The notes under the pieces were generated by a model that saw only the letters and a list, made by a program, of their open reading frames with translations, made no database searches and had not been told where the DNA came from. From Roseobacter fucihabitans (lineage in GTDB: Bacteria; Pseudomonadota; Alphaproteobacteria; Rhodobacterales; Rhodobacteraceae), in contig NZ_CP143426.1 in the NCBI RefSeq assembly GCF_014337925.2, positions 1-64,000 on the forward strand: DNA of 64,000 bases. Direction: 5' to 3'. Shown in pieces: positions 1 through 64,000 of this stretch (position 1 is the first letter of the stretch; each line of letters begins with the position of its first letter). The translations under genes were made by a program, and so were the position numbers.

Positions 1-50
1 CTGTTTAGCGACGAAACACAGATGACCCACTAAGAGGTCGTGAGGGCAGC

Positions 51-1253
51 ATGAATTCAGACGGAAATATCACGCAAACCAGTTCTATCGCTGCATCTAT
101 TGCGTCAAACGCTGCCCGTCTGTCGGAAGCGCTTAACAACCATATGCGCAATAGCTTCCAGCCCGATAGTAGAAAAGCGCTACGTAAGTTTCATCCTGCG
201 GAAGTATCGGAACTCACCGGCATCAGTATGTCGAACCTTCGAACGCGGCATCAGGAAGGTGATTTCCCTGATGTAGAGACGGATTCCAGAGGTCGCAGGC
301 TCTATACCGCCCAAGAGATTGACCAAATCCGCCATGTGATGGCAAAGACCGGTCGGAATGGCCAAACATACCTTCCCGGACGGCGCGAGAACGATGCCCT
401 TCAGGTTATTTCTATAGTGAACTTCAAAGGCGGATCCAGCAAGACAACCAGCGCCATCCACTTGGCTCAACGCTATGCGTTGCGAGGCTATCGGGTACTT
501 GCGATCGACATGGACCCACAGGCGAGCTTGACCACGATGTTCGGGTACCGTCCTGAGATCGAGTTTACTGAAAGCGGCACCGTTTATGACGCGCTAAAAT
601 ACGAAGACCCTGTGCCGCTAAGCCAAGTCATCCGAAAGACATATTTTCACAACCTTGACCTCGCTCCGGCAGGTCTCTTGCTATCGGAGTACGAGACCGA
701 AACAGCGTATGCGCTTCAGCACAAGATCGACCCGCCATTCACACAACGCCTTGCGATCGCTCTCGACGAGGTCGAAGCAGACTACGATCTCGTCATCATC
801 GATTGCCCGCCTCAACTTGGCTTCACAACAATGACCGCTTTGTTGGCGTCTACCGGCCTTCTAATCACGGTTGTTCCCAGCATGTTGGATGTTGCATCAA
901 TGGCGCAGTTCCTTGAAATGGCTGGAGAAACTGTCCAAACTCTCGAGGAGGCGGCAGGGCCCATCGACTGGAATTTCCTTAAGTTCTTGATCGCTCGATA
1001 TGAACCAACCGACGTACCACAGTCACAAATGGCGGGTTTCTTGAGGTCTATTCTCTTGGATCAAGTGTTGACCACCCCGATGCTCAAATCCACAGCGATC
1101 TCAGACGCTGGGATGACACAGCAAACCATCTATGAGCTGGATCCCTCACAAGTCGTAAAGAAGACACTAACACGCATATTAGAGTCTGTTAATGGCGTCG
1201 CGGATGAGTTCGAAAAGACGATCCAGCAAGCTTGGGGAAGGGAAACTGACTAA
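51..1253 (+). CDS. repA: RepA, ParA-type partition ATPase of a repABC replicon
   Basis: 400 residues. After a low-complexity start there is a MerR/HTH-like segment (about residues 45-95), then a ParA fold. The deviant Walker A box reads NFKGGSSKTTSAIHLAQ (about 125-141), followed by AIDMDPQASLTT and VIIDCPPQLG. Family role: RepA hydrolyses ATP to segregate the plasmid together with RepB bound at parS, and it represses its own operon. It is the first gene of repABC. Its TAA stop shares one base with the repB start (TAATG), so translation is coupled. Only 50 bases precede the ATG in this window, so most of the promoter is not visible. Length is normal for the family. Confidence 0.97.
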   Translation: MNSDGNITQTSSIAASIASNAARLSEALNNHMRNSFQPDSRKALRKFHPAEVSELTGISMSNLRTRHQEGDFPDVETDSRGRRLYTAQEIDQIRHVMAKTGRNGQTYLPGRRENDALQVISIVNFKGGSSKTTSAIHLAQRYALRGYRVLAIDMDPQASLTTMFGYRPEIEFTESGTVYDALKYEDPVPLSQVIRKTYFHNLDLAPAGLLLSEYETETAYALQHKIDPPFTQRLAIALDEVEADYDLVIIDCPPQLGFTTMTALLASTGLLITVVPSMLDVASMAQFLEMAGETVQTLEEAAGPIDWNFLKFLIARYEPTDVPQSQMAGFLRSILLDQVLTTPMLKSTAISDAGMTQQTIYELDPSQVVKKTLTRILESVNGVADEFEKTIQQAWGRETD

Positions 1254-2230
1254 TGGCCCGTAGAAACCTATTCCAGCCCCCTCCCCCACCCGATGCGGCC
1301 GGCACTGCGGCACCAGCCGGAGAACAAAAGGCGCGGTTCCCGAATACCGGCGCAATGAGCGGCGTCAAATCCACTTTGAAGGATGTCGCGAGCAACGCGG
1401 TAAGAGAAATCTCCGTTGATGTCATTGAAGAGAACGGCCCCAAGGACCGTCTCTCTTTCACCGATGCTGATGTTGTGACGCTAGCTGAGAGCATTAAGGC
1501 ACACGGCCAACAAGTACCAATTATGGTGCGCCCCATCGCGGACAAACCCGGACACTACAAAATCGTTTATGGTCGCCGCAGATTGCGGGCCTTACGATCG
1601 CTCGGCATCCCCGCAAAAGCACTTGTCAGGTCTCTTTCTGATGAAGAGGCAATTCTTGCCCAGGGACAAGAGAACACTCAACGCTTAGATCCCAGCTTCA
1701 TTGAAAAAGCGCTTTTCGCCACCGAGCTGGCTACAAGCGGCTACGAGCAAGCAATCATTCTGGATGCCCTCGCTGTGGACAAGCCAATGCTATCCCGCAT
1801 GACCAAAGTTGCACGGTCTATTCCAAAGTCAGTCATTGAGCAAATTGGATCCGCTCATGGCATTGGACGGAGGCGTTGGGAAGAGCTGGCAGACCAGTCG
1901 CGCAGAGATAGCGTCGATCTTGAACAGGTCACCGCAACGCTTCAGTTTAATGTTGCAAAAAGCTCCGACGACCGCTTTGGCATGGTCAGTGACGCCATTA
2001 CTCAAGCGCTAAAATCTAAGGCCACTAACAAACCAGCTGCACCCCCTACCCTCTCCATCAAACTTGGTGATGGGACGGCTTTGGCTGAAGTAAAAGAAAC
2101 GGCCCGTGCTTTGACATTCAAGCTGTCGAAGTCTGATGCCCCAGAATTTGCCCAGTGGATGCGTAACAACGCAGAAGCTGAGCTTACGCGCCTCTATGAG
2201 GCGTGGCAGTCAGAGCAAAAGCCTGACTGA
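1253..2230 (+). CDS. repB: RepB, ParB-type centromere-binding protein
   Basis: 325 residues. The ParB N-terminal domain is clear: LAESIKAHGQQVPIMVRP, the GRRRLRALRSLGIPAKA block and QGQENTQRLDPSFIEKA. A central HTH region covers about residues 165-200. The family binds parS palindromes and works with RepA to partition the plasmid. The start ATG overlaps the repA stop by one base. A 226-bp gap to repC holds the predicted antisense RNA. The C-terminal 90 residues should form the RepB dimer domain and show no breaks. Looks intact. Confidence 0.96.
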   Translation: MARRNLFQPPPPPDAAGTAAPAGEQKARFPNTGAMSGVKSTLKDVASNAVREISVDVIEENGPKDRLSFTDADVVTLAESIKAHGQQVPIMVRPIADKPGHYKIVYGRRRLRALRSLGIPAKALVRSLSDEEAILAQGQENTQRLDPSFIEKALFATELATSGYEQAIILDALAVDKPMLSRMTKVARSIPKSVIEQIGSAHGIGRRRWEELADQSRRDSVDLEQVTATLQFNVAKSSDDRFGMVSDAITQALKSKATNKPAAPPTLSIKLGDGTALAEVKETARALTFKLSKSDAPEFAQWMRNNAEAELTRLYEAWQSEQKPD

Positions 2231-2277
2231 TGTCGACCGAGCAGTAAAACTTAAAAAAGGAGCACGACCAACAACCC

Positions 2278-2317
2278 AAAAAAGAAAGAGCCCCCCAAGG
2301 TTTCCCTAGGAGAGCCC
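2278..2317 (-). terminator. Intrinsic terminator of the repABC antisense RNA
   Basis: On the minus strand, CCTAGG-GAAA-CCTTGG forms the core of a stem of about 13 pairs (2317-2288, with G-U pairs and one T-T mismatch) followed by a T-rich tract (2287-2278). This is the usual 3' end of a repABC ctRNA. Confidence 0.65.
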
Positions 2318-2333
2318 AATCTGTTCTTTGCAC
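2278..2333 (-). ncRNA. Predicted counter-transcribed RNA (ctRNA) controlling repC
   Basis: The repB-repC gap of repABC operons normally encodes a 50-60 nt antisense RNA that represses repC. Here the minus strand has a possible -35 (TTGACT at 2366-2361), a weak -10 (TAAATC, about 2344-2339) and, about 20 nt past the likely start, a strong hairpin followed by a T-rich tract. The predicted length of about 55 nt matches the family. The ends are inferred from promoter and terminator positions, not measured. Confidence 0.6.
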
Positions 2334-2456
2334 TTTCAGATTTACCAGCTTCTCCGCGCCAGTCAACAACAACCGATTCGGTTGCTGAAGATTTGCGGCC
2401 TTTTTCTAATTTTTTGAGATATCGGAGCCTTTCATATCAGGTTGTCGTGAAAAAAC

Positions 2457-3551
2457 ATGGCATTTACACAAGCAACTGCACCCACTGGGCTGCGGACCAG
2501 TGAAATATTGTCCGCGGACAATTCCATTCCAGAACGCCACATCGTTATCGCAACGCTCCGAAACGCGGCCCCGCGACTCGGTCTCAGTGCATCGGTGATT
2601 TCAACATTGGACGCGATGCTTTCGTGCCTCGCTCCAAAGCGCAACCACCACACCGTGTTTGCATCAAACTCAACGCTCACGTTCCGGCGCAATGGCATCT
2701 CAGACAGAACAATCAGACGCCACGCAGCGACGCTTCAAGAAATTGGCCTGCTCGTTCGCCGTGACAGCCCCAATCGGAAACGGTTCACAAAACACAACAG
2801 CCACGCCGGCCAAGCCCTTCGCTTTGGCTTTGACCTCTCACCGCTTTTCGATCGTCTGCATGAGATTGCTTCAATGGCGGCTGAGGTCATGAAAGAACGA
2901 GAGCAAATTGACTATCTTCGTGCCAAAATCCGCGCGGCAGCCAATGCAAGCCTGATCGAAAAGCCAAACGATGCGATGGCTCTGAACGTCTTTCGTGTCC
3001 TCCGTCGGAAATTATCACTGGAAGACTGTGAGAAAATTCTCTCAGCCCTGCCAATCAAAGAAGTTGATGCAGAGTCACCAGATGATCAAACTTCAAGTTT
3101 AGCGACTACATTGACCGCCAGTGACGGTCAAAATGTCCGGCACCATCATAAGTCAAATAAAGAACATATTGATAAAGAGAACATCTCACAAAAAAAACAA
3201 ACCACTCCTGTGCCTTCAGATGCTCCAATCACAATACCAGAATTGCTATCCGCATGTCCGGAGGCAGCCGAGTTTTCGCTGAGAAGAATGGAAACTGTTC
3301 ATGATGTCGTCGCTCATGCACGAACGCTGGCGCCGATGATAGGGATCAGCCCTCAAAGCTACGAGGCAGCTCATGAGCGACTGGGTGCGTTAAGAGCAGC
3401 GGCAACTGTTTGGGCCATCATGCAGTTCCATGACAAAATCAAAGCAGTTGGTGCGTATTTTAGATCAATAACCACCGGATCAAAGAGCGCAGATTTTAGC
3501 CCAGAAAGACTCATCCGGCGTTTGGCTTCGGCGCAAAAATATGCGGTTTGA
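2457..3551 (+). CDS. repC: RepC, plasmid replication initiator
   Basis: 364 residues. It begins MAFTQATAPTGLR and carries a winged-helix-like N-terminal half (about 60-150, including GISDRTIRRHAATLQEIGLLVRRDSPNRK with the usual basic wing). A variable linker follows at about 220-260, rich in Q, K and N. The C-terminal domain ends SPERLIRRLASAQKYAV, which fits RepC. In this family RepC opens the origin inside its own coding sequence. A perfect palindrome lies in codons 17-22 and a longer one starts five bases after the stop. The start ATG follows the ctRNA region. Intact. Confidence 0.95.
   Translation: MAFTQATAPTGLRTSEILSADNSIPERHIVIATLRNAAPRLGLSASVISTLDAMLSCLAPKRNHHTVFASNSTLTFRRNGISDRTIRRHAATLQEIGLLVRRDSPNRKRFTKHNSHAGQALRFGFDLSPLFDRLHEIASMAAEVMKEREQIDYLRAKIRAAANASLIEKPNDAMALNVFRVLRRKLSLEDCEKILSALPIKEVDAESPDDQTSSLATTLTASDGQNVRHHHKSNKEHIDKENISQKKQTTPVPSDAPITIPELLSACPEAAEFSLRRMETVHDVVAHARTLAPMIGISPQSYEAAHERLGALRAAATVWAIMQFHDKIKAVGAYFRSITTGSKSADFSPERLIRRLASAQKYAV
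2507..2522. promoter_or_regulatory. Candidate parS palindrome inside the 5' end of repC
   Basis: ATTGTCCGCGGACAAT is a perfect 16-bp palindrome within the first 25 codons of repC. The same 16 bases recur immediately after repC (3559-3574). Roseobacter repABC plasmids are known to carry group-specific perfect palindromes as partition sites. That this one is parS is inference from position, symmetry and duplication. Confidence 0.6.
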
Positions 3552-3555
3552 TTTC

Positions 3556-3577
3556 AAAATTGTCCGCGGACAATTTT
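3556..3577. promoter_or_regulatory. Candidate parS palindrome just downstream of repC
   Basis: A perfect 22-bp palindrome centred on GTCCGCGGAC with AAAATT/AATTTT arms starts five bases after the repC stop. Its inner 16 bases are identical to the copy inside repC. It is the best candidate for the RepB-binding centromere. Confidence 0.65.
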
Positions 3578-4072
3578 CTAAGCCGCATCGTCGGCTTTGA
3601 TGAACGGCCGCCCACACAAAGATAGCATGAGGTGCCAAGTCTTACGGTCGATAGCTGCACAGATTTTATTGCGCTCAGAAGAGATGGGGCAGGACCCACT
3701 GGTCTATATACAATCTACCACGAAGCTTTGCCGACACATTACGCGCACCATTTAGGCCCATTGCCTACCTCAATCGCCATTGAGCCTAATTCAACACTCT
3801 AGGATGGTAGCCAAAACGCGCTTTTCAATTAAAATATATAATTATCAATGTGTTAGTTGAAACATGCGTACTATTTCTCACAATAGTTCCCTGAAAAACA
3901 GTTCGTTCGTGTTTTGAGTTGTTTTGCAGTCCGCCATTACAGATGCAGCCTAGTGTTATCCTAAAGTAAAAGTTTCCTTCTTGTTTTGGGACTGTCTGAT
4001 GGAACCCTTGTAGAGTGTTCCTGACGGGTCCGGGTCGGTTTCCGTCCTGTCTGTCCTGACAAGGAAGTTCCC
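3578..4072. other. Gene-free stretch after repC
   Basis: About 495 bases without a convincing gene. A short minus-strand open stretch (about 3695-3593, ending in residues KADDAA) could be the tail of a lost gene but has no recognisable family. The middle part (3820-3910) is AT-rich. An AAGGAAG ribosome site closes the stretch at 4061-4067. Confidence 0.4.
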
Positions 4073-4543
4073 ATGCAAACAGAAGCATTGCGCGTGCTGC
4101 GCGCAGAGGCGCGATCTTGATGGCGACATCGAGAGCTAAGAAGAACTGGTGACCATGATGAGGCGCGTCGGCTGGAACGCCAAACAATCAGCCGCGATAT
4201 TGGATATCTCCGTGCGGCTCTCAACAACCCCAACGCCTATGTCAGTTGTGTTGGGGGAGGGACCATTCTTCACCTCGGGCTGACAACAGTCTCGCTCTAT
4301 GCCCCCGTTGAACGCTTCCCGCTCGCCAGCTTGGCCGTCCGGCTTGGAACGCCTCTGATCGACTGCCGCCCCGTCCGTGACATCATCGCCTTGGCAAACC
4401 TGCCGAAGGTCACAATGGACGGCCGGATCGATTCAGAACCTTGGACGGCCTCAAGCCGTATATCGCTTCTGACATATCTCGACGCTGCCGAACGCCTTGG
4501 CGCTCGTATCGTCAACGATCCGCGCGCAGATCGCGCGACCTAA
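4073..4543 (+). pseudogene. Degenerate gene of unknown function before the ArdC-like gene
   Basis: An ATG with a good AAGGAAG site 5 bases upstream starts a frame (MQTEALRVLRAEARS) that hits an in-frame TGA at 4118-4120 and then stays open to a TAA at 4541-4543, about 156 codons in all. The C-terminal part (VRLGTPLIDCRPVRDIIALA and onward) looks like real protein. Between 4108 and 4200 a second frame also looks protein-like (EELVTMMRRVGWNAKQ), so a pair of compensating frameshifts plus a stop is possible. I do not recognise the family. It sits 41 bases before the ArdC-like gene in the same direction, so both probably formed one operon. Confidence 0.5.
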
Positions 4544-5446
4544 CCCAACCTTCCCAATCAACCTCAACCGAAAGGAGGCCAGTCATGGCAAGTTCCCGCA
4601 CGTCCAAATTCGACGCATCCGAAGCCATCACCAATGAACTTATCCGCATCATCGAAAGGGGTGTCTTCCTTGGCGCAAACCGTGGACCGCTGGCGGCAGC
4701 GCGCGTCCCTTGCGCCACAACAGCGAGCCCTATCAGGGCGTGAATAACTTCCTGCTCACCATGCGCACGGTGATGGCAGGATATACCTCTCCGTTCTGGA
4801 TGACCGTGCCGCAGGCGAATACTCTTGGAGCTAAGATACGGAAGGGCGAACGCTCGTCTGTTGTTGTTTATTATGGCCAGAGCCGAACGCAGTCGGATGA
4901 TGATCAGGATGCTAACGATGGCAATGCCGATGAAGCCCGCGTGTTTCGGTTCCAGAAGTCATATCGTGTGTTCAATGCAGATCAAATCGAGGGCTTGCCG
5001 GTTGCTTTCCACCCGGATGCCTGTTCTGTCCCCGATCATGCGCAATCCGAGCCTATCCCGCATATGCAGGCGTTCTTTGATGCCATCGATATTACGACGA
5101 TCTTTGGTGGGACCGAGGCACGCTACAATCCGCCCGTCGATAAGGTTTTCATGCCAAGCATTGAGCGCTTCAAGAACCCGCTGAACTTTTACGGGGTCTG
5201 GGCGCACGAGCTTGCCCATGCCACGAAGGCGCCCCATCGCCTGAACCGAGACTATGGTCTCAGCCGGTTTGGCAACACGGCTTATTCCCGCGAAGAGATC
5301 GTGGCCGAGTTGACGTCCTGCTTTCTGGGGCAGGAGCTTGGGTTCACAGCGCATACGCTAGAGCTGAACGCGTCGTATTTGTATGGTCTTGCCACGTTTT
5401 AGTTCCGGTCTCTTTCGAGCAATGTTTGCTATGAAGGAGATAGAGA

Positions 5447-5722
5447 ATGGCACCGAGATACACAGACGAGTTTCGTCTTGATGCAGTACGCATCGCAACG
5501 ACCAGTGGGCTGACACGACCGCAAGCGGCAGCGGATTTAGGAGTTGGGCTTTCGACGTTGAACAAGTGGGTTCAAAAGCATCAGCATGACAACCTGATGT
5601 CGGGTCCTCACGAGGATGTCGAGAAAGAGAACGAACGCCTTCGCAAGGAAGTTCGGTTGCTTCGCGAGGAGAGGGAAGTGTTAAAAAAAGCGGCAATCTT
5701 CTTTGCAGGCCAAAGTCGGTGA
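5447..5722 (+). CDS. IS3-family OrfA, HTH protein (copy 1)
   Basis: 91 residues with a helix-turn-helix (RYTDEFRLDAVRIATTSGLTRPQAAADLGVGLSTLNKWV, about 4-42) and a leucine-zipper-like coiled coil (about 58-82). The run TTAAAAAAAGCG at about 5681-5692 is a typical -1 slippery site, which would fuse OrfA to the orfB frame (through SGNLLCRPKS) as the active OrfAB transposase. The protein is identical in all three copies. Confidence 0.93.
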   Translation: MAPRYTDEFRLDAVRIATTSGLTRPQAAADLGVGLSTLNKWVQKHQHDNLMSGPHEDVEKENERLRKEVRLLREEREVLKKAAIFFAGQSR

Positions 5723-6576
5723 GGTTCGCCTTTATCGACGCCTGGAAAGAAGAATGGCCTGTCGAATTTCTTTGCCGCGTCATGCAGGTTACGTCGCGAG
5801 GATTTCGCGCGTGGCGAAGCCGCCCGATGAGCCAGCGACAGCGCGACGATATGGTGATCCTGGCGCATATCCGCGAACAGCACCGCTTAAGCCTGCAAAG
5901 CTATGGCGGGCCTCGCATGACCGAAGAACTGCAAGAACTGGGTCTGCAAGTTGGGCACCGGCGCGTGGGCCGCTTAATGCGGGAGAATAGCATCAAAATC
6001 ATCAGGACCCAGAAATACAAGGTTACGACCGACAGCAATCATGCGTTTAACATCGCCCCTAACTTGCTGGGCCAGGACTTCTTTGCAGATGGTCCAAACC
6101 AAAAGTGGGCCGATGACATTTCCTACATCTGGACCAGTGAGGGCTGGTTGTATCTGGCAGTGATCCTTGATTTGTATTCCCGTCGTGTCATCGGTTGGGC
6201 GGTTAGCAATCGTATGAAGCGGGATCTGGCGATCCGAGCATTGGATATGGCTGTGGCACTGCGGCAACCGCCGAAGGGCTGCATGCATCATACGGATCGC
6301 GGGTCGCAATATTGTTCAGGCGACTATCAGAAACGGCTGTCTAAACACGGCTTCCAAGTTTCGATGAGCGGTAAGGGAAACTGCTACGACAATTCCATGG
6401 TTGAAACGTTCTTCAAATCACTCAGGGCAGAGCTGATTTGGCGCAACCGCTGGGAAACCAGGCGTAAAGCCGAAGGGGCGATTTTCCAGTATATCAATGG
6501 GTTCTACAATCCACGACGGCGGCACTCGTCATTAGGTGGCAAAAGCCCCTTGGCCTTCGAACGAAAGGCTGCCTAA
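5719..6576 (+). CDS. IS3-family OrfB, DDE transposase (copy 1)
   Basis: 285 residues read from a GTG overlapping the orfA stop; in the living element it is mostly made by -1 frameshifting. HTH_21-like region (about 45-95), then an rve integrase core with D (WADDISYIW), D (HHTDRGSQY) and E (DNSMVETFFKSL), ending RRRHSSLGGKSPLAFERKAA. This copy has SLRAELIW where the other two have SLKAELIW. Confidence 0.95.
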   Translation: MRFAFIDAWKEEWPVEFLCRVMQVTSRGFRAWRSRPMSQRQRDDMVILAHIREQHRLSLQSYGGPRMTEELQELGLQVGHRRVGRLMRENSIKIIRTQKYKVTTDSNHAFNIAPNLLGQDFFADGPNQKWADDISYIWTSEGWLYLAVILDLYSRRVIGWAVSNRMKRDLAIRALDMAVALRQPPKGCMHHTDRGSQYCSGDYQKRLSKHGFQVSMSGKGNCYDNSMVETFFKSLRAELIWRNRWETRRKAEGAIFQYINGFYNPRRRHSSLGGKSPLAFERKAA

Positions 6577-6840
6577 ATGAGTTGAGAGACCGGAACGCAA
6601 CCGCGACAAGACCAGTATCACTGGTTGCGTGTGCTGCGCTCGGACAAATCTGCGATTTTCAAACATGCGGCCGATGCTCAGAAGGCCTGCGATTACCTGA
6701 TCGCACGCTCAGAGGCGGGCAGGGCAGGGGCCACCGATCAGGCAGCCTGAGAGGTCTGGTGCTGTCCCTGGCGGCGGCTCTCAAAAAGTAAAAGCAAGCT
6801 TTTGGTTTTGTGTTTTTAATTTCCTCGAAAGGACAAGCCC

Positions 6841-7230
6841 ATGACCACTTCCGCACGCCCTCAAACCGAAGGCCCCGACATCACAGCAATCGCTGCTCAG
6901 AATGATGCCTTCCGCAAACTTGCCTGCCTTGGCATTGCACCAGATCAGCCCATTGCAGGCCGTATGCATGTCACACGGTCTCTTGCTGAAGCCGAGGATG
7001 GCTTCATGGCTGAGGCGGTCAAAGCAACAGGTGAGTTCGACACCTTTGAACCCGAGAATGATCCTGACGGATGCCACGACTTCGGGGCCGTCGATATCAG
7101 GGGGCAAAAGGTCTTTTGGAAGATCGATCTTTATGAGGCGGATAGCGATTTCCGCTACGGTGCTGAAACCCCTGACAATCCCGGAACCACCATGCGCGTG
7201 CTCACCATCATGATGGCATCTGACTGGTAG
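6841..7230 (+). CDS. DUF3768 domain protein
   Basis: 129 residues. The signature block FDTFEPENDPDGCHDFGAVD, followed by KVFWKIDLYEAD, FRYGAETPDNP and a C-terminal TTMRVLTIMMASDW, is the DUF3768 family. Its function is unknown, and it is common on alphaproteobacterial plasmids beside ArdC-like and ParB-like genes, as here. It follows the broken ArdC-like gene by 90 bases and is closed by a hairpin terminator at 7268-7304. Start ATG after CGAAAGGACA. Intact. Confidence 0.9.
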   Translation: MTTSARPQTEGPDITAIAAQNDAFRKLACLGIAPDQPIAGRMHVTRSLAEAEDGFMAEAVKATGEFDTFEPENDPDGCHDFGAVDIRGQKVFWKIDLYEADSDFRYGAETPDNPGTTMRVLTIMMASDW

Positions 7231-7267
7231 AGCAGGGGGCTTAACCTCGCAAATGAAGCACTATCTG

Positions 7268-7307
7268 AAGGCCCGCTGACCTCTACAAAGGGAAAGCGGG
7301 CCTTTTG
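7268..7307 (+). terminator. Intrinsic terminator after the DUF3768 gene
   Basis: A perfect 10-bp stem AAGGCCCGCT / AGCGGGCCTT (7268-7277 and 7295-7304) with a 17-base loop and a short T run. It separates the ArdC/DUF3768 unit from the ParB-like gene. Confidence 0.7.
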
Positions 7308-7388
7308 TCATGTGATCCTCAAATCCGGGGATTGGTCAGGCCGCTTTCGAATGTTCGGGGCGGCGCAAACATCTCAAAAGGATATCAC

Positions 7389-9521
7389 ATGACACATGCT
7401 CTCAAATCAGTCTCCGTTGCCATCGGCGATCTTGTCGCCCACCCAGCCAATGTGCGCAGCAAATCACCGGAGGAATACGCCTCAGAGAATATTGCTCACC
7501 TCAAAGCCAGCATTGGCGTGCTCGGCATTATTCAGCCGTTATTGGTTCAGAACATCGACGGCAAGTTCGGCGTCTTGGCAGGTGGTCGACGTCGCGCTGC
7601 CCTAAACGAATTGGTCGCTGACAAGACCGCCAAAGGCTTCACCAACAAAACCAAGATCGAATGCCGCTTGGTGCCAGACAACTGCGATGTGACCACGGCC
7701 CTATCGTTGGCCGAAAACATCACCCAAGCCCCGATGAACGCTATCGACGAGTTTGAAGCCTTCGCGCGCATGATGGAGGTTGATGGACAATCGCCAGACA
7801 CCATTGCCAAGACCTTCGGGACGACAATTGCCGCCGTCAAAGGGCGTCTGCGCTATGGCCTCATCCATCCCGACATCCGGGCAGCCGCCCGAGCCAAGAC
7901 GATTACGCTCGATACGATGAAGGCTTTTGCGGATCATCCCAGTCAGGCTGTGCAGGTAGAGGTGTTCGAGGCGCTGACGAAAGATGGCGACAGCTATGTG
8001 CAGGCCTATACAGTGCGTCAGGCACTCAAGACCCGCGGTGTGCAGGTGAGCGACGATATCGGGGTCTTCGTGCGTGAGGACTATGAGGCGCGAGGTGGTC
8101 CTATCGCTGCCGACCTCCTCGAGGAGCATTCGGTGTTAGAAGACATCGCACTGGTCGAAACGATCATGGTCGAAAAACTCACCGCCGCCGCCGAAGAGGC
8201 ACGGGCCCAAATGGGGTTGGCGTGGGCCGAGGCGTTGGTGCGCTACGATTATGCAACGATGGCAGAATATGGTCGCGTCTATCCCGGTCCGGTCGAGCCT
8301 GATGCCGCTGGTCAAAAGCGCGTGGATGCGATCACGGAGGAACTCGAGAAACTGCAACTTGAGATGGAGGACGAAAACCTCGAGACGGATGCCTACAAAG
8401 CCCTCTACGATCGCGTAGATGCGCTCGAAGAAGAGGCGCGGGATCTGCAGGAGGCATATAGTGCCGAAGACCTTGCGCAGGGTGGCGTCATCGCATCTTG
8501 GTCAAACGGCAAGATTACGCTGCATGTCGGCCTGGTGCGGCCAGAGGACAAGCCTGAGGCGACATCTCAAACGACCAGTGCCGGCGGCACGTCTGGTGAC
8601 GCAGAAGGGCAGGGCACGGACGCAATCGTCTATCCCGCCTCACTGACCCAAGACCTCAAGACAGAGCGGGCAATGGCCCTCGGGGCGGCGATGACGCTGC
8701 ATCCGGAGGCCACGCTTGATCTGACCTTGTTCAAGCTGGTCACGGACGTGCTTGGCGGCATGAGTGCAACCCATGGCATCAAGGTCGAAGCCCGAAAAGA
8801 ATACCGCAGCCACGCCAAGATGGATGAGATCGATGGCACATCGCTGGAACAGGTGGCCGAGGCGCATGACGCGCTCGATCTGTCTTGGGCGGATGAGGCG
8901 AAGTCTCCGGCAGATCAGTTTGCATCATTCCGCGCCCTTGATGCGGGCGAGAAGGCCAAACTGGTCGCCTATGCCACGGCCAGCACGACGCAATCGTGTT
9001 TTTCCCGCAGCGTTCAGAGCGATAGCCTGATGCACGACTTCGAGATCGAGGTCATGCCGGACATCCGCGCCCACTGGACGCCAAACGCGGCGCTGTTCAA
9101 TCGCTTCAAAAAGGCGTGGCTGCTTAAAATCCTTGGCGAAGAGCTCGGCCTCGCGCAGGAGGCGGTAACATTGGCCTCCATGAGCAAGAGAGAGATCGTC
9201 GCCTTTTGTGACAAGCTCTTCGCCGAGCCATTCGCGACCCTTACCGAGGCACAACACGCGGCCGTTAGGGCGTGGTGCCCGCCAATGATGCAAACGACCG
9301 GTGGCGTTATACGCCGAGACAGGATCGCAAAGATCAGGTGTTTGCTTGATGCCGAACCAGAACGCACTCAAATGCCGGACGCGGCCACAAACTCTGAACC
9401 CGACGATCCGCCCGTGCAGCAGCCTTGCCCCAAATGCGGTGGTGCGATGATCATTGTTGAGATCTTCCTGCGCGGCCAAACACCCAAATGCCGCGCCCCG
9501 CCATGGAAGGACGCCGCATGA
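7389..9521 (+). CDS. Large ParB-like protein with an IS91-transposase tail
   Basis: About 710 residues from the ATG at 7389. The N-terminal ParB/Srx-like domain (about 10-120) has HPANVRSKSPEEY, GIIQPLLVQN, LAGGRRRAALNELV and ALSLAENITQAPMNAIDEFEAF, followed by a KorB-like HTH. The rest is the acidic plasmid ParB-like family found next to DUF3768 genes. The last 70 residues are foreign: RRDRIAKIRCLLDAEPE, then CPKCGGAMIIVEIFLRGQTP and a short basic end. They align with the IS91-type transposase tail in this window (ANIAKARTLLGAQ, CPGCGGKMRIIETFRRGQ). The native C-terminus has been replaced in frame. Whether the chimera works is unknown. Confidence 0.85.
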   Translation: MTHALKSVSVAIGDLVAHPANVRSKSPEEYASENIAHLKASIGVLGIIQPLLVQNIDGKFGVLAGGRRRAALNELVADKTAKGFTNKTKIECRLVPDNCDVTTALSLAENITQAPMNAIDEFEAFARMMEVDGQSPDTIAKTFGTTIAAVKGRLRYGLIHPDIRAAARAKTITLDTMKAFADHPSQAVQVEVFEALTKDGDSYVQAYTVRQALKTRGVQVSDDIGVFVREDYEARGGPIAADLLEEHSVLEDIALVETIMVEKLTAAAEEARAQMGLAWAEALVRYDYATMAEYGRVYPGPVEPDAAGQKRVDAITEELEKLQLEMEDENLETDAYKALYDRVDALEEEARDLQEAYSAEDLAQGGVIASWSNGKITLHVGLVRPEDKPEATSQTTSAGGTSGDAEGQGTDAIVYPASLTQDLKTERAMALGAAMTLHPEATLDLTLFKLVTDVLGGMSATHGIKVEARKEYRSHAKMDEIDGTSLEQVAEAHDALDLSWADEAKSPADQFASFRALDAGEKAKLVAYATASTTQSCFSRSVQSDSLMHDFEIEVMPDIRAHWTPNAALFNRFKKAWLLKILGEELGLAQEAVTLASMSKREIVAFCDKLFAEPFATLTEAQHAAVRAWCPPMMQTTGGVIRRDRIAKIRCLLDAEPERTQMPDAATNSEPDDPPVQQPCPKCGGAMIIVEIFLRGQTPKCRAPPWKDAA

Positions 9522-9819
9522 TACAACTAGAAAATCCGACCTTGCCTTGCGCAGACGTCGGACCAGTCAGTGCGGCCCTCTCAAAAAATCCGATGCCACA
9601 TCACGCCTGCGGCGACATCATGGGGCACCAAATGGCAAAGTCATGCTGGGTAAATAAACCGGCAAACGCCGCCCGTCGTCAAAATCCCGCTCGCTCTGCG
9701 CATCAAACGCTGCAGCCGTAACGCACAATCCCCATAGTAACGAAACCCGCCCGCGCTTTCCTCCTTGTCGGATTTGTCGCCGCTGCAGCTCGCGCTGACA
9801 GCAGCCACAAACCTTAGAC
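9311..9819 (+). mobile_element. Relic of an IS91-type element (3' end only)
   Basis: Begins inside the ParB-like gene, where the codons turn into an IS91-type transposase C-terminus. It continues past the stop into a region that resembles the 3' end of the intact IS91 copies: CCCCATAG, then a TTCCTCC block (about 9730-9770), ending AACCTTAGAC (9810-9819) where the intact copies end AACCTTAAAC. Clearly diverged, so an older related element. The 5' part is missing, and the plasmid sequence on the far side is a truncated virB6. Confidence 0.65.
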
Positions 9820-9982
9820 TTTCCCGACATTGACGTTTGGGCATGTTGCTGACGTAGCATTTTTTCGCAATTGCAGCGGCGCGCTTTTTGCGGTGCAGCG
9901 GGTTTCACCAGAGCAGCCGTTCAAACTGGTCACCCACGCCGGACCTCAAATTGATCTTTCGCCGCACGGTGCAGGAACTCAC

Positions 9983-10657
9983 ATGTCGCGGACTTCCCGG
10001 ATCAATGCCGGCGCGGCTATAGCTGACGCAGAAAACGTTCGCATTGGTGGACTGGCTGCCTTCATACTGGTCGCGTCGCGTCTGATGATTGCCCTTCTTA
10101 TTGGCATCGCACCGATCATGATCTTTTTGACGCTGTTTGACATCACCAAAGACTATTTTACGCGTTGGCTCTCCGCGCTGATCTCCTTTGCCATTTATCC
10201 AATTGTCGTGGCGGGCGTATTTGCAACGATCACAGGAGTTGCCTCCGCATTGATCGGGGAGCTTGGCGATCCCGAAGGGGCAACAAACATCGGTGCACTC
10301 ATCCCGTTTTTTATGATGGTTCTGATGGCCAAAGGATTTATCGTCGCAACGCCATTCATCGTACGGGCGATCTCAGGGAATATCATGATGCCTGCGCTGT
10401 CGGGCAGCCTGAGTGGAAGCTATGGATTCATGCGGGCGGCCATGGGAAATCAACAAGCTTACAATCGCTATCTGGTTGGTGGCGCAAGTGGGGCTGAATA
10501 TGCAGCACTAAGAGCCCGCCAGTTCTTTGGTGCGCAGCAAATGCCACAACGGCCGGGAATGGCCAATGTGACACCGACGGGGGGCAATCCATCGACCGGG
10601 ACTGGATCGCAAATGCTGGCTCAGCTTGCGAGGCTTGGCAGGTTGGGGAGAAGGTGA
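9983..10657 (+). pseudogene. virB6: VirB6/TrbL-like T4SS membrane protein, 5' truncated
   Basis: Homology to VirB6 starts around 10048 (ADAENVRIGGLAAFILVASR). It covers the hydrophobic core LIGIAPIMIFLTLFDITKDYFTRWLSA, further membrane segments (IYPIVVAGVFATITGVAS, ALIPFFMMVLMAKGFIVA) and a proline/glycine-rich tail. Full VirB6 proteins are longer, with several more N-terminal membrane segments; these are absent, replaced by sequence after the IS91 relic. VirB6 is an inner-membrane channel subunit of type IV secretion. The two small genes that follow are probably survivors of the same operon. Confidence 0.7.
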
Positions 10658-10659
10658 GC

Positions 10660-10824
10660 ATGTCTGACCCAGACTCGGAACTTCTTCTCAAAGAGCAGGC
10701 TGATCTTTGGGCCATGTCGTATGGATTTATCGATGCAGACGAAATGAAGCAGTGGGGCAAACAAATGGAACGTGAGCGCCTTGCAGAATTTGACTTGAAA
10801 GAGGTGACCGAGAATGAACAATAG
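10660..10824 (+). CDS. Small hydrophilic protein after virB6
   Basis: 54 residues, starting MSDPDSELLLKEQADLW and ending DLKEVTENEQ. The ATG lies two bases after the virB6 stop, and GGAGAAGG (10647-10654) precedes it. Charged, no membrane segment. The next gene starts inside it (ATG at 10814). Tight packing suggests a former T4SS operon. Family not recognised. Confidence 0.6.
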   Translation: MSDPDSELLLKEQADLWAMSYGFIDADEMKQWGKQMERERLAEFDLKEVTENEQ

Positions 10825-11005
10825 TAGAGTAGCAGATCGCCTTGGTGGCTTGGTCATCGGGCTTCCAACAGTGGCATTGCCTATATGGATTGCGGGTTGG
10901 TCGCACTGGCTGGGCGTAGTTACGACGATCTTGTTTTTGTTTATAGCCGTGTCTTACGTTTGCGGCGTAAAGCCTAAATGGTTTCAACATGGCAATGCGA
11001 AGTAA
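10814..11005 (+). CDS. Small membrane protein of the virB6 unit
   Basis: 63 residues, starting MNNSRVADRLGGLVIGLPT, with two hydrophobic stretches (about 12-27 and 30-50) and a basic C-terminus. Overlaps the preceding small gene by 11 bases in another frame. Its size and topology would suit a minor T4SS inner-membrane component, but I do not recognise a family. Confidence 0.6.
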   Translation: MNNSRVADRLGGLVIGLPTVALPIWIAGWSHWLGVVTTILFLFIAVSYVCGVKPKWFQHGNAK

Positions 11006-11335
11006 GCGCAGCTTAAACAACACCCCCCAATGACGCGGCTACCTCGATGTGTTTCTTGTATGATGTTTTTTAACACGATGACCTTCTCATGTCATATGGG
11101 CAGGATGTCTTTGACTGCTTGGCAAGTAGCTGCCGCACCTTACAAAAAATCGTACAATAAGGGCTGCTGCTCCGGCAGGGGTCAGGACCATACGTTAGTG
11201 AAACCAGCCGTTCGTGCATTATGCAGCGAATGCTTAGTCTGAGCCCAGACTCACAGATGCTGCGTCATGATCGAATGACTGCTTATGTTTGTGCGAAACT
11301 GTTTCAGAATTTGACCTGCTTAGTTTACTAAAGTA
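11006..11335. other. Gene-free stretch before the SOS cassette
   Basis: 330 bases. It contains an interrupted inverted repeat AGTCTG-AGCC-CAGACT (11236-11251) and bits such as TTCGTGCATTATGCAGCGAATGC that resemble dispersed intergenic repeats of marine alphaproteobacteria. No gene seen. Confidence 0.4.
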
Positions 11336-11350
11336 GAACATATGGTGAAC
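11336..11350. promoter_or_regulatory. LexA (SOS) box of the imuA operon
   Basis: GAAC-ATATGGT-GAAC, a perfect direct repeat with 7-base spacing. This is the alphaproteobacterial LexA site (GTTC-N7-GTTC on the other strand). It ends 14 bases before the imuA ATG, so DNA damage should induce the three-gene cassette. Confidence 0.9.
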
Positions 11351-11364
11351 ATTTGGGAATCATT

Positions 11365-12051
11365 ATGTCGTGTATGCAGTCTGTACGCATTCAAAAACGT
11401 GGGTTTGGTCAGGCACATCAACATGCCACAATCAAACACACAGCATCGGAAATTTTCCCCGATGCCACCAAAGATGCTGCTGCGATTGGGTATGTTTTGT
11501 CACGGCTAACCCGCTCAAGTGCACCGATTCTTTGGGTGCAGGATCGACTTTCGCGCAAGGAAACGGGGCAGCCTTATCTGGCGAGTATTGGGATAATACG
11601 CCCCATTATCACGGTCGATCTTTCGCGTGCCGCAGATGTGCTGTGGGCGTTGGAAGACGGGCTTCGCTGTCGTGCACTCGCTGCAGTTATTGGCGAAGTG
11701 TGGGGCGACCCAGCCGCCCTCGATTTTACGGCAACCAAAAGACTGGCGATGCGGTCAGAGGCTGCAAATGTGCCATGCTGGTTGATCCGTCATGCCGCCA
11801 CCCCAAACCTGAGTGCGGCCCGCGACCGTTGGCGGATCGCCAGTCTGCCGTCTGCGCCGAATCCATACGACGCGGAGGCACCGGGAAATCCGCGTTGGTC
11901 GCTCGATCTGTTCCGGTCGCGGGGGTCGCAACCGGGGAAATGGACGGTGGCATATGACCGACAGGCGGATCGTCTCGATCACGTTGCCCCACTTCGCGAT
12001 GGAACGGTGGGAGCGGATCATGGAACGTCAGGGCAGCGCGCTATCGGATGA
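11365..12051 (+). CDS. imuA: ImuA, RecA/SulA-like factor of the mutagenesis cassette
   Basis: About 228 residues from ATG 11365 (a TTG at 11353 is also in frame but abuts the LexA box). Conserved features: LSRLTRSSAPILWVQDRLSR, LSRAADVLWALEDGLRCRAL, AVIGEVWGDPAALDFTATKRLAMRSE and a C-terminal GKWTVAYDRQADRLDHVAPLR. In this family ImuA supports ImuB and DnaE2 in error-prone lesion bypass. Its 3' end overlaps imuB by 98 bases in another frame, which is common in Rhodobacterales. Confidence 0.9.
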   Translation: MSCMQSVRIQKRGFGQAHQHATIKHTASEIFPDATKDAAAIGYVLSRLTRSSAPILWVQDRLSRKETGQPYLASIGIIRPIITVDLSRAADVLWALEDGLRCRALAAVIGEVWGDPAALDFTATKRLAMRSEAANVPCWLIRHAATPNLSAARDRWRIASLPSAPNPYDAEAPGNPRWSLDLFRSRGSQPGKWTVAYDRQADRLDHVAPLRDGTVGADHGTSGQRAIG

Positions 12052-13486
12052 TATACCATTAGTCTTGGCGCGCGAGGGACAGCACGGGCCAGTGATCCAT
12101 GCGGCCAATCGTACGGCACGGCATTTGCGCATTGCGACTGGATCGCGCGTTGTCGATATGAAGGCGATTTGCCCTGAATTACAGATTGAATATGCCGACC
12201 AGTCTGGTGACAGGGCTGCGCTGGACCGCCTTGTGCTTTGGGCGCGGCGCTGGTGCCCTTGGACAGTGCGTGACGGTGATAACGGTTTGATTTTAGATAC
12301 GACAGGATCGGCACATCTGTTCGGTGGAGAGGCGGCGATGTTGGTCGAGATGGAAACGCAATTGTCTTTGCTTGGCCTCACATCGCGCATGGCCATGGCC
12401 CCGACATGGGGGGCTGCATGGGCATTAGCGCGTTTCGGTCCTGTGCGGCCGATATGTGCGGCGGATGAAACGGCGATAAAGCTGGGGGCGTTGCCTGTTT
12501 CAGGGCTACGGTTGGACGGTGATACTTTGCTACTTTTGCAGCGTTTGGGGCTCAAAACCATTGGTGCGGTGATGGATGTGCCGCGTCTGTCGCTGACGCG
12601 TCGGTTTGTGAAAGCGACGCTGACTGCCAACCCGCTGATGCGGTTGGATCAGGCCTTGGGCAAACTGGCCGAACCTGTTGCCAGCGTTGATACCAAACCA
12701 CAATTTTCAGTGCAAAGCCGTTTGGCCGAACCGATCTTTGATCCGACGCCTTATTTGCCCGAACTCTGCGAGAAATTATGCGACGCTTTAGAACAGGCGG
12801 GCATGGGATGTCGGCGTCTGCACCTCACTGTATATCGCACGGATGGCGATGTCAGTCATGTCGATGTGGCGACGTCTGCCATCACGCGCGACCCTGTGCA
12901 TCTGCATAGTCTGTTTCGCGATAAGGTGGAGCGGATCAATCCCGGCTTTGGGTTTGACCTGATCACATTAACTGCCAGTGATGTGGAACAGGTGCAGGTT
13001 GCTCAGACCCACTTGGATGGTGGGGTAGACGATGATTTGCATCTCACGTTGTTGGTGGACCGGCTGACGGCAAAGTTTGGTGCGCGTGCTGTGTCATGCC
13101 CTGTCTTGCGTGAAAGTCATGTGCCGGAACGGGCCGAGGTCCGCATTGCCGCACTTGCGGGACATACACAAACGGCTGCGGTCACGACGAAAGAACGCCC
13201 CATCCGCCTGCTGGATCAACCCGAAGAAATCGGTGTGCTTTATGCCGTCCCCGAAGGCCCGCCCGCACAGTTTGTTTGGCGTAGACAAACGCACCGTGTG
13301 GCCCGCTATTCAGGACCGGAACGCATTGCCCCTGAATGGTGGCACGACCGCCCCGGCACGCGCTTGCGCGATTATTTCAAGGTCGAGGATCAGGCAGGGC
13401 GGCGTTTGTGGCTATATCGCGAAGGCCTGCACGAAGACGGGCGTGGCGGTGATCCGCGCTGGTTTGTGCACGGGATGTTTGCGTAA
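11954..13486 (+). CDS. imuB: ImuB, catalytically inactive Y-family polymerase-like adaptor
   Basis: 510 residues from ATG 11954 (MTDRRIVSITLPHFAMERW). Y-family architecture: palm/fingers (about 5-190, with LILDTTGSAHLFGGE), HhH region LLLLQRLGLKTIGAVMDVPR and a little-finger domain. In the family ImuB lacks the full catalytic acidic set and acts as a beta-clamp adaptor that recruits DnaE2. The C-terminal tail, RIAPEWWHDRPGTRLRDYFKVED then RRLWLYREG, is typical. The stop shares one base with the dnaE2 start (TAATG). Confidence 0.94.
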   Translation: MTDRRIVSITLPHFAMERWERIMERQGSALSDDIPLVLAREGQHGPVIHAANRTARHLRIATGSRVVDMKAICPELQIEYADQSGDRAALDRLVLWARRWCPWTVRDGDNGLILDTTGSAHLFGGEAAMLVEMETQLSLLGLTSRMAMAPTWGAAWALARFGPVRPICAADETAIKLGALPVSGLRLDGDTLLLLQRLGLKTIGAVMDVPRLSLTRRFVKATLTANPLMRLDQALGKLAEPVASVDTKPQFSVQSRLAEPIFDPTPYLPELCEKLCDALEQAGMGCRRLHLTVYRTDGDVSHVDVATSAITRDPVHLHSLFRDKVERINPGFGFDLITLTASDVEQVQVAQTHLDGGVDDDLHLTLLVDRLTAKFGARAVSCPVLRESHVPERAEVRIAALAGHTQTAAVTTKERPIRLLDQPEEIGVLYAVPEGPPAQFVWRRQTHRVARYSGPERIAPEWWHDRPGTRLRDYFKVEDQAGRRLWLYREGLHEDGRGGDPRWFVHGMFA

Positions 13487-16400
13487 TGCCCGAAATGGAT
13501 AACCGGCACCCAAGGCGCACGATTGAGGATGATGGCTTCACACCCAACCTCCCCAGCGATTTTGTTGAACTGGGTGTCAGTACCTGTTTTTCCTTTCTGC
13601 GCGGGGCATCTGATGCTGTGGATTTGGCCACAACCGCAAACAATCTTGGCTATGATAAGCTTGGCTGCGCTGATCTGAACACAATGGCAGGTGTGGTCCG
13701 TTTGCATGCCGAGGCGCATAAAGCTTGCGTACATCCGGTCATTGGGTGCCGTTTGCAATTGGTCACGGGTGAGGCATTTCTTGCCTACCCCCGCAACCGC
13801 GCCGCCTATGGGCGGCTGTGCACGTTGTTATCCAAGGGTAAAATGGAGGCGACCGACGGATCATGGCAGATCAAAGGGGCCTGTGACATCACGTTGGATG
13901 ATCTGGCACAGTATAGTGCAGATGTGCAGTTGATCGTTTTGCCCGGTCTGGACCTTGATCATTTCTGCGCGGGCCTGCGCCGCCTGACACGCGCATTACC
14001 CACCCTAAGGCATATCGCCGCTAACCACCTCTACCGCGGCGATGACCGCGCCCGCATTAACCGTCTTGACGGTTTGGCTAAGGCGCATGGGTTGTCTATT
14101 TTGGCAACGAATGACGTGCATTATCATGCCCCGGAACGACGCCCCTTACAGGATGTGATGACCTGTATCCTACATAAGACGACGATCCAAAAGGCGGGTT
14201 TTTTGCTAGAAGCAAATGCCGAACGGCACCTAAAATCACCTGCACAGATGAAGACGCTATTTGCGCAATGGCCCCATGCGATCCGCGCAACACGGGCGGT
14301 CGCAGATGCGTGCGATTTTGATCTGCGCGAACTCTCATATGAATACCCGCGAGAAACTGTGCCGCAGGGGTACACCCCACAAGCATATTTGGAACAACAG
14401 ACATGGAAAGGCGCTGCATGGCGTTATCCGGATGGCATTCCTGATGGTGTTACCAAGGTGTTGCGCAAGGAACTGGCTCTGATTGGGAAAATGGACCTCG
14501 CCCAGTATTTTCTAACGATCCAGAACGTCGTGGATTTCGCCCGCCATGATTGTAAGCCGCCGATCCTGTGCCAAGGGCGGGGGTCTGCTGCGAACTCTGC
14601 TGTTTGTTACGTTTTAGGCATTACCGCGGTTGATCCGGCCACCAATGATCTGCTGTTTGAACGGTTCATTTCCGAGGAACGCAAAGAACCGCCCGATATC
14701 GACGTCGATTTTGAACATGAACGCCGCGAAGAGGTGATCCAGCATATCTATGACAAATACGGGCGTGACCGCGCGGCCCTTTGCGCCACTGTCATCCACT
14801 ATCGTCCCCGCATGGCTGTGCGCGAGGTCGGCAAAGTCATGGGGCTGTCTGAGGACATCACGACCGCCTTGTCCAAAACGATCTGGGGGTCATGGGGTCG
14901 TGAAGTCGGTGCACGCGAAGCGAAAGAAGCTGGTATTGACCTGAAAGATTCACTGATGGCGCGTACGATCAAGATCGCTGATCAAATGATCGGTATGCCA
15001 CGCCACTTGGGCCAGCATGTCGGGGGCTTTATCTTGACCGAAAACCCGCTGACGCAGACTGTGCCTATTGGAAACGGTGCAATGCCTGAACGCAGTTTTA
15101 TCGAATGGGACAAAGACGATATCGCCGAATTGCGCATCCTCAAGGTCGATGTGCTGGCACTTGGCATGCTAACTTGTATCCGTAAAGCGTTCGATATGGT
15201 CGAAGCGTATTACGGACGAAAACTGACGCTTGCGAATATCGAAGAGGGTGACAACGCCACCTATGACATGCTGTGCAAGGGCGACAGTCTGGGTGTGTTT
15301 CAGGTCGAAAGCCGCGCACAAATGAACATGTTGCCGCGCCTGAAACCACGCGAATTCTATGATTTGGTGATTCAAGTCGCCATCGTCCGCCCCGGTCCGA
15401 TCCAAGGAGATATGGTGCATCCCTATCTGCGCCGACGCAGCGGGAAAGAGGCTGAAGGCTATCCGTCGCCAGCACCGCCCCACGACCCTGATGAATTACG
15501 CAAAGTCCTCAAACGCACCAAAGGCGTGCCGATTTTTCAAGAACAGGCGATGAAAGTCGCCATGGTCGCGGCAGAGTTTTCCCCTGATGAGGCCAACCAA
15601 CTGCGCAAAGCCATGGCCACATTCCGGTCACGCGGCACGATTGGACTGCTTGAGGAAAAGATGGTCGGACGCATGATCAAGCGTGGCTATGATCCTGAAT
15701 TCGCCAATCGTTGTTTTCACCAGATTAAAGGCTTTGGTGATTATGGATTTCCCGAAAGTCACGCGGCGAGTTTTGCGCATCTGGTGTACGTCTCAAGCTG
15801 GATCAAATGCCATTATCCGGATGTATTCTGTGCCGCCTTGCTGAATGCGCAACCAATGGGGTTTTACGCCCCGGCCCAGATTGTACGTGACGCGCGCGAA
15901 CACAACATTATCGTGCGCGGGCCAGATGTGAATTACAGCGATTGGGACAGCACATTGGAACCTATAGAACGTGGCGTTTTTGCTGTGCGGCTTGGATTGC
16001 GGCAAGTCGATGGTGTGCGTCAAGACATGGCACAACGGATCATAGATGCGCGACAAAACCCATTCTCTGATCTGGTTGATTTGAAACAGCGGGCGCGGCT
16101 TGATGCGGGAACAATGCGTAAACTGGCGGCGGCCGATGCCGTGCGGTCAATGCAATTGGACCGGCGTCAGGCGCTATGGGACGCGCGGGCATTGCGCGAT
16201 GCACCAGACCTGCCCCTGTTCCAAAAAAGTCAGGATGAAGGGTATGAGGTCCAGTTTGATTTGCCCAAGATGCCCATGTGCGAACATGTAGTCGCCGATT
16301 ACCAAACGACGCGCCTATCCCTCAAAGCGCATCCAATGTCATTTCTACGCACCAGCATGGCAAAACAAGGCTATGCCACAACCGTATCACTAAACGATAT

Positions 16401-16788
16401 GCGCAACGGTCAAACCGTAAAATTGGCTGGGGTCGTCCTCATCCGCCAACGCCCCGGTAGCGCCAAAGGCGTGTGTTTTATCACGATTGAGGATGAAACA
16501 GGCGTCGCTAACCTTGTCGTCTGGCCAAAGGTGATGGAAGCGTTTCGTAAAGTGATCATGCAGTCGCGGATCATTGATGTACGCGGCACTATGCAACGCT
16601 CGGATGATGTTATTCATGTCGTTGCTCATCATTTAACAGACCGGAGCGATGCACTTATGCGGTTATCAAATGACGCGATGGAGCCACCACTTGCCCGCGC
16701 AGACGAAGTAAAGAGGGCAATTCCGAATGGCACCCAGGGCCACCCACGTAACGTGCGGGTCATCCCAAAGTCGCGGGATTTTCATTAA
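13486..16788 (+). CDS. dnaE2: DnaE2, error-prone DNA polymerase III alpha subunit
   Basis: 1100 residues, full family length. N-terminal PHP domain (FVELGVSTCFSFLRGASD, where the usual metal-binding His is Val), polymerase core with PPDIDVDFEHERREEVIQ, RHLGQHVGGFILT, GVFQVESRAQMNMLPRLKP and IKGFGDYGFPESHAASFAHLVY, and a C-terminal OB-fold (VKLAGVVLIRQRPGSAKG). With ImuA and ImuB it does SOS-induced translesion synthesis and mutagenesis. No terminator is evident downstream; an IS91 element begins 95 bases later. Confidence 0.97.
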   Translation: MPEMDNRHPRRTIEDDGFTPNLPSDFVELGVSTCFSFLRGASDAVDLATTANNLGYDKLGCADLNTMAGVVRLHAEAHKACVHPVIGCRLQLVTGEAFLAYPRNRAAYGRLCTLLSKGKMEATDGSWQIKGACDITLDDLAQYSADVQLIVLPGLDLDHFCAGLRRLTRALPTLRHIAANHLYRGDDRARINRLDGLAKAHGLSILATNDVHYHAPERRPLQDVMTCILHKTTIQKAGFLLEANAERHLKSPAQMKTLFAQWPHAIRATRAVADACDFDLRELSYEYPRETVPQGYTPQAYLEQQTWKGAAWRYPDGIPDGVTKVLRKELALIGKMDLAQYFLTIQNVVDFARHDCKPPILCQGRGSAANSAVCYVLGITAVDPATNDLLFERFISEERKEPPDIDVDFEHERREEVIQHIYDKYGRDRAALCATVIHYRPRMAVREVGKVMGLSEDITTALSKTIWGSWGREVGAREAKEAGIDLKDSLMARTIKIADQMIGMPRHLGQHVGGFILTENPLTQTVPIGNGAMPERSFIEWDKDDIAELRILKVDVLALGMLTCIRKAFDMVEAYYGRKLTLANIEEGDNATYDMLCKGDSLGVFQVESRAQMNMLPRLKPREFYDLVIQVAIVRPGPIQGDMVHPYLRRRSGKEAEGYPSPAPPHDPDELRKVLKRTKGVPIFQEQAMKVAMVAAEFSPDEANQLRKAMATFRSRGTIGLLEEKMVGRMIKRGYDPEFANRCFHQIKGFGDYGFPESHAASFAHLVYVSSWIKCHYPDVFCAALLNAQPMGFYAPAQIVRDAREHNIIVRGPDVNYSDWDSTLEPIERGVFAVRLGLRQVDGVRQDMAQRIIDARQNPFSDLVDLKQRARLDAGTMRKLAAADAVRSMQLDRRQALWDARALRDAPDLPLFQKSQDEGYEVQFDLPKMPMCEHVVADYQTTRLSLKAHPMSFLRTSMAKQGYATTVSLNDMRNGQTVKLAGVVLIRQRPGSAKGVCFITIEDETGVANLVVWPKVMEAFRKVIMQSRIIDVRGTMQRSDDVIHVVAHHLTDRSDALMRLSNDAMEPPLARADEVKRAIPNGTQGHPRNVRVIPKSRDFH

Positions 16789-17209
16789 GAGCGTTTTTGC
16801 GTCTCATGGCTCAATTCACAACTAATAATTACCGTTCTACACGAAAGCAGACCTTGCGTTGCAAATGCCCAATGGCCGCTTCGTTTAAGGTTTTTCGATG
16901 CGGGCCTGTGCGCGACTTTTCGGCTTAGTGTGAGTGTGGCCCGCGTTGGGAAACATGACTAGGAGGAAGCCGTGGGGTCTGGGCGCGCGCTATGGGGGAA
17001 GCGCCAATCAGGTTCAGCCGAGGATGCTGCGAGATGGAATTGCTTGGCATCATTTCTCATGGATTGGTGCCCTTGAGCGTCTTTTTCGGAGTGGCTTGGC
17101 ACCAGTTTGGGCGCATTGGACGCCATCAATTTTCCTTCACCCAAGCCGATACCAGCCCAAAACGCGATGCAGTTCGGGGAATGGTCTTTGATTGATGACG
17201 TGCGCCCCG

Positions 17210-18403
17210 TCATGCTGCGGCCTTTCTGGGTGGTGCGCGGGATTGTGGTCTTTGGCCCCGCCGGAAGGTCTCGATGATGCGCATTTTCCCGCCGCAGCCG
17301 GGGCATGGGTCTCGCAGTGTGAGCGGGATGACCTCGGCGACTGGTGGGTCATCCTGTTTGGCGGTTTGTGCGCCAAGTAAGGTCCGAGCTTTTGCGATGT
17401 TAGCCTTACGGGTCGAACTGGCGAGCAGGCCATAATGGCGGATGCGGTGGAACCGGTCCGGTAGCACATGGATCAGAAAGCGGCGGATGAACTCTGATGT
17501 GGAAAGGTGCATGACGGATCGCCCGTCACCAGATTTGAAGCGATAATCTTTCCATCGGAACGCAACGGTGTTGGCATCGGCACTGATCAAACGGCTGTTT
17601 GAGATGGCGATGCGGTGCGTGTAGCGGCTGAGATAGGCGAGCACGGCTTCGGGCCCGCCGAATGGCGGTTTGGCATAGACCACCCATTTGGTTTTGCGCA
17701 GTGGGGCGAGATATGCGGCGAAGGCCTGTGGGTCCGACAGCCCGTTCAGATCGCCGAAGAAGGACAGTTCACCTGCGCGGTGCAGGGCAAGCAGCCCTTC
17801 GATAAACAGCCGCCGGAACAGTCGTGACAACACCCGCACATGTAGAAAGAACCCCGGCTTGCAAGCGATCCATCTCTTGCCATCTGACGACAGACCGCCG
17901 CCTGGGACAATCATGTGGACATGGGGATGGTGCGTAAGTGCCGACCCCCACGTATGAAGGACGCTGGTCATGCCAACCCGCGCGCCGAGCCGTTTGGGAT
18001 CGGCTGCAATTGTCATCACCGTTTGCGCAGACGCTTTGAACAGTAGGCCATAGACGGCCTTCTTGTTCCAGTAGGCGATACGAGCGATCTGCGCAGGCAA
18101 CGTGAAGACGACATGGAAATATTCCACGGGCAGCAGATCCTCGGCGCGCGCTTCCATCCAGTCGCGCGCGGCCGGACTCTGGCACTTGGGACAGTGCCGG
18201 TTCTTGCAGCTATTGTACGCAATGTGCATGTGGTTGCATTTGGTACAGGCCGCCACATGCCCGCCGAGCGCCTCAGTTCGGCAGGCTTCGATTGAGGACA
18301 TCACTTTGAGCTGGGACAGGTTGACATGGCCCTTATTGACCTGCCGCCACGCAGGACCAAACTTTCGGAAAATATCCGCAATCTCCAGTTCTGGCCGGGG
18401 CAC
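17210..18403 (-). CDS. IS91-type Y2 HUH transposase (copy A)
   Basis: 397 residues from a GTG start. Zinc-binding N-terminus (CTKCNHMH, CKNRHCPKCQ), HUH motif in LTHHPHVHMIVPGGGLS, the paired tyrosines in YLSRYTHRIAISNSRL and a C-terminal zinc-ribbon-like CPGCGGKMRIIETF. It nicks one strand for rolling-circle transposition. It starts 10 bases after the recombinase gene. Identical protein to copy B. Confidence 0.95.
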   Translation of the reverse strand: MPRPELEIADIFRKFGPAWRQVNKGHVNLSQLKVMSSIEACRTEALGGHVAACTKCNHMHIAYNSCKNRHCPKCQSPAARDWMEARAEDLLPVEYFHVVFTLPAQIARIAYWNKKAVYGLLFKASAQTVMTIAADPKRLGARVGMTSVLHTWGSALTHHPHVHMIVPGGGLSSDGKRWIACKPGFFLHVRVLSRLFRRLFIEGLLALHRAGELSFFGDLNGLSDPQAFAAYLAPLRKTKWVVYAKPPFGGPEAVLAYLSRYTHRIAISNSRLISADANTVAFRWKDYRFKSGDGRSVMHLSTSEFIRRFLIHVLPDRFHRIRHYGLLASSTRKANIAKARTLLGAQTAKQDDPPVAEVIPLTLRDPCPGCGGKMRIIETFRRGQRPQSRAPPRKAAA

Positions 18404-18413
18404 CCGGCCTCGG

Positions 18414-19301
18414 TTATTCCCGTCTGCGCTTGCGGGTCTGTACGTTCAGCCTTTTGAGAGCTTCAAACGGGCTGGGCGTATCCCGGATTGTTTTAGTCGC
18501 AACATGGGTATAACGCGCTGTCGTGCTCAGCTTGGCGTGACCCAGTAAGACCTGAATCACCCGCACATCCGTTCCAGCCTCCATAAGATGGGTGGCAAAG
18601 CTGTGCCGCAAGGTATGCAGCGTGGCTGGCTTTGAAATACCAACCAGATGTTTGGCCGAGTTGAACGCCCGACCCAATTGCCTCGACGTGACCGGATTGA
18701 TCTTCGGCTTGCCCGGAAAGAGCCATCCCTCGGGGCGCGCTTCGCACCAATAGTCACGCAACAAGTCCAAGAGATCGGGTGACAGCATGACCTTGCGGTC
18801 CTTGCGCCCCTTGCCTTCATCGACATGGATTAACATCCGGTCACTATCGATATCGCTGACCTTGAGATTGCAAACCTCAGATGCCCGCAGACCCGCACCA
18901 TAGGAAATACTTAGCGCCGCCCGATACTTCAGACCCGGGCCGGGTGCCGCAGCAAGAAGCTCCGAAACATCTTCGATACTCAGCACTGTTGGCAGCCTGC
19001 GTGGCTGCGTGCGGAACTGCATGTACTTCTTCATGTCTTCACGGTTGCAGGTTGTACCGAACAGGAACCGCAGCGCCATGATCCGCGCGTTGAATGTGGG
19101 CGGTGTCACTTCCGTATCGGTCATATGCAACTGATACGCCCGAAGATCATCTGGCGTGGCGGTATCGGGCGAGCGCCCAAGAAAACCAGAAAAGTGTTTG
19201 ATCGCCCGAATGTGCGCCTTCTGAGCCTTGTCGCCCATCCCGTGGATGCGCATGTCTTCCATCATCCGCTCCCGAAGCGGGGTCATCTTCTCATGTGTCA
19301 T
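18414..19301 (-). CDS. Tyrosine recombinase accompanying the IS91 transposase (copy A)
   Basis: 295 residues. SAM-like N-terminal domain (about 1-95), then a catalytic domain with R (GAGLRASEVCNL), HxxR (HTLRHSFATHLM), LLGHAKLSTTARYTH containing the late H and the nucleophile Y. Such XerC/D-like proteins accompany some IS91-type transposases; their exact role in transposition is unclear. Identical protein to copy B. Confidence 0.93.
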   Translation of the reverse strand: MTHEKMTPLRERMMEDMRIHGMGDKAQKAHIRAIKHFSGFLGRSPDTATPDDLRAYQLHMTDTEVTPPTFNARIMALRFLFGTTCNREDMKKYMQFRTQPRRLPTVLSIEDVSELLAAAPGPGLKYRAALSISYGAGLRASEVCNLKVSDIDSDRMLIHVDEGKGRKDRKVMLSPDLLDLLRDYWCEARPEGWLFPGKPKINPVTSRQLGRAFNSAKHLVGISKPATLHTLRHSFATHLMEAGTDVRVIQVLLGHAKLSTTARYTHVATKTIRDTPSPFEALKRLNVQTRKRRRE

Positions 19302-19437
19302 GGGGAACTCCTGTCCGTTGATTGAGAAGCCTCAATCGTCAGACAGGTTCGTTAAATCTCAAAATCCACACGGCTAAAGTCAGCGCACAACACCCGCAAC
19401 AATCGCCATTGCCGCGGCAGCGGCTTCGTCCAAGTCC

Positions 19438-19778
19438 GCAGAGCCGACCTAGCTCTCAACAGAACCAACGGCAGCTTTGAGTCAGCAGGGAAGGTAGTCT
19501 GTTGAAGGGTGGCAGTATTTTTACCACTTGATCAAATTCGCATAAGGTGCATTATGTTAAATTTTGTAACCATATAATGTCTGCCATGTAGATCTTAGAC
19601 GTTAACAATGGTGTAACCTAAACAGGTGTTCGCTTTTTTTAGATATCTCGATTGTTTATAAGTGCCAAACAGATTCCCGTTTGCAACAGCTAGTTATGCT
19701 CTATGCAATGACTGCTCCGTGAAAAGCCCAGCCTTTAAGGGGCGCGGCCTTCCGGTATCTATGTTGGGTTGCACACTA
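19438..19778. other. Gene-free stretch after IS91 copy A
   Basis: About 340 bases, AT-rich around 19510-19670. No gene, tRNA or terminator stands out. It separates the IS91 element from the 3' end of the oxidoreductase gene on the minus strand. Confidence 0.4.
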
Positions 19779-20702
19779 CTATGGAATGGTGACGACGATT
19801 TTTCCGACTGCGTGACCGTCTTTCAGGGACTCGTACGCGGCGACTACATCCTCCATCTTGTAGGTGCTATCAATCACGGTTTTGACGTGACCATTTTCGA
19901 TCAACTTGCCAAGGTCAGCCAACATCGCACCGTCGGGTTCCATAAAGAACCACTCGAACCGCACGTCGTGGTCCGGCGCAAGATTATCGGTATCTTGCCC
20001 TTTGATTGACACCAGCGTGCCGCCTTTTTTGAGAACTTTGAACGACCGGTTGAGCGTTTCGCCCCCTACCATATCAAACACGATATCATAGTCTGACAAT
20101 TCGTTTTCAAAGGTTTGCTTTTTGTAGTCTATCACGACATCTGCCCCAAGCTTACGAACAAGATCAACGTTGCGCGCGCTGCATGTGGTCGCGACATGTG
20201 CGCCGAAATGTTTCGCGATCTGAATTGCCAAGGTGCCGACACCGCCCGATCCAGCATGGATCAGAACCTTATCGCCTTCTTTCATCTGCGCTTTGGCAAT
20301 AAGCGCCTGCCAAGCCGTGAGGCCCGCCAACGGAACCGATGCAGCTTCTGCGTGACTAATGTTACTGGGTTTCAGCGCCAACTCACTTGCTTTTACCCGC
20401 GCGACTTGCGCGATGGCGCCTGCATCTTGCTGGTTGGCACGGGCATAGACCGCATCGCCAACGTCAAAGCCAGTCACATCTTTACCGATCTCAGTAATTT
20501 CACCCGCTACGTCAAAGCCCATGACATGGGGGAATTCCAACGGGATGTTATCTTTCATCGCGCCTGATTGCAGGATGTAGTCGATTGGGTTGATGCTTGC
20601 AGCATGCACGTTGATGAGGACTGAATCGTCACTCAGTGTAGGAGCATCAATGTCAGCGATTTCGATTTCGGTGTCGTAGTCACGGAAAATAGCGGCTTTC
20701 AT
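19779..20702 (-). CDS. NADP-dependent zinc-free quinone oxidoreductase (MDR family)
   Basis: 307 residues. GroES-like N-terminal fold (MKAAIFRDYDTEIEIADID, FPHVMGFDVAGEITEIGKDV) and a Rossmann domain with the AGSGGVGTLAIQIAKHFGA nucleotide-binding loop. It lacks the structural zinc cysteines and fits the quinone oxidoreductase branch of medium-chain reductases, a cytoplasmic family reducing quinones or enones. It is first in a minus-strand run with the NmrA-like pseudogene and a semialdehyde dehydrogenase upstream. Intact. Confidence 0.9.
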   Translation of the reverse strand: MKAAIFRDYDTEIEIADIDAPTLSDDSVLINVHAASINPIDYILQSGAMKDNIPLEFPHVMGFDVAGEITEIGKDVTGFDVGDAVYARANQQDAGAIAQVARVKASELALKPSNISHAEAASVPLAGLTAWQALIAKAQMKEGDKVLIHAGSGGVGTLAIQIAKHFGAHVATTCSARNVDLVRKLGADVVIDYKKQTFENELSDYDIVFDMVGGETLNRSFKVLKKGGTLVSIKGQDTDNLAPDHDVRFEWFFMEPDGAMLADLGKLIENGHVKTVIDSTYKMEDVVAAYESLKDGHAVGKIVVTIP

Positions 20703-20779
20703 GGCTCTAAGTCCTTTGTTGTTGGGGTAAATTCATAGGTCGTCACAGACGTTTGGCCATGCAAATGACACATGTGTAG

Positions 20780-21377
20780 CTAGACCGATTGCATAAGCAT
20801 CGTTTTGCCCGCCCATTCGGCACTGATGGCGGCATCGGCCAAGGCCTTAGCTACATCACCGCGGGCTGCTTTAGCTTTCGGGTCAACTTTGTCACCAAAA
20901 ACCATGTCCCCATCGCCATTGTCATCCGTCAGTGCGACAGGACGCAGAATGGCATATGTCATGCCAGAGTTTTTCACATGTTCGTCTGCGTCATGTTTAG
21001 CCTGCAGATAATGTCCCATGTCCGTGTCGGGATCGGGATTTTCCGCGCCCACACTGCTTAGCATGACGAACCGTGACACACCCGCTTTTGCCGCTTGATC
21101 CACTAAGTCTATCGCCCCATCACGGTCAATTTTATCAGTCATTTCAGCGCTCGTATCGCCGCCAGATCCAGCTGCAAAGATAACGACATCGCACCCATCA
21201 CAGACCCCGTCTTGCAAATCAGCTAGATCGCCCATCCGCTGTTCAGACTGTACTGGCAGTTGACTGGTGTCAGAGCTTTCGCGCACCAAAAGCAACCGTA
21301 TCGTGCCCCCGTGCGACGAGTTCGTTCATAAGACGTGTTCCGGTGTTCCCAGTGGCTCCGGCGACGAGGATTTTCAT
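20780..21377 (-). pseudogene. NmrA/SDR-like NAD(P)-binding protein, frameshifted
   Basis: The ATG at 21377 starts MKILVAGATGNTGTRLMNEL, a clear GxxGxxG dinucleotide-binding motif. After about 27 codons the frame breaks at a GCTTTTGG run (about 21295); removing one T joins it to VRESSDTSQLPVQSEQ and the rest (CDVVIFAAGSGGDT, VSRFVMLSSVGAENP, YAILRPVALTDD). The NmrA-like family binds NAD(P) and acts as reductase or redox sensor. Without correction only an N-terminally truncated protein could be made. A sequencing error in the T run is possible. Confidence 0.82.
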
Positions 21378-21452
21378 AGTCATGTCCTTTGTGTTGTGGT
21401 CAGTAAGTATTCGTTTCCAGCTATCGTTCTTGCGACTGGCAAACTTGACCTC

Positions 21453-22829
21453 TTAGGGCAGGTAGATCGCTTTGGTATTGACAAATTCCTTCATGCCAAA
21501 GCCGCCGTGTTCGCGCCCAAAGCCGGAATCTTTCACGCCACCGAACGGCATGTTCGGATCAGCAGCCCCAAACGAATTGATACGGACCATGCCGGTATCA
21601 AAGTGGTCTCGGGCCAGCTGCAGTGCTTTGTCTTCGTCCTTGCTAAAGATACCGCCGCCTAGTCCGTACCGACTATCGTTTGCGATGCGCATTGCGTCCG
21701 CGTCGTCTTTTGCCTTGATGATTGCGGCGACTGGACCGAAGATTTCGTCGTCATAGGCTGGTGTACCCGGTTGGCAATTTGCGAGCACGGTTGCTGGATA
21801 ATAGTAACCGGTGCGGTCCGGTGCGGAACCGCCACACAGCACCTCTGCGCCACCTTCGACGCTTTTGCTGACTTGTTCAGATATTGTATCAAACTGCTCA
21901 GCGCTGGACAGCGGGCCAAGCTGGGTGTCTTCGGCTGTCGGGTCACCCAGGCGAATGGCCTTCATCTGTTCGACAAAGGCGCTGGTGAATGCGTCATAGA
22001 CCGCTTCTGTCACGACGAAGCGTTTGGCTGACACGCATGTTTCACTGTTGTTATACAATCGGCCTTGGACGCAAGTTTTCACAGCCAGTTCAATGTCTGC
22101 GTCTTCGAGCACCAGATAGGCGTCATTCGATCCCAGCTCTAGAACGGACTTCTTCAGGTTTTTCGTGGCGACCTGACCAATATGCCGCCCGCCGCCATCA
22201 CTGCCGGTCATGGTGACGCCACGCACAAGCTTGTTTTCGATCATTGCGTCAGACGTATCGTGATCCACAATGACAACGTCGAACAATCCTTCTGGCAGCC
22301 CGGCTTTCATACAAACGTCGCGCAGCATGAGGCCACTGCCTGTACAGATTGAGGCATGCTTGAGGATTACACCATTGCCAGCCATCAGATTTGACGCGAG
22401 CACGCGCACTGGTTGGTAGACCGGAAAATTCCATGGTTGGATGCTGTAAATGACACCGATCGGCGCGTAGGTGATCATACCACGCTTTTCGCCACCGCTG
22501 TGTTTGCGATCCTCATCGGCCAGAATTTCTGGACCATGTTCAGCTGTATATTCAAATATCTGTGCGCAAAGTTTGACTTCGGTCTGACCGTCACGCAGCA
22601 GCTTGCCGGTTTCTTCTGTCATCAAGGTCGCAAAGGCATCCGCATTGTCGCGCAGCGCTGCGGCGATCTTGCGCAGATAGGGTGCACGGTCGGCATGGCT
22701 TTTGGTTCGCCACTCAAGAAACGCCTCATGACATTTTTCGATTTTGTCGAAAGCAACGTCTGACGTCATGACATCATAGGTTGCGATTGTTTCTTCGGTT
22801 GCGGGGTTGGTTGTCGATATATGTGTCAT
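21453..22829 (-). CDS. NAD(P)-dependent succinate-semialdehyde dehydrogenase-like ALDH
   Basis: About 458 residues from ATG 22829. ALDH features: PWNFPVYQPVRVLASNLMAGN, the general-base Glu in LELGSNDAYLVL, catalytic Cys in NNSETCVSAKRFVV, EIFGPVAAI and PFGGVKDSGFGREHG near the end. It oxidises an aldehyde (succinate semialdehyde is the usual substrate of this branch) to the acid. Same strand as the two oxidoreductase genes downstream, suggesting a reactive-aldehyde/redox unit. Intact. Confidence 0.92.
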   Translation of the reverse strand: MTHISTTNPATEETIATYDVMTSDVAFDKIEKCHEAFLEWRTKSHADRAPYLRKIAAALRDNADAFATLMTEETGKLLRDGQTEVKLCAQIFEYTAEHGPEILADEDRKHSGGEKRGMITYAPIGVIYSIQPWNFPVYQPVRVLASNLMAGNGVILKHASICTGSGLMLRDVCMKAGLPEGLFDVVIVDHDTSDAMIENKLVRGVTMTGSDGGGRHIGQVATKNLKKSVLELGSNDAYLVLEDADIELAVKTCVQGRLYNNSETCVSAKRFVVTEAVYDAFTSAFVEQMKAIRLGDPTAEDTQLGPLSSAEQFDTISEQVSKSVEGGAEVLCGGSAPDRTGYYYPATVLANCQPGTPAYDDEIFGPVAAIIKAKDDADAMRIANDSRYGLGGGIFSKDEDKALQLARDHFDTGMVRINSFGAADPNMPFGGVKDSGFGREHGGFGMKEFVNTKAIYLP

Positions 22830-23031
22830 GTGAGGCACCTTTTATGGGACGTTGCGTATCCAACCCATTGCGACCCGCATGGTTCCGCCAGCGCGATGCA
22901 TGACCGCGCGTCATCGAAGGTCATCCGGTGGTTTTGATGGAAAGACAACGCAGGTGACGGTCGAACGAACCCGACATAGTGGAATGTGCCAACCTGCCCT
23001 GCTCTGGGGTTAACTTGTCCCGGTTTAGTAG

Positions 23032-23511
23032 TCAGTCAGCATCCGGTCGGTCGTCTGCCCCGCGGTGCTCCATAAACCTACTTGCCGCGAGCAAGCTTGC
23101 CGCGAGTATCGCACAAATGACTGCAAACAGTCCCAAACCAACACCGGACGCAAGTCCAAGCGCGCCAGCGACCCAAAGGCTTGCTGCTGTCGCCATGCCG
23201 CCGACATTTTTGTCGCCTTGTATGATCGCGCCCGCACCCAAGAAACCAAGTCCACCAATAAGCCCTTGAATAACACGCGTTGGGTCGGCTGCCAGTTCTG
23301 CGGTTCCCATGCTACGCGACATTTCAATCGCAGTGATCGTAAAAATAGCAGAGCCGAGCGACACCATCATATAGGTGCGCACACCAACCCGTCGTCGTCT
23401 GACTTCACGGTCGAGCCCAAGGATGCCACCCGCCACCAGCGCAAAGATGAGCCGCATTAACCAGTCTGCTTCCGTCATACCAATATCCAATGCGTTGAAT
23501 ATCTCGTTCAT
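23032..23511 (-). CDS. MgtC/SapB-family membrane protein
   Basis: 159 residues with about four or five membrane segments. Conserved MgtC core: GLDREVRRRRVGVRTYMMVSLG and IQGLIGGLGFLGAGAIIQG. It lacks the extra C-terminal cytoplasmic domain of full MgtC, as many MgtC/SapB proteins do. The family is tied to growth at low magnesium and membrane homeostasis. Its upstream region is now filled by IS3 copy 2, 121 bases before the start. Confidence 0.9.
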   Translation of the reverse strand: MNEIFNALDIGMTEADWLMRLIFALVAGGILGLDREVRRRRVGVRTYMMVSLGSAIFTITAIEMSRSMGTAELAADPTRVIQGLIGGLGFLGAGAIIQGDKNVGGMATAASLWVAGALGLASGVGLGLFAVICAILAASLLAASRFMEHRGADDRPDAD

Positions 23512-23669
23512 GACTGCTCCTCTGGGTTACGTGACGCGGCGTCTTAATTGCGACTGTGTATCGAAGCGGTCGCGCGCACTAGGGAAAACTGGTTCTTGGC
23601 TTTCGCGTGTGGCCTATCCCTATAACCGATCTGGTCTTGTCGCGGTTGCGTTCCGGTCTCTCAACTCAT

Positions 23670-24527
23670 TTAGGCAGCCTTTCGTTCGAAGGCCAAGGGG
23701 CTTTTGCCACCTAATGACGAGTGCCGCCGTCGTGGATTGTAGAACCCATTGATATACTGGAAAATCGCCCCTTCGGCTTTACGCCTGGTTTCCCAGCGGT
23801 TGCGCCAAATCAGCTCTGCCTTGAGTGATTTGAAGAACGTTTCAACCATGGAATTGTCGTAGCAGTTTCCCTTACCGCTCATCGAAACTTGGAAGCCGTG
23901 TTTAGACAGCCGTTTCTGATAGTCGCCTGAACAATATTGCGACCCGCGATCCGTATGATGCATGCAGCCCTTCGGCGGTTGCCGCAGTGCCACAGCCATA
24001 TCCAATGCTCGGATCGCCAGATCCCGCTTCATACGATTGCTAACCGCCCAACCGATGACACGACGGGAATACAAATCAAGGATCACTGCCAGATACAACC
24101 AGCCCTCACTGGTCCAGATGTAGGAAATGTCATCGGCCCACTTTTGGTTTGGACCATCTGCAAAGAAGTCCTGGCCCAGCAAGTTAGGGGCGATGTTAAA
24201 CGCATGATTGCTGTCGGTCGTAACCTTGTATTTCTGGGTCCTGATGATTTTGATGCTATTCTCCCGCATTAAGCGGCCCACGCGCCGGTGCCCAACTTGC
24301 AGACCCAGTTCTTGCAGTTCTTCGGTCATGCGAGGCCCGCCATAGCTTTGCAGGCTTAAGCGGTGCTGTTCGCGGATATGCGCCAGGATCACCATATCGT
24401 CGCGCTGTCGCTGGCTCATCGGGCGGCTTCGCCACGCGCGAAATCCTCGCGACGTAACCTGCATGACGCGGCAAAGAAATTCGACAGGCCATTCTTCTTT
24501 CCAGGCGTCGATAAAGGCGAACCTCAC
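23670..24527 (-). CDS. IS3-family OrfB, DDE transposase (copy 2)
   Basis: 285 residues, same as copy 1 except K for R in SLKAELIW. All DDE residues present (WADDISYIW, HHTDRGSQY, DNSMVETFF), so presumably active when fused to OrfA by frameshifting. Confidence 0.95.
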   Translation of the reverse strand: MRFAFIDAWKEEWPVEFLCRVMQVTSRGFRAWRSRPMSQRQRDDMVILAHIREQHRLSLQSYGGPRMTEELQELGLQVGHRRVGRLMRENSIKIIRTQKYKVTTDSNHAFNIAPNLLGQDFFADGPNQKWADDISYIWTSEGWLYLAVILDLYSRRVIGWAVSNRMKRDLAIRALDMAVALRQPPKGCMHHTDRGSQYCSGDYQKRLSKHGFQVSMSGKGNCYDNSMVETFFKSLKAELIWRNRWETRRKAEGAIFQYINGFYNPRRRHSSLGGKSPLAFERKAA

Positions 24528-24799
24528 CGACTTTGGCCTGCAAAGAAGATTGCCGCTTTTTTTAACACTTCCCTCTCCTCGCGAAGCAACCGAACTTCCT
24601 TGCGAAGGCGTTCGTTCTCTTTCTCGACATCCTCGTGAGGACCCGACATCAGGTTGTCATGCTGATGCTTTTGAACCCACTTGTTCAACGTCGAAAGCCC
24701 AACTCCTAAATCCGCTGCCGCTTGCGGTCGTGTCAGCCCACTGGTCGTTGCGATGCGTACTGCATCAAGACGAAACTCGTCTGTGTATCTCGGTGCCAT
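24524..24799 (-). CDS. IS3-family OrfA (copy 2)
   Basis: 91-residue HTH and coiled-coil protein, identical to copies 1 and 3, with the same A7G slippery run ahead of orfB. Confidence 0.93.
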   Translation of the reverse strand: MAPRYTDEFRLDAVRIATTSGLTRPQAAADLGVGLSTLNKWVQKHQHDNLMSGPHEDVEKENERLRKEVRLLREEREVLKKAAIFFAGQSR

Positions 24800-24977
24800 T
24801 CTCTATCTCCTTCATAGCAAACATTGCTCGAAAGAGACCGGAACTAAAACGTGGCAAGACCAATCATACCAGATTTCGTTCCGAGATATTGAGTGGATGC
24901 CGGAACCAAAGAGGCTTCTGCACGTTTAGTTTCCATCGGGCAACCATCGCCAAGGAACTAACACAAGGAACTGAGTT

Positions 24978-25121
24978 ATGCGTATTACAACACTTATTAT
25001 CGCGACCGTGGCTGCTATGACACTTGCCGCCTGTGAAACTGTTCAAGGTGCCGGCGAAGACATTTCGAACGCAGGCGCTGCGATCAGCGAAGAAAGTCGT
25101 GACGTACAGGCCGATCTCTAA
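24978..25121 (+). CDS. Entericidin-like small lipoprotein
   Basis: 47 residues: MRITTLIIATVAAMTLAAC is a lipoprotein signal with lipobox LAAC, and the mature part ETVQGAGEDISNAGAAISEE matches entericidin A/B proteins. These are small membrane-anchored lipoproteins linked to stationary phase and envelope stress. A GGAACTGAG site precedes the ATG. Followed by a hairpin at 25148-25168. Not disrupted by the IS3 element 115 bases upstream, though its promoter region may be changed. Confidence 0.88.
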   Translation: MRITTLIIATVAAMTLAACETVQGAGEDISNAGAAISEESRDVQADL

Positions 25122-25147
25122 GCTTGAAAGTAATCATTACATCCCGA

Positions 25148-25168
25148 TGGGCCGCATTGTGCGGCCCA
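25148..25168 (+). terminator. Hairpin after the entericidin-like gene
   Basis: Perfect 9-bp stem TGGGCCGCA / TGCGGCCCA with a 3-base loop, followed only by a weak T-rich tract (TTATGTTT). Probable terminator. Confidence 0.55.
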
Positions 25169-25187
25169 TTATGTTTCTGCCCCCCAT

Positions 25188-26600
25188 TTGACAGTGAGGC
25201 ATAGCTCCTTGGCCCTTTCCACTAGACATCTGTTTTCGCTCGTTCTTTCTGCATGTACCGTAATTTTCCTTGCTTTACCTGCACTGGCACAGACGAGCAC
25301 GCAAGATTTAGAGACTTCGGACGTTCTTACGCCGCAAGCTCCGGTTGAGGTCGATCCGGTCAGTTCTGATACCGACATTCAGAACCGGATTTCTGCCATC
25401 GTTGATGCCACGGGATGGTATGAGGACGTCACAGTTCTGGTTCAGGAAGGTGTCGTTTTTCTGGACGGGGTTGCGGATACGGAGGCCCGCAAGGAGTGGG
25501 TACGACAGTTGGCAGCCAAGACAACCGGCGTTGTCGCGGTCGTCAATCGCATGACAGTCAACGAAACCGTCGTTTGGTCGTTTGACCCAGCCATTGCGGA
25601 ACTACAGCGACTTGTACGGCAAGCCGTCACCGTCATGCCTTTGGTCGTGCTTGCCCTGCTTGTCCTGCCCTTGGCATGGTTTGTCGCCCGACTGGTGTCT
25701 CGGTTTGCAAAAACAGCGCTCGCCACCCGTATTCAGTCGCCATTTCTGCGCACGGTGGTTGCGCGCGCGATCGCGTTCCCTGTTTTGCTCTTGGGGATCT
25801 ACATCGTCTTGCAGGTGGCAGGTCTGACGCAGCTGGCGATTTCGCTTGTCGGCGGTGCGGGTGTGTTGGGCATCGTTCTTGGCTTTGCATTCCGCGATAT
25901 CGCAGAGAACTTTCTGTCCAGCCTGATCCTAAGTGTGCGCCGCCCGTTTCGCCGCGACGACTATGTTGAGGTTGCGGGTATCTCTGGCACGGTGCGCAGC
26001 ATGAACACGCGCAGCACCATTATCAGATCAGTGGAAGGTAATTTGATACACGTTCCAAACGCCATTATTTTCAAAAGCGTGATTGAGAATTTCACGTCAT
26101 CGCCTGAACGACGCGGCGAATTTGTGGTTGGTATCGGGTATGATGCGGTGGTCGCTCAGGCACAGGAAGTTATCATGAATGGCCTTCAGGCACATGGTGC
26201 CGTCTTAGCCGATCCCGCACCGATGGTTCTGGTCGACGAGCTTGGCGCATCCACGATCAATATCAAAACCTATTACTGGTTTGACGGGTTAGAGATTTCG
26301 GCAATCAAACTAAAATCGGCACTATTGCGGATGGTGAAATCCGATTTGACCGAAGCAGGCATATCCATGCCAGATGAAGCTCGCGAAGTCATTTTCCCCG
26401 ACGGCGTGCAAGTACAAACACAAGTCGAACACATCGACAGCAGCGCCGCTTCTGTCGCGGCACTGCCAAAGCCCGACCAACCGCCGGTAGAGCCCGATCA
26501 GACGCATGCCGAGGCTGATCTGAAAAACGATCTTCTACCGCCGCAAGCGGACGATGATCAGTTGGAAGAAGATGCAAACGATTTGCTCGCCTCGCGGTGA
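25188..26600 (+). CDS. BON-domain MscS-type mechanosensitive channel
   Basis: 470 residues from a TTG (a GTG two codons on is an alternative). Signal peptide (ending ALPALAQ, about 35), periplasmic BON domain (about 60-125: ISAIVDATGWYEDVTVLVQEG, GVVAVVNRMTV), membrane helices at about 140-250, the MscS pore and beta domain (LVGGAGVLGIVLGFAFRDIAENFLSS, FRRDDYVEVAGISGTVRSMNTRST, LIHVPNAIIFKSVIENFT) and a charged C-terminal tail. Releases solutes on hypo-osmotic shock. The BON module is unusual for MscS and may contact the outer membrane. Intact. Confidence 0.92.
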   Translation: MTVRHSSLALSTRHLFSLVLSACTVIFLALPALAQTSTQDLETSDVLTPQAPVEVDPVSSDTDIQNRISAIVDATGWYEDVTVLVQEGVVFLDGVADTEARKEWVRQLAAKTTGVVAVVNRMTVNETVVWSFDPAIAELQRLVRQAVTVMPLVVLALLVLPLAWFVARLVSRFAKTALATRIQSPFLRTVVARAIAFPVLLLGIYIVLQVAGLTQLAISLVGGAGVLGIVLGFAFRDIAENFLSSLILSVRRPFRRDDYVEVAGISGTVRSMNTRSTIIRSVEGNLIHVPNAIIFKSVIENFTSSPERRGEFVVGIGYDAVVAQAQEVIMNGLQAHGAVLADPAPMVLVDELGASTINIKTYYWFDGLEISAIKLKSALLRMVKSDLTEAGISMPDEAREVIFPDGVQVQTQVEHIDSSAASVAALPKPDQPPVEPDQTHAEADLKNDLLPPQADDDQLEEDANDLLASR

Positions 26601-26712
26601 GGTCTTGATTGGCTAGGTGCATGACAGTCTGTTGGGTGCATCTGAGAATGCGGAACTAACGGCGTGTTGGCGTGTTTCTTCTACTCACGCAATTCTAACA
26701 CGCGAGGTCGCT

Positions 26713-27111
26713 ATGACACATTTCAACCAAGGTCCAATCCAACAGATTCCCACAGACAACGAAACTGTTTTTGCATTCCAAATCCATGGTCACATCGATG
26801 ACGATGCGTCAGAGGCGCTGGCCAAATTTATGAATGATGTTTTCGATAAACATCCCAAAGTCAGCATGCTGCTGGAAATGACCAAATTCACAGGCAGCGA
26901 TTGGGATAGCATGCTAGATGGTGACGTCATCAAGTCGCGTTTCAGATCGCTGCAGCATGTCGCACGCTACGCAGTTGTCGGTGCACCGGATCGCGCGGCC
27001 AAGATGATTGGCCTGATGGATAAAGTCATTCCCGTCGAAGCACGCGCCTTTGACACGCACGAAATTACCCAAGCTTGGGACTTTGTCGGCGCGCAACCTA
27101 TCGTCGCCTGA
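26713..27111 (+). CDS. SpoIIAA-like STAS protein
   Basis: 132 residues from ATG 26713 (MTHFNQGPIQQIP). Pattern of the SpoIIAA-like family: AFQIHGHIDDDASEALAKFMNDVF, KVSMLLEMTKFTGSDWDSML, HVARYAVVGAPDRAAKMIGLMDK and a final ITQAWDFVGAQ. Cytoplasmic, STAS-like fold with lipid-binding or regulatory members; exact function unknown. Lies 112 bases after the MscS gene, same strand. Confidence 0.82.
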   Translation: MTHFNQGPIQQIPTDNETVFAFQIHGHIDDDASEALAKFMNDVFDKHPKVSMLLEMTKFTGSDWDSMLDGDVIKSRFRSLQHVARYAVVGAPDRAAKMIGLMDKVIPVEARAFDTHEITQAWDFVGAQPIVA

Positions 27112-27226
27112 TCCACGATGCGGGCTGCAATGCGAAAACAGCGTCGTGTTTTGCATCGTGATGCAAGGTGCGGCGCGCGGCTTCAATATGTTCCGTCAGT
27201 TTCCTGAGGTGAAAATAGCAGTGTGC

Positions 27227-27868
27227 TCAATCGTCGTCTCGCCACGCAACATCATAGTGCGTTCCATCGCAGAAGGGTTTGTTTTTCGATTCACCGCACC
27301 GGCACAGAACATATTTGGCAGGGCTGGCCCCTACACCATTGAATTCGGCATCAAGCGGTACGTTAGAAACCCAATACGGACCATGGCGTTCTATATCTAT
27401 CTTGACCTCTGGGGATGTCATGTGCGCTGCGTTCATGCTCTGAGTGCTCAGCCTTAGCGCACCAGAAGGACAGGCCGCGATGACAGCGAGAATGTCTTGC
27501 AGCGATCCGCCGTCTGGTTGGATCCACGGTTTCTCCTTAGGGTTAAACACGTCCTTGGCCAATCTGGCGCATTCCCCTGCATGTGAACAAAGTACGGGCG
27601 TGTAGTGCACAGTGACAGGATGCGAACTGGCGGTTCCGGAGTACTCAATCTCTTTGTTTCTAATCTTGCTATGATCCGGAGCGCTGGAAAAACCGGCCTC
27701 GCTGTGTGATCCATCGCAAAATGGTTTGTTTTTGGACACACCGCACCGACAAAGAGCTGCGACCTCCTTCGTCTTGACTGCTTCACCATCGGCATCACGG
27801 AGGTTTGGCGGCGATGAAACGACCAGTGGCCCATCCTGGCGCAAAGAGATTCTTGTTTCTGAAGTCAT
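27227..27868 (-). CDS. Double CDGSH iron-sulfur protein with a mono-cluster 4Fe-4S domain
   Basis: 213 residues. Two CDGSH motifs, CRCGVSKNKPFCDGSH (about 37-52) and CRCGESKNKPFCDGTH (about 189-204), surround a divergent 4Fe-4S domain with HAGECARLAKDVFNP and VIAACPSGALRLS. Such proteins bind redox-active, often pH-labile 2Fe-2S clusters and handle electrons or clusters in oxidative stress. Start ATG 27868. Probably monocistronic; 60 bases separate it from the MATE gene upstream. Confidence 0.93.
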   Translation of the reverse strand: MTSETRISLRQDGPLVVSSPPNLRDADGEAVKTKEVAALCRCGVSKNKPFCDGSHSEAGFSSAPDHSKIRNKEIEYSGTASSHPVTVHYTPVLCSHAGECARLAKDVFNPKEKPWIQPDGGSLQDILAVIAACPSGALRLSTQSMNAAHMTSPEVKIDIERHGPYWVSNVPLDAEFNGVGASPAKYVLCRCGESKNKPFCDGTHYDVAWRDDD

Positions 27869-27927
27869 AATATTTGTTCCTTGATTCAGTTCATTTTGAT
27901 CTTGGCGCGGTCAACGCATGGAATCCA

Positions 27928-29337
27928 TCATAATCCCCTGTGCTGAACCCCGCTTGGAATGGCACGCACAGGATGGCAGTTGGTCGAGAGAAGTGGCCAA
28001 TCCAAACCCCACCCATTCTCGATTTTGTGTGAAAGCCAGAGTGCGACAGAAAATGTCGCGATACCTGCAATCGCATTCGCGATCGCTTGTCCGGCTAGAA
28101 CGCCTGGGGCACCGAAGTACGCTGCGCAAACTGTCATGAGCGGTATCGCCAATAGCAGGTCGCGGGCAAAGTTACTGATTGTTCCAAGGCCCGGATGGTG
28201 AAGCGCCGTCAGGATCGGATTTGCACAGAGCTGCAAGGCAAACAGTATATTGGTGATGACAATGAAGGTTGCGTAGAAACGAAGCAAATCTGCTGCGTCA
28301 CCCTCAAGCTGAAAGACAGATATCAGCGCGCCTTGCAGCGCGAATATGACTATTGCGACTGGAACCATGTAGAGAACCGAGAACTTCGCACCTGCAATCA
28401 AGGTTTCGCGCACGCGATTAAATTGACCCGCGCCAACATTTTGCGATGCAACCGGGCCAATAGCGCCCGAAAGGCCGTACAGCCCCGCAAACGCAACGGG
28501 TGAAATACGCCCAATAACAGAGGCCGCGGCGACAGCATCGGTGCCAAATTTTGCCATCTGCATTGTGGCATATGACGCGCCTATAGGGCCGGACAGGTTC
28601 GTGATCACGGACGGCATAGCGATCTTGTTCAATTGCTTAAAGTCGGACCAAATCTGGGAGGTATCGATCCGGCCAAGCAAATCATGCTTTCGGATCAATC
28701 CAAGGACTGCGACGGCCACAACGATAAGTCTTGAGATCACGGACGCAATGGCCGCACCGCTCAACCCCATGCCAACGCCGAAAATCAGGATTGGATCAAG
28801 TATAGCGTTTACAATGCCACCAGAAATGGTCGACCACATCGCCAGTTTGGCATCACCCGCTGACCGCAAAATCGCAGTGCCAGCCATGGCAATCCCTAGC
28901 AGCGGAAGTGAAGCGCCAACGATCGTGAAGTAAGTGACAGCGAACGCGAGCGTTTCTTCGCGCGCGCCCAAAAATTGCATGATGTGTTCTGCAAAAACGA
29001 CCGTCAGGATCGTGATTTGTATCGACCAAACCAACATATACAGCATGCCATGGGTGGCCAGACGCCTAGCTGCGGCTTCGGCACCTTCGCCAAGCGATTG
29101 TGCAACCAGCGTTCCAATACTGATCACGATGCCGATACAGATAGCAGAGCCAAAGAAAATACCGACACCAGCAAAACCAACAGCCGCGGCCAACGCGGGC
29201 TGACCAAGTAATGCGATGAAAAACACATCAACAAGATCAACGATAAAGATCGCAAACAGCCCAATCGCCCACGTTGTGGACAGCACCGTGATATGGCTGA
29301 AAATTGATCCCTGTGTATAGGTGGCTTTATGCTGCAT
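27928..29337 (-). CDS. MATE-family multidrug efflux transporter
   Basis: 469 residues with about twelve membrane helices in two related halves (for example LVDVFFIALLGQPALAAAVG and TDAVAAASVIGRISPVAFAG; GLYGLSGAIGPVASQNVGAGQF is the typical second-half motif). Exports drugs or metabolites with Na+ or H+ exchange at the inner membrane. It is the last gene of a DUF1330-MoaF-MATE run facing away from a LysR regulator that is now broken, so its control has probably changed. Confidence 0.92.
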   Translation of the reverse strand: MQHKATYTQGSIFSHITVLSTTWAIGLFAIFIVDLVDVFFIALLGQPALAAAVGFAGVGIFFGSAICIGIVISIGTLVAQSLGEGAEAAARRLATHGMLYMLVWSIQITILTVVFAEHIMQFLGAREETLAFAVTYFTIVGASLPLLGIAMAGTAILRSAGDAKLAMWSTISGGIVNAILDPILIFGVGMGLSGAAIASVISRLIVVAVAVLGLIRKHDLLGRIDTSQIWSDFKQLNKIAMPSVITNLSGPIGASYATMQMAKFGTDAVAAASVIGRISPVAFAGLYGLSGAIGPVASQNVGAGQFNRVRETLIAGAKFSVLYMVPVAIVIFALQGALISVFQLEGDAADLLRFYATFIVITNILFALQLCANPILTALHHPGLGTISNFARDLLLAIPLMTVCAAYFGAPGVLAGQAIANAIAGIATFSVALWLSHKIENGWGLDWPLLSTNCHPVRAIPSGVQHRGL

Positions 29338-29346
29338 TGGGAACCT

Positions 29347-29655
29347 TCACTGCGTCACTGTCAGCTTGCCGGGGTTGATGAAGACATCTCGTCCGATGTT
29401 TGCGTGGGTGATAAGCGTGCCGTCAGTTAACCGCAAAATGTTGCTCAGGCCTGGCCCATCGGCTTCGACCCAAGTCAGCATGAACATGTCGTCGGTGAGT
29501 TTGCTAAAGACGTATTGTTCCGTGTCGCCTTGGCCTGTGTTTTTGCCAGCCGTCCTTGTCCAGCGCAGCGCCGTCTGTGATAGAACTTCAATGCCATAGG
29601 TTTCATCCGAATAGACGAAGCCGAAGCTCATCCCAATTATGTCTTTGTGGCCCAT
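29347..29655 (-). CDS. MoaF-like small protein
   Basis: 102 residues, starting MGHKDIIGMSFGFVYSDETYG. Beta-rich calycin-like pattern of the MoaF N-terminal family (TALRWTRTAGKNTGQ, DDMFMLTWVEADGPGLSNIL, DGTLITHANIGRDVF). Role unknown; MoaF members are linked to monoamine metabolism and small-molecule binding. Sits 28 bases after the DUF1330 gene and 9 before MATE, clearly one operon. Confidence 0.75.
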   Translation of the reverse strand: MGHKDIIGMSFGFVYSDETYGIEVLSQTALRWTRTAGKNTGQGDTEQYVFSKLTDDMFMLTWVEADGPGLSNILRLTDGTLITHANIGRDVFINPGKLTVTQ

Positions 29656-29683
29656 CTGATGGCCTCCTATTTCGGAATTCCGG

Positions 29684-29986
29684 TTATTCCGTGTTGCCTT
29701 CGATAAACACCGCGCTGAACGTCCCTGCAGATTTGCGTAGCGCCTTGAGTGGGGCGTAGTCGTCGGATGCGTACCAAGCCTGCGCATCGGCCATCGACGG
29801 GAATTTGATGATGACTGGATATGTCGGGGCCCAATCGCCTTCTTTGACATCAACCTGACCGGCCTTGGTCACGTACTGCCCTTTGAAGGCGTGGGTGATT
29901 GGCTCCACCGTGATGGCGTATTCTTGCATTTTATCCATGTCCGTGATCTCGAGGTTCTGAAACAGGCAATAGGCAGTCATGGTCAT
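29684..29986 (-). CDS. DUF1330 family protein
   Basis: 100 residues, dimeric alpha/beta barrel type (MTAYCLFQNLEITD, YPVIIKFPSMADAQAWYASDDYAPLKALR, GTFSAVFIEG). Two ATGs two codons apart (29986, 29980) are possible starts. The family is uncharacterised but resembles heme- or small-molecule-binding ABM domains. First gene of the operon divergent from the LysR gene. Confidence 0.88.
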   Translation of the reverse strand: MTMTAYCLFQNLEITDMDKMQEYAITVEPITHAFKGQYVTKAGQVDVKEGDWAPTYPVIIKFPSMADAQAWYASDDYAPLKALRKSAGTFSAVFIEGNTE

Positions 29987-30006
29987 TCTCCGGGATTGGG
30001 TTGCTG

Positions 30007-30082
30007 TTTCTAAGGCTACCTATTTCTAAGAATGCGTTGTAGACTCTCATTTTAGAAATCATATTTCGCGGAATTAGAAATT
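30007..30082. promoter_or_regulatory. Repeat operator between the DUF1330 operon and the LysR gene
   Basis: Four related boxes: TTTCTAAG (30007-30014), ATTTCTAAG (30022-30030), TTAGAAAT (30052-30059) and TTAGAAATT (30074-30082). The second and third form an exact inverted repeat ATTTCTAA/TTAGAAAT. This is the expected position and symmetry for LysR operators and divergent promoters. Confidence 0.6.
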
Positions 30083-30808
30083 AATAGATTAGCAGAAATC
30101 GAGTGTTTTATCGCTGTGGTCGACGCAGGATCACAGCTGGCGGCATCTAAAAAGATGAACATCGCAGTCTCTGCACTTCATCGTCGCATCAAAGACCTCG
30201 AGGCACGGCTTGGTGTCGCTTTGACACGTCGCACGACGCATGGGACCACGCTCACACCGGAAGGGCGGGCCTATTATGATCGCTGTCTTAGGGTCGTGAC
30301 CGACCTGAACGAAGCAGATGCTCGCGCCAATGGAGAGATGCACAAAGCGTCAGGGTTGATCCGCATGACCGTTCCCAGCGTGTTTGGCGCACGCCACTTG
30401 GCCCCGATTATGACCGCGTTTTCAGAGATGCATCCTGATATCCGTTTTGATCTAAATGTAAGCGATCGCCACGTAGATCTGATTGAAGAAGGGTATGACT
30501 TGGCCATTCGGATTGGCGGAGATGAGAAACCTCAGTTGGGCACAGAGATTTTGTTCAAAGTTCATTATGCTCTCACCGCCAGCCCGGAATTCTGGAAGAA
30601 ACATGGATTTCCCAAAACGCCTGCGGATTTGGTTGGGCTTCCAGCCTTGGTATATCGCGCGGGTTCAGTGCCAACCCATTGGCAGTTTCGCAGCAAGTCT
30701 GGGAAGCTAACAAACATTCCAATCGCGCCACGCTACATAGCCAATTGGTCTTGCCACGTTTTAGTTCCGGTCTCTTTCGAGCAATGTTTGCTATGAAGGA
30801 GATAGAGA

Positions 30809-31084
30809 ATGGCACCGAGATACACAGACGAGTTTCGTCTTGATGCAGTACGCATCGCAACGACCAGTGGGCTGACACGACCGCAAGCGGCAGCGGATTT
30901 AGGAGTTGGGCTTTCGACGTTGAACAAGTGGGTTCAAAAGCATCAGCATGACAACCTGATGTCGGGTCCTCACGAGGATGTCGAGAAAGAGAACGAACGC
31001 CTTCGCAAGGAAGTTCGGTTGCTTCGCGAGGAGAGGGAAGTGTTAAAAAAAGCGGCAATCTTCTTTGCAGGCCAAAGTCGGTGA
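30809..31084 (+). CDS. IS3-family OrfA (copy 3)
   Basis: 91-residue HTH and coiled-coil protein identical to the other copies, with the A7G frameshift run. Confidence 0.93.
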   Translation: MAPRYTDEFRLDAVRIATTSGLTRPQAAADLGVGLSTLNKWVQKHQHDNLMSGPHEDVEKENERLRKEVRLLREEREVLKKAAIFFAGQSR

Positions 31085-31938
31085 GGTTCGCCTTTATCGA
31101 CGCCTGGAAAGAAGAATGGCCTGTCGAATTTCTTTGCCGCGTCATGCAGGTTACGTCGCGAGGATTTCGCGCGTGGCGAAGCCGCCCGATGAGCCAGCGA
31201 CAGCGCGACGATATGGTGATCCTGGCGCATATCCGCGAACAGCACCGCTTAAGCCTGCAAAGCTATGGCCGGCCTCGCATGACCGAAGAACTGCAAGAAC
31301 TGGGTCTGCAAGTTGGGCACCGGCGCGTGGGCCGCTTAATGCGGGAGAATAGCATCAAAATCATCAGGACCCAGAAATACAAGGTTACGACCGACAGCAA
31401 TCATGCGTTTAACATCGCCCCTAACTTGCTGGGCCAGGACTTCTTTGCAGATGGTCCAAACCAAAAGTGGGCCGATGACATTTCCTACATCTGGACCAGT
31501 GAGGGCTGGTTGTATCTGGCAGTGATCCTTGATTTGTATTCCCGTCGTGTCATCGGTTGGGCGGTTAGCAATCGTATGAAGCGGGATCTGGCGATCCGAG
31601 CATTGGATATGGCTGTGGCACTGCGGCAACCGCCGAAGGGCTGCATGCATCATACGGATCGCGGGTCGCAATATTGTTCAGGCGACTATCAGAAACGGCT
31701 GTCTAAACACGGCTTCCAAGTTTCGATGAGCGGTAAGGGAAACTGCTACGACAATTCCATGGTTGAAACGTTCTTCAAATCACTCAAGGCAGAGCTGATT
31801 TGGCGCAACCGCTGGGAAACCAGGCGTAAAGCCGAAGGGGCGATTTTCCAGTATATCAATGGGTTCTACAATCCACGACGGCGGCACTCGTCATTAGGTG
31901 GCAAAAGCCCCTTGGCCTTCGAACGAAAGGCTGCCTAA
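31081..31938 (+). CDS. IS3-family OrfB, DDE transposase (copy 3)
   Basis: 285 residues. Differs from copies 1 and 2 by SYGRPRM instead of SYGGPRM, and shares SLKAELIW with copy 2. Catalytic D, D and E present. Confidence 0.95.
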   Translation: MRFAFIDAWKEEWPVEFLCRVMQVTSRGFRAWRSRPMSQRQRDDMVILAHIREQHRLSLQSYGRPRMTEELQELGLQVGHRRVGRLMRENSIKIIRTQKYKVTTDSNHAFNIAPNLLGQDFFADGPNQKWADDISYIWTSEGWLYLAVILDLYSRRVIGWAVSNRMKRDLAIRALDMAVALRQPPKGCMHHTDRGSQYCSGDYQKRLSKHGFQVSMSGKGNCYDNSMVETFFKSLKAELIWRNRWETRRKAEGAIFQYINGFYNPRRRHSSLGGKSPLAFERKAA

Positions 31939-32305
31939 ATGAGTTGAGAGACCGGAACGCAACCGCGACAAGACCAAATAGCGGGGCGTTTTTAGTCGAA
32001 GCAGCAAAGGCCGGACTTGGCGTTTCATTGGAACCGACATTCATCTGTGGCGAGGCATTGAAATCGGGCGCGTTGATCGAAGCGCTTACGGACTACGATA
32101 CATATGATCGGGTTGCTCGGATTGTGAGACCGGAAAATCGACCGCTTTCCTTTCGGGTTCGCGAGTTCTCGAAGCTTCTTATGGCTGAGTGGTCAAAACA
32201 GGAACTATGGAACATTGGCTAAGCTTAGCCACGGCCCAATCATCGTTGCTAAGATCATCTGCCAAAGAGATTATGTCGCTCCAATTGCGTTCAAAAAAAA
32301 CAACG

Positions 32306-33172
32306 CTAATCCGTTTCCTGATGTGCGATTGGCAAAGGTTGTTTGAATGTCAGCGTACGGTAAGGGAACGGGATTTCGATACCAGCTTCATCGAGCGCGC
32401 GCTTTACATTGGCGACAACTTCGTCGCGCGATGTGCGGACCTCGACGGGCTTTGATCCGGTCCACCAGGTCACCTCAAAATTGATCGAAGAAGAAGCAAA
32501 TTCCTGCGCGAAAACCTGAATTGGTTTATCGTCTTTTCCAACCGTTTCGCACTTCTCAACGGCGCCTGCGATAACACTGCGGGCCTCATCTACATCGACG
32601 TCATACGCCACGCCGCAAATAATGGTCACACGGCGTTTCGGCTTGTCGGTGCGGATAATGACAGGGTTCTTGAACAGCATTGAATTTGGAACAATGACCA
32701 GCTGGCCATCAGTGCGCGAAATATGGCTTTCGCGAATGGCGATATGCGTTACTTCACCTTCGATACCCAGACATTCAATGTGGTCGCCAATGCGCATTTC
32801 GCGGCGGAACAGGATAATTATGCCTGCGAGGAAGTTTTCAAACACATCTTTGAATGCAAATCCGATGGCAACAGAGCCAAGACCCAAACCCGCAAGAATA
32901 CTTGCAGGGGTCAGTCCGGGAAAAACAATAACAGCCGCGATCATCAGCCCTAGAACCCAAGTCAAAATCGATGCCAGAAGCGTTGCCAGTTCCCGTAGAC
33001 TTTGCCGGAGATTGGTCCGCGCCATGAGGTTAGAAATACCGGATTTGATAATTTTACTGACAAGCGCTGTCAAAGTGAGGACGACAAGCGCCACCAGAAT
33101 CTGAGGCGTCAATTCAATCGCAGATCGACCAATTTCGCGCAATTGATCCATTAAAATGCCGACTGGCTCCAA
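32306..33172 (-). CDS. MscS-family mechanosensitive channel (short form)
   Basis: 288 residues, classical small MscS: three membrane helices (about 20-110), pore helix and beta domain (ASILAGLGLGSVAIGFAFKDVFENFLAGIII, FRREMRIGDHIECLGIEGEV, QLVIVPNSMLFKNPVII), alpha/beta C-terminal domain ending RALDEAGIEIPFPYRTLTFK. Opens on hypo-osmotic shock. Second of three unrelated-in-detail MscS genes in 12 kb. Confidence 0.94.
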   Translation of the reverse strand: MEPVGILMDQLREIGRSAIELTPQILVALVVLTLTALVSKIIKSGISNLMARTNLRQSLRELATLLASILTWVLGLMIAAVIVFPGLTPASILAGLGLGSVAIGFAFKDVFENFLAGIIILFRREMRIGDHIECLGIEGEVTHIAIRESHISRTDGQLVIVPNSMLFKNPVIIRTDKPKRRVTIICGVAYDVDVDEARSVIAGAVEKCETVGKDDKPIQVFAQEFASSSINFEVTWWTGSKPVEVRTSRDEVVANVKRALDEAGIEIPFPYRTLTFKQPLPIAHQETD

Positions 33173-33229
33173 CAGAACTCTCCATCTTATGATGCGTGTT
33201 GAACCCCAACGTTTACCAACCGATTTAGT

Positions 33230-33871
33230 TCACGCTATTTTTTGGGCCAACGAAAGATACATCCGAGCCAGCACACCCAGAAATGCAAATGCGATTAAGC
33301 CAAGATAGCGTTCATAAATTCCGTCTATCCCTGTCGGTAAGAAAAAGAAGAATGGCGCTGATATCGTCCAGATGATCGACACTGCAACTAGGCTGTGACC
33401 GTACACGCGCCCGACCCGGTATGCGCCGCCCGACATAAACCAAGGCGCAAGGGTCATGATGAGCCCAAGCGCGTAAACAAGGTAGACGTGTATCACGACC
33501 CCTTCGTCATCGTTGTCGCCATATTCGTTGCGTGCACCGATCAGGAAAACGATCAACGCCATAAGTCCAACTCCGATTAAGCCAATGCTCCAGCGTGGAC
33601 CACCCAGATGGATGTGCGCGGCGCATAACGCAGTCGCCAACAAAGACCCTGCAAGGGCGTAAATGCCGATATCTACGATGAATTCATATCGTCCGGCGCC
33701 AAGATCACTGATTGTGTCGGCCAGCCAGTCATGATCGGGCACAACAAAATCCGCAACCAGGATTGAAACAGCAAAAATGATGCAGCCTGCAATCGCGGCA
33801 TAGCTGAGATACCGAACCAGATCGGGCTGTAGTTGGCTGCGCCATGTTCTGTCGAAATCAATAGCATCCAC
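33230..33871 (-). CDS. DUF998 membrane protein
   Basis: About 213 residues from GTG 33871, preceded by GAGGGGAAG. Six hydrophobic segments; DUF998 pattern with DHDWLADTISDLGAG near the first helices and VYALGLIMTLAPWFMSGG. Function unknown, inner membrane. 57 bases upstream of the MscS gene in the same direction, so possibly co-transcribed. Confidence 0.8.
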   Translation of the reverse strand: MDAIDFDRTWRSQLQPDLVRYLSYAAIAGCIIFAVSILVADFVVPDHDWLADTISDLGAGRYEFIVDIGIYALAGSLLATALCAAHIHLGGPRWSIGLIGVGLMALIVFLIGARNEYGDNDDEGVVIHVYLVYALGLIMTLAPWFMSGGAYRVGRVYGHSLVAVSIIWTISAPFFFFLPTGIDGIYERYLGLIAFAFLGVLARMYLSLAQKIA

Positions 33872-34045
33872 GATTTCTTCCCCTCTTTGCGCTTTGTGGC
33901 ATCCCAACGTTTACGGGGTCGATCTGTTCCCTTTGGACTTTCCGTCGGGGCATTCAGGAAAAACTGACGGAACGATCCGCACAGCTTGGTGTTGACCCAG
34001 CATCAAGGTTGGCGCGTCCAACCATCACTCAAACAGGAGGAAACA

Positions 34046-34837
34046 ATGAAGAACTTTCTGAACACAACAGCCGCCGTACTGGCACTTTCAACAGCCGCAT
34101 ATGCGGACGGACATACGGCCGTATTTTCGGACATGCAGTTTGACGAAGCAATGAACATCAATGCCACCGAAATGGTCGGCATGCGTGTCTATGCATCAGA
34201 GGCCAGCATCGAAAATGACATGATGATCGTTGCGAATGGCGAAACTGAGTGGGACGACATCGGTGAAATCAACGAGATTTTGCTGACCCGCGATGGTGAA
34301 GTACAATCCGTCATTGTCGGTGTCGGTGGTTTCCTGGGGATCGGTGAAAAAGATGTCGCAATCAATATGTCCGAACTGCGTTTTGTAGGAGAAGAGGGTG
34401 AAACAGACGACTTTTTCTTGGTGATCGAAGCAACGGCAGTCGGCGTGCAAGATGCGCCAGCTTACGAATACAACCAGTTGACCAACACGATGGACGACGG
34501 TGAGGAAATGGGTGCGTGGACTGGTCCAGACATCGCAATGGACGGTTTTGCCCGCATCACGCCCGAAAACTTGACGACTGAAGATCTTACAGGTGCGCCG
34601 GTCTTTGGTGCAAATGATGAAGAAGTCGGCGAGATTGGGGAACTGCTGGTCACCGATAATGGCACACTTGATCGTGCCGTGATCGATGTAGGTGGTTTCC
34701 TAGGTCTGGGCGAACGTGAAGTTGCCGTATCCTTGGACGAGCTGACGATCATGCGCATGGATGACGGTGACGACGTGCGTGTCTATATCGACGCATCTCA
34801 AGAGGCGTTGGAACAGCAGCCAGAATACGAAGGCTAA
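34046..34837 (+). CDS. Secreted protein with two PRC-barrel domains
   Basis: 263 residues from ATG 34046 (AGGAGG site). Signal peptide MKNFLNTTAAVLALSTAAYA, then an acidic mature protein with two PRC barrels (about 45-125: VGMRVYASE, SVIVGVGGFLGIGEKDVAI; about 180-250: GAPVFGANDEEVGEI, AVIDVGGFLGLGEREVAV). The repeated GGFLG(I/L)GE(K/R)xVA block marks the duplication. Periplasmic, possibly an envelope-stability or adaptor protein; family function unclear. Confidence 0.9.
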   Translation: MKNFLNTTAAVLALSTAAYADGHTAVFSDMQFDEAMNINATEMVGMRVYASEASIENDMMIVANGETEWDDIGEINEILLTRDGEVQSVIVGVGGFLGIGEKDVAINMSELRFVGEEGETDDFFLVIEATAVGVQDAPAYEYNQLTNTMDDGEEMGAWTGPDIAMDGFARITPENLTTEDLTGAPVFGANDEEVGEIGELLVTDNGTLDRAVIDVGGFLGLGEREVAVSLDELTIMRMDDGDDVRVYIDASQEALEQQPEYEG

Positions 34838-34927
34838 TCTCACTTCATGGGGCGAGGTAGCTTGCCTTGCCCCACTCCAATGCGGTCCTTTGTTGGCCGC
34901 TTTTCGTATTTCACGAGGATAAATGTC

Positions 34928-35392
34928 ATGACAATCACACACCGCCTCGCTGCAATGTTTTGTGCCACGCTGCTCGCGACAACAGCGCCTGCCGAAGAGG
35001 TCGGGAATGTCGATGTTGATTGGTTGGGCAATGACATCGTGATCGAGGCGTTCTCAGATCCTGATGTGGAAGGTGTCACCTGTCACGTATCCTATTTTGA
35101 GCGTGGGCTAATCGACCGGCTGAAGAAGGGAAACTGGTTTGAGGATCCATCAAACTCTGCCATTTCATGCCGTCAGATAGGGCCCATTGCCATCGGTGAT
35201 ATTGATCGCAGTGACGAAGGCGAAAGCATCTTTTCTGAACGTCGCTCAATCATCTGGAAGTCACTGTCCGTCAAACGCATCTTTGATGAGGCAAACAGCA
35301 CTTTGATCTACGTATCGCACGCGCGCGAGGTGCAGGACGGCAGTGCAAAAATGGCTATTTCCACGATCCCGCTTTATCAATCATCCAACTAG
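34928..35392 (+). CDS. creA: CreA family protein
   Basis: 154 residues. Signal peptide (ending TTAPA) followed by the CreA core: VGNVDVDWLGNDIVIEAFSDP, VTCHVSYFERG, DPSNSAISCRQIGPI and LIYVSHAREVQDGSAKMAISTIPL. Periplasmic, of unknown biochemical role. 90 bases after the PRC-barrel gene. Converges on the glutathione-reductase-like gene with only 7 bases between stops. Confidence 0.9.
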   Translation: MTITHRLAAMFCATLLATTAPAEEVGNVDVDWLGNDIVIEAFSDPDVEGVTCHVSYFERGLIDRLKKGNWFEDPSNSAISCRQIGPIAIGDIDRSDEGESIFSERRSIIWKSLSVKRIFDEANSTLIYVSHAREVQDGSAKMAISTIPLYQSSN

Positions 35393-35399
35393 GCACGGC

Positions 35400-36728
35400 T
35401 CACCGGCGCCGCCTTGGTTGTTCAGTGAAATATTCTTCCGCGAATGATGGATGCACAGGTGTCGCTTTGGTCAACGACGTCACAGGCGCTTTGGCGGCAA
35501 TCAGGGCCGCCGCCATCGCGATGATGTCCTCTGCACCGTGGGCTGCGATCGCGGCCCCTCTGAGAATGTCACGCTCAGCGTTGATCTGATAAAAAGCCTC
35601 GTTGTGATCTACGTCCGACAGCACGTTTTGCGCCAACGGCGTTAGATCGCCACTGCGAAGTGTTTCTATACTGGTCTCACCAACGAAAGCGGCAGGCGGG
35701 TATACAAATGTCGTGGTCGCGACAAGATCAAGATCGACCGCTTCGGCGCCATTGCCGTACAGCATATGCGCAAGCGCTGTCCCATCAGCCGTGGCCACAG
35801 GTGTTAGCGGTAGCCGATCAGCGATATCACCGATGGCATAAACGCCAGGCTGGCTGGTCTCAAACTGATCAGAAATCGCAAGCGCCCCAGTATCAGCAAC
35901 GACAAGCGTCTCAGCAAATTGGCCCAGCTGGTCAATGTTGGGCGTCCGACCCGCGGCCGCGACAACGGCATCCGCCGTATCGGTCAAGCCTGACGCGCAG
36001 GTATATCCCAGCGATGTACCGGTTTGCTTTACTGCTGTTACGCCGTCTTCTGTTCGAATGCGGATGCCTGATGACGCAAGCCCGTTTTGGACATGAAGCG
36101 CCAGATTTTTGGGAAAGGTATCTAGCAGATGTGGCCCATTATGGATCAACGTCACGTCCGACCCTAGTGCGTGAAAGATCGCGGCAAATTCGCAGCCGAT
36201 ATAGCCGCCGCCGATAATGGTGATCCTATCCGGCCGCGTTGTCCAACCAAGCACGTCGTTACTGTTGCTGAGCAAGGCTGCGCCAGGAATATTCATCTCG
36301 GCGGGGCGTCCGCCACAGGCAAGGATGATCTGATTGGCTGTATATGTCGTATCGCCTACGTCCACAGTGCGCGCATCGATTATCGCGGCCTGACCGCGTA
36401 AAAGCGCTACGCCCGCATCGTCAAGGTTACCCGCGTAGATGTCGCGAATATCTGCAATATGGGCATCGCGTTTCGCGATCAGCGCTTGATAGTCGATCAC
36501 TGTTTTAGTCGCGATATTCTGTGCCGCTGCGGCCCGTGTCGTGCGCGCGATCTGGCCAGCAGACCAAAGAATTTTCTTGGGCACACAGCCACGATTAACA
36601 CACGTGCCGCCAAGTTCGGCGCGCTCGATCACTAGGATGCGCGCGCCAAGCTTGGCGGCTGCGGTAGCAAACGCCATGCCGGCGGACCCGCCGCCGATGA
36701 CGATGCTGTCATATGCATTGTGTGTCAT
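35400..36728 (-). CDS. Glutathione reductase-like FAD disulfide oxidoreductase
   Basis: 442 residues. FAD-binding GGGSAGMAFATAAAKLGA, redox-active disulfide in GGTCVNRGCVPKKILW, second nucleotide-binding loop ITIIGGGYIGCEFAAIF, FAD motif GVYAIGDIADR and the C-terminal His in TPVHPSFAEEYF. The CVNRGC form fits glutathione-disulfide reductases. NAD(P)H-dependent reduction of a disulfide in the cytoplasm, consistent with the oxidative-stress flavour of the island. The substrate is inferred. Confidence 0.88.
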   Translation of the reverse strand: MTHNAYDSIVIGGGSAGMAFATAAAKLGARILVIERAELGGTCVNRGCVPKKILWSAGQIARTTRAAAAQNIATKTVIDYQALIAKRDAHIADIRDIYAGNLDDAGVALLRGQAAIIDARTVDVGDTTYTANQIILACGGRPAEMNIPGAALLSNSNDVLGWTTRPDRITIIGGGYIGCEFAAIFHALGSDVTLIHNGPHLLDTFPKNLALHVQNGLASSGIRIRTEDGVTAVKQTGTSLGYTCASGLTDTADAVVAAAGRTPNIDQLGQFAETLVVADTGALAISDQFETSQPGVYAIGDIADRLPLTPVATADGTALAHMLYGNGAEAVDLDLVATTTFVYPPAAFVGETSIETLRSGDLTPLAQNVLSDVDHNEAFYQINAERDILRGAAIAAHGAEDIIAMAAALIAAKAPVTSLTKATPVHPSFAEEYFTEQPRRRR

Positions 36729-36731
36729 ATG

Positions 36732-36884
36732 CTAGTCAGCATCAGGTTTTTTAGCGCCGTCGTCGTTCAGATCAGTGTCTTTGGTATGATCCGGATCACC
36801 TTTTTTGCCAGGATCGTTTTTCAGATCATGGTGCTGCTCTGAACCGTCAAGTTCGGGGTATTGTGGGCGTTCTGGTGTGGCCAT
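36732..36884 (-). CDS. Small acidic hydrophilic protein
   Basis: 50 residues, starting MATPERPQYPELDGSEQHHD and rich in D, K and P (DPGKKGDPDHTKDTDLNDDG). An AGGAGG site lies 8 bases before the ATG. Predicted disordered; such small proteins often accompany stress genes. Only 3 bases separate its stop from the reductase start downstream, so the two are probably co-translated. No family recognised. Confidence 0.65.
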   Translation of the reverse strand: MATPERPQYPELDGSEQHHDLKNDPGKKGDPDHTKDTDLNDDGAKKPDAD

Positions 36885-36921
36885 GGGGATGGTCCTCCTG
36901 TTTGGGTTTAGGCAGCGGGTG

Positions 36922-37848
36922 TTATTCCGCCGCAAAGCGCTGGTTGTCGTCACCGTCATCTTGGGCAACATCCAGCATTGGGTTCTCGTGCACCAAGGTA
37001 CGTGTCGGGAACGGTATGTTGATGTCAGCTGCGTCCAGCGCCTCTTTCACCTTGCGCTTCATGTCAGCCTGATACTGAAAATAGACATCGCTATCGCACC
37101 AGACACGCACCAGAAAATCGACGCTGCTGCTGTTCAGGTTGTTGACCTGAATAAACGGCTCCGGATCGCTGTGGGACCGTGCGTCGGCCATAATGGCGTC
37201 ACGGATGACAGTCTCAGCATCGCTCAGGTTCACGCCGTATCCCACACCAAAGGTCCACTGGGCGCGTCGCTTGGGGTATTCGGAAAAGTTCTTGATGGTG
37301 TTTCCCCACACTTCGGAGTTGGGAACAATGACCTTGACGTTCGTCAGGTTCGCAAGCTCCGTATAGTTCAGCGTAATGTCTTTAACGGTGCCAACGGTGT
37401 CGTTGATCTCAACAAAATCGCCAAGCTTGAGGGGGCGAAAGAGAACGATCATGATCCCGGCGGCGAGGTTGGACAGGGTGCCTTGCAATGCTAGACCGAC
37501 TGCCAGACCGGCGGCACCGATCACGGCAATCACGGATGTTGTTTCGACGCCAAAGGTGTTCAGAACAAAAAGACCCGTAAAGGCCAGCACGACATAGCGG
37601 GCGATGTTGCCGAGAAACCCGAACAATGTGTTATCAAGGCTGACATGATTTTCACCGATGCCATGAATCCGCCGACTTACAAAACCTGCAATCACGAAGC
37701 CCACGATAATAATGAAAACCGCCGCGAGCGTGTTACCAACCAAGGCAATCAAAGCATCAAGCGTCACGTAGTCGGCAAACGATTTGCCGCCGTAAATTTC
37801 AGTTGTCATGAGGGTTTCACCCCAAGAGATGATCGTCTCCATGGTCAT
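36922..37848 (-). CDS. MscS-family mechanosensitive channel
   Basis: 308 residues. Membrane helices at about 35-120, pore region ALQGTLSNLAAGIMIVLFRPLKLGDFVEINDTVGTV, KVIVPNSEVWGNTIKNFSEYPKRRAQWTFG, and C-terminal ALDAADINIPFPTRTLVHEN. Closest in layout to YbdG/YnaI-small MscS types of about 300 residues. Third MscS gene of the island; the three proteins differ in length and flanking domains. Confidence 0.94.
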   Translation of the reverse strand: MTMETIISWGETLMTTEIYGGKSFADYVTLDALIALVGNTLAAVFIIIVGFVIAGFVSRRIHGIGENHVSLDNTLFGFLGNIARYVVLAFTGLFVLNTFGVETTSVIAVIGAAGLAVGLALQGTLSNLAAGIMIVLFRPLKLGDFVEINDTVGTVKDITLNYTELANLTNVKVIVPNSEVWGNTIKNFSEYPKRRAQWTFGVGYGVNLSDAETVIRDAIMADARSHSDPEPFIQVNNLNSSSVDFLVRVWCDSDVYFQYQADMKRKVKEALDAADINIPFPTRTLVHENPMLDVAQDDGDDNQRFAAE

Positions 37849-37872
37849 TGTCCTGTCATTGTGTATTCGTGA

Positions 37873-38082
37873 TTAAAGGTAGGAAAAAATATCATGGTCG
37901 CTGTCCGACATGCGTTTCGCTTGCACTTCCATCCGTGCGCGTACTTCTGCGGGCGACATATCCATGGGTCCCTGCACCGCACACGGATAACGAAACGACT
38001 TGCCGTTGCGTCTGATGTCGATGCGGCCCTCAAATGCGCTGTTTGCCGGATTGTACCAGATGTTCTTGATCTCAGTCGCCAT
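37873..38082 (-). CDS. Conserved small protein of unknown function
   Basis: 69 residues from ATG 38082 (GGAGAAGAGCA upstream): MATEIKNIWYNPANSAFEGR, then RNGKSFRYPCAVQGPMDM and a helical end. Looks like a compact cytoplasmic domain with an orthodox start. I do not recognise a named family. 24 bases upstream of the MscS gene, same strand. Confidence 0.6.
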   Translation of the reverse strand: MATEIKNIWYNPANSAFEGRIDIRRNGKSFRYPCAVQGPMDMSPAEVRARMEVQAKRMSDSDHDIFSYL

Positions 38083-38140
38083 TGCTCTTCTCCTGATTGT
38101 TGCAAGACAAACAAACACCGGACCAAATGGTTCCATCGGT

Positions 38141-38775
38141 TCAGGCAGCGGCCGGTTGCGGTGCCGTGTGGTGTGATAGCCAGTAAAGCGCGAAACTGCC
38201 CACCGCGATGCCTGCTACAGCGTTCGCCACGGCGATAGCATAGAAAACGGCGTCCGATGTTGCGAACTGGGCGGCAATAAACGACAGCGGTACGTAAAGG
38301 AGGGCTGTGCGCACCAGATAAAGACCCAGGCCATAGTGCGACCGGCCCAAAGCATTGAATGCACCAGCGCTGATGATCACGACGCCGTATCCCCAGATGC
38401 TGAGCGGGACAATCGTCAGATAGGTCGTGGCTGCACCGATGACCTTTTCATCTTGTGAGAAGACGCCGACAATTGGTTCGGCTGCAAACCAAAAAAACAG
38501 GCCCAAGATCGCTGCCCAAAAGGCACAGACCGCATAGCTAAAGCGCAAAGCTTCTGCGACACGGTCGCATTTGCCAGCCCCCCAATTCTGACCCGCAAAA
38601 GGGCCAATGGCAGACGACAAGGCAAGCATGGGGATGACAGCCAGTGATTCAACCCGCGTGGCTACGCCAAAGCCCGCAACAACCACTTCGCCAAACGCCG
38701 CTATTAGTGCCGTGACAATCGCGATCCCGATGGGATTGACGGCATTGCCCAGTGACGCGGGAAGACCGACTGCAA
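38141..38775 (-). pseudogene. MATE-family transporter, 3' half only
   Basis: The open frame from about 38775 (AVGLPASLGNAVNPIGIAIVT) to 38141 covers the second half of a MATE pump (GVATRVESLAVIPMLALSSAIGPFAGQNWGAGK, then several helices to SHHTAPQPAAA). The N-terminal half is missing and the sequence upstream switches to an App1-type phosphatase reading frame. A deletion or recombination joined two genes. Unlikely to make a working pump. Confidence 0.85.
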
Positions 38776-39393
38776 GTAATCAAAAAGGTTCCATGGCGAC
38801 GAGCTGACGTAAAAACACGCGGCCCCCCTGCCCTTCAGATCCTGCAGCAAGGCCACCGCGTCATCAAAAATCTCGCGCTCATGGACGTTGCCTGTCGCAG
38901 AGGTCCAGAGGTTGCGCACCAGTGAAAAAGCACCGGTCCGCAAGAGCGTGTCATCAATATCGGAAATGACGCCAAACGTGGCATCGCGAGCGTCGAAAAT
39001 TGGTGTTGGATGCACCTCATCTGCGCCCGCTGCTTGGACATTCACAAAAGCGGGCACATCACCGGTGACCGGAACGCGCAAGATAAAGAACCCTTCTTCA
39101 TCGGACTGTGTTGTTAGATCGTAGTAAGGTGCTGTGATCGTAAGATCACGCAGTTCGTCTGTGGCAAACAAGCTTAGGAAGTCTCTGAAATTGCGCCAGT
39201 TTGATTGTGGACCTGCCGCGCTGATCGCTCGGGCCTTGGCAAGGACGCGGCCCCGTAGGACGATGTGATCGGGGGTAGTGTAACCGCCATAGCAGTCAAT
39301 GATCGGATCGTCGCGCGCAAGGCCGCGCCTTATTTTCTCAAACCCCCGTTCAAAAGTGTGAGCAACGCGGGCTAAGGTAAGCTTTACAGCCGT
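38770..39393 (-). pseudogene. App1-type phosphatase-like gene, 3' truncated and with an ACG at the start position
   Basis: The reading frame is open from 39408: an AAAGGA site, 6 bases, then ACG (39393-39391) where ATG is expected, followed by AVKLTLARVAHTFERGFEK, TTPDHIVLRGRVLAKARA, NWRNFRDFLSLFATDELRD and the HAD-like core VISDIDDTLLRTGAF, CFYVSSSPWNLFDYLQ. There it breaks and runs into the MATE fragment. App1-family members (DUF2183) are predicted phosphatidate phosphatases. No ATG, GTG or TTG occurs before residue 75. Confidence 0.8.
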
Positions 39394-39408
39394 TGAGTGT
39401 CCTTTGTT

Positions 39409-39579
39409 TCAGACGTCGGCTGGTTTGCCAGTGGATGACTTATCGGCGGCCAGTGTCGATTTGGTCGTTGATGGATCATCCATGCGCTCTTCGGTTTTGC
39501 GCTTGCTGATGATCGCCATCACGACGAAGGCCAACAGCGTAAACAGCGCGAGCATGATAACGATAAATCCGCTCTCCAT
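39409..39579 (-). CDS. Small single-pass membrane protein
   Basis: 56 residues: MESGFIVIMLALFTLLAFVV is an N-terminal transmembrane helix, then a basic stretch (SKRKTEERMDD) and a polar tail. A GGAGAAG site precedes the ATG. The upstream in-frame region is less likely coding. Its stop abuts the broken App1 gene, which it probably preceded in an operon. Confidence 0.6.
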   Translation of the reverse strand: MESGFIVIMLALFTLLAFVVMAIISKRKTEERMDDPSTTKSTLAADKSSTGKPADV

Positions 39580-39718
39580 GGGGCTTCTCCTTTTCAAGAT
39601 TGCGTTGGGGATGGAACGCACGAGTTTCCGGTAAGTTCCAATGCGCACTGTGGAACGAACAGGGCGCGCAGACGTTGGATAGGTGAAGTAACCATTCTCA
39701 ATGAAGGGAGACACCATT

Positions 39719-40213
39719 ATGACGATGTCACATCTCGAAGACGTCTATCACGACCAACTTCAGGATCTTTGGAGCGCGAACACCCAAGCAGTAGACGCTG
39801 TCACCAAGCTGGGACGCGCCGCGCAGGACAAGGATTTATCTGAGGCCCTGATCGCAGGCGTAAACGGAATGAATGACGGCCTGCAAAAGATCGCCGAAAT
39901 TTGTAACCGCCACGACATCGCGCCAAATGGCGAACACTGTAAAGGCATGGAAGGGCTTGTGGCAGAGGCGCATGCACATGTGCTGGACGCCGAGTTTGCC
40001 GACGATGATGTGCGCGATGCCATGATCATCACACAGTACCAGCGCATGGTGCATTACGCACTGGCGGGATACGGCTGCCTTGTCGCATTCGCCAACCGCT
40101 TGGACCACGACGAAGACGGCGCGATCCTGCAGGAATGCCTCGATAATACCTATAGCGGCGACCGCACGATGACGGCGCTTGCGACTGGCGGCATTAACAA
40201 AGCGGCCGCCTAA
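39719..40213 (+). CDS. DUF892 (YciF-like) ferritin-like protein
   Basis: 164 residues, four-helix ferritin-like family: LEDVYHDQLQDLWSANTQAV, GMNDGLQKIAEICNRHD, GMEGLVAEAHAHVLDAEFADDD and QYQRMVHYALAGYGCLVAFA. Glu/His residues for a di-metal centre are present. Family members are induced by osmotic and envelope stress. AAGGGAG precedes the ATG. First gene of a plus-strand group with yihY. Confidence 0.9.
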   Translation: MTMSHLEDVYHDQLQDLWSANTQAVDAVTKLGRAAQDKDLSEALIAGVNGMNDGLQKIAEICNRHDIAPNGEHCKGMEGLVAEAHAHVLDAEFADDDVRDAMIITQYQRMVHYALAGYGCLVAFANRLDHDEDGAILQECLDNTYSGDRTMTALATGGINKAAA

Positions 40214-40237
40214 ACCATGACAGACAGGAGCCCGGAT

Positions 40238-41185
40238 ATGACACGCGGACGCCAAGCGGACAGCCCGACCGATATTCCCGCCAAAGGCTGGAAAGACATC
40301 GCATTTCGTCTCAAGGATGAAATCAGCGAAGACAGGGTCGGTCTTATCGCGGCAGGCGTTGCGTTCTACGGGCTCCTGGCGCTATTTCCGGCCATCACCG
40401 CTGTTCTTGCCATTGGCGGTCTGTTGGTCGAGCCGAACCAGATCATCAACCAACTGTCCGCCCTTTCAGGCATCGTGCCAGAGGCGGTCATGAACATCAT
40501 CACCGAACAAGCAACCGAAGTCGCCGGTTCGCGCGAAGGTGGACTGGGGCTGGCCGCACTGATCGGTATCGCCCTCGCCATCTATTCGGCGTCGAAAGGC
40601 ATGGGAAGCCTCATGGACGGCATGAACGTTGCCTATGACGAAAAGGAAGAGCGCGGTTTCATTCGCCTTAAGCTTGAAACCCTTGGCCTGACACTGTTTT
40701 TGATCTTTGGGCTGCTGGTGGCGTTTTCGGCGATGATCGGGATTCCAATACTTTTGAATGCGCTGAGCTTTGGTGCATTCGCCGAAACCGCTGCGGGCAT
40801 TGCGATCATTGCAATCATACTTGCCCTGTCTCTGGTTGGTTTGGCTGTCCTTTACAGGTACGGACCGTCGCGCGATGCGCCTGAATTCAAGTGGGTCAGC
40901 CCCGGCGCGATTGCAGCCTGCATCATCTGGCTGATCGGATCCGCCGGTTTCGCCTTTTATGTCGCGAATTTCGGGTCGTACAACGAAAGCTTTGGCGCGT
41001 TGGGCGGTGTCATCGTCCTGCTCATGTGGCTTTGGATTTCCGCCTTTATCGTGATGCTTGGCGCAGAATTGAATGCTGAGATGGAAGCGCAGACACGTCA
41101 CGATACAACCGTCGGACGCGACCTTCCGATGGGTGAACGTGACGCTGCCAAGGCTGACAATCTAGGCGAACCGCAGCGCAACTAG
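40238..41185 (+). CDS. YihY/BrkB-family inner membrane protein
   Basis: 315 residues from ATG 40238 (AGGAG 8 bases upstream; an ATG at 40217 is also in frame). YihY signature: GLIAAGVAFYGLLALFPAITA near the start, LALAIYSASKGMGSLMDGMNVAYDEKEERGFI, LYRYGPSRDAPEFKWVSPGA and GGVIVLLMWLWISAFIVMLGAELNAE. Six membrane helices and hydrophilic ends. Role unsettled (formerly called ribonuclease BN). Directly after the DUF892 gene. Confidence 0.94.
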   Translation: MTRGRQADSPTDIPAKGWKDIAFRLKDEISEDRVGLIAAGVAFYGLLALFPAITAVLAIGGLLVEPNQIINQLSALSGIVPEAVMNIITEQATEVAGSREGGLGLAALIGIALAIYSASKGMGSLMDGMNVAYDEKEERGFIRLKLETLGLTLFLIFGLLVAFSAMIGIPILLNALSFGAFAETAAGIAIIAIILALSLVGLAVLYRYGPSRDAPEFKWVSPGAIAACIIWLIGSAGFAFYVANFGSYNESFGALGGVIVLLMWLWISAFIVMLGAELNAEMEAQTRHDTTVGRDLPMGERDAAKADNLGEPQRN

Positions 41186-41190
41186 CGTCA

Positions 41191-41487
41191 ATGAGAAAGA
41201 CCCAAAATATGATTGATAAAACCGTTTCAAGGACACTGGAACATATCCTGCGCGCAACAATCTTGTTGGGAATAGCTGGGTGTACGTCAGTGCAGCCCAC
41301 CTCGCCGCAAGAAGCTACGGTCATGATCCCGCAAGCTGTTGTTAACATTGCGGATCCGCGACAGAAATTGACGACCGCAAGACTGCGCGAGCAAGACAAC
41401 TGCTATTGGTACCAGCATACGAACCCACTTGAAGTGACCCTCCTGCCCTTACGCGCTATTGACGGGCGGCCGATTTGCGCAAGCTAG
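41191..41487 (+). CDS. Small lipoprotein of unknown function
   Basis: 98 residues (or 92 from a second ATG at 41209). Lipobox LGIAGC at about residue 31 after a hydrophobic stretch, then a short mature domain rich in polar residues (RLREQDNCYWYQHTNPLEV) with cysteines that could pair. Starts 5 bases after yihY, likely the same transcript. Its stop lies in a CAAGCT-AGTC-AGCTTG inverted repeat shared with the converging gene. Confidence 0.7.
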   Translation: MRKTQNMIDKTVSRTLEHILRATILLGIAGCTSVQPTSPQEATVMIPQAVVNIADPRQKLTTARLREQDNCYWYQHTNPLEVTLLPLRAIDGRPICAS

Positions 41488-42147
41488 TCAGCTTGTTGCC
41501 GAAACAAGATCGTTGGTGCTGTACAAATGGGCTCGCTGACCGGTGCGCACATCCCCATACAGGTCGTTGATATGCGCCATAATCATCCGCACACAACCCG
41601 AACTTGCCCGCCCACCGATTGACCGCGGTGACGGCGTGCCGTGGATACGTAGGTATGTGTCGCGATTGCCTTCGAACAAATACAGCGCGCGCGATCCCAG
41701 CGGATTGCTTGGGCCACCTGGCATGCCATCGCTGAATTGTTCGTACAAATGCGGATCACGCTTGATCATATCTGCCGTTGGTGTCCAACGTGGCCAGCGT
41801 GCCTTGCGATGAATGCGGTAAACCCCGGGTTCGTACAAATTGCCCCGCGCAATCGCTACGCCGTAGCGCATAGCAGTGCCGCCAGCCTCGATGTGGTAAA
41901 GGTAGCGGGCGACGGGATCGACATGGATATCACCGGCAACAAGCCCCGCGTTCACCGCGACCCGGCGCGGCAAAAACCGCGCGTGGATACCCCACGGATT
42001 GCTGATCGCCGGAATATAGCCCGCTGGCGTCACCTGTGCGTCCCACCGATCCCATTGGTCACGTGCTGCGTAGGCGGGTCCGGTTGCAATGGCAGTCGAA
42101 GCAAATAGAGCAGTTGAGGTTTGAATGAAGTGGCGGCGTGTCAGCAT
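41488..42147 (-). CDS. L,D-transpeptidase (YkuD domain), Tat-type signal
   Basis: 219 residues from ATG 42147 (GAGGA upstream; a start at 42183 is less likely). RRHFIQTSTALFASTAIATG is a twin-arginine-like signal. The YkuD domain has YRIHRKARWPRWTPTADMI, YLRIHGTPSPRSIGGRASSGCVRM with catalytic HG...SxGCxR. Crosslinks peptidoglycan 3-3 or attaches proteins to it in the periplasm. Envelope-strengthening role suits the island. Confidence 0.94.
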   Translation of the reverse strand: MLTRRHFIQTSTALFASTAIATGPAYAARDQWDRWDAQVTPAGYIPAISNPWGIHARFLPRRVAVNAGLVAGDIHVDPVARYLYHIEAGGTAMRYGVAIARGNLYEPGVYRIHRKARWPRWTPTADMIKRDPHLYEQFSDGMPGGPSNPLGSRALYLFEGNRDTYLRIHGTPSPRSIGGRASSGCVRMIMAHINDLYGDVRTGQRAHLYSTNDLVSATS

Positions 42148-42192
42148 GGTATCCTCGCACAGAGATTTCGATTTGGTTGGCATGCCGGTGCT

Positions 42193-42864
42193 TTATTCTT
42201 CGCAGAGAAAAGGCAACTTGGACGGCTCAACGCTGTCCACGATCCGTATAGCACCTTCGATTTGGCTCTCGTCACCATAAGCGCCCGGAAAACCGACGCA
42301 GTCGATCCCGGCAGCCAAGGCCGCTTGCATTGAAACGGCTGTGTCCTCAATCGCCAGACTTCTAGCCGCTGACACACCAAGTGCTATCATAGTGCGGTGG
42401 TAAATTTCCGGATCGGGCTTTGTGGCGGTCACATTCTCGTTGTCGCCAACGAAGTCAAAAGTGCTGCGGTGTAGGGCGCCGTTCAGTGCGCCAAAGACTG
42501 CCTCAATGTTATTGCGCGATGTACTGGTCGCAAAGCCGATCTTGATGCCGTTGTCCTTTGCAAACCGGATCAGGGGCAAGACACCGGGCCGCGGGGCTAA
42601 GCCATCTGCGATCATCATCTCACCGAAAATCTCGGTTTTGCGGTCGTGCAGTGCCTTTGCGCTGACTTCACCGCCCACCTTGTCGGCGTAGTCACTGATG
42701 CGCTGGCGCCCGCCCGATTGCTTGAGCATTTGCGCGTAGATGTCGCGGGTCCATTCCCAGTCCAGTTCAGCCTCTGCAAAGGCGCGGTTAAAGGCCTGAC
42801 GCTGCATTTCTGACGTTTCCACAATCGTGCCGATTGATCCGAAAATAATGGCTTGTTTGGTCAT
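42193..42864 (-). CDS. HAD-superfamily protein lacking the nucleophilic aspartate
   Basis: 223 residues from ATG 42864. CbbY/phosphoglucomutase-like HAD layout: cap helix region AFNRAFAEAELDWEW, motif II in IKIGFATSTSRNNIEAVF, Lys and acidic motifs in TATKPDPEIYHRTMIALGV and LAIEDTAVSMQAALAAGI. But motif I, normally DxDGT, reads IIFGSIGTIVET, so both catalytic aspartates are replaced. Probably not a classical phosphatase; may bind a ligand or act as regulator. Rest of the fold looks conserved. Confidence 0.85.
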   Translation of the reverse strand: MTKQAIIFGSIGTIVETSEMQRQAFNRAFAEAELDWEWTRDIYAQMLKQSGGRQRISDYADKVGGEVSAKALHDRKTEIFGEMMIADGLAPRPGVLPLIRFAKDNGIKIGFATSTSRNNIEAVFGALNGALHRSTFDFVGDNENVTATKPDPEIYHRTMIALGVSAARSLAIEDTAVSMQAALAAGIDCVGFPGAYGDESQIEGAIRIVDSVEPSKLPFLCEE

Positions 42865-42945
42865 CTGTTCGTTCTCCGGTGGGATGTACCTGCAAAGCGC
42901 AGAGGTACAACGATCAACGCGAGACGCGCGCAATAGTTCCTGTGA

Positions 42946-44295
42946 TTACCCAAGTAAGACCTTGCCCTCCGGATAGCGGACACGCGGCGATGCGCGTGTC
43001 GCCAACAGAAAGCCAAGCGTGAGCGGCCCCAATCGGCCGATGAACATGATCATGATGATGACCATGCGCCCAAAGGTATCCAATTCGGCTGTCGCACCCC
43101 GCGACAGGCCGACCGTGCCAAAGGCAGAGGCCACTTCAAACAGCAGATCAAGGAAATCGCCCTGATACGTCAGCGACATCAGGAACAGGCCCGTCAGGAT
43201 GATGAACAGGCTCAGCGCCACCAGGGCCAGAACCTTGATGATCTCTTCCATCGCAAGGCTGCGCCCGAAGATATGCAAGCGGTCTCTTTGCTGCAGGAAC
43301 GCCACTGTGGCCAACGCAAGCACGATCAATGTCGTAACCTTGATTCCACCAGCGGTGGATGTGGGACCACCGCCAATGATCATCAAAGTCATCGTCATGA
43401 TGGTGGTGCCGTCGTGCATTTGGGCATAATCAAGCGTGTTGAAACCGGCGGTACGCGGTGTCACCGCCTGAAACCAGCTGGCAAGCAGTTTCGCGCCAAA
43501 GCTGTCCAAACCAGCCAAAGTGTTGGGGTTTGACCACTCCATCAGGGCGAACCCAATCCATCCGGCCAAAATCAGGGCGCCCGTCCCTACCAGCATCAGT
43601 TTGCTGTGCAGGGCCAGCCTGTGCCACGACCTGACGCGAAACAGATCGATCAGGACAATGAAACCAAGCCCACCGATGATAAACATCAGGCTGATCGTGA
43701 TGTTTATCGTGGGACTGCAAACATAGCCGCTTAAGCTATCGCTGAACAGGGAAAATCCGGCATTGTTAAAGGCGGAGATCGCATGGAAAAGCGCCTGCCA
43801 GAAACCATGTGACCACCCGAATTCGGGAACAAAAACAAACATAAGGACGGCTGTACCAAGCGTCTGGCAGATTGCGGCGACGATAAAAACGATCCGCACC
43901 AGTGCCCCCAACTCGGACAAGGAAACTTGCCCCACCTCGTCACGCAGAACAATGCGTTGCGGCAGTGCGACAGCGATGCCCAGCATCGACAGCAACAGCA
44001 CCGCAAAGGTCATCAACCCCAAGCCGCCCAACTGGATCAGAACCGCTATGATGATCTGTCCCAAAAGCGCGTAAGCGCTGCCCGTATCAACCACCACCAA
44101 TCCTGTGACAGTGACCGCAGACGCGGCTGTGAACAAAGCGTCGCCGAATGTAACAGTGCCGTTGTTGCTGATCGGGAGCCACAGCAAAGCTGCGCCTAGC
44201 AGAATGAAGATCCCGTAAACAAACGCCAGTATCGCGGGGGGGCTCAGAAGCCGGCTATCGACTGACAGCCGGAAAGATCGACGCAGCCTTGCCAT
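42946..44295 (-). CDS. trkH: TrkH/KtrB-type potassium channel subunit
   Basis: 449 residues from ATG 44295, which shares one base with the upstream stop (TGATG). Four MPM repeats with the selectivity-filter glycines: TAASAVTVTGLVVVDTG, ISAFNNAGFSLFS, TPRTAGFNTLDYAQM, ASAFGTVGLSRGAT. Ion-conducting membrane part of K+ uptake driven by the cation gradient. Gated by the adjoining TrkA/KtrA-like protein. Intact. Confidence 0.95.
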   Translation of the reverse strand: MARLRRSFRLSVDSRLLSPPAILAFVYGIFILLGAALLWLPISNNGTVTFGDALFTAASAVTVTGLVVVDTGSAYALLGQIIIAVLIQLGGLGLMTFAVLLLSMLGIAVALPQRIVLRDEVGQVSLSELGALVRIVFIVAAICQTLGTAVLMFVFVPEFGWSHGFWQALFHAISAFNNAGFSLFSDSLSGYVCSPTINITISLMFIIGGLGFIVLIDLFRVRSWHRLALHSKLMLVGTGALILAGWIGFALMEWSNPNTLAGLDSFGAKLLASWFQAVTPRTAGFNTLDYAQMHDGTTIMTMTLMIIGGGPTSTAGGIKVTTLIVLALATVAFLQQRDRLHIFGRSLAMEEIIKVLALVALSLFIILTGLFLMSLTYQGDFLDLLFEVASAFGTVGLSRGATAELDTFGRMVIIMIMFIGRLGPLTLGFLLATRASPRVRYPEGKVLLG

Positions 44296-44957
44296 CAAAA
44301 CCGTCCGGCAAAATCGCGCAGGTCTTGGCGTTTGCCCAAGAGCAGCAAAAGATCATCTTTGCGCAGTTCGCAAGACGCGCCATCATGGCCCAGAAACTCT
44401 GAGCCGCGCATCACACCGACGCAGCGCAGATTATACTGCGATTTATAGGGCAAGGATTCGAGTGTCTTGCCCTCAAGCTGTTCGGGGATCGTAAAGTTGA
44501 CGATGTGATAACCGTTGCCAAGGCTGATGTAATCGCGCACGAGCGGATTGTGCAGCACCTGTGCTACGTGCTGCCCTACTTCTTTTTCGGGATGCACAAC
44601 GCGGTCAACGCCTAGTCGTGACAAGATACGATGATGGTTTTTAGACGTCGCTTTGGCCCAGATTTTGGGCACACCAATGACCTTCAGGTTGATGGCCGCG
44701 ACACTGCTTGCTTCAATTTCACTGCCGATCGCGATCATCGCAATATCGCAGTCACCCAAAGCAGCCTCGCGGAGCGCTTGCTCATCGCGCACATCAAGGA
44801 TCATCGCCTGATGCAAGTCATCGGCATAGCGCGCAACGCGCTGTTCATCGATATCAATCCCAATGACATGGTTTCCAAACCGGGCCAATTCTTGCGCGAC
44901 ACTTCCGCCAAAATTACCTAACCCGATGACAACGATCGTTTGTGAGGACGCAGCCAT
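44295..44957 (-). CDS. trkA: TrkA/KtrA-type regulatory subunit for potassium uptake
   Basis: 220 residues from ATG 44957 (AAGGAGCC upstream). RCK_N domain with NAD/ATP-binding IVVIGLGNFGGSVAQELARFGNHVIGIDID, then an RCK_C domain (VNFTIPEQLEGKTLESLPYK, DDLLLLLGKRQDL). At half the length of E. coli TrkA, it is KtrA-like. Cytoplasmic gate of TrkH, translationally coupled to it. Completes the osmotic set with the MscS channels. Confidence 0.94.
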   Translation of the reverse strand: MAASSQTIVVIGLGNFGGSVAQELARFGNHVIGIDIDEQRVARYADDLHQAMILDVRDEQALREAALGDCDIAMIAIGSEIEASSVAAINLKVIGVPKIWAKATSKNHHRILSRLGVDRVVHPEKEVGQHVAQVLHNPLVRDYISLGNGYHIVNFTIPEQLEGKTLESLPYKSQYNLRCVGVMRGSEFLGHDGASCELRKDDLLLLLGKRQDLRDFAGRF

Positions 44958-45178
44958 GACGGCTCCTTTGCGAGAAACATTGATTGCCGATAATGAGTAA
45001 CGCCTCGACCGACTGAATAGTTCCCGGATCAAGCCCACACCTTAGTTGTTTTCGGACTGCCTGCGTTAGTTGGACCAAAATTGCTGTAGTTCTCGGGAAC
45101 CATCTCGCTTTGCTTGGCGTCAATTTTGCATAGAGACTATTGTCCCTGTCTCAATTCTGGAACTTCCGGAAGCTGATG

Positions 45179-45215
45179 GCCTGCCACATCTGCTAGATGT
45201 GGCAGGCTTTTTTTT
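45179..45215 (+). terminator. Strong intrinsic terminator without an obvious gene
   Basis: A perfect 13-bp stem, GCCTGCCACATCT / AGATGTGGCAGGC, with a GCT loop (45179-45207), followed by eight T. No plus-strand coding gene ends here; the 140 bases upstream (45040-45178) are gene-free. It could end a small RNA or be a remnant. Confidence 0.85.
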
Positions 45216-45461
45216 GCGCTGGTCTTTGGGGCACCAGTTTTCTCTATCGAAATTCGAAATTGTATTCCCGGTCGTGCGGCTTAGGTCCCCTGATACGCAT
45301 GCACCGCTAATATTACATATGCGCGGGTGTGGATGCCCCGGGGCTGAGTTGAGCGTCGGTTGGTCTTGGAACGACTGATCAGGTGCAGTCAGGTGTCCGG
45401 CCTCATCGTTGCCGCAACACATGGCGGCGGGCCTTTATGGAGATACGCGATCCGGGTCCCA
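45216..45461. other. Gene-free stretch between the Trk genes and the IS1111-type element
   Basis: About 245 bases with no supported gene. Fragments of open frame on both strands have no recognisable pattern. Confidence 0.35.
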
Positions 45462-46695
45462 ATCACTTATGCGGCCTCATTCATGGCCACGCGCATATTC
45501 TGGGTATTCCGAGTCAATCTCTTGATCCGTGTTCCGTAACTTTCCGTCGTCCTTTCAGTCCTGCCGGTATCCGATGCCGTTAACTCACACGGCAGCTCGA
45601 ATTTCGTAATTCTTCTCTGTTACCATCATGGCCCACAGTTGTCGCGCCATCCGATTTGCAAGCGCCACAGCAAAAAGCATGCGTGGTTTCCTCTTCAGCA
45701 TATTGGCAAGCCAGGGATCATCGCAACGGCCTTTTCGCTCGGACGCGCTGATCACGGACATTGCGCCCGTCACGAGTAATCGCCGGATGTCACGCTGCCC
45801 CATCTTTGTAATCCTGCCGAGGCGCTCTTTGCCTCCGGTCGAATTCTGTCGCGGCACAAGCCCCAGCCAAGCCGCAAAACCACGGCCATGGTCGAAACTT
45901 TTGGCAGGTGGGCAGAAGGCTTCGATTGCTACTGCTGTAATGGGACCCACACCTGGCATCGTTCGCAAACGTTTAGCGTCAGGCGACGCCTGAGCAATCT
46001 TTTTCAAGGTCTTATCAATCGTGGCCACTTTATCTGTTAGGGTTTAAATATCCTCTGCCATGAGCTGAACCATTTGGAAAACTGGCCCAGGCAAGTCTTC
46101 TGAGCACTGCACTGCAGCCGCAACCATTCGCGCCACGCTCGCTCGAGATGAGGGCAAAAGGACACCGTACTCGGCGAGGTGGCCATGCATCGCATTGATG
46201 AGCTGTGTGCGTTGACGCAGGTAAAGGTCGCGGCTTCGAAACATAACCGCCTGCGCTTGCTGCTGCTTCGTTTTCACAGCGACACAGCTCATGGACGGCC
46301 GCAAGGCTGCCTCGACGATAGCTTCAGCGTCCACCGCATCGTTCTTGTGCCGTTTCACGAAGGGTTTCACATAGTTTGGTGGGATAAGGCGAACTGTGTG
46401 ACCGGCTTCTTCCGCCTCACGCCCCCAATGATGGGCCGTCGCACAAGCTTCCATAGCAATCGTGCACTTTGGTGTCTCGCCTAGGAATTTGATGAACTGG
46501 GGCCGGCTAAGTTTCATGCGAAACAGAACATGCCCTGCCCTGTCCGATCCGTGTATTTGAAACACACGTTTGGCCAAGTCGACCCCGATGATGTGAAGTT
46601 CTTCCATGTCGTCCTCCTTTGGTTCCTGACCAGTCTTGGCCCGATCGGTTCAATTGTGAACCGGCAGGAGGGGCATCCAATCCATCACTTATGCG
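45462..46695 (-). mobile_element. IS110/IS1111-type insertion sequence, probably dead
   Basis: The transposase frame (45585-46607) is bounded by subterminal inverted repeats TCCTGCCGGT (45559-45568) and ACCGGCAGGA (46660-46669), a trait of the IS1111 group. Further out the same 12 bases, ATCACTTATGCG, occur at 45462-45473 and 46684-46695 and may mark the junctions. The exact ends are uncertain. The transposase has a nonsense codon. Confidence 0.7.
45585..46607 (-). pseudogene. IS110-family DEDD transposase with an in-frame stop
   Basis: About 340 codons. First part: MEELHIIGVDLAKRVFQIHG, TIAMEACATAHHWGREAEEAGH, FVKRHKNDAVDAEAIVEAAL (the RuvC-like DEDD domain). An in-frame TAA at 46046-46044 follows MVQLMAEDI. 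The frame then continues with TDKVATIDKTLKKIA, RTMPGVGPITAVAIEAF and FAAWLGLVPRQNSTGGKERLGRITKMGQRDIRRLLV (transposase_20). One base change separates it from an intact gene. Confidence 0.92.
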
Positions 46696-46986
46696 AATTA
46701 ATATCGTCGCCATGGCTCAATTTGGTCTTCAGCTTCCATTCCAATGCTGAAAGCCGAATAGGCTGAAAATCCCTTCCTTACTCCTAGGTGGCCTGTGAAG
46801 CCCTATGCCTTGAGGACTGGCAAGCGGACGAGGACCTTTGCGGCGTATGGGGCGAACGGCCAGTTTAACATTTATTGAAGCGAAAACTAATGTGTAGCGC
46901 AGTCTAATAACTGGACATTTACAAGTTTATCGCCATATATATGTTGTTGGTGGCATTTTGCTACCTTTTCGAAGGATGGAGTTGTT

Positions 46987-47337
46987 ATGGCCCAATCTAT
47001 CAAGCTGTCCGATGATGTTATGTCAGTCGTGCGCCGTGAGTCCGGTTTGCAGAGCCGGTCCGTTGCGGGGCAAATCACCCATTGGATCAACATCGGTCGC
47101 GCCATCGAGCAATCGAGCGCGTTTGACTATCAACATATTAATGCCGCTCTTGCAGGGGAGTTGTCTCCGGATGAGTTGGGCGCTGAAGAGCAAGAAGTCT
47201 GGTTTGCGCAGTTTGCTGACGAAATGACCGCGCCGTCTGATCAAGAAGAAGCGTTTTTTGCGCAACGTCGTCAGCTGGGCCGTGGTGTTGGGCTGAATGA
47301 CAAAGGCGAATTGGTTTACCCTGAGGCCGCAGCCTGA
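46987..47337 (+). CDS. ParD-like antitoxin
   Basis: 116 residues. N-terminal MAQSIKLSDDVMSVVRRESGLQSRSVAGQITHWINIGRAIE is a ribbon-helix-helix-like DNA-binding part of the ParD-like (TA_antitoxin) family; the C-terminal half (about 60-116) is acidic and would wrap the toxin. Ends 2 bases before the zeta toxin gene. GGATGGAG precedes the ATG. The operon likely represses itself. Confidence 0.82.
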   Translation: MAQSIKLSDDVMSVVRRESGLQSRSVAGQITHWINIGRAIEQSSAFDYQHINAALAGELSPDELGAEEQEVWFAQFADEMTAPSDQEEAFFAQRRQLGRGVGLNDKGELVYPEAAA

Positions 47338-47339
47338 GC

Positions 47340-47939
47340 GTGGCCCCTGCCCCGCGTCCAACCCTTGTGATGCTGGCAGGTCCAAACGGATCAGGCAAAT
47401 CCACGCTTTATGAGACGCGGATCGCGCAAAATTTTGCCGTCCCGTTCATCAACGCGGACATCATCCAGCGCGATGAACTGAAGGACGGTGATGTGAATGC
47501 TGCTTATAAAGCGGCACAAATCGCCACCGAGCGCCGTGCATCCCTGATGGTGGATCGCAAGAGCTTTGCCACGGAAACCGTGTTCTCTCATCCCTCAAAG
47601 CTTGAGTTGATCACCCAAGCCAAAACCCTTGGGTATCGCGTCATGATGTTTCATATCTCCGTCGCGCATCCTGACCTATCCGTCGCCCGTGTTGGTGAGC
47701 GGGTCATTGAGGGCGGTCATCCCGTACCCGAAGAGAAAATCAGAAATCGATATGATCGCTCCGGCCCCCTGATCCGCCAAGCCATTCTGGCCAGCGATAT
47801 CGGTCACGTCTTTGACAATTCCCAGCTGAACCAACCTCCGGTGCGGGCGTTGTCATTCACAAACGGAACCCTCACCTTTGCCTTGCCGCAGCTTCCCGAT
47901 TGGGTACTCGATCTCTACGCGGATGACTTAGTTCTGTAG
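47340..47939 (+). CDS. Zeta-toxin-family P-loop kinase
   Basis: 199 residues from GTG 47340. Walker A LAGPNGSGKSTLYE, INADIIQRDEL, KSFATETVFSHPSKLELI and RVGERVIEGGHPVPEEKIRNRYDRS match the zeta/COG4185 family, which phosphorylates UDP-activated amino sugars and blocks cell-wall synthesis. It pairs with a ParD-like antitoxin rather than epsilon. Likely addiction module for the plasmid. Confidence 0.88.
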   Translation: MAPAPRPTLVMLAGPNGSGKSTLYETRIAQNFAVPFINADIIQRDELKDGDVNAAYKAAQIATERRASLMVDRKSFATETVFSHPSKLELITQAKTLGYRVMMFHISVAHPDLSVARVGERVIEGGHPVPEEKIRNRYDRSGPLIRQAILASDIGHVFDNSQLNQPPVRALSFTNGTLTFALPQLPDWVLDLYADDLVL

Positions 47940-48165
47940 ATCAGCATATTGGCAAGCCAATGTTCTTTTTGTTCTGAAGCACTGATCACTGGTATGCGTC
48001 AGTCATAGGTAATCGTCGGACGTCACGCTGCCCCTTCTTGGTAATCGTTGCCACCTTGTTTGTAAGCTCTTCGATATCTTGTCCCACGCGTTGAGCCATC
48101 TCGAAAACTGGCGCAGGCAAGTCTTCAGACCAGTCTCTAGCCGCAGCAACGATGCTATATTTCTG
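47940..48165 (-). mobile_element. Relic of an IS110-family transposase with internal deletion
   Basis: The sequence from ATCAGCATATTGGCAAGCCA onward follows 45696-45810 of the IS110 copy upstream (about 80 percent alike by eye). It then skips a long block and resumes at the match to about 46030-46130 (TCTCGAAAACTGGCGCAGGCAAG). Same orientation as the larger copy. The toxin-antitoxin pair thus lies between two related elements. Confidence 0.75.
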
Positions 48166-48215
48166 GGAATTACATAATGTGGACGGCCTACTTCGCCCTT
48201 GGTATCTTATCGAAG

Positions 48216-49739
48216 CTATTCTTGGTCCTTCAACGCATCTGCCAGAAACTTGGCAAATGGCACGATGTCCTCACGAACGCTCGCAGCTTCCAGCGCAGCC
48301 ATGTAAGCGGCGCGATTGTCGACTTTGATCACCGTCCATGGTTGTCCTGCTGCAGCCAACATCACATTCATCAAGAACCGAGCCGTACGGCCGTTCCCAT
48401 CTAAGAACGGATGTATGAATACAAAGATGAAATGACCAAGCACCACACGAACCGCGGGATTGGTTTCTGCCTGCAGAAGTTCGAAAAACACAGGCATACA
48501 TTCGCGGACGGCTTCGACGTTCATCGGCACATGCTGAGAGCCGCGAATGTAGACTGGCGCGTTTCGATAGCCCGCAAGCTGCGCCGCCTTCAATATGCCC
48601 GCCCCCACAGATGGTGTGAACAACGCCCGGTACCATGCTGTCAGATCACGCTCTGCGACGTCCCCAACATCTTCACCTTCGAGAACGGCGCGCACGCTCT
48701 CACGTACGCTTTGAAACGCCTCCCAATAGCCGCGTGCCGCAAGTGCATCTTTCATCGCAAGATCTTCTTTGTCCCCATCCGGGTCCCAACCTCCTGAGCG
48801 CACTTTCTCAATCAGTTCGGGTGAGACCCGATAGCCCTCGATGGACAGCGAATGATAGGCATCGGTCACATAGATTTCATCCATCGCTGTCAGATAGGCT
48901 TCGGCATCATTTGTGACCGGCTGAGCAGCAGGAAAATGCGCAATCACTGTTTCGCGCATCGCTTCCCACTTCAACCGGATGCGGTGTACATGCGGTGACG
49001 TTTCCCGCCCGGCATTGAGGACAGTCACGCTTTCCGAAAACGGATCGCTCATCCGCACATCATGTGACGCCGCTTTCATAGATGAGACGATTTCGTCGGC
49101 AATTCTCGTCTTGCCAATACTTCGAAACGCCCCTGCCAATCGACCTGCTGCGCTCGTGTGCCCGCCCTCCAGAAGCCGGGCCAGGAGGGCAGAAGCATCT
49201 GGTATAATCGCTAGGATCGTCCGCGCATCTGTCGCGTTCTGTTTGAAGAAGTTTTCAGGAACGAGGATCAATGCCTCTTCTATTGAGAACAGGCGTAACC
49301 CATCTTTGACGACAAGCGCGTCTCCCTTCGCAAACGTCGCACGGGTCTCGAAGATAGAGGTCTTGTGTGGGAAGTCCGTCTTCATGTTCCCTGCCTTGGG
49401 TGCGCGGACGAGCAGCTGCACCGGGACTGCCGTATCGCCTGCATGCAACTTCAGGGATTGCTCGGGTGACAACGACCAATCTTCGCCAAACCGATCCGAG
49501 AGATATTGGGCACAGAACGCCCAGAAAGAAGTGTACCAAGCGGTGCTTTCACCAACGCGTTCGTCAGGCCGGGACATGATGTACCAGCCCTTGATCACTT
49601 CCTTGATAAATCCAGCCTTAAGAAGCCGTTCCCTATGGGTCCGGGTTAAGTCACTAGATCGAATAGCTATGACACCTTTTGACTGTAGAACATGCAGGAC
49701 CTCTAAAGATTGCGCTAGCTTCTCCGCTGCGATCACCAT
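48216..49739 (-). CDS. Fic-domain protein with an N-terminal AbiEi/HTH-like region
   Basis: 507 residues. N-terminal winged-helix-like part (about 1-60: LAQSLEVLHVLQSKGVIAIR, TRTHRERLLKAGFIKEVIKGWYIMSRP), a middle region, and a Fic core (about 280-480) with HPFLDGNGRTARFLMNVML. A possible inhibitory motif SLSIEG lies upstream of it (class II arrangement). Fic enzymes AMPylate proteins; the N-terminal region resembles abortive-infection AbiEi-like modules. Divergent from nothing; AT-rich DNA precedes it. Confidence 0.88.
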   Translation of the reverse strand: MVIAAEKLAQSLEVLHVLQSKGVIAIRSSDLTRTHRERLLKAGFIKEVIKGWYIMSRPDERVGESTAWYTSFWAFCAQYLSDRFGEDWSLSPEQSLKLHAGDTAVPVQLLVRAPKAGNMKTDFPHKTSIFETRATFAKGDALVVKDGLRLFSIEEALILVPENFFKQNATDARTILAIIPDASALLARLLEGGHTSAAGRLAGAFRSIGKTRIADEIVSSMKAASHDVRMSDPFSESVTVLNAGRETSPHVHRIRLKWEAMRETVIAHFPAAQPVTNDAEAYLTAMDEIYVTDAYHSLSIEGYRVSPELIEKVRSGGWDPDGDKEDLAMKDALAARGYWEAFQSVRESVRAVLEGEDVGDVAERDLTAWYRALFTPSVGAGILKAAQLAGYRNAPVYIRGSQHVPMNVEAVRECMPVFFELLQAETNPAVRVVLGHFIFVFIHPFLDGNGRTARFLMNVMLAAAGQPWTVIKVDNRAAYMAALEAASVREDIVPFAKFLADALKDQE

Positions 49740-50010
49740 GTGGCAAACTCCTCGCCCGTTCGACCTCTAGGGTTTGAAGCTGTAGCGTATTTAGGTTTTG
49801 ATGTCGATCAATTTTTAGGTTTTTACGTTGTGTGGCTTATAGGGTATTAAGCTACATCAAGCAAAAGACTGCACCAACATGTCATCACTGATGTACAAAT
49901 ATACGTTTTTTGCGCTGCGCAAGAACACGTAATCTCTGTCAATCAATATTGCGCTTCCACTGCCTCACTGAACCTCTTTCAAGGTCAAGTGCCTTATTAT
50001 CGAGCGAGCT
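49740..50010. other. AT-rich gene-free stretch upstream of the Fic gene
   Basis: About 270 bases, markedly AT-rich (49780-49960). Presumably holds the Fic promoter on the minus strand. Nothing else seen. Confidence 0.4.
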
Positions 50011-50231
50011 TTAATCCTCTATGCCGCTTACCCCCGCATCCTCCAACTGCTCTCTGTCCGGCAGATCGCGCAAGCTTTCGAGATCAAACACAACGAGGAA
50101 CTTCTCCGTCGTCACGAAGGTATACGGCGCACCTCTGCGGGGACTGCGCGGCCCGGTAGCAATGAGATCCCGCGCATGCAGCCGCCCAATCAAATCACGG
50201 CTGATCTCCTTGCCAAAGATGTCTTTCAACC
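50011..50231 (-). pseudogene. 3' fragment of an scpB-like gene
   Basis: About 72 codons in frame: KDIFGKEISRDLIGRLHARD, then TGPRSPRRGAPYTFVTT and LESLRDLPDREQLEDAG, matching the C-terminal winged helix of ScpB (partner of SMC in chromosome condensation). The 5' part is gone: the reading frame runs into the left end of the tni element at about 50231. The missing part is not seen at the other end of that element. Confidence 0.75.
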
Positions 50232-50235
50232 TGTC

Positions 50236-50302
50236 ATGGTAACGTTATTCGCCGGACTCTTTCGTGTTGACTACTATTTTGGTCGACTTGGTAACGCCAT
50301 TC
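50236..50302. repeat. Left-end repeats of the tni element
   Basis: Two boxes, ATGGTAACGTTATTC (50236-50250) and TTGGTAACGCCATTC (50288-50302), 52 bases apart. They are inverted relative to the right-end boxes. The inner box touches the tniQ stop codon. Probable TniA binding sites. Confidence 0.8.
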
Positions 50303-50971
50303 ATGAGATACTCACAGACTGCAGACGGGTGGTTTCCAAGATCATTTCTGCGCATCGCAGTAGTTCCCCTCGGTCCGCGGTTTCGCCGAGTTGGCTAATC
50401 GCCTGCTTCGCTGCAGCCAGATATTCGGACCTTGCGACGTTGGGACTGGCAGACTTGTACGCGGGGGATTGATCGCTCTTTTTCCCGGCATCTTGGCTCT
50501 GATAGTTAGGCAAGCTGCCAGCGAGCCGTATCACTTGAGCCAGAAGTTTCCGCTTATATGGAAAGGCAATGTGAAGTCTTGTTCCAGCAGTCAGATCATT
50601 GCGCACGGCGAATGCAACCCCGAGCATGGGACGGAACAATCCAAGATGCAGAGCTTCCAGCATTGCAAAGCGCTGACTGAGGTCTCTTGAAAACAGCGTA
50701 GCGTGACGAAGTTCTGGTGCGAGAATTTGGACAACCTGTATGGTCAAATCAACGCGCCGACCGGATTGTTGGTGTCCTCGCTGATAGGCTTGCGTCAGTC
50801 GCGCGGCTCCCAAGAGCGCGCGTGTTCTTGACCGAGGAGGAAATCTGATTGTGTCTTTTTGGTCGGTGCTTACAGGCAGCAACTCGGTAAGCGTGCGGCC
50901 ACGCTGCTCTGACGCCTCATAGAGTGGGTTGATAGTGTCCACTAACGATAGTGGACATCTTGAGGGCAGAT

Positions 50972-51364
50972 ATGGCGGGTAAGAAGGGTCAAAAGAAGCG
51001 GTTTTGGTCTGATGAGGAGAAGGTGTCGATCTGTGCGCAAACATGTGCGCCGGGGGTATCGGTAGCGCAGGTCGCGCGGCGGTACGCGATGAACACCAAC
51101 CTGATCCACAAATGGCTACGTGATCCCAAGTTTGCACCTGATCCGGAGATCATCGAAGACGAGGTTGGTGAAGCGCCATGTTTTCTGCCTGTGGAGATTG
51201 TTGACCGGCCAGGTGCTGAAGAACCGGTTCCCGCGCTTGCGGCAAATGCCACATCCGGCCATAGCGCGATTGAGATCGACATCGCGGGCGGTCATCAGCT
51301 GAGGATTGTCGGTAGCTACGATCCCGAAGCATTGGCTCGGCTCATCCGAGGTCTTTCTGCATGA
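50972..51364 (+). CDS. tnpA: IS66 TnpA (HTH accessory protein)
   Basis: 130 residues from ATG 50972 (TTGAGGG upstream). [44 protein letters not shown]; ends with [12 protein letters not shown]. Its TGA overlaps the tnpB ATG by four bases (ATGA). Confidence 0.92.
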
Positions 51365-51708
51365 TCCCTGTCCCGGCGAACACGCGCGTCTGGCTGGCTG
51401 CCGGTGTGACCGACATGCGTCGTGGGTTCACGACGTTGGCTGCGCAGGCTGAACAGACATTGAAGCAAGATCCGTTTACCGGGCATCTGTTTGTCTTTCG
51501 TGGACGGCGAGGTGATCTGATCAAGATTATCTGGTGGGACGGGCAAGGTGCATGTCTGTTCAGCAAGCGCCTGGAGAAAGGTCGGTTTGTTTGGCCGTCG
51601 GCGAAAGAGGGCAAGATCGCTCTGACCGCGGCCCAGTTGGCGATGCTGCTCGAAGGGATCGATTGGCGTTTACCACAACGCAGCTGGACACCGCTCAAGG
51701 CAGGATAA
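51361..51708 (+). CDS. tnpB: IS66 TnpB accessory protein
   Basis: 115 residues: [51 protein letters not shown] are the IS66 Orf2 signature. Required with TnpA and TnpC for transposition; biochemical role unclear. Confidence 0.95.
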
Positions 51709-51757
51709 ATGCGCGTGTGGGATTCCCGCCGGATCGTTGTTTTGCTATAGTCTGGCC

Positions 51758-53257
51758 ATGCTGGACGTCGATAAATCACTGCCGAAAGACCCTGATGAAC
51801 TCAGGCAGTTCACGGCGATTTTGCTGGCCGAGGTGAGGTCGCAGGCTGTTTTGATCGAGAAGTTGCGGCATCAATTGGCCGGTCAACGCCAATGCCGCTT
51901 TGGGTCGTCATCAGAAAGCATTGAACAACTACAACTGGCCTTGGAAACAAGCGAGATCGCGGTTGCCAAGATGACCGTGAAGCTACGCCTTCCCGATGAG
52001 GAGCCAAGAGACAAACCAAAACGCCGCCCGATCCCCGATCACATCCCGCGCATGGAAGTTGAGCTGACCACCGGTGATGATGATTGCGCTCAGTGCGGTG
52101 GTGGCTTGCGCCGTCTGGGCGAGGATGTGACCGAAGAGCTTGAGTATGTTCCTGGACGCTTCATCGTGAACCGCATTGTGCGTCCACGCTTTGCATGTTC
52201 TGGCTGTGAGGCCTTCACACAAGCAGCGTTACCTTCGCGCCCAATCGAACGGGGCCGTCCCGGCCCGGGCCTGCTGGCCCATGTTCTGGTCAACAAATAC
52301 GCTGACCACCTGCCGCTGTATCGCCAAAGCGGCATCTTCGAGCGCGACGGGATCGACATTGACCGTTCAACGCTGGCCGACTGGGTTGGCAAATCCACAG
52401 CTCTGTTGGAACCACTGGCTGATGCCATCGGGCGGCATGTGTTGGCTGGACAGGCTATCTTTGCAGACGACACGCCGGTAAAGATGTTGGCCCCCGGCAC
52501 TGGCAAAACAGCGACAGCGCGTTTGTGGGCTTACGGTCGAGATGAACGGCCCTGGGGCGGCGATGCCCCTCCCGCCAGTTGGTATCAGTTCTCGCCGGAT
52601 CGCAAAGGGCAGCACCCCAAGGATCATCTCGCAAAATATCGGGGCTGGATGCACGCGGACGGCTATGCCGGGTTCGAAGATCTCTATCGTTCCGGCGACA
52701 TCCACGAGGTCGCCTGTATGGCGCATGTCAGACGCAAGTTCGTAGATGTTCATCGCGCCCAAGGCTCTGCCATCGCCAATGAGGCCATCCAGCGCATCGC
52801 GCAGCTCTACGCGGTCGAGAAAGAGGCACGCGGGTCACCACCAGATCGACGCGCCGGTCTCCGACAGGCGCATGCAAAACCGATCTTCGATGATCTGGAA
52901 GTCTGGCTACACACCCAACTCCCAAGTATCTCTGGCAAATCGCCGCTTGCGGGTGCGATCCGCTACGCTCTGACGCGCATGGCGCGGCTCCGGCCATATC
53001 TCGACCACGGCATCCTGGAGTTGGACAACAACACCGCCGAACGGGCCATGCGGTCTGTTGCAATCGGGCGCAAAAACTACCTGTTCGTTGGATCACAAAC
53101 CGGCGGCCGCGCTGCCGCCATCGCCTACACCTTGATCGAAACGGCCAAACTGAACCGCATCGATCCGCAGGCTTGGCTGGCCGACACCTTGGCACGCATC
53201 CCAGACTACAAAATCAACCGCGTCGATGACCTGCTGCCATGGAAAACTGCCTCATAG
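51758..53257 (+). CDS. tnpC: IS66 TnpC, DDE transposase
   Basis: 499 residues from ATG 51758. N-terminal coiled-coil leader, zinc-finger region (CAQCGGGLRRLGE, RPRFACSGCEA), then DDE core: FADDTPVKMLAPGTG, MHADGYAGFEDLY, CMAHVRRKFVDVH and LELDNNTAERAMRSVAIGRKNYLF, ending LPWKTAS. Full length, probably active. Confidence 0.95.
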   Translation: MLDVDKSLPKDPDELRQFTAILLAEVRSQAVLIEKLRHQLAGQRQCRFGSSSESIEQLQLALETSEIAVAKMTVKLRLPDEEPRDKPKRRPIPDHIPRMEVELTTGDDDCAQCGGGLRRLGEDVTEELEYVPGRFIVNRIVRPRFACSGCEAFTQAALPSRPIERGRPGPGLLAHVLVNKYADHLPLYRQSGIFERDGIDIDRSTLADWVGKSTALLEPLADAIGRHVLAGQAIFADDTPVKMLAPGTGKTATARLWAYGRDERPWGGDAPPASWYQFSPDRKGQHPKDHLAKYRGWMHADGYAGFEDLYRSGDIHEVACMAHVRRKFVDVHRAQGSAIANEAIQRIAQLYAVEKEARGSPPDRRAGLRQAHAKPIFDDLEVWLHTQLPSISGKSPLAGAIRYALTRMARLRPYLDHGILELDNNTAERAMRSVAIGRKNYLFVGSQTGGRAAAIAYTLIETAKLNRIDPQAWLADTLARIPDYKINRVDDLLPWKTAS

Positions 53258-53657
53258 GGCGGTCAGACCGGACGCTTACGCAACTCGAGACCGCATGAAT
53301 TGCATATAGTAGACCAAGCATAGCGCCAATGGCGCAACGAAACCCCAGGCGTTTCGTTGTTGCATGTCGAGCAAACCTGAAAGTCCGACCGGGAAATGCA
53401 CTCTACGGGAAACCTTGGGCAGCGCCTGATCAGCATGCTGTTCATAGCACTCGGCGACAGCCGCGTTATTGTGCCGAACCGTTCAAGGTTCACGCCCTGC
53501 AGTTCGCTTCTCGTTTCCGGCAGACGCTCGTCAGCCAGGCCCAAGTAACCGCAGAACTCCTGCACGGAACAGTAGTTGGCAACTGCAAGGCGGGCAATCC
53601 AACTTGAAAGCAATTCATCTCGAAGCGGAGCCGGGCGCTTCGGCAGCGGTCGGATGG

Positions 53658-54524
53658 TCACTGAAAAGCCGGCAGTGGTTGCCGCCGGATGGTCCAGCTA
53701 TGTTTAGCCCAGACCGGCTGCCAAGTTTGGATGGCCTCATCGGTAATCCGTTCCTCGCCAGTCTCGATTGCCTCGATGGCCAACGCCTTGATCATGGTGA
53801 ACACGCGTGACGTGACGCCGCCTGTAACACCCAGGATAGTTCGGAGTGATTGGACGTTGAGCCCAGATCCGCGTTCCAACTGCATGGCTGAAATCAGAGT
53901 CTGGACAAGACGTGAAAACTCAACGTCATCTTCCCAGAACGGTAGAAAATGTTCATCAAGCCTACGGGCCAGTTGCTCGTCGCCACGAATGGCATCGACG
54001 GCCTCGTTGACGCCGAACACGACGAGAGCCACGCAAAGATCGTTGGCGAGGAAACGGAGCATGTTGAGGAAGCGCCGCTGTTCCCGATAACTGCCCGCCA
54101 GCAAGTTATGAACCTCGTCGATCATAATCATCTTGAGGCCCATGTCCCGCAAATGACTAAGGGCGCGCACCTCTAGTTCGGACACAGTGTGCCTGCCCCA
54201 CATCGGGGCCCCAATCGACGCGAGAATGTGCTGATAGAACCGTCGTTCATCTGGCGCAGGTGGTGCTTGCAACAGCAAGATTGGCGTTCGCGTGACACCT
54301 ATCTCGGATGCATATTGTGACGGATACAGACTCTCCATCCGCTTTGCGACCATGGTCTTGCCGATCCCGGAACTGCCATAAACCATGAGCCCTGGCATCC
54401 GGGATTGCCTAGGCATTTCCATAAGAGAAATCAATCTATTGAGAACAATTGTCGCGCGATCAAATGCAATCCAACGATCGCTACGAATGAGGTCAATTCT
54501 TTCGTTTATATCCATCAAAGTCAT
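53658..54524 (-). CDS. tniB: TniB, AAA+ ATPase of the transposon
   Basis: About 288 residues from ATG 54524 (MTLMDINERIDLIRSDRWIA; ATG 54515 is an alternative). Walker A MVYGSSGIGKTMVAKR, Walker B LKMIMIDEVHNLLAGS, VVFGVNEAVDAIRGDEQLARR as sensor region. TniB (TnsC-like) forms ATP filaments linking TniQ-marked DNA to the TniA transposase. It overlaps tniA upstream by 32 bases and tniQ downstream by 4, so the three are co-translated. Confidence 0.93.
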   Translation of the reverse strand: MTLMDINERIDLIRSDRWIAFDRATIVLNRLISLMEMPRQSRMPGLMVYGSSGIGKTMVAKRMESLYPSQYASEIGVTRTPILLLQAPPAPDERRFYQHILASIGAPMWGRHTVSELEVRALSHLRDMGLKMIMIDEVHNLLAGSYREQRRFLNMLRFLANDLCVALVVFGVNEAVDAIRGDEQLARRLDEHFLPFWEDDVEFSRLVQTLISAMQLERGSGLNVQSLRTILGVTGGVTSRVFTMIKALAIEAIETGEERITDEAIQTWQPVWAKHSWTIRRQPLPAFQ

Positions 54525-56127
54525 CAATCGGGTAAGTGGGAAGGTCAGGGTTGTTAGTATCAATTGCAAACATCTCGCGTGAGGGATCACGCTTTGGCTT
54601 GTCGCTCGGAAGCCGGGCCTGGCGTTCACCTTCCAGCCGGGCCGTCAACGTTTGTTGCCGTGCCGCGTATGCGATACGGCGCTGTTCTTCGATAATCCGA
54701 AACAGCATCGCCTCCGGAATCGTTCCTCCATGTCGTTCGTGAAAAATAGCTCTGGCGCGTCGCGATTCCCAAAGTGAAATCCGGGGCCGTGACAGATCCT
54801 TGTATCGCGCAGCAACGGCGCGACCATCATCCGTGATGACCCAAATCTGAGACATGTCGCGGGGATCATATTTGACCAAGACTTTCCCTGCCCCGCGACC
54901 GATCATCGGACCGAACGCGTCGCTCCAATAGCCAATCGAAAACAAATTGATCCCCGTGCGCGCCAACTGCCGACGCTCGGAGGGAAGAAAACTGATCCGG
55001 AACGCGTCAGTGTCCACAACTTGTCTGCCAGCGACGTCACCGCCGAGATCGGCCCAAGCGGCCAACGGCACCCGCCCTAGCCCACTGTGCCGGGTATTGT
55101 GATATCGGCAAATCTCCAAATGCAGCCAGTCCTCGAACTCCTCAAGCGTCAACGCTGCCTTGCCCGTGCTGTCATACTCACCCTTGTCTTTTGGCGAGGA
55201 CTGCGTTGTTCCTGGAAGCACATGAACCGCTCCCATGGTCGTCCCAATCAGGCGCTCAATATGGCCCCCATAATGCACACGACCTGGTGGCCGGTACTCA
55301 ATCACAATACCCCATTCAGCACAGGCCGACTGGAAGGCGTCGCTACGAAAGTCTCGCCCATTATCAACGTGAATAGCCTGCGGGATGCCGGATGCTGGCC
55401 AATACAGGGCTTCCATTGACTCTGGCGTGCGGATCGACTTCGGTCTCACGCAATGATCTAGACACAGACCAATGGATAGAACCGTTGGGGCGTCAAAACT
55501 GACGTAAACACCTAGTACGACCCGGGTTGCGATATCAACCGCAAGCGTTAACCATGGTCGTGCTAGCGGTTTGCGGTCCGCCTGGTCTACAAGAATGATA
55601 TCGGCCAAGGTGTGGTCTATCTGGACGATCCCCAAAGGACGCTCCACGTCCAAGCCCCCTGCCCTCGCCTCGAATACCTGCCTCGCTGCTTTCGCGCCCT
55701 TCCGTTTCCGCAGCACCTCACGCTGATCCATTGCATCGAGCCTTGCTTTGACGGTCTGTCGTGATGGAGGCTGAAAACCCTTGGCATGGCATTCCACGCG
55801 AATCTCGCCCACGATCCTCCTAAAGCTAGGCCTCTCCAAGACGAGGTAGCGCTTGCGGAGGACTTGATCGATCACATCTTCAACTTGCTGATCCAGACAC
55901 GACATTCCGCGCTTGGGCCCGCTGCGTTTGGGCAACAATGCACTCACGCGCCCGTCGTTCTCACGCAAAAGACCCAAAAGGCGCCAGGCCGTACTCCTGG
56001 AAACGCCAAGTTGCGCCGCGGCGGACTCCAATGGCAGCCCAATCTCTTTCCCTTCAGTCTGCAATAATAACAAAGGTCGAAGAACCTCCGCCCTTTTTAT
56101 TGCAACTCCTTGGGCATCATCTTCCAA
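54493..56127 (-). CDS. tniA: TniA, DDE transposase (TnsB-like)
   Basis: 544 residues. HTH domains at the N-terminus (LGVSRSTAWRLLGLLRENDG, FQPPSRQTVKARLDAMDQRE), an rve catalytic core with D (GIVQIDHTLADIILVD), D (AIHVDNGRDFRSDAF) and E (RVHYGGHIERLIGTTMG), then a Mu-type C-terminal beta domain (KVLVKYDPRDMSQIWVI). Cuts and joins transposon ends; its binding sites are probably the repeats upstream. Intact. Confidence 0.93.
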   Translation of the reverse strand: MEDDAQGVAIKRAEVLRPLLLLQTEGKEIGLPLESAAAQLGVSRSTAWRLLGLLRENDGRVSALLPKRSGPKRGMSCLDQQVEDVIDQVLRKRYLVLERPSFRRIVGEIRVECHAKGFQPPSRQTVKARLDAMDQREVLRKRKGAKAARQVFEARAGGLDVERPLGIVQIDHTLADIILVDQADRKPLARPWLTLAVDIATRVVLGVYVSFDAPTVLSIGLCLDHCVRPKSIRTPESMEALYWPASGIPQAIHVDNGRDFRSDAFQSACAEWGIVIEYRPPGRVHYGGHIERLIGTTMGAVHVLPGTTQSSPKDKGEYDSTGKAALTLEEFEDWLHLEICRYHNTRHSGLGRVPLAAWADLGGDVAGRQVVDTDAFRISFLPSERRQLARTGINLFSIGYWSDAFGPMIGRGAGKVLVKYDPRDMSQIWVITDDGRAVAARYKDLSRPRISLWESRRARAIFHERHGGTIPEAMLFRIIEEQRRIAYAARQQTLTARLEGERQARLPSDKPKRDPSREMFAIDTNNPDLPTYPIDDFDGYKRKN

Positions 56128-56170
56128 ACTTCACACCGTCAAATGTTATCCACAAGTCGGACAGTCCGAC

Positions 56171-56225
56171 GAATTACGTTACCATCTCACGAATTAGGTT
56201 ACCATCCTATGAATGACGTTACCAA
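56171..56225. repeat. Right-end iterated repeats of the tni element
   Basis: Three boxes exactly 20 bp apart: GAATTACGTTACCAT (56171), GAATTAGGTTACCAT (56191), GAATGACGTTACCAA (56211). Together with the inverted copies at 50236-50302 they mark transposon ends and probable TniA sites. The region between tniA and the boxes (56128-56170) has no gene. Confidence 0.85.
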
Positions 56226-56521
56226 TGGCCAATTGTAATTAAACAATAAAATCAACCGCGAGTCCTATGAATAGGATGACCACGACACCAGCTTTGCAGG
56301 GATAGGCGTCGCTTTTTAAGAACCCGACTCGCATAAGAGCAAGGCGCTGCCGTTCGCTGCGACAGCCATTAACTTACAGAGTGCGGGACTTGGACGAAGC
56401 CGCTGCCGCGGCAATGGCGATTGTTGCGGGTGTTGTGCGCTGACTTTAGCCGTGTGGATTTTGAGATTTAACGAACCTGTCTGACGATTGAGGCTTCTCA
56501 ATCAACGGACAGGAGTTCCCC

Positions 56522-57409
56522 ATGACACATGAGAAGATGACCCCGCTTCGGGAGCGGATGATGGAAGACATGCGCATCCACGGGATGGGCGACAAGGCTC
56601 AGAAGGCGCACATTCGGGCGATCAAACACTTTTCTGGTTTTCTTGGGCGCTCGCCCGATACCGCCACGCCAGATGATCTTCGGGCGTATCAGTTGCATAT
56701 GACCGATACGGAAGTGACACCGCCCACATTCAACGCGCGGATCATGGCGCTGCGGTTCCTGTTCGGTACAACCTGCAACCGTGAAGACATGAAGAAGTAC
56801 ATGCAGTTCCGCACGCAGCCACGCAGGCTGCCAACAGTGCTGAGTATCGAAGATGTTTCGGAGCTTCTTGCTGCGGCACCCGGCCCGGGTCTGAAGTATC
56901 GGGCGGCGCTAAGTATTTCCTATGGTGCGGGTCTGCGGGCATCTGAGGTTTGCAATCTCAAGGTCAGCGATATCGATAGTGACCGGATGTTAATCCATGT
57001 CGATGAAGGCAAGGGGCGCAAGGACCGCAAGGTCATGCTGTCACCCGATCTCTTGGACTTGTTGCGTGACTATTGGTGCGAAGCGCGCCCCGAGGGATGG
57101 CTCTTTCCGGGCAAGCCGAAGATCAATCCGGTCACGTCGAGGCAATTGGGTCGGGCGTTCAACTCGGCCAAACATCTGGTTGGTATTTCAAAGCCAGCCA
57201 CGCTGCATACCTTGCGGCACAGCTTTGCCACCCATCTTATGGAGGCTGGAACGGATGTGCGGGTGATTCAGGTCTTACTGGGTCACGCCAAGCTGAGCAC
57301 GACAGCGCGTTATACCCATGTTGCGACTAAAACAATCCGGGATACGCCCAGCCCGTTTGAAGCTCTCAAAAGGCTGAACGTACAGACCCGCAAGCGCAGA
57401 CGGGAATAA
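56522..57409 (+). CDS. Tyrosine recombinase of IS91-type element (copy B)
   Basis: 295 residues, identical to copy A. Catalytic R (GLRASEV), HTLRHSFATHLM and terminal LSTTARYTH. GGACAGGAG precedes the ATG. Confidence 0.93.
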   Translation: MTHEKMTPLRERMMEDMRIHGMGDKAQKAHIRAIKHFSGFLGRSPDTATPDDLRAYQLHMTDTEVTPPTFNARIMALRFLFGTTCNREDMKKYMQFRTQPRRLPTVLSIEDVSELLAAAPGPGLKYRAALSISYGAGLRASEVCNLKVSDIDSDRMLIHVDEGKGRKDRKVMLSPDLLDLLRDYWCEARPEGWLFPGKPKINPVTSRQLGRAFNSAKHLVGISKPATLHTLRHSFATHLMEAGTDVRVIQVLLGHAKLSTTARYTHVATKTIRDTPSPFEALKRLNVQTRKRRRE

Positions 57410-57419
57410 CCGAGGCCGG

Positions 57420-58613
57420 GTGCCCCGGCCAGAACTGGAGATTGCGGATATTTTCCGAAAGTTTGGTCCTGCGTGGCGGCAGGTCAATAAGGGCCATGTC
57501 AACCTGTCCCAGCTCAAAGTGATGTCCTCAATCGAAGCCTGCCGAACTGAGGCGCTCGGCGGGCATGTGGCGGCCTGTACCAAATGCAACCACATGCACA
57601 TTGCGTACAATAGCTGCAAGAACCGGCACTGTCCCAAGTGCCAGAGTCCGGCCGCGCGCGACTGGATGGAAGCGCGCGCCGAGGATCTGCTGCCCGTGGA
57701 ATATTTCCATGTCGTCTTCACGTTGCCTGCGCAGATCGCTCGTATCGCCTACTGGAACAAGAAGGCCGTCTATGGCCTACTGTTCAAAGCGTCTGCGCAA
57801 ACGGTGATGACAATTGCAGCCGATCCCAAACGGCTCGGCGCGCGGGTTGGCATGACCAGCGTCCTTCATACGTGGGGGTCGGCACTTACGCACCATCCCC
57901 ATGTCCACATGATTGTCCCAGGCGGCGGTCTGTCGTCAGATGGCAAGAGATGGATCGCTTGCAAGCCGGGGTTCTTTCTACATGTGCGGGTGTTGTCACG
58001 ACTGTTCCGGCGGCTGTTTATCGAAGGGCTGCTTGCCCTGCACCGCGCAGGTGAACTGTCCTTCTTCGGCGATCTGAACGGGCTGTCGGACCCACAGGCC
58101 TTCGCCGCATATCTCGCCCCACTGCGCAAAACCAAATGGGTGGTCTATGCCAAACCGCCATTCGGCGGGCCCGAAGCCGTGCTCGCCTATCTCAGCCGCT
58201 ACACGCACCGCATCGCCATCTCAAACAGCCGTTTGATCAGTGCCGATGCCAACACCGTTGCGTTCCGATGGAAAGATTATCGCTTCAAATCTGGTGACGG
58301 GCGATCCGTCATGCACCTTTCCACATCAGAGTTCATCCGCCGCTTTCTGATCCATGTGCTACCGGACCGGTTCCACCGCATCCGCCATTATGGCCTGCTC
58401 GCCAGTTCGACCCGTAAGGCTAACATCGCAAAAGCTCGGACCTTACTTGGCGCACAAACCGCCAAACAGGATGACCCACCAGTCGCCGAGGTCATCCCGC
58501 TCACACTGCGAGACCCATGCCCCGGCTGCGGCGGGAAAATGCGCATCATCGAGACCTTCCGGCGGGGCCAAAGACCACAATCCCGCGCACCACCCAGAAA
58601 GGCCGCAGCATGA
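57420..58613 (+). CDS. IS91-type Y2 HUH transposase (copy B)
   Basis: 397 residues from GTG, identical to copy A: zinc-binding cysteines, HHPHVHMIV HUH motif, YLSRY tyrosine pair, CPGCGGKMRIIETF tail. Confidence 0.95.
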   Translation: MPRPELEIADIFRKFGPAWRQVNKGHVNLSQLKVMSSIEACRTEALGGHVAACTKCNHMHIAYNSCKNRHCPKCQSPAARDWMEARAEDLLPVEYFHVVFTLPAQIARIAYWNKKAVYGLLFKASAQTVMTIAADPKRLGARVGMTSVLHTWGSALTHHPHVHMIVPGGGLSSDGKRWIACKPGFFLHVRVLSRLFRRLFIEGLLALHRAGELSFFGDLNGLSDPQAFAAYLAPLRKTKWVVYAKPPFGGPEAVLAYLSRYTHRIAISNSRLISADANTVAFRWKDYRFKSGDGRSVMHLSTSEFIRRFLIHVLPDRFHRIRHYGLLASSTRKANIAKARTLLGAQTAKQDDPPVAEVIPLTLRDPCPGCGGKMRIIETFRRGQRPQSRAPPRKAAA

Positions 58614-59057
58614 CGGGGCGCACGTCATCAATCAAAGACCATTCCCCGAACTGCATCGCGTTTTGGGCTGGTATCGGCTTGGGTGAAGGAAAATTGATGG
58701 CGTCCAATGCGCCCAAACTGGTGCCAAGCCACTCCGAAAAAGACGCTCAAGGGCACCAATCCATGAGAAATGATGCCAAGCAATTCCATCTCGCAGCATC
58801 CTCGGCTGAACCTGATTGGCGCTTCCCCCATAGCGCGCGCCCAGACCCCACGGCTTCCTCCTAGTCATGTTTCCCAACGCGGGCCACACTCACACTAAGC
58901 CGAAAAGTCGCGCACAGGCCCGCATCGAAAAACCTTAAACAAAGTGTGAATTCGCTGCGGTTGCGCCAAGGTCTGCTGTTGAAACTCCGTGCAACAAACA
59001 TCATTTCCGCCGGTGTCACAATTGATGGTTTTTAGTCATTCTGAAAATGAATGGAAT

Positions 59058-59510
59058 CTAACGTCCCAAAACCAACCCATGCCCTTTTAGGATCACAAGA
59101 ATCCAGCCGAATGCAAAAAGCAGAAGATCAAGGAGCGAACCAAGGAATTCGGGCAACGCCTCGGTCAATATCTGACTCAGGAAATCGAATGTATCCGGGG
59201 AGGGTCCGTACCCGGTTGTGACCCATAGTGTCTGTATTATACTTACAGATAGAGAGAAGAACTTTGTGACGGCAAACCACGCTGCTAAGCCTGCCACAAC
59301 TAGTAGGTCAGCACTCCAGTAGAACGCTGACATTGCGGCAGTTAGTACGGAAAACACCACTGCTGCTAAACCAAAGTCTTGTTCAAGCGTGTTATCGAGC
59401 AACGTCACACCTGCCAACTTAATTCGGTCGAAAGCGAGACAGCAGAGCGCTATGATCATTATGTACGGCTCGCTGATAAAGTTGACTATTTCGTCAAAGC
59501 TAGTGGTCAT
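59058..59510 (-). CDS. Membrane protein of unknown function
   Basis: 150 residues from ATG 59510 (MTTSFDEIVNFISEPYIMII). Four hydrophobic segments (about 13-28, 48-65, 68-95, 125-145). No family recognised. Faces away from the two plus-strand genes that follow, sharing a 128-base intergenic region. Confidence 0.6.
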   Translation of the reverse strand: MTTSFDEIVNFISEPYIMIIALCCLAFDRIKLAGVTLLDNTLEQDFGLAAVVFSVLTAAMSAFYWSADLLVVAGLAAWFAVTKFFSLSVSIIQTLWVTTGYGPSPDTFDFLSQILTEALPEFLGSLLDLLLFAFGWILVILKGHGLVLGR

Positions 59511-59638
59511 GATATGCTCCGGCCATTGTATTCCGTTCTTGCGTTGAAACTTAGCGCGATTTGTTGCAATCGTCAGCTTCATGTTCGCATTCGATAAAGT
59601 TCGGAATAAACATGAGCTCAATTTGAAGACGCTAAGAT

Positions 59639-59953
59639 ATGGATGATAACTTCGCAACGGGTCTTACAATTGCGGCCCTCGGCACTGCCACTGTTGTGGT
59701 TTTAGTCCGTTGGCTACGCGGTCGGCTTGTTCGGCCGGCACTATTAGAAATGCTTGCCGCTCTAGAACAGGACTATGGTCCCTTTACAGAAAAAGAACGG
59801 ATGTATCTGAGCAAACGTATCGAGCCAATACTTAAGACGGTCGTGGCGGCTGTATTTAAACCGGAAGCGGCGCAACGGCGGATTGCGCGCTTGCAGATCG
59901 AAGCCGAAAAGCTAGCGATTGAGCTTAAACAACGGCACGGCATAGGTCATTGA
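59639..59953 (+). CDS. Small membrane-anchored helical protein
   Basis: 104 residues: N-terminal transmembrane helix (about 8-25, TGLTIAALGTATVVVLVRWL), then a long amphipathic/charged helical region (ERMYLSKRIEPILKTVVAAV, RRIARLQIEAEKLAIELKQ). No family recognised. 63 bases before the lipase-like gene, same strand. Confidence 0.6.
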   Translation: MDDNFATGLTIAALGTATVVVLVRWLRGRLVRPALLEMLAALEQDYGPFTEKERMYLSKRIEPILKTVVAAVFKPEAAQRRIARLQIEAEKLAIELKQRHGIGH

Positions 59954-60016
59954 ACAAGAAGAACAAACAGAACGACTTTTTATGCGAATGGTCGGTTTTT
60001 CAATGGAGTTCTATTT

Positions 60017-61369
60017 ATGAGTAAGTCGTCTAAGTCTCGCCAAGCAATTGTGATCATTCACGGGATTGGAGAGCAGCGCCCAATGGACACGCTGCGCGCA
60101 TTTGTAAAAACCCTGCAAGGGTTTCCGTCTGCTGGTGAAGCGACTCGGGTTTGGAACAAACCAGATAAGGTCTCGGCTGGCTTTGAGCATCGTACTCTTT
60201 CTTTGTCGGCAACGAGGACCCGCCCACAAACGGACGTATACGAATTGTACTGGGCGCATTTGGCAAACCCCAGCGAAGAACCAACCTTTACCTCTTGGTT
60301 GATCAGTTTGTTTAGGCGTAACCCTGATCTATTGCCGCCTCGGTTCCGTAAGGTGCAAAAAATCGGACTGATTGCCTTGGTATCGGGGATGATACTGGCA
60401 ATCTGGGCGGGGCGCGCATTGCCATTGGACGCAACATTGGCTGCATTAATTACGTTGCCGCTTTCTGGGTTGCTGCTCTCCGGGATCGGGTATTGGTTGA
60501 CGGGGGTTTATCGTGGCAAAATTGTTGATATTTCGCGGTATTTTGACAGCCATCCGAAAAATGTGCAGGCTCGAAACGAAGTGCGGAAACTTGGAGTGGA
60601 TTTCCTACGAGGCTTGCATGAATCACCGCGCCGTTACGGTCGAATAGTGGTTTGCGGGCACTCAATAGGCAGTGCGATCGGCTATGACATCTTGCAAAAA
60701 CTCTGGTTTGAGATGCACGAAACCCACAAGCAACTCGATTGCCCGAAGCGCGATGCCAAAAAAGCTCTGAGGCGTGCGATCAAGAACGAGGATTGGTCTA
60801 ATATCCAAACTCTACAGGCTGAAGTTTTTGACGAACAGTTATCCGCGGGAAATCCTTGGCTGGTTACGGATTTCGTAACACTGGGTAGTCCTCTTGCACA
60901 TGGGGACCTATTGTTGGCAAGTAGTCTGGCCGCATTCAGAGAACGGCTGACAGATGGTGAACTAGCGCGGTGTCCGCCTGTGTTGGATTTGGGCGCTCAG
61001 CAGATTGGATTCATGCGCAAATACCAGATTGAGGGAGGAGACTATCGTAGCATCGAACTCCTACCTCACCACGCACTTTTTGCAGTCACGCGCTGGACAA
61101 ATATCTATTTTTCTCGAAGATTCTGGCTATTTGGCGATCCAATTGCGGGACCACTCAAAGATGTGTTTGGGCCGGGCATTCGAGATGTAGTAGTTCAGGG
61201 GGGTGGCTACTGGCCGCGAATAAGGCACAATGATTATTGGCGGAGCGATTTGCCGCTTGCAAAAAAGCTGGTTGGCGGCGCGTCTTACCCATTGGACGCC
61301 CTTGATGATGCTTTACGACTCGACCCAGTGCAGAAAGAAATGAATAGCTCTGATCTTCCTGAGAACTAA
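60017..61369 (+). CDS. Alpha/beta-hydrolase-like protein with internal membrane segments
   Basis: 450 residues. N-terminal beta strand and oxyanion-type motif AIVIIHGIGEQRPMDTLRAF, two hydrophobic helices (about 118-165), then a lipase-like nucleophile elbow VCGHSIGSAIGYDIL (GxSxG) and DFVTLGSPLAHGDLLLA; an acid/His pair may be HHALFAVTRWTNIYF. Resembles membrane-associated lipases/esterases of unknown substrate. The ATG follows CAATGGAGTTC. Probably in one transcript with the small anchored protein. Confidence 0.65.
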   Translation: MSKSSKSRQAIVIIHGIGEQRPMDTLRAFVKTLQGFPSAGEATRVWNKPDKVSAGFEHRTLSLSATRTRPQTDVYELYWAHLANPSEEPTFTSWLISLFRRNPDLLPPRFRKVQKIGLIALVSGMILAIWAGRALPLDATLAALITLPLSGLLLSGIGYWLTGVYRGKIVDISRYFDSHPKNVQARNEVRKLGVDFLRGLHESPRRYGRIVVCGHSIGSAIGYDILQKLWFEMHETHKQLDCPKRDAKKALRRAIKNEDWSNIQTLQAEVFDEQLSAGNPWLVTDFVTLGSPLAHGDLLLASSLAAFRERLTDGELARCPPVLDLGAQQIGFMRKYQIEGGDYRSIELLPHHALFAVTRWTNIYFSRRFWLFGDPIAGPLKDVFGPGIRDVVVQGGGYWPRIRHNDYWRSDLPLAKKLVGGASYPLDALDDALRLDPVQKEMNSSDLPEN

Positions 61370-61600
61370 TCTGATCACACTTACTAGCGACCTTGCAGCC
61401 TATACGCCGAAGTTCGGGCGTTTTCCGCTCCAGTGGTTACATTTCACACCGCCGTGACAGTCTTACCAAAAATCAAACGCCAATGAATGTGGCGACTGAA
61501 TTTAGTGGCTTGCGATCTGGAAGCTGTCGTTCAAACTTTGCGCAGCATTGGTGTGTCTGGGCTCTCCCGACACCTTCGCCGCGTGATCGACGAAAGGCTG

Positions 61601-62032
61601 CTAGGTTAAGAACCCTTTCTTCGTCAAAGCATAGGCGCCGGACAGAAATGCGTTCTTCAAATAGACCGGCAGCTTCTCTGGATATGCATCAAGGTCTTTC
61701 TTGGCAAAATGGGCGAGCGCAACTGGGCTGACAAACCTGGTCTGACAATCCTCAACGAGTTGTATCAGGGTTTCGATTTTGAACGATACGGCCCCCCCGG
61801 CCATGCGGCCTTTCTTAGCGCGGGTCTTGATGACGAACGTATCGATTTCGTGTTCTCGAGAAAACGCCTGAAGGTCCGCCAAGAATGACCGTAGATCAGC
61901 TTCAGATGTGTCATCCACGAGCTCTATCCGGGTCGTCTTCAGGCGAAGCAGTTCCAAGTCGCCTTGATCAGTCAAGCCAACCGCAGCAAGCCGGACCTCC
62001 TTTCCCGATATTTCACACCCGCAGACCCTCAT
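61601..62032 (-). CDS. DUF3010 family protein
   Basis: 143 residues from ATG 62032 (MRVCGCEISGKEVRLAAVGL). Pattern of DUF3010: an N-terminal strand-loop CGxEI, then FVIKTRAKKGRMAGGAVSFKIETLIQL and a C-terminal ALTKKGFL. Fold is predicted RNase H-like in such proteins; function unknown. GAGGAGGAAT precedes the start. Confidence 0.75.
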   Translation of the reverse strand: MRVCGCEISGKEVRLAAVGLTDQGDLELLRLKTTRIELVDDTSEADLRSFLADLQAFSREHEIDTFVIKTRAKKGRMAGGAVSFKIETLIQLVEDCQTRFVSPVALAHFAKKDLDAYPEKLPVYLKNAFLSGAYALTKKGFLT

Positions 62033-62135
62033 GTATTCCTCCTCATATGCCCTATCGTTGTCAGACAATGTTGTCCGGAACACCGAAACTCTCGATCTAA
62101 AATGGCGCAGAACCTTTGCTCCACCACACTAAATT

Positions 62136-62471
62136 TTATACGTTAGCATCGATCCATTTAGACATCATACCGCGATCACGAAAGCACTCATGTGGCACTT
62201 CGGTGCGTTTTCGTCGTGCAATCTGTTCTGCAAAACCAACTTGCTTTGAAGACGGGTAGTTCGCAAATGGACTGGTTGGTTTGGCCGTCTTATTCGCGTC
62301 GATCCAGCGAGATAGCTCCAATCGGCTTTGTTGAACCTCCAAAGGCAAAACAACACCAGCTCTTTGCGAGATCTGTCGCGCGAAGTTCAGCTGCTTTTCT
62401 GTCACCGGGATCTGATGATAGTCATTCGACCCGCCGGCAGAACTGACAATTGCTTCTTGATGGGCAGCCAT
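62136..62471 (-). CDS. Small protein with two copies of a helical DNA-associated-type module
   Basis: 111 residues from ATG 62471 (AGAGGAGC upstream). Two repeats: VTEKQLNFARQISQRAGVVL... ending LSRWIDANK, and SSKQVGFAEQIARRKRTEVP... ending MSKWIDANV. The same kind of module (TxKQxxFAxxIA...WID) is appended to some topoisomerases, from memory. Stand-alone double form; function unknown. Located 104 bases upstream of the DUF3010 gene on the same strand. Confidence 0.6.
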   Translation of the reverse strand: MAAHQEAIVSSAGGSNDYHQIPVTEKQLNFARQISQRAGVVLPLEVQQSRLELSRWIDANKTAKPTSPFANYPSSKQVGFAEQIARRKRTEVPHECFRDRGMMSKWIDANV

Positions 62472-62725
62472 GAGAATTGCTCCTCTTGTTGATTCCATTT
62501 CAATATAGAACAATATAAGAACATATCAACATATTGTGGAACATTTTGCATTTATACCACCATGTAGTGCCGTCGTAATGGGGTTTGTTGCATGGTTTGA
62601 GGGCTGGTTAGTTGCAGTGTTCAGATTCAGTTTAGCCGCGGTCTTGGCGTCTTGCAGATCACCATTGCAGCGTGGCACGTGTTTTTTGGGGCGGCTGATC
62701 ATTGCCAGGGCAGGGGTCAGTAGTC

Positions 62726-63301
62726 CTATGGCCGCAATTTGCACAGGAAGATGGATGCACCAGCACCGAACGCCGCTGCCGCAACATGCGCCTCCCATGC
62801 GATCCCAGTCCACCAGATGATTGAGGGCAGGGTTGTCGCGCCCAATGCCACCGCCATCGTCCGATGTACAATGGTCAAGCCGGTCCAATGAACGAGGCAA
62901 GCCGCCGCCAGGCCGAATGATATCGCACTTGCCCCGATCATCGCGGGATAGATCCCAAAGACCGCGAAGCCTGCAGCGCCTGCCATGATGGATAACAGGA
63001 CAATGAAGGTGGTTTCACCCTCGCCACGCAGGAGCGCCAGCGCGTCCCCGAACAAACAAATGGGTATGATGTTGAAGATCATGTGCAAGGCGCCGCCGTG
63101 CAGAAAGACATGTGATAGAATGCGCCAAGGTTCATTGCGCCAGCTCAGCGTGAACCCGAGCGCCTCGATGGCCTCTGATCGTACGGTCAACTGAAACGCG
63201 TCCGCCGCGACGAGCACCCCCTCCACAAAGACAATGGCGATGCAAAAATCCCGCAGCACCGGATGCAGATCAAACGGGGACAGGGGAAGCGTGACTTTCA
63301 C
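62726..63301 (-). CDS. Rhomboid-family intramembrane serine protease
   Basis: 191 residues with about six membrane helices. WRILSHVFLHGGALHMIFNI (helix 2 histidines), nucleophile motif MIGASAISFGLAAA (GASA) and catalytic His in WEAHVAAAAFGAG. Cleaves membrane proteins in the bilayer. Its ATG overlaps the stop of the VirD4-like gene by four bases (ATGA), so it is translated with the conjugation gene, an uncommon partner. Confidence 0.9.
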   Translation of the reverse strand: MKVTLPLSPFDLHPVLRDFCIAIVFVEGVLVAADAFQLTVRSEAIEALGFTLSWRNEPWRILSHVFLHGGALHMIFNIIPICLFGDALALLRGEGETTFIVLLSIMAGAAGFAVFGIYPAMIGASAISFGLAAACLVHWTGLTIVHRTMAVALGATTLPSIIWWTGIAWEAHVAAAAFGAGASIFLCKLRP

Positions 63302-64000
63302 GCCCCCCGTTTCCGTAGCGGTTTCTCGTCGTCCAGACCGTCAGGCCAGTCTTCAGCGGTCATTTGCCGGGCTGTTTCGATGGCGCCGCGCAACTCTGAG
63401 TGCGTTTCCAGATGATCGTTCAAATCCTGAATGACGGCGGCGTCAAGATCGTCCGGCAGATCGTCATCGCTAAATCTTGCTTCAACTGCGGCTTTAGCCC
63501 GCGCGACCGCTTGAAGTGTGGCCTTGGACCGCTTAACCGACGTGCAGCTTTCCAGATCTTTATCGGATGATGCAGGCGTTGGTTTGATTTTGCTTGAAGC
63601 CTCGACCTTTGTGGCCCGGTCCTGATCTTTTTCTTGTGATGGTGCAGGCAGTGACAGTTTAGGGGCGGGCAATAGTTGTATTGGCGCGTCCGCTTCGTTG
63701 TCATCAAAGACGCTTGGCGGCTCTGGAAGCGGACCTGTCTGGGCCTCAAAGATAGGGCGCAGGTCTTTGTCTTCGTAATAGATCACCTTGTCGGTGCGCA
63801 CCGGGTCATGGTTCTGGATCAGCGCAACAATCGTGTCTTCGCCCAGCTTGCGCAGTTCTTCCGGGCGGATCAATCTCGCGCCCTCTTCCCGCTCTTGTAT
63901 GTTTGATGACATGAAATCGTTGCTCTGCCACGATTTGCTCCGGGCCTTCCGGGTAAAGTCCCCGATGGCACGCGAAATGTAATCCGGCGTGTCCTTGTCG
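63298..64000 (-). CDS. virD4: VirD4/TraG-type T4SS coupling protein, C-terminal part
   Basis: Open to the window edge without a stop, so the visible part is partial. It encodes DTPDYISRAIGDFTRKARSK, SSNIQEREEGARLIRPEELRKLG and DKVIYYEDKDLRPIFEAQ, the end of the VirD4 ATPase domain. A long charged, proline-rich tail (about 130 residues) follows, ending EKPLRKRGA. VirD4 docks the relaxosome to the secretion channel. An internal ATG at 63912 is not the true start. Confidence 0.85.
   Translation of the reverse strand, partial: DKDTPDYISRAIGDFTRKARSKSWQSNDFMSSNIQEREEGARLIRPEELRKLGEDTIVALIQNHDPVRTDKVIYYEDKDLRPIFEAQTGPLPEPPSVFDDNEADAPIQLLPAPKLSLPAPSQEKDQDRATKVEASSKIKPTPASSDKDLESCTSVKRSKATLQAVARAKAAVEARFSDDDLPDDLDAAVIQDLNDHLETHSELRGAIETARQMTAEDWPDGLDDEKPLRKRGA

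Follow-up and report, generated by a model that had tools for sequence, protein, structure and literature searches.

A cargo-free, insertion-sequence-like Tn7/Tn5053 relative in Roseobacter fucihabitans and its copies in related bacteria

Tn5053 and Tn402 (Tn5090) share with the element described here the gene order tniA-tniB-tniQ, TGTC ends and the lack of TnsA, and a cointegrate route of movement is expected; however, our element lacks tniR/res and any mer or integron cargo, and it is 3.65 kb long compared with 7.4 kb for Tn402 in R751. The IS6/IS26 family also consists of short, cargo-free elements, replicative as ours is proposed to be, whose copies, like those of the family described here, often lack their own duplications, but these use an unrelated single-gene DDE transposase and have no AAA+ protein or TniQ. 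Subterminal repeats of ~20 bp, as in our element, are a further feature of the Tn5053/Tn402 family as reported in PMC8649781, according to which 96% of 6,549 delimited Tn7-like transposons bear cargo. Tn7 relatives that lack cargo have been described before: Tn5469, which comes from a cyanobacterium (another host phylum) and is likened to our element by its description, is presented in PMC11406308 as a cargo-free Tn7-like element with one TniQ. The same paper assigns TnsB, TnsC and TniQ without TnsA or resolvase to CAST type V-K, as in our element, and reports cointegrates for it (PMC11406308), whereas our element has no Cas12k, guide RNA or cargo. No report of this element family was found in the literature searched (titles and abstract openings, among the matches listed).

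Limits and gene content of the element

The window, that is the whole 64-kb stretch of R. fucihabitans DNA that was analysed, contains the following features.

50017..50231, minus strand: 3' portion of an scpB gene of the plasmid type (SMC_ScpB 1.6e-9; residues 136-200 of 203), flank outside the element
50232..56287, minus strand: whole Tn7-like element, ends TGTCATGG... and ...GACCACGACA (copy-identity edges, end scan, IS66 arithmetic)
50232..50250, minus strand: outer terminal repeat, tniQ end (repeat scan and end comparison with relatives)
50289..50302, minus strand: inner copy of the repeat at the tniQ end; it overlaps the stop codon of tniQ
50301..50879, minus strand: 3' part of tniQ, aligning to residues 141-331 of 331 in a relative
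50887..53279, plus strand: IS66 family insertion in tniQ, 2393 bp, with 8-bp direct repeats GCAACTCG
53263..53661, minus strand: 5' part of tniQ, severed by IS66 (PF06527 1.2e-13)
53658..54521, minus strand: tniB, AAA+ ATPase (PF05621 4.6e-60)
54493..56127, minus strand: tniA, DDE transposase (Pfam Mu-transpos_C and rve), start codon uncertain
56146..56154, plus strand: TTATCCACA, which matches the DnaA-box word exactly and lies between tniA and the repeat array, the single exact copy in the 64-kb window
56165..56224, plus strand: tandem array of three 20-bp repeats, to which TniA may bind (repeat scan; lag-20 self-match in relatives)
56263..56287, minus strand: outer terminal repeat, tniA end (by-eye alignment with TGTCATGGTCACGTAATTCGTGAGACTC of relatives)

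Element limits were observed directly as identity edges between copies whose interiors are the same but whose flanks are not, namely a shared stretch of 3649 bp at 100% (L031/L032) and one of 3664-3678 bp at 99.9-100% (L036/L037/L038), each in differing surroundings. The termini in the window, TGTCA...CGACA at 50232-56287, enclose 6056 bp with IS66 and 3655 bp once IS66 and one 8-bp repeat are subtracted, in agreement with the ~3.6 kb originally predicted. The original prediction had placed the limits at 50231-56227; the left one is at 50232, and the right one moved to 56287, as judged from the ends of relatives, with an outer terminal repeat that had been overlooked. This repeat reads ...GGATGACCACGACA and stops at 56287, 63 bp beyond the array. 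The repeats themselves were confirmed as first described, with three right-hand copies at exact 20-bp spacing and two inverted copies at the tniQ side (50237-50250 and 50289-50302), the inner one on the tniQ stop, and GAATNACGTTACCA at 0-1 mismatch occurs only at those five sites in the whole 64 kb.

All three predicted transposition genes have Pfam matches, that of TniQ lying in its N-terminal part; a Pfam search with the C-terminal part (50301-50879) gave no match. The TniA profile matched TnsB structures, among them chain 7svw and others, which we take to be from CAST type V-K, and D171, D255 and E291, likely the catalytic triad judging from the alignment, are invariant across 8 aligned TniA. 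The 5' part of tniQ aligns to residues 16-139 of 331 in an uninterrupted relative, and the gene is uninterrupted in L031 and L036; because IS66 cuts tniQ, the window copy is probably inactive. No TnsA or resolvase gene was present among the ORFs of the window element (ORF list, Pfam), and the tni genes and IS66 fill it, as had been proposed. The locus has the Tn7-like traits of a TnsB/TniA-type DDE transposase with a Mu C-terminal domain, an AAA+ regulator (TnsC/TniB) together with a TniQ that IS66 has broken here, and TGT...ACA ends with arrays of ~20-bp repeats. The reading of the window as holding a cargo-free, insertion-sequence-like Tn7/Tn5053 relative with the gene order tniA-tniB-tniQ is supported.

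Copies in related genomes

Within the close clade we collected 65 copies, of which 51 had both ends and 14 were incomplete or interrupted. Fixed length and gene content are direct observations here: 49 of the 51 complete copies measure 3645-3677 bp and leave little space for a tniR resolvase next to tniABQ, the two exceptions being the window copy (IS66) and L078 (rearranged, with extra transposases). Additional DNA within copies consists of insertion sequences, no cargo lies between the limits proposed earlier and the true ends in relatives, and four draft contigs (L054, L061, L063 and L068) each equal one element to within one base. In relatives the repeats persist at the tni ends, and self-matching of the tniA end is best at lag 20 in 50/51 complete elements. 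Neither of the two outcomes named beforehand as refuting the prediction was observed. As in insertion sequences, only transposition genes lie between conserved ends and several copies occur per strain among relatives; the window genome has a single TniA match, the window copy. Mixed elements such as L033 and L057 combine a tniA end of one type with a tniQ end of another.

Neighbouring groups B, C and D are also short. A scan of 26 distant loci for terminal repeats gave convincing short elements in L087, L088, L090, L093 and L104 and unclear or no terminal repeats in the remaining 21. Among 394 genomes of the bacterial family, 7 contain an exact tniA-end word characteristic of the second subclade, and a search of 192 other genomes gave TniA relatives at 64% identity or more in 4. 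In a FastTree phylogeny of TniA, which carried long-branch warnings, Tn402 TniA falls outside the window's 52-row clade; cargo-free groups sit inside this clade, and the tree leaves cargo-bearing and cargo-free states unordered, so that the suggested 'ancestral' form was not upheld.

Insertion sites and plasmid scars

A 5-bp duplication of its own flanked no copy in 45 flank pairs, the window copy included, and shifted offsets or other lengths gave, for 5 bp, at most 1/39 copies at the best offset. Duplications matched across copies of one strain were observed directly in 3 of 24 ordered pairs, a number reached in 5 of 20,000 random draws; this test was restricted to same-strain pairs from six strains, each having two or more complete copies, and no match occurred in S. 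alexandrii (0/6 ordered pairs) or in Phaeobacter G2, EhC04 and Yoonia (0/2 each). The 5-bp duplications sought under the original prediction were thus present across copies in relatives and absent around individual copies. Matches across all strains (7 seen, 1.5 expected with equal base use) were left out of the evidence, one being the same-strain pair L037/L036. In group B, GACGG matches across two copies on one plasmid, and L135 of group C is flanked by GATTC on either side when one of its ends is shifted two bases outward, in which case this relative would count as a simple insertion. The sole resolvase-bearing Tn402 comparator, R751, also lacks a 5-bp repeat at its ends, and therefore missing repeats alone prove little.

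Joined 'empty' sites were likewise observed directly, one over 1200/1200 bp (100% in two plasmids, 99.9% in a third), another over 1000/1000 bp (100% in three plasmids) and a joined IS6 site over 481 bp at 99.8%. Plasmid pTHAF37_f of Sulfitobacter sp. THAF37 matches pDSM14862_e to 24600 and resumes at 55874, with a single element copy in between and 31.3 kb absent; pTHAF37_a carries 30.7 kb of the missing piece adjoining another element copy, and since this piece is itself split, further events occurred. For the right flank of the window element no partner was found in the plasmid collection, the matches listed starting at least 62 bases in, before IS91-type genes.

Proposed replicative movement, its alternatives and a possible role of DnaA

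Taken together, these comparisons make it quite probable that the element is a cargo-free, insertion-sequence-like Tn7 relative that moves replicatively without TnsA or resolvase. TniA would bind the repeat arrays at both element ends and connect the two 3' ends to the target at positions staggered by 5 bp, with TniB predicted to activate TniA and TniQ to direct it loosely. Because there is no TnsA for the second-strand cut and no resolvase, replication would yield a cointegrate with another molecule or a deletion or inversion within the same molecule, and host recombination alone would sort out the products; the putative signs of cointegrates here are historical traces. Such an element would therefore be recognised by plasmids that have fused, lost segments or been reassorted, and not by neat insertions. 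Counting against the replicative route, homologous recombination between ordinary insertions could separate duplications too.

Simple insertions, by cut-and-paste or resolved, with flanks later shuffled by homologous recombination among 3.65-kb copies, are a possible, if rather unlikely, alternative. The multiple copies in a strain and the mixed-end elements would suit it, recombination between two insertions would also give the THAF37 pattern, and L135 may be a plain insertion, but none of the 45 flank pairs keeps its own repeat, not even that of the window copy, which is alone in its genome, and the element has no TnsA or resolvase gene. That the element is instead a remnant of a larger Tn7-like transposon that lost its cargo in this lineage is very improbable: despite the prevalence of cargo in delimited Tn7-like transposons (PMC8649781), the uniform short length of 49 of the 51 complete clade copies and the short groups B, C and D already contradict it for the sampled family.

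It is also unlikely that the element targets scpB, or the module that scpB forms with DUF1403 and a tyrosine recombinase on RepABC-type plasmids, in the way that Tn5053 targets res sites. The window element and L039, which are distinct, both interrupt scpB in identical orientation at points separated by 9 bp, and other ends fall inside DUF1403 or no more than 20 bp from it (L032, L072), or equally close to a gene for a tyrosine recombinase (L037, L055; 2/49 copies for the kinds searched); however, in 43 of 49 copies neither end comes this close to a module gene. The predicted stop of scpB at the left edge held, its 3' part adjoining 50232, and the right flank showed no scpB; its role as a conserved target did not hold, and a fixed attachment site there was ruled out, because only 2/49 copies (window, L039) end in it.

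Of 37 distinct elements, 34 contain an exact DnaA-box word on the inner side of the repeat array at the tniA end, and a weaker counterpart lies at the tniQ end; at up to one mismatch the word is absent from 250 bp of each end in four group B/C/D elements and Tn402. We tentatively suggest that elements of this clade could be insertion sequences acting as replicon-fusion engines, with transposition tied to the host replication initiator DnaA. If so, DnaA would time tniA expression or help load replication onto the transposition intermediate.

The clade holds a fixed three-gene, 3.65-kb form, a minimal Tn7-like system with no TnsA, resolvase, CRISPR or cargo, whose history is legible as exact scars and as intact empty sites in other plasmids. 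It provides a small system for asking about targeting by TniQ alone, the fate of unresolved cointegrates and any part played by DnaA. In related marine bacteria, plasmids appear to have been cut and re-joined by copies of the element, which offers a concrete mechanism for the mosaic plasmids of roseobacters.

Limits and surroundings of the element

In the window, the outermost bases of the element were placed by carrying over the edges of its relatives. Two Pukyongiella plasmids have 3649 bp in common at 100% identity and differ outside it, three Sulfitobacter plasmids have 3664-3678 bp in common at 99.9-100%, and the edge common to both sets of copies is TGTCA...TGACA.

50232-56287: element limits
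50.2-56.3 kb, minus strand: tniA, tniB and tniQ, with IS66 within tniQ
tniA end: outer terminal repeat, spacer of about 35-40 bp, three tandem 20-bp repeats
tniQ end: one outer repeat and one inner repeat
56146-56154: exact TTATCCACA, between the transposase repeats and tniA

The five repeats named in the original prediction are real, being the sole matches to the core with 0-1 mismatch in 64 kb, but its right limit, set at the repeat array, falls short, since the relatives place an outer terminal repeat beyond the array that ends at 56287. Because IS66 accounts for 2393 bp and is flanked by perfect 8-bp repeats, the element proper is 3655 bp. The window sits on an 81-kb contig (C4), and a search of the 4.85-Mb genome for TniA matched the window copy only (E <= 0.001).

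To the left lie a ParD-like antitoxin gene followed by a zeta-toxin-like kinase gene (46987-47939), a probable toxin-antitoxin pair, and, left of the scpB remnant, a gene for a Fic family protein of 507 aa (48216-49739). Fic genes also occur less than 4 kb from elements at loci L036, L039 and L045. An IS91-type unit of tyrosine recombinase and Y2 transposase (56522-58613) begins 235 bp right of the element.

Fixed length and content of the relatives

Close relatives of the element are found on Rhodobacterales plasmids. A scan of genome contigs yielded 76 loci, of which 45, together with 19 plasmid copies and the window, form a close-clade sample of 65 copies; the remaining 31 loci, more distant or fragmentary, were left out. 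The sample includes near-identical copies, and its complete copies represent 37 distinct end pairs. Both ends are present in 51 of the 65 copies, and 49 of these 51 measure 3645-3677 bp, the exceptions being the window, with its IS66, and L078, an internally deleted copy in which another 2.6 kb leads to a second tniQ end, this extra stretch coding for transposases of the IS110, IS240 and other types. In the remaining 14, contig edges or deletions cut the copy, one end is missing, or the element is interrupted; among these, L052 has a Mutator-type transposase close to its tniA end. No genes other than transposases were found inside the limits of the 65 copies (flanks of truncated copies left out), which, with the uniform length, bears out the proposal that the element is cargo-free. 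Four contigs consist, to within one base, of a single element, as expected from assembly collapse of multicopy elements. Two copies (L033, L057) are hybrids, each with its two ends from different subclades, which points to recombination among elements.

Neighbouring groups with TniA 43-48% identical are also short (3593 bp in L132/L133, about 3.7 kb in L134/L135 of group C and about 3505 bp in L130/L136). A FastTree analysis of 94 TniA rows, which carried a long-branch warning, places the window in a 42-row clade (100) nested in a 52-row clade (97), with Tn402 TniA outside the latter. L134 carries a tandem pair of identical 3.7-kb group C elements (6026-13472), with the outer repeat of one missing at the junction.

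A DnaA-box word at the tniA end

Counted from the tniA end, the word TTATCCACA, the DnaA-box consensus, occurs exactly at position 133-134 in 33 of the 37 distinct elements and at position 71 in one; within one mismatch, it is present in the first 220 bp of this end in all 37, although these counts are not independent because the elements are related. It is the most frequent 9-mer of the tniA end (34; the next, overlapping, 24) and is commoner than the transposase repeats, which vary between subclades. Only 0.35% of shuffled ends contained it, and no exact copy was present in 126,939 bp of element interiors. At the tniQ end, a one-mismatch form occupies a fixed place in 25 of 37 distinct elements, and the exact word in none. 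The word was absent from four tested elements of groups B, C and D, which are neighbouring cargo-free groups, and from Tn402. At the tniA end it may have a promoter role.

Target sites and mode of movement

The tniQ end in the window falls within the 3' portion of a plasmid-type scpB, the other side being unrelated, and L039 (Phaeobacter sp. G2) is inserted 9 bp from this site in the same orientation. These observations agree with the suggestion that scpB is a possible target. Only 2 of 49 copies end there, however, and 6 of 49 have an end inside an scpB, DUF1403 or tyrosine recombinase gene or no more than 20 bp from one. At most, scpB is one preferred site among others. A palindromic word, TGTCC[A/G]ATAAGTTTNNNTTATCGGAC, a candidate recombination site, adjoins a tyrosine recombinase gene, and mostly also DUF1403, on several plasmids:

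L032, 15802-15827
L035, 15508-15533
L038, 19063-19088
L039, 21679-21704
L040, 17064-17089
L045, 13657-13682
L046, 12209-12234

Group C ends lie 46-47 bp from this word in L134 (13494-13541) and L135 (5079-5126), which are from the same strain, and in L035 (near 15560) a related tniABQ element ends at a distance of about 28 bp. Targeting of the palindromic site by group C in the manner of res hunters is possible.

The 5-bp target duplications expected of such an element were absent around single copies (0 of 45 distinct flank pairs) but appeared across copies of the same strain in 3 of 24 pairs (two in Sulfitobacter sp. THAF37, one in Pukyongiella); at least three such matches arose by chance in 5 of 20,000 random draws. 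When the flanks of two THAF37 copies were joined, minus one 5-bp repeat, the first joined site was found intact elsewhere over 1200 bp (100% in NZ_CP084956 and NZ_CP139702; 99.9% in NZ_CP136685), as was the second over 1000 bp (100% in NZ_CP084956, NZ_CP139702 and NZ_CP045387). Plasmid pDSM14862_e (NZ_CP084956) holds both. It matches pTHAF37_f in three blocks (11807-24600, 55874-75754 and 78248-91915), and between the first two pTHAF37_f has one element copy in place of 31.3 kb. The missing piece is found in pTHAF37_a as a 30.7-kb block (24596-55254) abutting another element copy, and its final 0.6 kb abuts a third.

A single replicative event within one molecule would yield this pattern, and so would recombination between two insertions; either way, the piece must later have integrated into plasmid a. 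With neither TnsA nor resolvase, the element would be expected to form cointegrates, as indicated by PMC11406308 and PMC8649781. Against reading the missing repeats as a product of cointegrates, Tn402 in R751 likewise lacks a 5-bp repeat, and the group C copy L135 may be a plain insertion.

Tn7 relatives without cargo were already known; in the literature searched (titles and beginnings of abstracts), no description was found of the minimal form of fixed length, of the scars in plasmids or of the DnaA-box word. With its tniQ cut by IS66, the window copy is probably inactive. The element is nevertheless a real, cargo-free, Tn7-like member of a roseobacter family whose past mobility has left clear traces.
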